Shown: piece by piece, positions 1 through 21,638 of the stretch
Layout: each line of letters starts with the position of its first letter
Position numbering within the stretch: position 1 is the first letter of the stretch
Virus record (IMG/VR): IMGVR_UViG_3300022602_000477
Span: 1 to 21,638 of that record
Reading direction: 5' to 3' (one strand)
Origin: a virus
Length of the DNA: 21,638 bases
Program-made: the position numbers and the translations under genes
Notes under the pieces: model-generated
What the model was told of the DNA's origin: nothing
Seen by the model: only the letters and a program-made list of their open reading frames with translations
Database searches by the model: none

Positions 1-3000
1 CTCCGTCTAACACTACTTCAGGAACATCTAAATAACCACTACCTGGTGTCAATAATACTATTCGAGTTACTTTACCATTATTAATGAAAGCTCTGCCGGT
101 AGCACCTGTGCCGCTTAGGCTAGTGAATACCACGTGCGGAGGAATGTTATAACCAGACCCTCCGTCGATTAATATTAATTCAGTAACAATAAATCCTACA
201 TTATCTAACCAGAATTTCCAAGGATAAGTTTGTATAGCAGTATCGCCTGCTACAAGTTTACCGTTTTGTACTGTAACCCCAATTAGTCCTACTTTATCAT
301 TTTCGTAAATAGGCATTAGGTCGAAATCAGTAATAGGTAGCTGAGCGGTATCTAAACTTTCATAATTACTTACATATTCTCTAACTTTTGTTCTATAAGG
401 TTTTACTTCCGCTACATAATCTTCAAAATTTGCTAGATTATCCACAGGATAATTTACAGGTTGGTCCAACATTCCGACATTATGCTGTGCTTTAACAAAA
501 CTAGTTTTAAATATCCAGTCTACATATACTTGTTCGCTGAATACATAACGTACACTGTTAAAAAATAAATTTAAATATTCTTGCTTTAAGTCATTAACAA
601 AAATATTATTTTTTATGGCATTTAAAATAATTTTTAATTCCGTAGCCGCTACAACATCGAAGCCTTCTCCGTCAAATATACTTGAATCATACCCAACATC
701 AGTGGCTGAGAAGTTGTATAAACTACTCTTGAATTGTATTGTACCGTTTTGAATACCAACTGTTTTATAACTCTGTGTCCAGTCTACACTATTCACATTA
801 GCATATTTTTCTAATAATAGCCATCCGCCATTATTAGACATTTTAATCCTTACAATCTGACCTATTTGAGAATTTAAAGAATTTAAATCTGTAAAAGTAT
901 TAACAGAATAGTCTTCTAGTGTATACTGGTTATAACCGCTAGCATACCAATCATCATAAGTCCAATAATTTCTCACATCGTAACTTTGTGTCAATGTTCT
1001 AGACCATTGCTTATAAACAGGATCGTAAGTATAAATGCTCCAATTATTGTTTGCTTGACTATCACTGTGAACTAATACCGCATAATTTCTAATCACACAG
1101 CGAGTATTGTTATCGTAACCATTACCTTGAGAGATAACTGTAGCACCAGTAACTTGTCCAAGTGTGTTTATTGTTGCTCTAACTACTGCGCCAGATCCTG
1201 ATCCAACGATTTCTATATAAGGTGATGTGCTTACACTATTAATCGACGGAGCATAACCTTTGCCTGAAGAATTTATGATAATTCCTGTAACTTTTCCGTT
1301 AACAATCACTGGCACTAAATTTGGCGAAGCAAAACTAGATGCGTTTGTATAAGACAACTCAGTATCTGTATCTAATGCAAGATCGTATAAACCAGTAACA
1401 ACGGTTGGTTCTTTGTCATAACTTTCTAGACTGCTTATATTCAATTCAGAAATTTGATTAGTAATCATTACTTGATTAGCATATTCAATTAATTGTTTTA
1501 ATGCCTCAAAACGATTAATAAACATACTTTGTCTTGGACGATTTTCAACTCCGTAACGAATTTTAAATGGTAGTCTTGGATCAGGAACTACTTTTCCTTG
1601 GCTATCTATTCCACATAAACTATCAAACCATTTTTGTTCAACTGTCTTAGGCAAGTTTATATTAGGATCGTTGCTGATCATCTTATACTGTGTATGAATA
1701 TTTTGATCTGTTTTGTCTATAGTCCAGTATTCTACTGAAAGAACTACATTACTAGATGAAAGATATCCTTTAGCATTTGTTAAACTAAATGTATTTGTAC
1801 CCGTTATAGCAAGATAGGTATAATTTTGTCCTCTCGGATTTGCTATTAAGTTTGCTACATCCAACGCAGACATATTTCTTCCGGTAACATAAGGAATAAC
1901 TGCTTTATTTTTAACCCAGAAATAATAAGTGTTTTTAAATGTCTTGCTAATCTTATCATAAGACTGTGTCATGCTATACACAGTATCGCCATATAAACTC
2001 TTGCCACTAATTCCTATAGCAATACCAGCATTAGTATCTGCTTGAGCATCCCACTGACTTGGTTTAAAACTAGAACTTACCCATTCGTAAATATCGATGC
2101 TAGCACCAGTAGCCAATTGATTCCAAGTTGAGTTTCTATAAACAATATCCTGATCGTAACTATTAATAAATTTGGCAGTTCTTAAATCCCACCATAGTTG
2201 TCCAACTTGCTGTTTAGACCAAATTGAGGCAGTATTAACTACAACATTACTTGTGCCAACACTATAAGTAGCAGGATCATAAAAAGTTTTATATCTGATT
2301 TCTTCTTCAGCAGGTCCCGGAATTTTTCCTTGTAAAGGATCAACCACATCTAAATATTTTAATAAACTACCGCTTGCTTTGTTATATAAAAATGCTTTTT
2401 TAATTTTCTTAACATCTGGAATAGCAACTTGGTTAGTATGTATTGCCCAGGTGTAAGTATTTGGCAATTTATAGTAGTTGTAAATAACTCCAGCATTATT
2501 AAAACTATTTTCAGTAGCATTAGGAGCGCCGGCAAAAATCTGATTTGCTCCAACGGAAAATCCTGTTCCTAAACCGTCAGTATTAGATCCTGTAGGATCA
2601 ACAGTTTCACTATACACCCATTTAGTATCATATCTATCGTAAATGTCAATGCGACCAGACGAACTAACTTGTGAAAACACAACTAATGTATTATAGTTGT
2701 TCATAAACGAAATTTTATTTCCAAATACACCTGAAACATCAGGACGCGGAGTAATATATGATGTATGAACTGTATCATATTGCCCAGTAAACAATAGAGG
2801 ATAAATTAAAATTCCACTTGTTGATACTGACAGATTGCTAATCGCAACATATTCTGCGTCATCTGAAATACTAATACTAGAAGCAAAAGAATGGGTAGAT
2901 CCCGTGATAGTCTGGCTTAAGGCAAAACCTGATCCAGAATTTTTATATATTTTTACTAGGCCATTTTGCGATCCGCCACCGGCTGCTATAGCTAGAGTTG

Positions 3001-6000
3001 AACTATCTGCGCTCACTACGATTGAACTACCAAAATTGCTGCCTGTGGTAGCACCAGTATATGTCGCGTCGTATTGCCATCCGGTTACCACAAAATTTAA
3101 TATTCCAGCCGGAGTACTATCGGGACTTCCCGATAACTCTAGTGTGGTACTATTAATAACTGCTGTTACAGTTTGGCCGCTAGTAAACCCGGTACCTTGT
3201 ACAACTAATCCTGCGGTAATACCAGTAGTACTAGTAACTACTAATGTAGCATAACTACTACCAATTGGATTATAAGCAGAACTTGCTTTAATGTTTGAAG
3301 TATAAATTAATTTATAAACACGACCAGTATTGTTATTATAACCAGTAGCACCTATATATAATTCATTTGTATTAAAAGTTAATGTCGATCCAAACTGTTC
3401 TCCAGTAACATGGCTAGAATCTAATCCTATCGAAGGACTGACGATTGAATCAGCTAATTGATAAGCATTTCCAAAAGATTTTTGATATAAACTAATTACA
3501 CCTTGATTTGTATTTGAACTATTATTGCTTACAGTACTTGTATCAACAGGAACATACGGTATTTTATTCCATGCCGATACTCCATAAGGAGCAACTATTT
3601 GATATCCATTTATAAATCCAGATATAGGAGTAGGTAATGTGATTAATAAATCGTTTATTATGTCCTGACCACCTATCTTACTTCCGTTAATTAATATTTG
3701 ATCCCCTGCTAAGTATCCTGTGCCTGTACCTGATACTATAACTTTGTAACCTGTTAGAAGAGGACTTACAGTAAATGTTGCGCCAGATCCTAGTAATACA
3801 GATCCTGCTAAACTTGTATAAGTTTGTGGAGGAGTACCTACACTTGACCAAGTTATACTTGTTATAGATGCTTGTGCCACTGTTTGTACAACAATAGTTA
3901 TATCATTAACTGTGTCAATTCCGCCTACTTGAGATCCTAGGATAACAATTTTGTTTCCTACTTTATAGCCAGCACCGCCCGAAATTACATTTACAGTATA
4001 ATTTGATCCAATTACTACAACATTAAATCTAGCACCTTGTGCTTGATTTTGTGTAACACCAGTTATACCTGTATATTGATGTAGTAGTGCTCCAGTTGTT
4101 TGATAATAGTTAACACCGTCAGTAACAATAGATTTGGCAATGTAATCTGTGCTGTTAGGAACAGAATATATTCCTTTATAATTAGTAGCTACATACCCAG
4201 ATGTAGGGCTACCAATAGCTAACCATTGTTTGTCATTACTAATTGCTATTGTAGTAGCGGCCGATGACCTAGAATTTTTGTTTATTGCTCCTACTAAAAC
4301 ACTAAAACCAGATCCTGATCCGCCGAGATAAGAAGAATTAACTGTTAACTGATCACCAACTTGGTAACCGCTGCCTCCGTAATTTAAAATTAGGCTTGTT
4401 ACTAATCCATTAGTCACTGTTAATGTAGCTGTGGCTGTGCCATCGCCGGTTCCTGAACTAACATAACTTAACGGTACATTAGGAAATACTGTTGTTCCTG
4501 TCTGATTATTATTATATCCAGAACCGCAAGTATTTGATACTTGTATTTCAACAGGAGTGTTAACAACGCCTCCTAGATATCTAGGATCTGCGGTAAGTGT
4601 TTCTCCATTAATGTATTGCGTGTCAAATCTAATTAATTTAACAGTAGTTACAGTGCCATTGAATACAGTAATATTCGCTATGGCTCCGGATCCGGATCCT
4701 CCTGATAATGGAACATTAGAATATATTTGTGTTCCAGAATTTGGTCTGTATCCTGATCCACCCGATGTTAGTGTTATAGTTAAACTCAACCCGCTTACAT
4801 TAAACGCTTCCACAGTACCTTGTACTCCAGAAGTAGTGTAATTTGTCGAGATAGAAGGCGTCTGTATTAACTGATTTCTAGTCCAGTTAGTTAATATACC
4901 TGCTTTTAAATAGATAGCAGTCTGCCCATCTGATGATGTTATTGCGGCAGCATCGCCTGTCTTGGTCATAGCTATTGCTCGACCAAAATTATGATTAGTA
5001 GTATTCACTTGATCAAGTATAGTAGATTTACTATAAACAGGATTATAAATCCAACTTGCCCAATTTGAATTTGTAGAAGATTTGATATCAGTCCATAACA
5101 ACTGTCCGGTTACTGGTGTTATCGGTAGCAACGATTCTAATTGATCTATCGAAGAATTTAATGAACGTTGTGATATAAAATAAAAAACTTCTATTGTAGA
5201 TAAATCATTGAAAGGTGCTAATACTGCTCCGACAGCCAAATTAATTGTAAAAGTATTTGTACCTACTGCTACTATAGAATAAAAACCATTTATTTTTTGT
5301 GTACCAGTGATACCAATATAATCTCCTACACTAAATGTCACCGTTGTAGGAACTGTGATTGTAACTGTATTAGGTTTTACACTAGTATTAGATGTCACAG
5401 AGTTGATAACACCGGTGGCATATTTTAATGTGTATCTATAAACATTCCAATAATATGGTGGAGGCGCAAACGCACACCAGACATAATTACCGTCTGTATA
5501 TTTTGTTGGATCATATGTTAATATATCCGACAACTGTCCTAAACTAATGCTAACATCTTTTGAATTTACATATCCTGCGCTAGCTAGTAATGGTTGATAA
5601 TTATTAAGGGCAGGCCATGGATTAGAATCATAATTGTTACTAGGCAAATATACATCGCTAGGTAAAATCTGTATTATGAATGGATTTAGATTTTTATCAA
5701 TCTTATCAACTAATGTATATCCTTGCGGATTGTTTCTCACTAATCCTTCGTCCAACGTAAATTCAATTTGCTGGAATCCGTGGGCGGCACCATATTGTCC
5801 CACTCTAATTGCCCACTCTTCGTAGAACACTAAACTTTCTTTATTTTCACTACTTAAAACATCAAATAATTTGTTAAGAACATTCTGTGTTCCTTTCTCA
5901 CGAATCATTCCTTGGTAGAATTTAAATTCGCTAACATCATCTTGAATAATATTATCTAAATATTGACGTTTCTGATAGCCAATTAAATGTTGTCCCATTG

Positions 6001-9000
6001 TCTGTTGGGCTGAATCAAAACTATCAACATCTAAACTATAAAAATCTTGGAACTGTGTAGCAATATTTGTCCAGTTAGGCAATATCTGGCTACTAGGTTT
6101 GTTTGCTAGCTCTGTCCACTGTGTAATATCAAACGTTGCGCTACCAGGTAAAAATTTATTGGCACTATAATAATATCCTTGATAGTTTATAATATCTCCA
6201 AGGTTGTAGTCTTGCCATTGTTGCCAATTTTGTATTTTTGCGGCGTCAAAAATAAATCCAGGAATATCAAGTCCGCCGTACCAATTAGTAGTAATGTAAC
6301 CAGATATTTTAATTCTTTCTTGTCTATATCCACTTTCTGGATTATAGATAGTGTCGTTGAATATTGTATTGTTATTAAGTATTACTACATGCTCGTGTTG
6401 TACAAGATAAAAACTTGCTCCGTAGATACCATCAGTGTTTCTTGGACTATAATTTACAGTATTATTTTTTCTATAACTATCCAGATCTGCTGTATTAATC
6501 GCTGTTCCGTTAACTTTGAAAATTTCATATCTGTTGAATAAATTGTTAATATCATCAACAACATTCAAAGGAGTATTAAATTCAATATTGCCGGCTGCCG
6601 GACTTAAACTTATTACGCTGGCTCCAGAAACACTCAACCCATCTAATTTAGTAAAACTATTATAATCGAAAACATTAGATGCTGGAACATTTCTAGTGGC
6701 ACTATAATACTCACCGTTATAGCGTACAATAGTACCGTATGGTACTGCGATATTTTGTGTCCAATCACTCCACTTGTCCTGTCCGCTACTCCAATTTTGT
6801 GTAGTCCAGAACATAAATTCTTTTGCGCTAGTTTCCCAGTTGCTAACTACGCCTAGATTAGTGTTGTATTGATTAAAGATAAAACCCTGATCTTTTAAAT
6901 ATTCGCCATATCCTAATAAGAAGTCTACTACATCCTGAACCTTACTAAAAGAATATCCATATGGCGCGGTATAAACTTGTGTCTTATCCCAAGATTTTCT
7001 AAAATTAGCAGTCACACCACCACTAATAGGTAATGAAGGAATAGCAATAAATTGTGTAGGATCAAATTGCGAACCGGTAGTGATAGTTGTTAATGTTTTA
7101 AAATAACCATTATTATATTTTACAATACTGCCGGCGGCATATTGTTCATTAGCAGTCCAATTTGAAAAGTTTTCTGAGATTCCGCCAACATTAATATTTG
7201 CTCCAGGTTGATTAAATGTATAATAATTAAAATAAGGTTTTGTTAAACTATATCCGCTTACTTGATAACCATCTTGTAGTTTAGTTATAATCACGCCACT
7301 ATAAGTTAATTTTCTTGTAGGGCTAGAGCTATTTAAAAATATAGAATAATCTTCTTTAGGTATAAAAACACTACCTGTACTACTAGGTGTTTTACTTTCT
7401 AGCAACAAATTAAATTGATCTTGATTTGTAAATGAGCCAACTCTATAACTTAGTTGAACTGCTATAGACGACAAATCATTAGCATATCCATCGTATGATT
7501 TTAAATTATTACTAAAAATGTAATTTAAAATAAGATTTACAACATAATTAATGATACCAGCAGTTTGTAATCTAGTTGTACTAGATGATATGCTAGGTAA
7601 CATAATATCTTGAGGTCGAATTCGTAATCCTGTATCTTTATAAATTAATTGTCCTGCTTTATTACGAACAATGCGACTTCTATCAAGTAGCACACCAAAT
7701 GTATTTGCTGGAGTTAAAAGCATACTAGCTATTAACACACTGAATGGATAATGACTGCTACGTCTCCAACTAGCTTCTACTGGAGCAACATCGCCAAATA
7801 CAAATTCAAAATCAATACTAGGCTTTACTTGTCCTAAAGCTAGAGTAGAAACTAACGGACTAACAAGATTACCATTCTCGTCAACCGGAATATGGTTTAT
7901 TAAGAATGGTTTTACATAATCAGCTCGATATATAGGGGCGACTCCTGGCGGTCTTAACATGCCGTCGGCTATGTCTTGCCACATTACTCTATTGTCGCTG
8001 GTATAAGGAGCAGGACCATATACTTGTGTCCACCAGCTAGGCTCTATACTAAGTCCTAGCATTTCCCAAGGACAGATATTTGGACGATCGGTGTTTAACA
8101 GCCAACGATATACACCTCTCCAGTATCCTGGTAAACTAGTTCCGTCAGGAGCACTATTTCTACTATAATTATAAGTAAAACTATTGTTAATATCGTAACT
8201 TAATGGTTTACTAAAATTAATGCCCACATCCTTAGCCCACAGATAAAAATTAGGAGCTAGCACTTCATTAAATTCGTCTCTAGTGTAAGCATTTTTTTTA
8301 TTGTAATTAGGTACTACACTATTAATATCAAAAATATCAGGATCGTATTCAACTTTAATATTGTTAAAAATTCTTTTTTCTAGCTCTAAAATTAAATAAT
8401 CTCTGTAATCACCATAGGCTAAAACCTGGCTGCCATCGTGACCTTGTATCATCATTTGCGGAGCAACTAAAGATGTATCAAGATAAATCTTAGGTTCATA
8501 CTTTGGATATATTCCCAATTTCGTAGGAGTCTCTGGAACAAAACAACCATCAGTAGTTTCATATTCTAATGTAGTAATCACATCTCCGTTATTCATTGAT
8601 AACGAATTATCCATTACAACAAAGCCTTGATCGTTAAAAATGTAATCTTTTCCGTAAATTAATTGATGATTATTTAAATACACTCCAACTGCTTTGTTAG
8701 ATAAAGTAGTCAATGTAAACACTGTGCTTAACGGATAAGTTTTAATTCTATAATCAACTACTATGATGTCTGTGCGTATGTTTGCTCCGTAAGGAATCAT
8801 GTCACTAAAATAGTAAGGAGCAGTTTTAGGTTTATTAGAATTTATTTTTTCTAATATGATATCAACTAATTTAACTGGGTCTCCATCAATTCCTAAATTT
8901 TCAGCAGTTGATACAAAAATGCGTTTGAAATGATTGTAATCATCTCTGCTTTGCTCGATGGCTCTTACAATATTATTAGACTCGCTAGTAATATGATACA

Positions 9001-11437
9001 TCGATAAACTCATTGGTCCACTATGCTGGACAAATCTTGTACCGTAAGCGGCTGTATTACCTAAATCTCTAAGATTGCTTGTTCCAGGAAAAGATCCAAC
9101 AAAAATTGTTTCTAAATTATCAACAATAGAATTAACATGATCCGAGACTTCTCCAAGTGTGAAATCTCCCATAGCATTGTTTAATGGATTATTTTGTAAG
9201 TTGATAGGAACTTCATAATAACCTTTCTTGTTAATTGGTTGTGAAGCAAATGCTCTGATGGTTAATACATCTGTCGTAGCAATTGAATTAGTTAAAACAA
9301 TTATTTTATATTGCTGACCATCGACAATTGACCACAAACTAGGATCTAATCGTTTTCCGTTAATGTAAATTCTAACAACTAAATCATTTAAATTTGTGAT
9401 GTCATCAAATATATCTAAATTAAAATTATTTGTTTTATTTGATTTTTCGTAAATTTTTATTGCGGCTTGAACATTAGTTACCGCAGAAGTTTGCCAGCCA
9501 TTTTCGTAAACTATATTTCCAGAATAATCTAATCTAATCAGATATCCTACATTTATATTTTGTGTTATTAGTTCGGCACTTTGTTTAAATTGAAAACTGT
9601 CTGTAGCAAGATTAAAATTAAAAACTATGTCACCAATATTGCTAACATTTTTATAACTTAAAGGAAACCCTAAGGTCTTATCTGCTAATCCTGATCCAAC
9701 TTTATATGAAAAAACTTGTGTTCCTTTAAACGTAGATCCTGGATAAGTCTCAGTATTACCATAACTTATTCCATTGTTGTCTACGATATCAAACAAAGGA
9801 GGCTGATTAGTATTTGTTTTTTGCTGTCCTTTAATCCAAGTAGTTCCGTTAAACCAATACATTAAACTTTGATTTTCGATACCTTGGTTAACTAAGACAG
9901 TTTGATTTAATTCAGGTGATGAGATTTCAACAAGATGTATTTGTTTACTTCCTGTACTAAGATGTCTTACATCAACAAATTCTACACGATACACTTTGTT
10001 TACTACTAACGGATCGGTGTCTGCTGTAAACAATATTGTTTGATTAGCGGATAATGAAATCCCGTCAATGTTGTATCCGGCAGATCCTTCAATAGTAGAA
10101 AATACATCTGTTGTAAAATTATCAACTAAATCTATATCGGCTATAGCAGAAGTTCCAAAATTAAATAATTTTAAATCTGCTGTAAATTCAATAATAGGTC
10201 TAGTAGCTCTTGCTAACTGATCTAAATTAGGAACACCGCCATTAGCAATAGCACTAGAATTAATCACATCTTGATGGAACCAACGATTGTATCTCGACCA
10301 TGGATTGTGATCTCGGCTAGCACGGTTTATAACAATATAATCTGCTATTGCGGCATAACCAGTGGCATCGCTGAAGGGTTCTTGGTCAAAAGGCGTATTA
10401 TCAAATTCAACAGTTTGTGATACAGTATAAGGACTAACAATTTCTAAAACTGACTGAGGTACTAGTCTGATAGCTGTACCTACGCCTTCTACATAATAAT
10501 TTCCAGTAGCATAAGTAGACGGAGTAACATTGCCGCCAAAATTTACTTTCATGCCGTTGGTCAGTGATGTACCATTGTTTAATTTGTAAGTTTTCTTACC
10601 TAATACATCAGAAGATACATCAATATATGTATTTTGGTCAATATCAAAAATTTCAATAACGCCGCCAAGATTAATATCGTTTTCGCTTTGATAGTAAATC
10701 ATTGTCGGAGCATCATCAGCAATAGTCCAAGTAATTGTACCTTGCTGAACTCCAAAATTATCTATACCGCTTTCTAAGTATCTATCTATTTTACCTGTTG
10801 ATCTCGATAATTTAAAACTAAAAGCATTACCTGGACTATTAATTTCAAATGTATAAGTCTGGCCACGATATAATTTTAGTACAGGATTTGGTGTAAAGCC
10901 GTTAGGTGTAAAAACATACTGGCTATCTTCGCCCACTTGAACTAAATCTACTGTATAAGTACTAACGACTTTTTGTTGTTGTCCATATATTGTTACTGCT
11001 TCGGGTCCGTAAGGCAACCAATAATAATTTTGAAAATTAACTATCTTATCCCAATCGATATGCGGATCCCAACTATAAAATTCCTCAGCATTTATTCTAG
11101 CATGATTATCAGTATTGCCACCAAACACCCCTAGCTGATTAATATAGTCAATATAGTCTTTATAAAAAGTTACATTGTTTAGACTGTCTTTAATTACAAC
11201 ACTTGGTTCTAATTGATAATTTTGTCTACTTTGATCGATAGCATTAACATAGATATCAGAGCCATTGGCTGCCTTAGCATTTTTTCTACCGATATATCCA
11301 TTGACCTTTTTTACTGTACCTGGCTGATATAACTGATCCAGTGTTGCTTGTAAAAACTTTTTATTGCTCTGACTTTGATAAAATGCCGGCAATAAATTTG
11401 AGGTAAGATTATTATTTCCAAAAGGCGTATTAGCCAT
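1..11437 (-). CDS. Giant mosaic baseplate/tail structural protein in the gp7 position, 3' end outside the window
   Basis: One open frame runs from an ATG at 11437 to the left edge without a stop, giving at least 3,812 residues. The start overlaps the gp6 stop by 8 bases (ATGGCTAA), with GGAG upstream. Its place just after gp6 is that of T4 gp7, a wedge protein of about 1,030 residues, so a virion wedge or peripheral baseplate role is inferred from position. Regions in order: an N-terminal part with YYWLPYGPE near residue 137; a cupredoxin-like segment about 172-264; a DGISLSANQ...NKVY motif about 450-480; YNRWFHQDV near 380; three W...G..V.Y.G..Y repeats between 1426 and 1779; FG-GAP-type blades between 2149 and 2992; nine GxGY units between 2230 and 3802. 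No signal peptide or membrane segment was seen. The composition, rich in N, T, S, Y and G, suits a beta-rich virion protein. That it is a structural protein is fairly certain; homology to gp7 itself is not shown. Confidence 0.85.
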   Translation of the reverse strand, partial: MANTPFGNNNLTSNLLPAFYQSQSNKKFLQATLDQLYQPGTVKKVNGYIGRKNAKAANGSDIYVNAIDQSRQNYQLEPSVVIKDSLNNVTFYKDYIDYINQLGVFGGNTDNHARINAEEFYSWDPHIDWDKIVNFQNYYWLPYGPEAVTIYGQQQKVVSTYTVDLVQVGEDSQYVFTPNGFTPNPVLKLYRGQTYTFEINSPGNAFSFKLSRSTGKIDRYLESGIDNFGVQQGTITWTIADDAPTMIYYQSENDINLGGVIEIFDIDQNTYIDVSSDVLGKKTYKLNNGTSLTNGMKVNFGGNVTPSTYATGNYYVEGVGTAIRLVPQSVLEIVSPYTVSQTVEFDNTPFDQEPFSDATGYAAIADYIVINRASRDHNPWSRYNRWFHQDVINSSAIANGGVPNLDQLARATRPIIEFTADLKLFNFGTSAIADIDLVDNFTTDVFSTIEGSAGYNIDGISLSANQTILFTADTDPLVVNKVYRVEFVDVRHLSTGSKQIHLVEISSPELNQTVLVNQGIENQSLMYWFNGTTWIKGQQKTNTNQPPLFDIVDNNGISYGNTETYPGSTFKGTQVFSYKVGSGLADKTLGFPLSYKNVSNIGDIVFNFNLATDSFQFKQSAELITQNINVGYLIRLDYSGNIVYENGWQTSAVTNVQAAIKIYEKSNKTNNFNLDIFDDITNLNDLVVRIYINGKRLDPSLWSIVDGQQYKIIVLTNSIATTDVLTIRAFASQPINKKGYYEVPINLQNNPLNNAMGDFTLGEVSDHVNSIVDNLETIFVGSFPGTSNLRDLGNTAAYGTRFVQHSGPMSLSMYHITSESNNIVRAIEQSRDDYNHFKRIFVSTAENLGIDGDPVKLVDIILEKINSNKPKTAPYYFSDMIPYGANIRTDIIVVDYRIKTYPLSTVFTLTTLSNKAVGVYLNNHQLIYGKDYIFNDQGFVVMDNSLSMNNGDVITTLEYETTDGCFVPETPTKLGIYPKYEPKIYLDTSLVAPQMMIQGHDGSQVLAYGDYRDYLILELEKRIFNNIKVEYDPDIFDINSVVPNYNKKNAYTRDEFNEVLAPNFYLWAKDVGINFSKPLSYDINNSFTYNYSRNSAPDGTSLPGYWRGVYRWLLNTDRPNICPWEMLGLSIEPSWWTQVYGPAPYTSDNRVMWQDIADGMLRPPGVAPIYRADYVKPFLINHIPVDENGNLVSPLVSTLALGQVKPSIDFEFVFGDVAPVEASWRRSSHYPFSVLIASMLLTPANTFGVLLDRSRIVRNKAGQLIYKDTGLRIRPQDIMLPSISSSTTRLQTAGIINYVVNLILNYIFSNNLKSYDGYANDLSSIAVQLSYRVGSFTNQDQFNLLLESKTPSSTGSVFIPKEDYSIFLNSSSPTRKLTYSGVIITKLQDGYQVSGYSLTKPYFNYYTFNQPGANINVGGISENFSNWTANEQYAAGSIVKYNNGYFKTLTTITTGSQFDPTQFIAIPSLPISGGVTANFRKSWDKTQVYTAPYGYSFSKVQDVVDFLLGYGEYLKDQGFIFNQYNTNLGVVSNWETSAKEFMFWTTQNWSSGQDKWSDWTQNIAVPYGTIVRYNGEYYSATRNVPASNVFDYNSFTKLDGLSVSGASVISLSPAAGNIEFNTPLNVVDDINNLFNRYEIFKVNGTAINTADLDSYRKNNTVNYSPRNTDGIYGASFYLVQHEHVVILNNNTIFNDTIYNPESGYRQERIKISGYITTNWYGGLDIPGFIFDAAKIQNWQQWQDYNLGDIINYQGYYYSANKFLPGSATFDITQWTELANKPSSQILPNWTNIATQFQDFYSLDVDSFDSAQQTMGQHLIGYQKRQYLDNIIQDDVSEFKFYQGMIREKGTQNVLNKLFDVLSSENKESLVFYEEWAIRVGQYGAAHGFQQIEFTLDEGLVRNNPQGYTLVDKIDKNLNPFIIQILPSDVYLPSNNYDSNPWPALNNYQPLLASAGYVNSKDVSISLGQLSDILTYDPTKYTDGNYVWCAFAPPPYYWNVYRYTLKYATGVINSVTSNTSVKPNTVTITVPTTVTFSVGDYIGITGTQKINGFYSIVAVGTNTFTINLAVGAVLAPFNDLSTIEVFYFISQRSLNSSIDQLESLLPITPVTGQLLWTDIKSSTNSNWASWIYNPVYSKSTILDQVNTTNHNFGRAIAMTKTGDAAAITSSDGQTAIYLKAGILTNWTRNQLIQTPSISTNYTTSGVQGTVEAFNVSGLSLTITLTSGGSGYRPNSGTQIYSNVPLSGGSGSGAIANITVFNGTVTTVKLIRFDTQYINGETLTADPRYLGGVVNTPVEIQVSNTCGSGYNNNQTGTTVFPNVPLSYVSSGTGDGTATATLTVTNGLVTSLILNYGGSGYQVGDQLTVNSSYLGGSGSGFSVLVGAINKNSRSSAATTIAISNDKQWLAIGSPTSGYVATNYKGIYSVPNSTDYIAKSIVTDGVNYYQTTGALLHQYTGITGVTQNQAQGARFNVVVIGSNYTVNVISGGAGYKVGNKIVILGSQVGGIDTVNDITIVVQTVAQASITSITWSSVGTPPQTYTSLAGSVLLGSGATFTVSPLLTGYKVIVSGTGTGYLAGDQILINGSKIGGQDIINDLLITLPTPISGFINGYQIVAPYGVSAWNKIPYVPVDTSTVSNNSSNTNQGVISLYQKSFGNAYQLADSIVSPSIGLDSSHVTGEQFGSTLTFNTNELYIGATGYNNNTGRVYKLIYTSNIKASSAYNPIGSSYATLVVTSTTGITAGLVVQGTGFTSGQTVTAVINSTTLELSGSPDSTPAGILNFVVTGWQYDATYTGATTGSNFGSSIVVSADSSTLAIAAGGGSQNGLVKIYKNSGSGFALSQTITGSTHSFASSISISDDAEYVAISNLSVSTSGILIYPLLFTGQYDTVHTSYITPRPDVSGVFGNKISFMNNYNTLVVFSQVSSSGRIDIYDRYDTKWVYSETVDPTGSNTDGLGTGFSVGANQIFAGAPNATENSFNNAGVIYNYYKLPNTYTWAIHTNQVAIPDVKKIKKAFLYNKASGSLLKYLDVVDPLQGKIPGPAEEEIRYKTFYDPATYSVGTSNVVVNTASIWSKQQVGQLWWDLRTAKFINSYDQDIVYRNSTWNQLATGASIDIYEWVSSSFKPSQWDAQADTNAGIAIGISGKSLYGDTVYSMTQSYDKISKTFKNTYYFWVKNKAVIPYVTGRNMSALDVANLIANPRGQNYTYLAITGTNTFSLTNAKGYLSSSNVVLSVEYWTIDKTDQNIHTQYKMISNDPNINLPKTVEQKWFDSLCGIDSQGKVVPDPRLPFKIRYGVENRPRQSMFINRFEALKQLIEYANQVMITNQISELNISSLESYDKEPTVVTGLYDLALDTDTELSYTNASSFASPNLVPVIVNGKVTGIIINSSGKGYAPSINSVSTSPYIEIVGSGSGAVVRATINTLGQVTGATVISQGNGYDNNTRCVIRNYAVLVHSDSQANNNWSIYTYDPVYKQWSRTLTQSYDVRNYWTYDDWYASGYNQYTLEDYSVNTFTDLNSLNSQIGQIVRIKMSNNGGWLLLEKYANVNSVDWTQSYKTVGIQNGTIQFKSSLYNFSATDVGYDSSIFDGEGFDVVAATELKIILNAIKNNIFVNDLKQEYLNLFFNSVRYVFSEQVYVDWIFKTSFVKAQHNVGMLDQPVNYPVDNLANFEDYVAEVKPYRTKVREYVSNYESLDTAQLPITDFDLMPIYENDKVGLIGVTVQNGKLVAGDTAIQTYPWKFWLDNVGFIVTELILIDGGSGYNIPPHVVFTSLSGTGATGRAFINNGKVTRIVLLTPGSGYLDVPEVVLDG
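2..190 (-). repeat. GxGY beta repeats, cluster 3 (two units at the window edge)
   Basis: GGSGYNIPPHVVF (tyrosine 3763) and GSGYLDVPEVVLDG (tyrosine 3802) form two adjacent units joined by a GTGATGRAFINNGKVTRI linker. The second unit reaches the window edge in the same reading frame, so more units may follow outside the window. Confidence 0.6.
1088..1300 (-). repeat. GxGY beta repeats, cluster 2 (two units)
   Basis: GKGYAPSI (tyrosine 3395) and GNGYDNNT (tyrosine 3441) flank a GSGSGAVVRATI strand and turn. They have the same unit design as cluster 1 but lie about 820 residues further along and outside the FG-GAP region, so the repeat family is scattered through the protein. Confidence 0.6.
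2462..4993 (-). repeat. FG-GAP-type repeats, probable interrupted seven-bladed propeller in the giant protein
   Basis: Seven units follow the FG-GAP pattern, with FG or a relative, a short strand, a turn, a strand ending near IG/AGA, then a G.(V)YK/IY strand. The anchoring F residues are near 2151 (NFGRAIAM), 2682 (EQFGSTLTF), 2802 (NFGSSIVVSADSSTLAIAAG), 2851 (SFASSISIS), 2905 (FGNKISF) and 2960 (GFSVGANQIFAGAP). A further unit without the FG lies near 2391 (TTIAISNDKQWLAIGSP). The last four are 49-55 residues apart, the usual blade size. About 240, 290 and 120 residues separate units 1-2, 2-3 and 3-4 and hold other modules. Classical Ca-binding DxDxDG loops are not evident. Confidence 0.55.
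3638..4795 (-). repeat. GxGY beta repeats, cluster 1 (five units)
   Basis: Tyrosines of five GxGY motifs lie at residues 2230 (GGSGYRPN), 2308 (CGSGYNNN), 2358 (GGSGYQVGDQL), 2491 (GGAGYKVGNKI) and 2575 (GTGYLAGDQI). Most units continue with a hydrophobic strand, then a G(S)GSG or GG(Q/I)D turn, and end in a V-rich strand. All five fall in the gaps between the first three FG-GAP blades. Such repeats recur in large structural proteins of marine T4-like phages as I know them; no specific function is established here. Confidence 0.6.
6101..7162 (-). repeat. Three carbohydrate-binding-like repeats in the giant protein
   Basis: Three units of about 43 residues share the pattern W...(Y)..G.IV.Y.G.Y(Y/F)......(F)D...(F/W). 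Unit A spans residues about 1426-1468 (NWTANEQYAAGSIVKYNNGY), unit B about 1556-1598 (PYGTIVRYNGEYYSA) and unit C about 1737-1779 (YNLGDIINYQGYYYSA). The pattern resembles the small chitin-binding or CBM5/12-type module, in which the aromatic residues line a sugar-binding face. The units are separated by roughly 90 and 140 residues of other sequence, so they are dispersed modules and not a tandem array. A glycan-binding role is inferred; they could be structural only. Confidence 0.55.
10645..10923 (-). other. Cupredoxin-like segment of the giant protein (residues about 172-264)
   Basis: The segment contains LYRGQTYTFEI, then PGNAFSF, then a GT(I)TW stretch, DDAPTMIYYQ and finally NLGGVIEI. 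The spacing resembles the end of a cupredoxin fold, where related sequences read HPF...GT...DAP..LYYQC..H..M.G.I.I. Here the usual metal ligands are replaced: C by S, H by N or D, and M by L. If the fold is right, this copy probably binds no copper and serves as a structural beta-sandwich. The assignment rests on motif memory only. Confidence 0.4.
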
Positions 11438-14400
11438 TAGATGCTCCATTTGTTGCGCTGGTTATGTTTTGTGTATTAATAACTGTTGTCAATGCATCGC
11501 CTGTTATTGTTTTCAAGTTAGCACTAGTCAATCCGGATACTATAACAACATCACTGGCCTGAGCACAACTAATAAAAATTTGATTGCTAGGACATTGTAT
11601 TTCAAACAAGCTACCAAAGTACTGTCCGGCTTGCTTTGGAACGATAACAAAACTAGTAATATCAGGATTTAATTGTGTTAATACATAGGTAGACAATTCT
11701 GTAAAATAGAATGTGTCTCCAAAATTCCAGTTATCTAAACTAAAGAATGTGTTAATAGCTGTTAACACCCGAGAAATAATGTTACTAGTACTTGCTGTAC
11801 TGCTAGCATTTTGTACTACGTTAAATGTTGCTTGTAAATTTAATTCAGCTTGAGATCCAAACAACAATTTGTAACTAACTGGATGATAGACAATTTCATC
11901 GCTAATAGATTTTACCAAGTTTAAATTAGGGCTTAGTTGACTACTCAATTGATTACTGCTTGGAGGCAATGGTTTAGTAGCGATAGCGCCGGCAATCCAT
12001 TGTCTAAATGTAGTGTCGTATGTTTTGGTTAAGACATATACATCCATAATATTACTAGCACTAGGATCAATACGACTGTCATAATCAGCACTATGTGTAT
12101 ACTGGAATTTCAAGTTATCTCGGCCGACATACACTTTATAATCTAGTGTTGGTACAAAACCTTGTCCGTTCATATACTGAGCCACATAATTTGTGTCTAC
12201 AAAATAATAATATTTTCCATCAACACCACTACCTGGTTTGGTTGATAAAATTGTAACTATTGGATTATTTGGATCGTTATACACATAACGATAATCTTCT
12301 TCGCCCTGACTAATTAAATACTTTTCTTGTACAATATAAGTTGTAGATCCATTTGGGGCAACAATATCTAAAAATAATTGAGGATTGTCAACAATTCCGC
12401 TGTTTGTAGTATCGGCAAAACTGACAACAATTTTACTTGGGTCAATATATCCGTCTTGGCCGTTGTATTCACTCACTACATCCCAGTCATAGTTTAGTGT
12501 GAATGGAGTTGTATAAGAAGGAGGTTGTGTGTTAATGCTTAAAATTTTGATGTTGTCTTTAACTATAGCAGAATTAATAACATCATAGATTTTTGTGTTA
12601 GTATCAAAATAGAATGTAACTTGTGTGTCGCTTTCAAATACATATCTCAATTCTCTTGTAGTAATTGTATAGTATTCGTTGTTAGTCGTAAACAATAAAA
12701 TCCAGCTAGAATCCTTATTGGCATTTGTAAGGTCGCCTTGATTACCTAAACTAAAAGAGTCTGTTGTGTTTAAATTTGTTTCAAATATAATTTGCCAGCT
12801 TTGTGTAGTACCATTGTAACTTAGTCCAAATGGTTTGTTAGCAAACACTAGATCAATCATAGTTGTTATAACTGAACTACTAAATGTGCGAGTAAAGCTA
12901 GGAATGATCTGACTAATAATAGCACCGTTAGGAATAGATTTGTTTAGCATTATAGCACCATATCCGCTAGACAACACTCCAGTATAAGAACTATCTACTA
13001 GTAAACCTCTACCATCTCCTGAAACAGATACAACTTCTGCCCATAAGTATGAAGATGCGCCCGACTGAGTAGTGTCTCCAGTGGTCAATATATTATTCTT
13101 GCTTGTATCAAAAAACTGTGTATTGGAGTTAGATACTGTAAACTGTATTAATGATCCCGGTGTTAGATATTGTAATGAAGTATTTGTATAACTACCTACT
13201 TGTAAGGGACTGGTATTAGAAATTGTATCAACATATCCAGTAGAATTAGTAGTAGTTGAAGTTGTTTGATTCCAAGCAACATTACTATTAGTCAAAGAAA
13301 TTACATACTGCTGATAAAAGAAATTTCTTAAATTGGGATCATTTAAAATATCATAGATCTGACCTAATATAACTCCTTGGATATCGGTTTGTGTTATGTA
13401 ACTAAATGTAGAACTAGCAATAAAAGGTTCTGTATAGATAACACCATCGTCGGCAAATAAATTTGTACTAGAATATTTGCCGGTTGGGTCTGTCAAATCA
13501 AAATAACGACTAATACCGCTACTTGTTCTGTTAAGAGCCTTAACCTTAGCAACATCTGTACTTGCACTCAATGGACTAATATTATAATCTTCGCCTGTAA
13601 TCATACGATTCTGCGTATAATATGTTTGCGGAGCATTTGTTTTTACATTAGCATTTGTTTCGCTAATAGCAGAATTTGATACGGTAGTTTGTAATGATAA
13701 ACTAATAGTTAAAATTTCGTTTGTACCAGATGCGCTGGTATAAGGGATATCTATATTAACGTTTCTAATATCTGCCGGAGTTACTGTATAACTTAAATTG
13801 TTGCTAACTCTGTAGTATGTTCTAAACTCACCTAGCGGCAAATCTCCAAATATGCCGTCGCTGAATTGTAAACTTACGGCATCGGTCGCTCGTGTAATGA
13901 CACTATAAATGGTTTTAATCTTACTGTTTAAACTGTTATAGATAATGTTGTTACCTGTAGTGGAAGGAACCTGTGTCCATAAAGTAGACTCAAGACCATT
14001 AGTATCTAATTGATACAACCAAAGATCGGTATTATTAATATTTTGTGTAGCAATATCAATCTGTTGATTACTACTCGGCTGTGTTATTGTAAAATTACCT
14101 ACTCCTAGTGATCCTTGAGTAAAGTTAAAAAAGAATCCTGTTCCGGCACTACCGGCACCATATCCGTCATCTTTGTAAACACAAGCTATGCTATTGGCAA
14201 TTTTGGGAGGTTCTTCATAGATATATGGTTGGTTAGCAAATGTTGTACTAGTAATTTCAAAATTCATATTTCGACCGGCAACAGGTTTATTAAAACTGTA
14301 AACAGGCACATCTGAATTTGTAGCATTGAATCTATACTGGGCTGTCGGAACTCCGTAGATAGTAGCATGGTCCGACGGATTGCCGTATTGTTGTGTCTGA

Positions 14401-14894
14401 GGCATTGCAGCATTAAGCACACTAATAAATTGATCATACCAGTTAGGATTTGAGCTATCATTCCAAGTAATATATTGTCCTGATAGGTTTCTACCATTGC
14501 TGTCTAATACCGCTTCTGTGGTAGAAATTACGCTAAATTTAAGCAATCCAGTAGCGGCGGTATTTCGTTTAGCATTGTAACCAATCATACGTGCTAGTCT
14601 TAACACGCTGTCACGACGACTAGCTAGTTCTAAGAAGTTTTCACGAGCATTTAAATCAACACGGAAAGCTATGCTTTGGCCCACATAGGCAATAAGATCA
14701 ATTAGGGCAAGGTATTCGCTTGATTCGATGTAGTCGTTAAAATCTTCTGGGAAATTTGTACGGATATAATCAATCATTACACGACGTAGGTTGTCAAAGT
14801 CGTAGCTTTGGAAGTCGGCATTCTTGAATGATTGATAAATTTTCTGCCAGTCTTCGCTGACTAACAGGTTGTTTAGTCTATCCGTTGAGCTCAT
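11430..14894 (-). CDS. 6: Baseplate wedge protein gp6 (baseplate J-like), enlarged
   Basis: The product has 1,154 residues. The N-terminal 130 residues carry the gp6 signature, including DYIRTNFPEDFNDY, a helical stretch ending FRVDLNARENF and LARMIGYNAKR. The C-terminal part (about 1040-1100) has FGDTFYFTELSTYVLTQLNP, typical of the gp6/baseplate J end domain. In T4, gp6 dimers join neighbouring wedges into the ring that surrounds the hub and bind gp25, gp53 and gp7. T4 gp6 has about 660 residues, so this protein is roughly 1.7 times longer; the extra length is mid-protein, with beta-rich sequence such as FGLSYNGTTQSWQIIFETN. The ATG at 14894 is preceded by TTAGGA and lies 47 bases after gp25. 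The 3' end overlaps the giant gene by 8 bases, suggesting coupled translation. Confidence 0.9.
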   Translation of the reverse strand: MSSTDRLNNLLVSEDWQKIYQSFKNADFQSYDFDNLRRVMIDYIRTNFPEDFNDYIESSEYLALIDLIAYVGQSIAFRVDLNARENFLELASRRDSVLRLARMIGYNAKRNTAATGLLKFSVISTTEAVLDSNGRNLSGQYITWNDSSNPNWYDQFISVLNAAMPQTQQYGNPSDHATIYGVPTAQYRFNATNSDVPVYSFNKPVAGRNMNFEITSTTFANQPYIYEEPPKIANSIACVYKDDGYGAGSAGTGFFFNFTQGSLGVGNFTITQPSSNQQIDIATQNINNTDLWLYQLDTNGLESTLWTQVPSTTGNNIIYNSLNSKIKTIYSVITRATDAVSLQFSDGIFGDLPLGEFRTYYRVSNNLSYTVTPADIRNVNIDIPYTSASGTNEILTISLSLQTTVSNSAISETNANVKTNAPQTYYTQNRMITGEDYNISPLSASTDVAKVKALNRTSSGISRYFDLTDPTGKYSSTNLFADDGVIYTEPFIASSTFSYITQTDIQGVILGQIYDILNDPNLRNFFYQQYVISLTNSNVAWNQTTSTTTNSTGYVDTISNTSPLQVGSYTNTSLQYLTPGSLIQFTVSNSNTQFFDTSKNNILTTGDTTQSGASSYLWAEVVSVSGDGRGLLVDSSYTGVLSSGYGAIMLNKSIPNGAIISQIIPSFTRTFSSSVITTMIDLVFANKPFGLSYNGTTQSWQIIFETNLNTTDSFSLGNQGDLTNANKDSSWILLFTTNNEYYTITTRELRYVFESDTQVTFYFDTNTKIYDVINSAIVKDNIKILSINTQPPSYTTPFTLNYDWDVVSEYNGQDGYIDPSKIVVSFADTTNSGIVDNPQLFLDIVAPNGSTTYIVQEKYLISQGEEDYRYVYNDPNNPIVTILSTKPGSGVDGKYYYFVDTNYVAQYMNGQGFVPTLDYKVYVGRDNLKFQYTHSADYDSRIDPSASNIMDVYVLTKTYDTTFRQWIAGAIATKPLPPSSNQLSSQLSPNLNLVKSISDEIVYHPVSYKLLFGSQAELNLQATFNVVQNASSTASTSNIISRVLTAINTFFSLDNWNFGDTFYFTELSTYVLTQLNPDITSFVIVPKQAGQYFGSLFEIQCPSNQIFISCAQASDVVIVSGLTSANLKTITGDALTTVINTQNITSATNGASNG

Positions 14895-14912
14895 AATATG
14901 TCCTAATAAGTG

Positions 14913-14920
14913 TATTTATT
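14913..14920 (-). promoter_or_regulatory. AATAAATA box upstream of gp6, possible late promoter
   Basis: The minus strand reads AATAAATA 18 bases before the gp6 ATG. T4 late promoters use TATAAATA, and cyanophage late promoters are reported as NATAAATA, so this is a one-mismatch match to T4. AT-rich DNA yields such boxes by chance. It competes with the shared 13-base element just upstream for the role of late promoter. Confidence 0.35.
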
Positions 14921-14932
14921 GAATAAAATTAT

Positions 14933-14945
14933 GTGCGTAGTTTAT
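14933..14945 (-). promoter_or_regulatory. Shared 13-base element ATAAACTACGCAC, copy 1 (upstream of gp6)
   Basis: The minus strand reads ATAAACTACGCAC, beginning inside the gp25 stop codon and ending 38 bases before the gp6 ATG. An exact copy lies upstream of gp48, 41 bases before its ATG. The left half resembles the T4 late promoter box (TATAAATA). A promoter or transcript-start signal is the favoured reading. Confidence 0.5.
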
Positions 14946-15373
14946 TGGCTTGCCAATAGTCCGGCAGCTTGATCAAACTTTAATTGTAGATTTTGCTGTA
15001 TGTTATAAGGCAAATATGTCAATTTACATTCAATTTGTATACCTTGATCATATGGAGTTATAAGTATATTGCTGGCTTGAACACGTGGATCATAGTTCAA
15101 TATTTCATTTACATTTTGAAGTATTAAATCCTGTACCTCGGGTGTAAGAGGTTCAAATAATACTGTCCATATGATACTGCCAAACGCAGGCTGCATCAAA
15201 CGTTCGCCTTGACGTACATAAAAATGATTCAAAATATCTTGTTTGATTAATTCAAAATCATACAAGGCAAAATTCTGATTATCTTTATTAACTGTGCTAA
15301 ATCCTCTGTACATTTGCGGTGTAGGAGGATTAGCCTGTGCTGAAGTAATGGTTAATTTATTGTGTATGGTCAT
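14942..15373 (-). CDS. 25: Baseplate wedge protein gp25
   Basis: The product has 143 residues, close to the 132 of T4 gp25. The family core is clear: GERLMQPAFGS at about 56-66, LFEPL at about 72-76, a helix ending NEILNYDPRV at about 89-98, and a final strand pair. Gp25 is the small conserved wedge protein, related to the TssE sheath initiator of type VI secretion; it binds the gp6 core bundle and nucleates the contractile sheath. The ATG overlaps the spike gene stop as ATGA, with AGGAGA 5 bases upstream, so translation is probably coupled. The stop is followed by the 47-base gap before gp6. Identification is secure. Confidence 0.94.
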   Translation of the reverse strand: MTIHNKLTITSAQANPPTPQMYRGFSTVNKDNQNFALYDFELIKQDILNHFYVRQGERLMQPAFGSIIWTVLFEPLTPEVQDLILQNVNEILNYDPRVQASNILITPYDQGIQIECKLTYLPYNIQQNLQLKFDQAAGLLASQ

Positions 15374-17028
15374 GAATTCTCCTGATTTTTAGTAAATGTA
15401 TCAGTGGTTGTTGTATAGGTTTTCCAAGCATCTGGTACAGGAATAGCGGTAGCCGCTTCCCTATCAGTGGCATCAGGTTTGAACATTGTAGCATCTAAAT
15501 TTTCATGATGCGGGTATGGTTCTGTTGTTGGTATACGAGCTAATATACTTGTTAGTGTTACTCCGTCTGTTTCTGTTGGATTATCAATAGTTGGTAACGG
15601 ATCGGGAGCTGTGGCCGGACTAGCAGGGCCAGCAGAGTCAGCGATTCCTGAGTTAAAATTAATATTGCCGCCGTCAATGGCCGTATTGGCCGCCTTAATA
15701 GTAAAATCTCCTGAGCTGGATACAACGCTTGCTCCGCTTACTTTTAAATTTAATGCGCCACCTGTAGTAATATTAGTTGCGTCTCCAGTTGTTAAATCAA
15801 ATGTACTTTCGTAAGATTCTGCAACAGCACCTGAAACAGTTTCATCTTGAGTGCCATCTACTTTTATAGCAACATTCCCGTTGACAATGGTAATTTTATC
15901 ACCACCTACTTCAGTTTGATGACGTTCAGCAACTTTAAGATTGAAATTTCTGCCTGCTTCCATATTAATATCACGGTCAGCATAAAAATTAATATCATTT
16001 TGTGTACGTACACTAATACTGTCTTGTGCATAGATATCTATTTTACCATCACTAGTTAATTCTATCCAAGCGGTTCCACGACTGTTAGTGATATAAATTA
16101 AATCTTCACTATTATGTAATAATATTTCATGTCCTGTGCGGGTGCGAATTCTAAATAATTCATTGTGAGGGCGAGTATTATCGCCACTAGTATCACCATT
16201 TTCTACACTGGCATACACCGGAGGACCGTCTGTAGGAGCAGTCATGCGCAAGAACTTATCATCGCCATCGTCCATAACAAAAGTTGTGCCACCAAGACGA
16301 CTAACAGGATAATTTGGAATTAAATGTTCTTTTTTACCTACGGGCCCTGTTTTTCCGTTCTTGTCTAGCGGTCCTGGAGTACTGATACCAAAAACCATAC
16401 TAGGACTTTCACGTCTGGCACTACTAGTTGTAATACCTCTAATATCATCAAATATTAAACCTTGTGCGGCTAATATTTTAGCTAGAGGATGTTCGGGTTT
16501 TAATACTCTAGTGGCATCTGTTCTTGTTTCGTTATCATCTATCTTTTTATTATATTCTGCTACAGGAACACGACCATAGTTACCAGCATTATCGGGGTCC
16601 ACATCTTCAACTACTCGTTGTGTGGCCGCGATACCTGGCATCATAAAATTCATATTTTCAGCTTCACTACCTACACAACCGATCCAGTAACCACGCTTAG
16701 GATCGCCGTCAATGAAGATAATCATTACATAAGATCCTACATCCGGTGGAACCATCCACATACCATAACTTTTTTGTGTGTTATTATAGTCGTCAATTTG
16801 TCCTAGATAAGAACTACTAGTAACTCCCCAAAAGGGACTCATATATTTTACCTGATGTAGTTGTCCTTCTGCGCCCGACGTAGCTCCGCTGGGCCTAAAA
16901 ATTTCAACTTCTAATATGCCCATATAGGTAGGATCAATATTACTAATAACTTTAGCAATAAACGGACCTGGTTTAGGATCGGGTTGACTATTACTTGTAT
17001 AGTCTAATTGATTATCTTTTAAAGCCAT
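15370..17028 (-). CDS. 5: Baseplate hub spike protein, gp5-type (OB fold plus beta-helix), no lysozyme domain seen
   Basis: With the start used here the product has 552 residues. Residues about 18-120 look like the OB domain (PGPFIAKVISNIDPTYMGIL, then VGSYVMIIFIDGDPKRGYWIG). Residues about 292-460 form the needle, with short alternating strands such as GHEILLHNSEDLIYI, IDIYAQDSISVRT and NINFNSG, as in VgrG-like beta-helices. A proline-rich linker and a C-terminal EPYPHHENLD motif follow. The spike pierces the outer membrane at contraction. T4 gp5 has a lysozyme domain between OB and needle; here that stretch (about 125-290) shows no T4-lysozyme catalytic pattern. The start is ATG at 17028, overlapping the hub stop as TAATG, with AGAAGG 6 bases upstream; a TTG at 17046 adds six residues but has less support. 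Confidence 0.88.
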   Translation of the reverse strand: MALKDNQLDYTSNSQPDPKPGPFIAKVISNIDPTYMGILEVEIFRPSGATSGAEGQLHQVKYMSPFWGVTSSSYLGQIDDYNNTQKSYGMWMVPPDVGSYVMIIFIDGDPKRGYWIGCVGSEAENMNFMMPGIAATQRVVEDVDPDNAGNYGRVPVAEYNKKIDDNETRTDATRVLKPEHPLAKILAAQGLIFDDIRGITTSSARRESPSMVFGISTPGPLDKNGKTGPVGKKEHLIPNYPVSRLGGTTFVMDDGDDKFLRMTAPTDGPPVYASVENGDTSGDNTRPHNELFRIRTRTGHEILLHNSEDLIYITNSRGTAWIELTSDGKIDIYAQDSISVRTQNDINFYADRDINMEAGRNFNLKVAERHQTEVGGDKITIVNGNVAIKVDGTQDETVSGAVAESYESTFDLTTGDATNITTGGALNLKVSGASVVSSSGDFTIKAANTAIDGGNINFNSGIADSAGPASPATAPDPLPTIDNPTETDGVTLTSILARIPTTEPYPHHENLDATMFKPDATDREAATAIPVPDAWKTYTTTTDTFTKNQENS

Positions 17029-19442
17029 TAGGTTCCTTCTCCCCAACCATCGTTAGGTATATTTTTTGCGCCTTCTTCTGGCGATAGTTGAACAGAAACA
17101 TTTCCTATCGCATCTTTAATTATTTTAGATCCGTCTGCCAATAGCTGTGTACTGGATCCATCTAAGAATTTTGTTATAGCGGCTTCGGCCGCTTTAATTG
17201 GAGAAGATTCGGTTGGTTTTATTTCTGGCATAGATGATTCATACATAGGTCTTCGATTACCCACTAATGTCTGTGTAAAATCTCCGCCTTTGAAAGTGCT
17301 TGTAACATTTGTAACTCTGTATAACCCACTAAATTGCATAACTGGAACACTTTGACTCTTAGATCCAAAATCATATAATCCGGTAGTTTGATTTATATCT
17401 ATAGGAGTTCTAAAATTAACCATAACATCGACTTCGCCATTCTGATAGCTAACACTTCCGTCTAGATTTAAATTATAATATTTTGTAGGCTGCGCCGTGT
17501 AATTTCCCATGCCGCTTTGTGCTATCCAATAAGGATCACCTAAAATTTCTAAAGTAAGATCAGTCATGTCGGCACCGTGTGTAAGAGAATCGTGAAAAGC
17601 TCTAGCGGCTCGAATGTCTCTTGTTTCGACACCCCCGCCACCTAGTTTATCTGTACCGGCAAGCGTCTTAACGAATCTTACGATAGTATTACCAACACCC
17701 GGTGAACCGTCTGGTAGTTTTCCTGTGCCTGCTTGTTGAATAGCCGGATCTGGTTTACGATCGTCTGCTTGTCCAGTATCTTGAGCCTGTTTACTATCTT
17801 GACTTAGATTACCGCCATCTGGAGGAAGTGCTTTGAAGAAATTACTTTCATAGTGAATTTTAAAACTTTTTACACTGACATTTTTTCCAGTAAAGATATA
17901 ATCGTACTGCTTTATTGCTTGAAGTTTTAATCCTTCATAAGGAGGTTTTGTATTGACTGGTAAAGTTCCTGAACTAATATGTGCGCTATAGTCTATTACT
18001 CTATAAACTAATAATCTAGGTTTCATTCCGGTAACTTTACTAGTTGGTCCTGTGTAATATACTTGAGGATCTACTCTAAACCAACCTCTATAACCTTCTG
18101 TAGTAATATTAGCCGAATCAAATGCCGACACAACAAAATTACTGTTGAGCACAACTTGATTTATAGCATTAATAATATCAGTATCTTGTCTAAATTTAAA
18201 ATCACTTTCGTTTGGATTAACTGGATTTTGTGATCTGTCATTAATTTTTGTATCTGGATTGTAAACAACGTTGTCTTTGCCTACAGGAGTAGATCCTCTG
18301 CGTTTTTCATCAAAGCCCATCCGACTATTTCCAATAGTATTTACTGTAGCCGCGTCTTGTATTAATTGTCCGCTAGTTGTATCTCTTCCTAACCCTAGTT
18401 TTTTATAAAGTTGTGTAGCTAACACATCGCTAGAATCTACTGTAGCTTCTATAGCTGTTTCAATTTCTGAAATTGTTTGAGAATTAATTCCTGAAGAACT
18501 GATGTCTTTAGGAAATATAATTACTATCTCATCAGCTTTTTCTATTCCATTGGCACGTTGAATATCTTTCAACTTAGTGTTCAACGAAACTTGTAGACTT
18601 TTTGATCCGCTTTGGAGCATTTCTCTGACACTTGTACCTTTGGCGGCCATATCGCTTTTAAATTTTGAATGAACATCTGCTAACGCTTCTTGATTAACCG
18701 GAACTCCCTTTACTTTGTAGACCGCGCCTTGCTGATCTACTGTCATATCTATATCTGAAATTTTAAAAGGAATATATCTGTTAGTGCTAGGAATACTGAG
18801 TATGTGTCCTGTCTCAGTATTACCTCTAAATTCTATTGCCATGATAAATGGCGTACATGATCTCCAACTAACAGGTTTGCCGTCTTTAGATAAGGAATTA
18901 GCCAGATGCTGGATCGCTAGCAATAACATTCCCATACTGTAAGGTTCATAAACTGTAAATTCAATGTCAGTTACGTTAGTATTATGCCCAGCTTCATATC
19001 CTATTTGTTGCTGTAGTACAATATTGTCTACGTAAAAATCAAATTGTCCGTATGGAGTGTTTGCTCTGTTGTTAGGATCAGCATTACCGCTCTTAAATAA
19101 CAAAGGAAATTTTTGTCCTGCTCGATAAGTAGTATCTGGGTTGTGATAAAAATCGTCTGGTAATATACCTACACTGATATTATAAGTGTAACTAGCATAA
19201 TCAAATAAAGGATTAGGTAATGGTAATGGAATGTTTGCTGTTGGAGCGACTACTCGCGAAACTGTATTAAGGATTCCGCCAATACCATCTGTTATAGCAG
19301 TTAGGCCGCTGGCAAGTCCTCCAGTTATAGCACTAATAGATGGCAGGCCACCAGCGATAGTATTTTCAACTTTTGTAATTGCTGAACCTATACTATTTTC
19401 TACATTAGATACTATTGCTCCTGCGTCATCAAACAAACCCAT
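17028..19442 (-). CDS. Baseplate hub protein, probable gp27 counterpart
   Basis: The product has 804 residues. It sits between gp53 and the spike gene, where a gp27-like adaptor would be expected. Residues 1-65 are hydrophobic and glycine-rich (GGLASGLTAITDGIGGIL). A conserved-looking block follows from 77 (NPLFDYASYTYNISVGILP), then DFYVDN and a YEPYSMGMLLLAIQ helix near 165-180. The C-terminal part has LEILGDPYWIAQSGMGNY (about 630-648) and FSGLYRVTNVTSTFKGGDF (about 704-722), a strand pattern seen at the end of gpD/gp27-type hub proteins. In T4, gp27 trimers join the gp5 spike to gp48/gp54 and the tube; gp27 has about 390 residues, so this protein is twice as long. A charged, low-complexity stretch (545-590) looks like a linker. 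ATG at 19442 has AGGA 7 bases upstream. The gene lies 1 base after gp53 and overlaps the spike gene by one base. Confidence 0.7.
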   Translation of the reverse strand: MGLFDDAGAIVSNVENSIGSAITKVENTIAGGLPSISAITGGLASGLTAITDGIGGILNTVSRVVAPTANIPLPLPNPLFDYASYTYNISVGILPDDFYHNPDTTYRAGQKFPLLFKSGNADPNNRANTPYGQFDFYVDNIVLQQQIGYEAGHNTNVTDIEFTVYEPYSMGMLLLAIQHLANSLSKDGKPVSWRSCTPFIMAIEFRGNTETGHILSIPSTNRYIPFKISDIDMTVDQQGAVYKVKGVPVNQEALADVHSKFKSDMAAKGTSVREMLQSGSKSLQVSLNTKLKDIQRANGIEKADEIVIIFPKDISSSGINSQTISEIETAIEATVDSSDVLATQLYKKLGLGRDTTSGQLIQDAATVNTIGNSRMGFDEKRRGSTPVGKDNVVYNPDTKINDRSQNPVNPNESDFKFRQDTDIINAINQVVLNSNFVVSAFDSANITTEGYRGWFRVDPQVYYTGPTSKVTGMKPRLLVYRVIDYSAHISSGTLPVNTKPPYEGLKLQAIKQYDYIFTGKNVSVKSFKIHYESNFFKALPPDGGNLSQDSKQAQDTGQADDRKPDPAIQQAGTGKLPDGSPGVGNTIVRFVKTLAGTDKLGGGGVETRDIRAARAFHDSLTHGADMTDLTLEILGDPYWIAQSGMGNYTAQPTKYYNLNLDGSVSYQNGEVDVMVNFRTPIDINQTTGLYDFGSKSQSVPVMQFSGLYRVTNVTSTFKGGDFTQTLVGNRRPMYESSMPEIKPTESSPIKAAEAAITKFLDGSSTQLLADGSKIIKDAIGNVSVQLSPEEGAKNIPNDGWGEGT
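17033..17040 (-). promoter_or_regulatory. Ribosome binding site fixing the gp5-type start
   Basis: The minus strand reads AGAAGGAA and then CCTA before the ATG at 17028. This strong Shine-Dalgarno site sits inside the last codons of the hub gene. It supports the TAATG-coupled ATG over the upstream in-frame TTG at 17046, which would place the binding site inside the coding region. Confidence 0.75.
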
Positions 19443-19443
19443 C

Positions 19444-19746
19444 TTATAATCCTAATACTGATTTTAATTTACTATTTTTTGGAATGTAAATTTGAACACC
19501 TGGCACAAAGTCTAGGATAGGATCTTGTATAACATCCATATTGCGTTGAGTAAATACCCACCATAGATTAACATCACCGTATAGGTCAAAGGCCAACAAG
19601 TCTGGACGATATGTATACTGAGGTTGTATAGTATACAAGAAGTCATCGTTCTCGGCAGGAACTGGTCTTATTTTAAAAGTATCTAAATAATTTTGTCTAG
19701 TCTGGGTAACATACCAAGGACTAGTAGATTTGTAAACGGCTGCCAT
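19444..19746 (-). CDS. 53: Baseplate wedge protein gp53 (LysM-like)
   Basis: The product has 100 residues, about half of T4 gp53 (196), which suits the short form with the core fold only. The family motif is plain: YRPDLLAFDLYGDVNLWWVF at 46-65, then QRNMDVIQDPILDFVPGVQIYIP at 67-89. This is a LysM-like fold that in wedges binds gp6 and gp25 and helps hold the wedge to the hub. The ATG is 2 bases after the gp48 stop, and the stop is 1 base before the hub ATG. No strong Shine-Dalgarno site is visible (GGAT about 12 bases upstream), so translation probably relies on coupling to gp48. Confidence 0.92.
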   Translation of the reverse strand: MAAVYKSTSPWYVTQTRQNYLDTFKIRPVPAENDDFLYTIQPQYTYRPDLLAFDLYGDVNLWWVFTQRNMDVIQDPILDFVPGVQIYIPKNSKLKSVLGL

Positions 19747-19748
19747 AA

Positions 19749-20753
19749 TTAGATGTATCCAAAACTATTATTAAGATATCCGCCTTGAACAAATCTATCA
19801 AGACTAAAGTTCTTGGCGCTGTTTCTACTGTACATTGGCATCAACTTAACAGTAAATTCACTTTTAGTTGGCACATGACTAACACCACCACTGGTTGTTC
19901 CGCCTACTCCAAATGATCCTAAAACTCCAGCTACATTACCTATGCCAGATGCTAAGTTACTTACCGTACCTGCGATGTCGCCAATGCCAGGAACGATTCC
20001 GCCCAATGCTCCGCCCAAAGATCCTGCTAGTCCACCTATACCCGAAGCTATTCCTTGAACATCTCCGGCAGCACTTCCGACTACATTAACTCCTATGTAA
20101 TCACAATCTTTATTAAGAGTTGTTGAAAAACTTGTAACAACTACGGGCACATTTTTAAACACATAGTTGCCGTAACCATTTAAGAACACAATAGGAGGAG
20201 GATTGCCTGCCTTTGGATCAGATCCTGTGAACATTTTGGTTAAGGAACGTAAATAATGAACCGCCGCAATCCAATACAATCCTTGTGTAGCATCTTCAAC
20301 GTTCATAGGAGCAGTAATTGTAATCTCTCCTGGATCACTATGTTGAAAAGCGTGGAATGAATAGTTGGAATGTACGGTGTTTAACTTTGAATAGGTAGCC
20401 GTTGAAGTTATGTTTATACTAGGTGTATATGGAAATATCAATCCCCCAGCATCCTTCAAAGGCTTTAGAACTGGACTGGTTTGGAAACTAGTCCAATTAG
20501 CCATACTTAATCTTACACGCCAGTCATTAGCATTGGCATCGCCACCAAAACTAGCTACAGCACTAACAATGTCCCCAACTGCTTCACCGGCAGCTGGTAA
20601 ATCGATTGCCCTTAGCGCACTGGCCAATCCTCCTGGGCTGTTAAAACCTGTGGAAACAGCGCCAGCAAGATTGCTAATCGTGTTTACAGCACTGGTACCA
20701 GCACCAATTAAATTTTGCGAAGCTGTTAGCGTTTGTGACAAGTCGAATGACAT
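19749..20753 (-). CDS. 48: Baseplate tail-tube cap protein gp48 (gp54-related)
   Basis: The product has 334 residues, against 364 for T4 gp48 and 320 for gp54. Family-like features are ANDWRVRLSMANW (about 75-87), a GLIFPYTPSI block (104-113), a helix with LYWIAAVHYLRSLTKMF (159-175), VPVVVTSFSTTLNKDCDYIGV (202-222) and a final VPTKSEFTVKLMPMYSR (294-310). Such proteins cap the hub and start tube polymerisation; with only one present, it may cover both gp48 and gp54. A glycine-rich hydrophobic insert occupies about 226-291, between two conserved blocks, and the first 70 residues are similarly rich in G, A, S and L. The ATG at 20753 has AGAGG about 6 bases upstream. It is the first gene of the minus-strand operon. 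Confidence 0.85.
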   Translation of the reverse strand: MSFDLSQTLTASQNLIGAGTSAVNTISNLAGAVSTGFNSPGGLASALRAIDLPAAGEAVGDIVSAVASFGGDANANDWRVRLSMANWTSFQTSPVLKPLKDAGGLIFPYTPSINITSTATYSKLNTVHSNYSFHAFQHSDPGEITITAPMNVEDATQGLYWIAAVHYLRSLTKMFTGSDPKAGNPPPIVFLNGYGNYVFKNVPVVVTSFSTTLNKDCDYIGVNVVGSAAGDVQGIASGIGGLAGSLGGALGGIVPGIGDIAGTVSNLASGIGNVAGVLGSFGVGGTTSGGVSHVPTKSEFTVKLMPMYSRNSAKNFSLDRFVQGGYLNNSFGYI

Positions 20754-20784
20754 ATAATACCTCTTTTGGTATAATATTTAGTTG

Positions 20785-20796
20785 ACTTTATAAAGT
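20785..20796. promoter_or_regulatory. 12-base perfect palindrome ACTTTATAAAGT
   Basis: ACTTTATAAAGT equals its own reverse complement and lies between the -35 and -10 boxes of the sigma gene promoter. It is a plausible operator for a dimeric regulator. AT-rich palindromes of this size do arise by chance. Confidence 0.35.
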
Positions 20797-20807
20797 GCGT
20801 AGTTTAT
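20795..20807 (-). promoter_or_regulatory. Shared 13-base element ATAAACTACGCAC, copy 2 (upstream of gp48)
   Basis: The minus strand reads TATAAACTACGCAC (with its leading T at 20808), matching the gp6 copy exactly over 13 bases and ending 41 bases before the gp48 ATG. It overlaps the -10 box of the opposing sigma70-type promoter. TATAAAC differs from the T4 late box TATAAAT in the last base. It is proposed as the late promoter of the structural operon. Confidence 0.5.
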
Positions 20808-20818
20808 AATTAACTATT

Positions 20819-20824
20819 AGAGGA
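20819..20824 (+). promoter_or_regulatory. Ribosome binding site of the late sigma gene
   Basis: AGAGGA lies 9 bases upstream of the ATG at 20834 and supports that start. The predicted transcript start falls only about 2 bases before it, so the leader is very short. Confidence 0.65.
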
Positions 20825-20833
20825 CTCTTAAGG

Positions 20834-21638
20834 ATGACAGCAAAAGTAAATTACTTAAACAACAAAGACATGTTAGCGGAAATACACAAATCCAAAAGCA
20901 GTTATTGTGTGTTTACGCAACCAGAATATCACCAATATGACATTATACTACCTAGCGTAGACAAAATAAACATCCGCAGTATAGCCGAAGCCAAGCGAAA
21001 CAGGGCTAAAAGACAAGGTGATCAAGAATATGCCAGACGCAAGGCCCTTGGCGAAAAAGTCAAACAAGCAGACTGTGAAGTCGATTATAAAAAAATTGCT
21101 AAAACTGATGTGGTATTTAGAATTATGACATTTGATCATATTCCGTTAAATACCGTTCGGAAAAAGAATCCTAAAAGCCTTGCTGACCATAGAGACAAAG
21201 TAAACTTTCCACCATTCCAACATTGGAAATTCAACGACCAAGATGAGCTTGTTTGTGTAGGAAAAAGTCACTGGAAGGGTGATTTGATTAAAGGCAAGTT
21301 CGATAAAGATGCGGGCCAAATAACTAACACCTTAGCCCGTATGATGTTAAAATTGTGTGAGAGATACGCTACTCGCGGCAACGTGCGTGGCTATACTTAT
21401 AACGATGAAATGAAAGGTCAGGCTATACTACAGTTAACACAGATTGGATTACAATTTGACGAAAGCAAATCGGACAATCCATTTGCTTATTTTACTGCGG
21501 CTGTGACCAATAGTTTTGTTCGTGTTATTAATATTGAAAAACGCAATCAAAACATACGTGATGATATCTTAGAAATTAACGGTATGAATCCAAGTTATAG
21601 CCGTACTGGTGCCGGCGAACATGCGGCGGCCATGAAAA
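20834..21638 (+). CDS. 55: Late-transcription RNA polymerase sigma factor gp55, 3' end outside the window
   Basis: At least 268 residues are encoded; the frame is open at the right edge. Residues about 143-245 are the gp55 core: SHWKGDL, then RYATRGNVRGYTYNDEM (179-193), QIGLQFDESKSDNPFAYFTA (203-222) and NIEKRNQNIRDD (233-244), corresponding to sigma region 2, which binds polymerase and the -10 element. Gp55 recognises TATAAATA-type late promoters in concert with the gp45 clamp and gp33. T4 gp55 has 185 residues in all; here about 140 residues precede the core, with a basic stretch EAKRNRAKRQGDQEYARRK (52-70) and a block FRIMTFDHIPLNTVRKKNP (95-113). The clamp-binding C-terminal tail would lie outside the window. 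It faces away from the late operon and has its own sigma70-type promoter. Confidence 0.92.
   Translation, partial: MTAKVNYLNNKDMLAEIHKSKSSYCVFTQPEYHQYDIILPSVDKINIRSIAEAKRNRAKRQGDQEYARRKALGEKVKQADCEVDYKKIAKTDVVFRIMTFDHIPLNTVRKKNPKSLADHRDKVNFPPFQHWKFNDQDELVCVGKSHWKGDLIKGKFDKDAGQITNTLARMMLKLCERYATRGNVRGYTYNDEMKGQAILQLTQIGLQFDESKSDNPFAYFTAAVTNSFVRVINIEKRNQNIRDDILEINGMNPSYSRTGAGEHAAAMK

Follow-up and report, generated by a model that had tools for sequence, protein, structure and literature searches.

A giant gene next to gp6 in an environmental jumbo myophage probably encodes a gp7-equivalent wedge protein

Introduction

The window analyzed here is a whole IMG/VR record of 21,638 bases and is apparently a fragment. 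Its left half is taken up by one minus-strand reading frame that starts next to a gp6-like baseplate gene and runs off the left edge. Its position raises the question of whether this giant is the gp7 of its phage, a gp7-unrelated baseplate or fibre protein, or a fusion of several T4 baseplate genes. An earlier note on this DNA, made from the letters alone, had placed it in the gp7 slot. We compared the giant and its neighbours with profile collections, structure models and related phages. The features are listed in Table 1.

Table 1. Features of the window and of the giant protein (residue numbers are those of the giant protein).
Feature	Position	Strand	Evidence
Giant virion gene, 5' part	2..11449	-	3,816 codons, open at left edge; probable start ATG 11437; ~5,180 aa expected in full
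Candidate first half of gp7-like core, residues 14-46, NLTSNLLPAFYQSQSNKKFLQATLDQLYQ	11312..11410	-	in register with cyanophage gp7 residues ~10-40
Cupredoxin-like beta-sandwich, residues ~176-270	10640..10924	-	AlphaFold pLDDT ~90; Foldseek rusticyanin TMt 0.45
CBM5/12-like module 1, residues 1430-1460	7070..7162	-	PF02839 E=3e-5, 24.3 bits; cut-off 26.2
CBM5/12-like module 2, residues 1741-1767	6149..6229	-	PF02839 E=0.012, below cut-off
Candidate second half of gp7-like core, residues ~1818-1890, FY.G.I..KGT motif, KGT at residue 1852	5780..5998	-	profile-window scan
Variable insert-rich region, residues ~2000-3000, FG-GAP-like repeats	2450..5452	-	low identity and gaps in relatives compared with flanking scaffold
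GxGY-type beta module, residues 3378-3451	1097..1318	-	phrog_2885 'baseplate wedge subunit' E=3e-13
Second GxGY-type beta module, residues 3754-3814	8..190	-	phrog_701/708/460 matches; RS29 E=2e-11
gp6-like baseplate wedge protein, 1,154 aa	11430..14894	-	phrog_10646 E=7e-295; phrog_219 E=2e-16
gp25-like wedge / sheath initiator	14942..15373	-	PF04965 31.9 bits, above cut-off
gp5-like hub spike, 558 aa	15370..17046	-	phrog_13211 E=3e-54; Gp5_trimer_C and Phage_base_V below cut-off
Virion structural protein, 804 aa	17028..19442	-	phrog_11190 E=4e-26
gp53-like wedge protein	19444..19746	-	phrog_7145 E=9e-24; PF11246 21.4 bits, above cut-off
Virion structural protein, 334 aa	19749..20753	-	phrog_12050 E=1e-41
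gp55-like late sigma factor, divergent, open at right edge	20834..21637	+	phrog_12791 E=1e-72

Results

The giant reading frame

ORF analysis of the window found 3,816 codons without a stop from the ATG at 11449 to base 2. The ATG at 11437 in the same frame gives 3,812 codons and is the more likely start, because a GGAG ribosome site lies eight bases upstream of it. This confirmed the stop-free frame that the earlier note had read from 11437 to the left edge. The other five frames contain 233-487 stops across the same stretch. At the window's composition the probability of a stop is 0.067 per codon, and the probability of 3,816 open codons by chance is correspondingly small (ln P = -264).

Relatives of the giant gene were taken from IMG/VR. 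The closest complete ones, L085 and L086, are 83-87% identical and have ~5,180 residues, and about 60 complete relatives carry the gene as one intact ORF of 4,416-5,658 aa. Compared with L086, the substitution rates per site were 0.13, 0.08 and 0.40 at the first, second and third codon position, so the coding frame is conserved and under purifying selection. A sequencing error that hides stops, which the earlier note had raised against its own reading, is excluded by the complete relatives; these and the L086 codon-position rates also rule out a chain break or an artefact ORF. The left edge of the window corresponds to residue 3,827 of the 5,189-residue L086 ORF, so ~1,360 C-terminal residues of the giant are missing from the record. 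In another relative (L007, 83% identical) a break at residue ~2,985, around position 18955, interrupts the giant ORF, which resumes in another frame; this is a probable sequencing or assembly frameshift.

The giant belongs to a known family of virion proteins

The giant protein matches PHROG 10938 ('virion structural protein') along most of its length, in 5 stretches with E=0 and 1,076 bits. Homologues in this group are RaK2 ORF070w (3,326 aa), CBB_236 (3,340 aa), PA5oct gp355 (3,857 aa), SCTP-2 gp140 (3,807 aa) and Atu_ph07 gp180 (4,449 aa), and all five hold the same place in their genomes. In UniProt, a 64%-identical protein of an uncultured phage carries the name 'YHYH domain-containing protein'. 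The observation of a giant gene is therefore correct, and the gene itself is not new: such giants are on record in RaK2-like jumbo phages and ocean cyanophages.

The homologues also support the claim that the giant is a virion protein. CBB_236 was found with 21 unique peptides (7.7% coverage) in purified CBB virions by mass spectrometry (PMC5259590), and PA5oct gp355 is annotated ESI-MS/MS, i.e. identified by mass spectrometry.

Alignment with these distant homologues revealed a conserved scaffold at residues ~1-2000 and ~3000-4000, mostly with 20-48% identity per block. In contrast, the insert-rich stretch 2000-3000 is not conserved, and the RaK2-like, PA5oct and Atu_ph07 isolate proteins are shorter (3,326-4,449 aa) than the ~5,180 aa expected here.

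The giant gene adjoins gp6 in a baseplate operon

Upstream of the giant, the genes are transcribed in the order virion protein, gp53, virion protein, gp5, gp25 and gp6, with gp55 divergent. This order is identical to that of Pectobacterium phage CBB, save one extra gene in CBB, and near-identical in RaK2 and PA5oct. The giant gene adjoins gp6 in this gp53-gp5-gp25-gp6 operon, opposite gp55, as do members of the PHROG 10938 group, and it directly follows gp6 as members of the T4 gp7 family do. With gp6, gp25, gp5, gp53 and the divergent gp55 ordered as in CBB and RaK2, the assignment to the gp7 slot holds.

The gp6-like protein of the window is enlarged (1,154 aa) compared with 660 aa in T4, and that of PA5oct has 1,319 aa. 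In the gp5-like hub protein Pfam found no lysozyme domain and gave hints of OB and trimerisation domains, whereas RaK2 ORF078 and CBB gp240 have a lysozyme domain. In Salicola phage SCTP-2, the place expected for gp6, directly upstream of the giant homologue, is taken by a protein of 3,096 aa (L173:29272-38562) that combines WD40 propellers with a vWA domain.

The genes beyond the left edge were examined in relatives. In most of them the giant is followed by a conserved 202-residue gene (phrog_11259), then by a fibre gene with a collar domain and more fibre genes, some of which carry an N-terminal domain of the T4 gp9/gp10 type. Three related contigs (G001, G003 and G006, of L032, L038 and L118) have ORFs of 3,269-3,936 aa that match this N-terminal domain; judged from sequence, these are probably further giant fibre proteins.

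These downstream genes bear on the suggestion that the giant replaces several T4 genes, gp7 to gp12. In favour of such a fusion, gp8 (PF09215), which follows gp7 in T4 and does not follow the giant in its relatives, was detected in T4 and in none of 12 related records (8 contigs and the genomes of 4 isolates). However, the collar-domain and T4_gp9_10_N fibre genes are separate and lie directly downstream, PA5oct gp358 has Gp10_C at 85 bits, and no T4 gp8-gp12 family occurs among the 40 best hmmsearch rows of the giant (all E up to 0.005). The fusion is rejected for gp9, gp10 and gp12 by the separate genes and the missing match, and as a whole it is very improbable. Of the gp8-gp12 homologues that the earlier note proposed to look for elsewhere, the relatives show collar-type and gp9/gp10-type fibre genes and not gp8, which alone may have been lost or have diverged extremely.

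Modules of the giant protein

Mean AlphaFold pLDDT was 76 for a model of residues 1-1150 and 66 for a model of residues 1150-2060. With Foldseek, the two models matched mainly cupredoxin and CBM5/12 modules in PDB, and mainly their own family and cyanophage tail proteins in BFVD.

The cupredoxin-like module is also present in a cyanophage tail-fibre-like protein (P-SSM2_028, E=9e-23; phrog_677, E=1e-13). The usual copper ligands are not evident in it by eye. The model of residues 1150-2060, which holds both CBM5/12-like modules, matches solved CBM5/12 domains with TMt of 0.6-0.7, and L086 has a PF02839 match near its C-terminus at 29.6 bits, above the gathering score of 26.2. Contact of the CBM-like modules with glycans is possible and putative. 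The same model also matches chains in baseplate or fibre structures solved for Milano and 7-7-1, and for this reason the modules may instead be structural glue.

By eye, the FG-GAP-like repeats at residues 2150-3000 possibly form a beta-propeller; Pfam gave no propeller match in residues ~2000-3000. The GxGY module at residues 3378-3451 is common to the giants in the cyanophage gp7 slot (RS29 and SCSM2R, E=3e-13 to 4e-13). Past the window's left edge, the giant family has another module in common with cyanophage gp7 (Prob 96.7%). The binding-type and beta modules that had been noticed in the middle and C-terminal parts are thus recovered as CBM5/12-like, GxGY-type and other beta modules.

Some PHROG labels would make the giant a tail whisker, collar or head protein ('head and packaging', 'head closure Hc2'). 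But the Hc2 match covers the GxGY module only, which also matches baseplate wedge families, and the adjoining genes are baseplate genes. We rejected both labels as module matches or loose labels, and a whisker, collar or head protein is hardly to be expected at this locus. At positions 2-2392 of the window, PHROG 460 ('head closure Hc2') matches through this generic module alone, and such matches can mislabel baseplate genes.

Comparison with T4 gp7

T4 gp7, the baseplate wedge initiator, has 1,032 aa and is five times shorter than the giant. The two share the slot after gp6 and a short KGT-like motif. Pfam, PHROG and hhalign, the last run on 600-residue and on 60-290-residue pieces, gave no significant match of the giant to the T4 gp7 family, nor did a comparison with PDB sequences. 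None of the three Pfam domains of T4 gp7 (Gp7_helical, Gp7_5th and Gp7_6th) matches the giant, and solved gp7 is absent from the 50 best Foldseek matches of the AlphaFold models in PDB. When the T4 gp7 family profile was used alone, hhalign gave a Prob of at most 1.2%, and the window with the KGT motif ranked 6 of 339. Direct homology to T4 gp7 was therefore rejected.

This result favours a reading in which the giant has no relation to gp7 and is a peripheral baseplate or fibre protein that follows gp6 by chance. The true gp7 would then be another gene, for example the conserved 202-residue gene that comes next after the giant in most relatives examined. The modules of the giant, mostly of fibre type, would suit this reading as well. 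The cyanophage proteins speak against it.

Cyanophage proteins in the gp7 slot provide a bridge

T4 gp7 was described as absent in pelagi- and cyanomyophages, with VrlC as its apparent substitute (PMC7029224). The cyanophage proteins encoded directly after gp6 have 3,007-6,280 aa, and some of them are annotated 'gp7 baseplate wedge initiator' or 'baseplate wedge subunit'; the annotation in S-SSM7 reads 'gp7: baseplate wedge initiator'. Their gp7 core falls into an N-terminal half with 'LP.F...F' and a second half with 'FY..KGT'. The KGT half matches T4-type gp7 at 57-62% over 29-30 residues.

The giant has a KGT segment of its own, 'FYQGMIREKGT..LF'. We scanned every 110-residue window of the giant family against the profile of the cyanophage second half. 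The best 6 of 339 sliding windows all cover the KGT segment (L086 residue 1857). They score 22-24 versus 16 for the next region, in a match of only ~22 columns with a Prob of 14-22%. The scan was run after the motif had been spotted by eye, and the ranking across all windows limits this bias. For the N-terminal half, the helix with LP..Y..F ranked 5 of 341 windows (Prob 8%). Among all distant homologues examined, the KGT motif is kept in PA5oct, Atu_ph07 and SCTP-2, and it appears as KGS in RaK2.

Taken from sequence, gp7-core homology of the KGT and N-terminal segments is suggestive. It lends some weight to the wedge attachment that the earlier note had assigned to the N-terminal part, but the two halves lie at residues ~14-46 and ~1818-1890 and do not form a single N-terminal block. 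The helices around KGT have a pLDDT of about 30-40 in the monomer model, which would fit a hetero-oligomeric bundle.

The giants of Kyanoviridae (S-SSM7 gp7, S-RS29, S-SCSM1, S-PM2p084 and ACG-2014f) resemble the giant described here in their place directly after gp6, the KGT core motif, and the GxGY and 'DEIIxY' modules common to both groups. They differ in that their core halves lie within about 200 residues of each other in most cases, versus ~1,770 apart here, and there is no overall homology. In S-RS29 the halves are separated by several hundred inserted residues. The gp7 slot of this Synechococcus phage is filled by a gene of 18.8 kb (L186:11931-28078), which encodes about 6,280 aa, is annotated 'baseplate wedge subunit' and carries beta modules in the insert between the core halves.

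Of 339 windows, the KGT segment is the top-ranked one and lies in register, cyanophages have a gp7-type core in a giant protein at the same slot, and both scaffold and motif are conserved from RaK2 to Atu_ph07. Against this evidence, a giant unrelated to gp7 is unlikely.

Discussion

We favour the reading that the giant is the gp7-equivalent wedge protein of a T4-related environmental jumbo myophage of the RaK2/PA5oct/Atu_ph07 type, with a probability of about 0.68. The core pieces at residues ~14-46 and ~1818-1890 would pair with a gp6 dimer, like gp7 in the T4 (gp6)2-gp7 wedge and the gp7 counterpart in XM1, and so paired would hold the baseplate arm. A large arm, in which beta modules and CBM5/12-like modules are combined with a possible propeller, would be formed by the ~1,770 residues between the halves together with the ~3,300 after them. 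This arm would stiffen the periphery of the baseplate and carry the fibres encoded just downstream, and it may touch surface glycans.

A model for such an arrangement is Vibrio phage XM1. Its gp7 ortholog, gp17 (242 aa), joins two gp16 (gp6) chains in a core bundle, and the tail spikes are held by the loop between the core halves and by the C-terminus of gp17 (PMC10457771). These two spike-binding places would be the ones expanded in the giant; gp17 is a minimal protein and is likened to the giant in its way of working. By this analogy, the most likely role of the giant would be that of a wedge protein whose outgrowths form a baseplate arm and hold the fibres of the neighbouring genes. A stronger version, in which the split core and the ~3,300 residues that follow it let one chain of ~560 kDa build the whole arm and also take over the structural role of gp8, is doubtful.

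The size of the giant is not unprecedented. There are PHROG profiles of 4,179 and 6,136 positions, and the S-RS29 protein in the same slot is larger. A literature search for a size record found nothing.

In RaK2-like jumbo phages, the missing gp7 is probably the large protein that is labelled 'virion structural protein' and bears no functional name. Two distinct T4-related groups have giant proteins in the gp7 slot, and the inserts of these proteins lie at the sites by which XM1's small gp7 ortholog holds its spikes. The link to gp7 gives a concrete place to look in the baseplate map of a jumbo phage.

Follow-up and report, generated by a model that had tools for sequence, protein, structure and literature searches.

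In bacteriophage T4, RNA polymerase carrying gp55 starts late transcription at promoters with TATAAATA at positions -13 to -6 (PMC2988020, PMC7892883), and at -35 these promoters have 'no sequence conservation' (PMC7892883). In Aeh1 the late element takes the form CTAAATA (PMC1524935). The available part of a report on phage CBB (PMC5259590) gives ATAAATA at 35 sites and describes predicted ATAAATA late promoters at structural genes in CBB and GAP32, together with a promoter of host type preceding the gp55-like gene CBB_244; that part mentions neither a -35-like late element nor an overlap of promoters.

The DNA analysed here, hereafter the window, is a 21,638-bp virus fragment in IMG/VR. Structural and baseplate genes follow one another on its minus strand, and an 80-bp gap separates them from a plus-strand gene for a gp55-type sigma factor (Table 1). 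The nearest named phages are PA5oct-like Pseudomonas phages, followed by Sinorhizobium, Agrobacterium and RaK2/CBB-like jumbo phages.

The divergent locus and the promoter of its sigma gene

In every named relative inspected, the first structural gene and the sigma gene point away from each other, and gp47- and gp46-like genes follow the sigma gene in most of these phages. The first-pass annotation had called the product of the first structural gene gp48. This name found no backing, as Pfam and PDB sequence searches with the gp48-type protein gave no match and PHROG describes it as a virion structural protein only; we keep 'gp48-type' and 'gp48-side' as labels. At the other end of the structural operon an ORF of at least 3,816 aa (2-11449, minus strand) runs off the window, and similarly large ORFs are found downstream of late elements in two relatives, G002 and G003.

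The sigma gene also runs off the window; in close relatives the full-length protein has approximately 277 aa. A PDB profile search matched it to gp55 in 7d7c (E 1e-10), with further matches to phrog_12791 and phrog_234, and Pfam gave no match. The predicted model (mean pLDDT 87.8) has T4 gp55 (7d7c_F) as its best fold match, with Z 12.5 and 3.6 Å over 120 residues at 24% identity. Judged by this model and the profile match, the protein carries the sigma domain 2 of T4 gp55 in both sequence and fold and would belong to the gp55 family. Approximately 110 residues are inserted before sigma domain 2.

Table 1. Positions of genes and predicted promoter elements in the window.
Feature	Position	Strand	Basis or remarks
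Remaining structural/baseplate genes	2..19746	-	gp53-like, 804-aa structural, gp5-like hub, gp25-like, gp6-like, giant 3816-aa ORF
Second putative bipartite late promoter, TAAACTACGCAC-N13-ATAAATA, before gp6 homologue	14913..14944	-	Conserved in 68 relatives
First gene of late structural operon (virion structural protein)	19749..20753	-	phrog_12050, E 1e-41
Putative late -10 element CTAAATA of structural operon	20775..20781	-	Conservation, enrichment, known T4-type element
-35 box TTGACT of sigma70-type promoter of gp55-type gene	20782..20787	+	Sequence, relatives, promoter scan
Putative -35-like element TAAACTACGCAC of structural-operon late promoter	20795..20806	-	Same 12-mer and spacing at gp6; weight matrix; IMG/VR scan
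-10 box TATAAT of the same sigma70-type promoter (17-bp spacer)	20805..20810	+	Sequence, relatives
gp55-type late sigma factor (first 268 aa)	20834..21637	+	phrog_12791, E 1e-72; T4 gp55 fold match

The sigma gene is preceded by TTGACT-N17-TATAAT (20782-20810), which in a promoter scan matches the consensus at 11 of 12 positions, its spacer lying within the 16-18 bp that go with TTGACA/TATAAT. Transcripts would be expected to start near 20816-20817. Conservation was counted on 110 distinct gaps, drawn from 149 loci with both genes among 161 collected; the relatives share ancestry, hence these counts do not represent independent events. The -35 box reads TTGAC[TAG] in 109 gaps and the -10 box TATAAT in 103, and the 17-bp spacing is kept in every one of the 110. 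The near-perfect sigma70-type promoter that the first-pass annotation had placed before the late sigma gene is therefore confirmed. TTGACA-type promoters also precede a small-gene cluster in large relatives, for which reason the promoter of the sigma gene most likely belongs to the early class and is used by host polymerase.

Other promoter-like features were seen nearby. A second match facing the sigma gene, ATGACA-N17-TATAAT with TG before the -10 (20747-20775, plus strand), also agrees with the consensus at 11 of 12 positions; its -10 is not strictly conserved in relatives. A perfect palindrome, ACTTTATAAAGT (20785-20796), was considered as a regulatory site and rejected, since most relatives have TTATTAAGT or AAATTAAGT there. 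The relative G003 has an early cluster at ~30.4-33.7 kb (L210) with near-identical promoters, TTGAC[AT]TTTTGG.CTAAGTGCGCTATAAT, and its upstream regions are rich in GGAGCGAAC just before start codons.

A putative two-part late promoter

On the late strand [AC]TAAATA (TATTTA[GT] on the plus strand) abuts the early -35 box in 109 of the 110 distinct gaps. Only two minus-strand gaps of this size occur in the window and both contain the element, CTAAATA at 20781 and ATAAATA at 14919. Furthermore, in three large relatives the coding strand upstream of genes is enriched in ATAAATA (43 v 19, 19 v 5 and 15 v 4). The late transcript of the structural operon is expected, from the position of the element, to start near 20769-20770.

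The first-pass annotation had assigned the late -10 role to TATAAACTACGCAC at 20808-20795 on the minus strand. The letters and the 4-bp overlap with the early -10 box were borne out, and TATAAAC within it is similar to TATAAATA across six bases. The role itself was not: TATAAACTA is not enriched upstream of genes in the three large relatives (1 forward and 1 reverse in each), on which ground the candidate was rejected, and CTAAATA at 20781-20775 is conserved instead. The gap of the RaK2/CBB lineage, moreover, retains TATTTAT (ATAAATA on the late strand) and not the block. The element was misassigned because the 14-mer contains a -35-like block, which sits 25 nt upstream of the conserved [AC]TAAATA in both operons, the late -10 being the CTAAATA beside the early -35. 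That TATAAACTACGCAC is itself the late -10 of the structural operon is thus scarcely credible.

The block, TAAACTACGCAC (20806-20795), lies exactly 13 bp upstream of CTAAATA and overlaps the early -10 box by 2 bp. The pair TAAACTACGCAC-N13-[AC]TAAATA occurs twice in the window with no mismatch (20806-20775 and 14944-14913), against 0.06 expected, and the second site, before the gp6 homologue, has no sigma promoter. In the 68 genomes with both promoters the block stands in the same register on the gp48 side and at gp6. A weight matrix built from gp6 promoters alone gave the gp48-side promoters of these genomes a mean score of 12.5 in the right register, with the other registers below -4 and shuffled sequences at -9.8 (sd 6.3). 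At gp6 the TTGAC and TATAAT columns are unconserved and the shared block is conserved; therefore the gp55 promoter does not account for the block. Both sites share columns -26 to -9, which are hence late, and columns -30 to -27 and -5 to -1 belong to the sigma promoter alone. The spacer between its two boxes, TGCGTAGTTT, is unusually conserved because it contains the late -35-like block, as the gp6 site shows. A matrix of spacer plus -10 matches mainly the sigma-gene gap and the gp6 late promoter. We had also considered the spacer as a generic early-promoter motif: AAGTGCGC does precede TATAAT in the G003 early cluster, but at another distance.

An IMG/VR scan for the exact pair returned at least 120 stretches at N13, compared with one at the wrong-spacing control N9. 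Among the 85 sites that were read, BLAST placed 46 before gp48-type and 28 before gp6-type genes, and the other 11 lie, by eye, before apparently divergent gp48-like or truncated ORFs. In seven large contigs, with the listed gp48 and gp6 sites excluded, 12 further matrix matches had [AC]TAAATA at offset 26-27, where 1.5 were expected; one is the gp6 site of contig G007 and the 11 new ones lie at a small number of genes, among them one of 202 aa and one of 330 aa. Strong bipartite sites were found only twice per genome. Collectively the aligned sequences indicate that the late promoter is bipartite, with a -35-like block shared by the gp48 side and gp6 in addition to the -10 element.

The block (TGCGTAGTTTA / TAAACTACGCA) might on another reading be bound by a regulator, of phage or host origin, that affects both promoters, for example by activating late and blocking early transcription, rather than serve as a -35 element of the late polymerase. 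TGCGTA/TACGCA does occur elsewhere and in other orientations near some late elements, as directly before ATAAATA in bidirectional late promoters, and the best fold match of the sigma factor is a protein with sigma region 2 only. However, the fixed 13-bp spacing to the -10 at both gp48 and gp6 in 68 genomes, with the block centred near -31, is best fitted by a -35 element, and we consider a separate regulator unlikely.

If the block is a -35 element of the late polymerase, some protein should read it. A region-4-like domain in the sigma factor was considered as the reader. Fold comparison of the whole model, which took in the ~110-aa insertion only as part of it, matched sigma region 2 and revealed no region-4 match; such a domain may still be present. 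The C-termini of the relatives' sigma factors are, by eye, acidic KRNEEASE-like tails with no obvious hydrophobic clamp-binding motif. Profiles for gp33 (phrog_254) and the sliding clamp gp45 (PF02916, PF09116), the co-activators at T4-type late promoters, had no match in relatives including RaK2 and CBB, a search that may miss remote versions; PA5oct was covered with phrog_254 and PF02916, and both of these matched the T4 positive control. A comparative study reports gp33 orthologues in jumbo phages of group 2 (PMC7824862); as a guess, therefore, the first candidate for the reader is a remote gp33 located on the beta flap.

Late elements elsewhere in the relatives show several further arrangements. 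At a 330-aa gene the element is only ~5 nt before the start codon (G002 35716, G003 66266, G004 34648 and G001 27476, all minus strand), so that the late transcript would have no leader or almost none. Bidirectional late promoters, in which a gap of 62-64 bp contains two [A]TAAATA elements pointing away from each other, are found at L197-L218 and others (G002 100643-100708, G003 124788-124851), and in these one of the two elements is directly preceded by TGCGTAT. Late elements of two neighbouring genes in two genomes are followed, near the expected start, by TATGCGTACATTA or TATACGTACTTTA (G002 148953 and 149506, G003 178183 and 178735, minus strand).

Superimposed promoters and a possible self-limiting switch

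The late promoter (20806-20775, minus strand) spans the whole -35/-10 region of the early promoter (20782-20810, plus strand), such that the late -35-like block coincides in part with the early -10, and the late -10 directly adjoins the early -35. The overlapping divergent promoters proposed in the first-pass annotation therefore stand, with the late elements placed differently, and so does the expected co-conservation of both signals in related gaps (sigma70-type promoter in 110 of 110, abutting [AC]TAAATA in 109 of 110, within the window's clade). The expected starts (near 20769 and 20816-20817) are ~47 bp apart, and RNA polymerase occupies more DNA than that. Given the overlap of the elements and this distance, simultaneous occupancy of both promoters is very unlikely.

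We propose the following model. During early infection the host RNA polymerase, carrying its main sigma factor, would start at TTGACT-N17-TATAAT and produce the gp55-type sigma. Polymerase carrying this sigma would then start in the opposite direction at the bipartite late promoter, in which we infer that gp55 recognises [AC]TAAATA at about -12 to -6, with TAAACTACGCAC at about -37 to -26, and would transcribe the baseplate operon. One polymerase would exclude the other at the superimposed promoters, and the accumulating late sigma would damp its own promoter. Self-limitation of gp55 by occlusion, as the first-pass annotation suggested, would fit this geometry. On balance we think it probable that two superimposed divergent promoters are present and that the polymerase of the late sigma excludes the early one, damping the sigma gene.

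Other lineages have other arrangements. The RaK2/CBB lineage has 26-28 bp between the late element and the TATAAT of the sigma gene in eight of nine cases, with overlapping cores; TAAACTACGCAC was not seen in its gaps. In the PA5oct-related lineage the cores do not overlap, and in 24 of 35 cases 58 bp lie between the late element and the early -10. The late promoter of PA5oct-related contigs nevertheless has ATAAAA-rich sequence roughly where the block stands in the window's clade, around -25 relative to the late element. In Phosso the early and late elements are far apart. Five loci (L294, L295 and L297-L299) have a late-type element directed towards gp55 upstream of its host-type promoter, which suggests positive feedback there. 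Promoter overlap thus appears common rather than universal, and since the arrangement varies between lineages the tight overlap is dispensable. The PA5oct, Phosso and L294/L295/L297-L299 layouts count against a general self-limiting role.

These layouts also bear on a plainer account, namely that both promoters are real, their overlap stems from genome compactness and exclusion is a side effect without regulatory weight, host-sigma promoters being shut off late anyway. Short divergent junctions do occur elsewhere in these genomes, and both promoter types persist in the PA5oct-related lineage and Phosso where the overlap is lost. Against this, each lineage keeps to an exact spacing (direct contact in the window's clade, 26-28 bp in the RaK2/CBB type), although shared ancestry could explain such exactness as well. 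We hold this account to be a serious possibility, if somewhat doubtful. The most extended version of our model is that a giant-phage clade uses a bipartite late promoter whose -35-like element, read by a putative partner of the late polymerase, partly replaces the role of the T4 clamp, and that the sigma promoter built into it makes a self-limiting switch; taken as a whole this is tentative and rather unlikely to hold in every part.

Comparison with known systems

The divergent gene order is the same as in CBB and GAP32. CBB differs in having a TGAAACG-type -35 in its gp55 promoter and a late promoter without a -35-like block. The lambda PR/PRM region, where overlapping divergent promoters exclude each other, likewise has two outward-facing starts with overlapping polymerase sites; here, unlike in lambda, the product of one promoter is the sigma factor on which the other is predicted to depend. 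At 80 bp, the gap is a natural circuit small enough for in vitro work with few proteins.

In the open-access literature, including a search with the motif string, we found no description of gp55-type late promoters in which a -35-like element is conserved. The model of a sigma factor that recognises a -10 element alone and relies on a sliding clamp is T4 late transcription. As in T4-type late promoters, [AC]TAAATA is found here as a -10 element ~20 bp before late structural genes, within the 10-25 bp before late gene start codons that is typical of the T4 type, and a gp55-family sigma is encoded adjacent. Unlike them, a 12-bp block is conserved at the -35 position in two operons, where the T4 type has no conserved sequence. 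If true, this would show that a promoter in two parts can serve a gp55 system, and it raises the concrete question of what reads the second part. From the sequence comparisons, it is the conserved -35-like element that sets these putative gp55-type late promoters apart from the T4 model.
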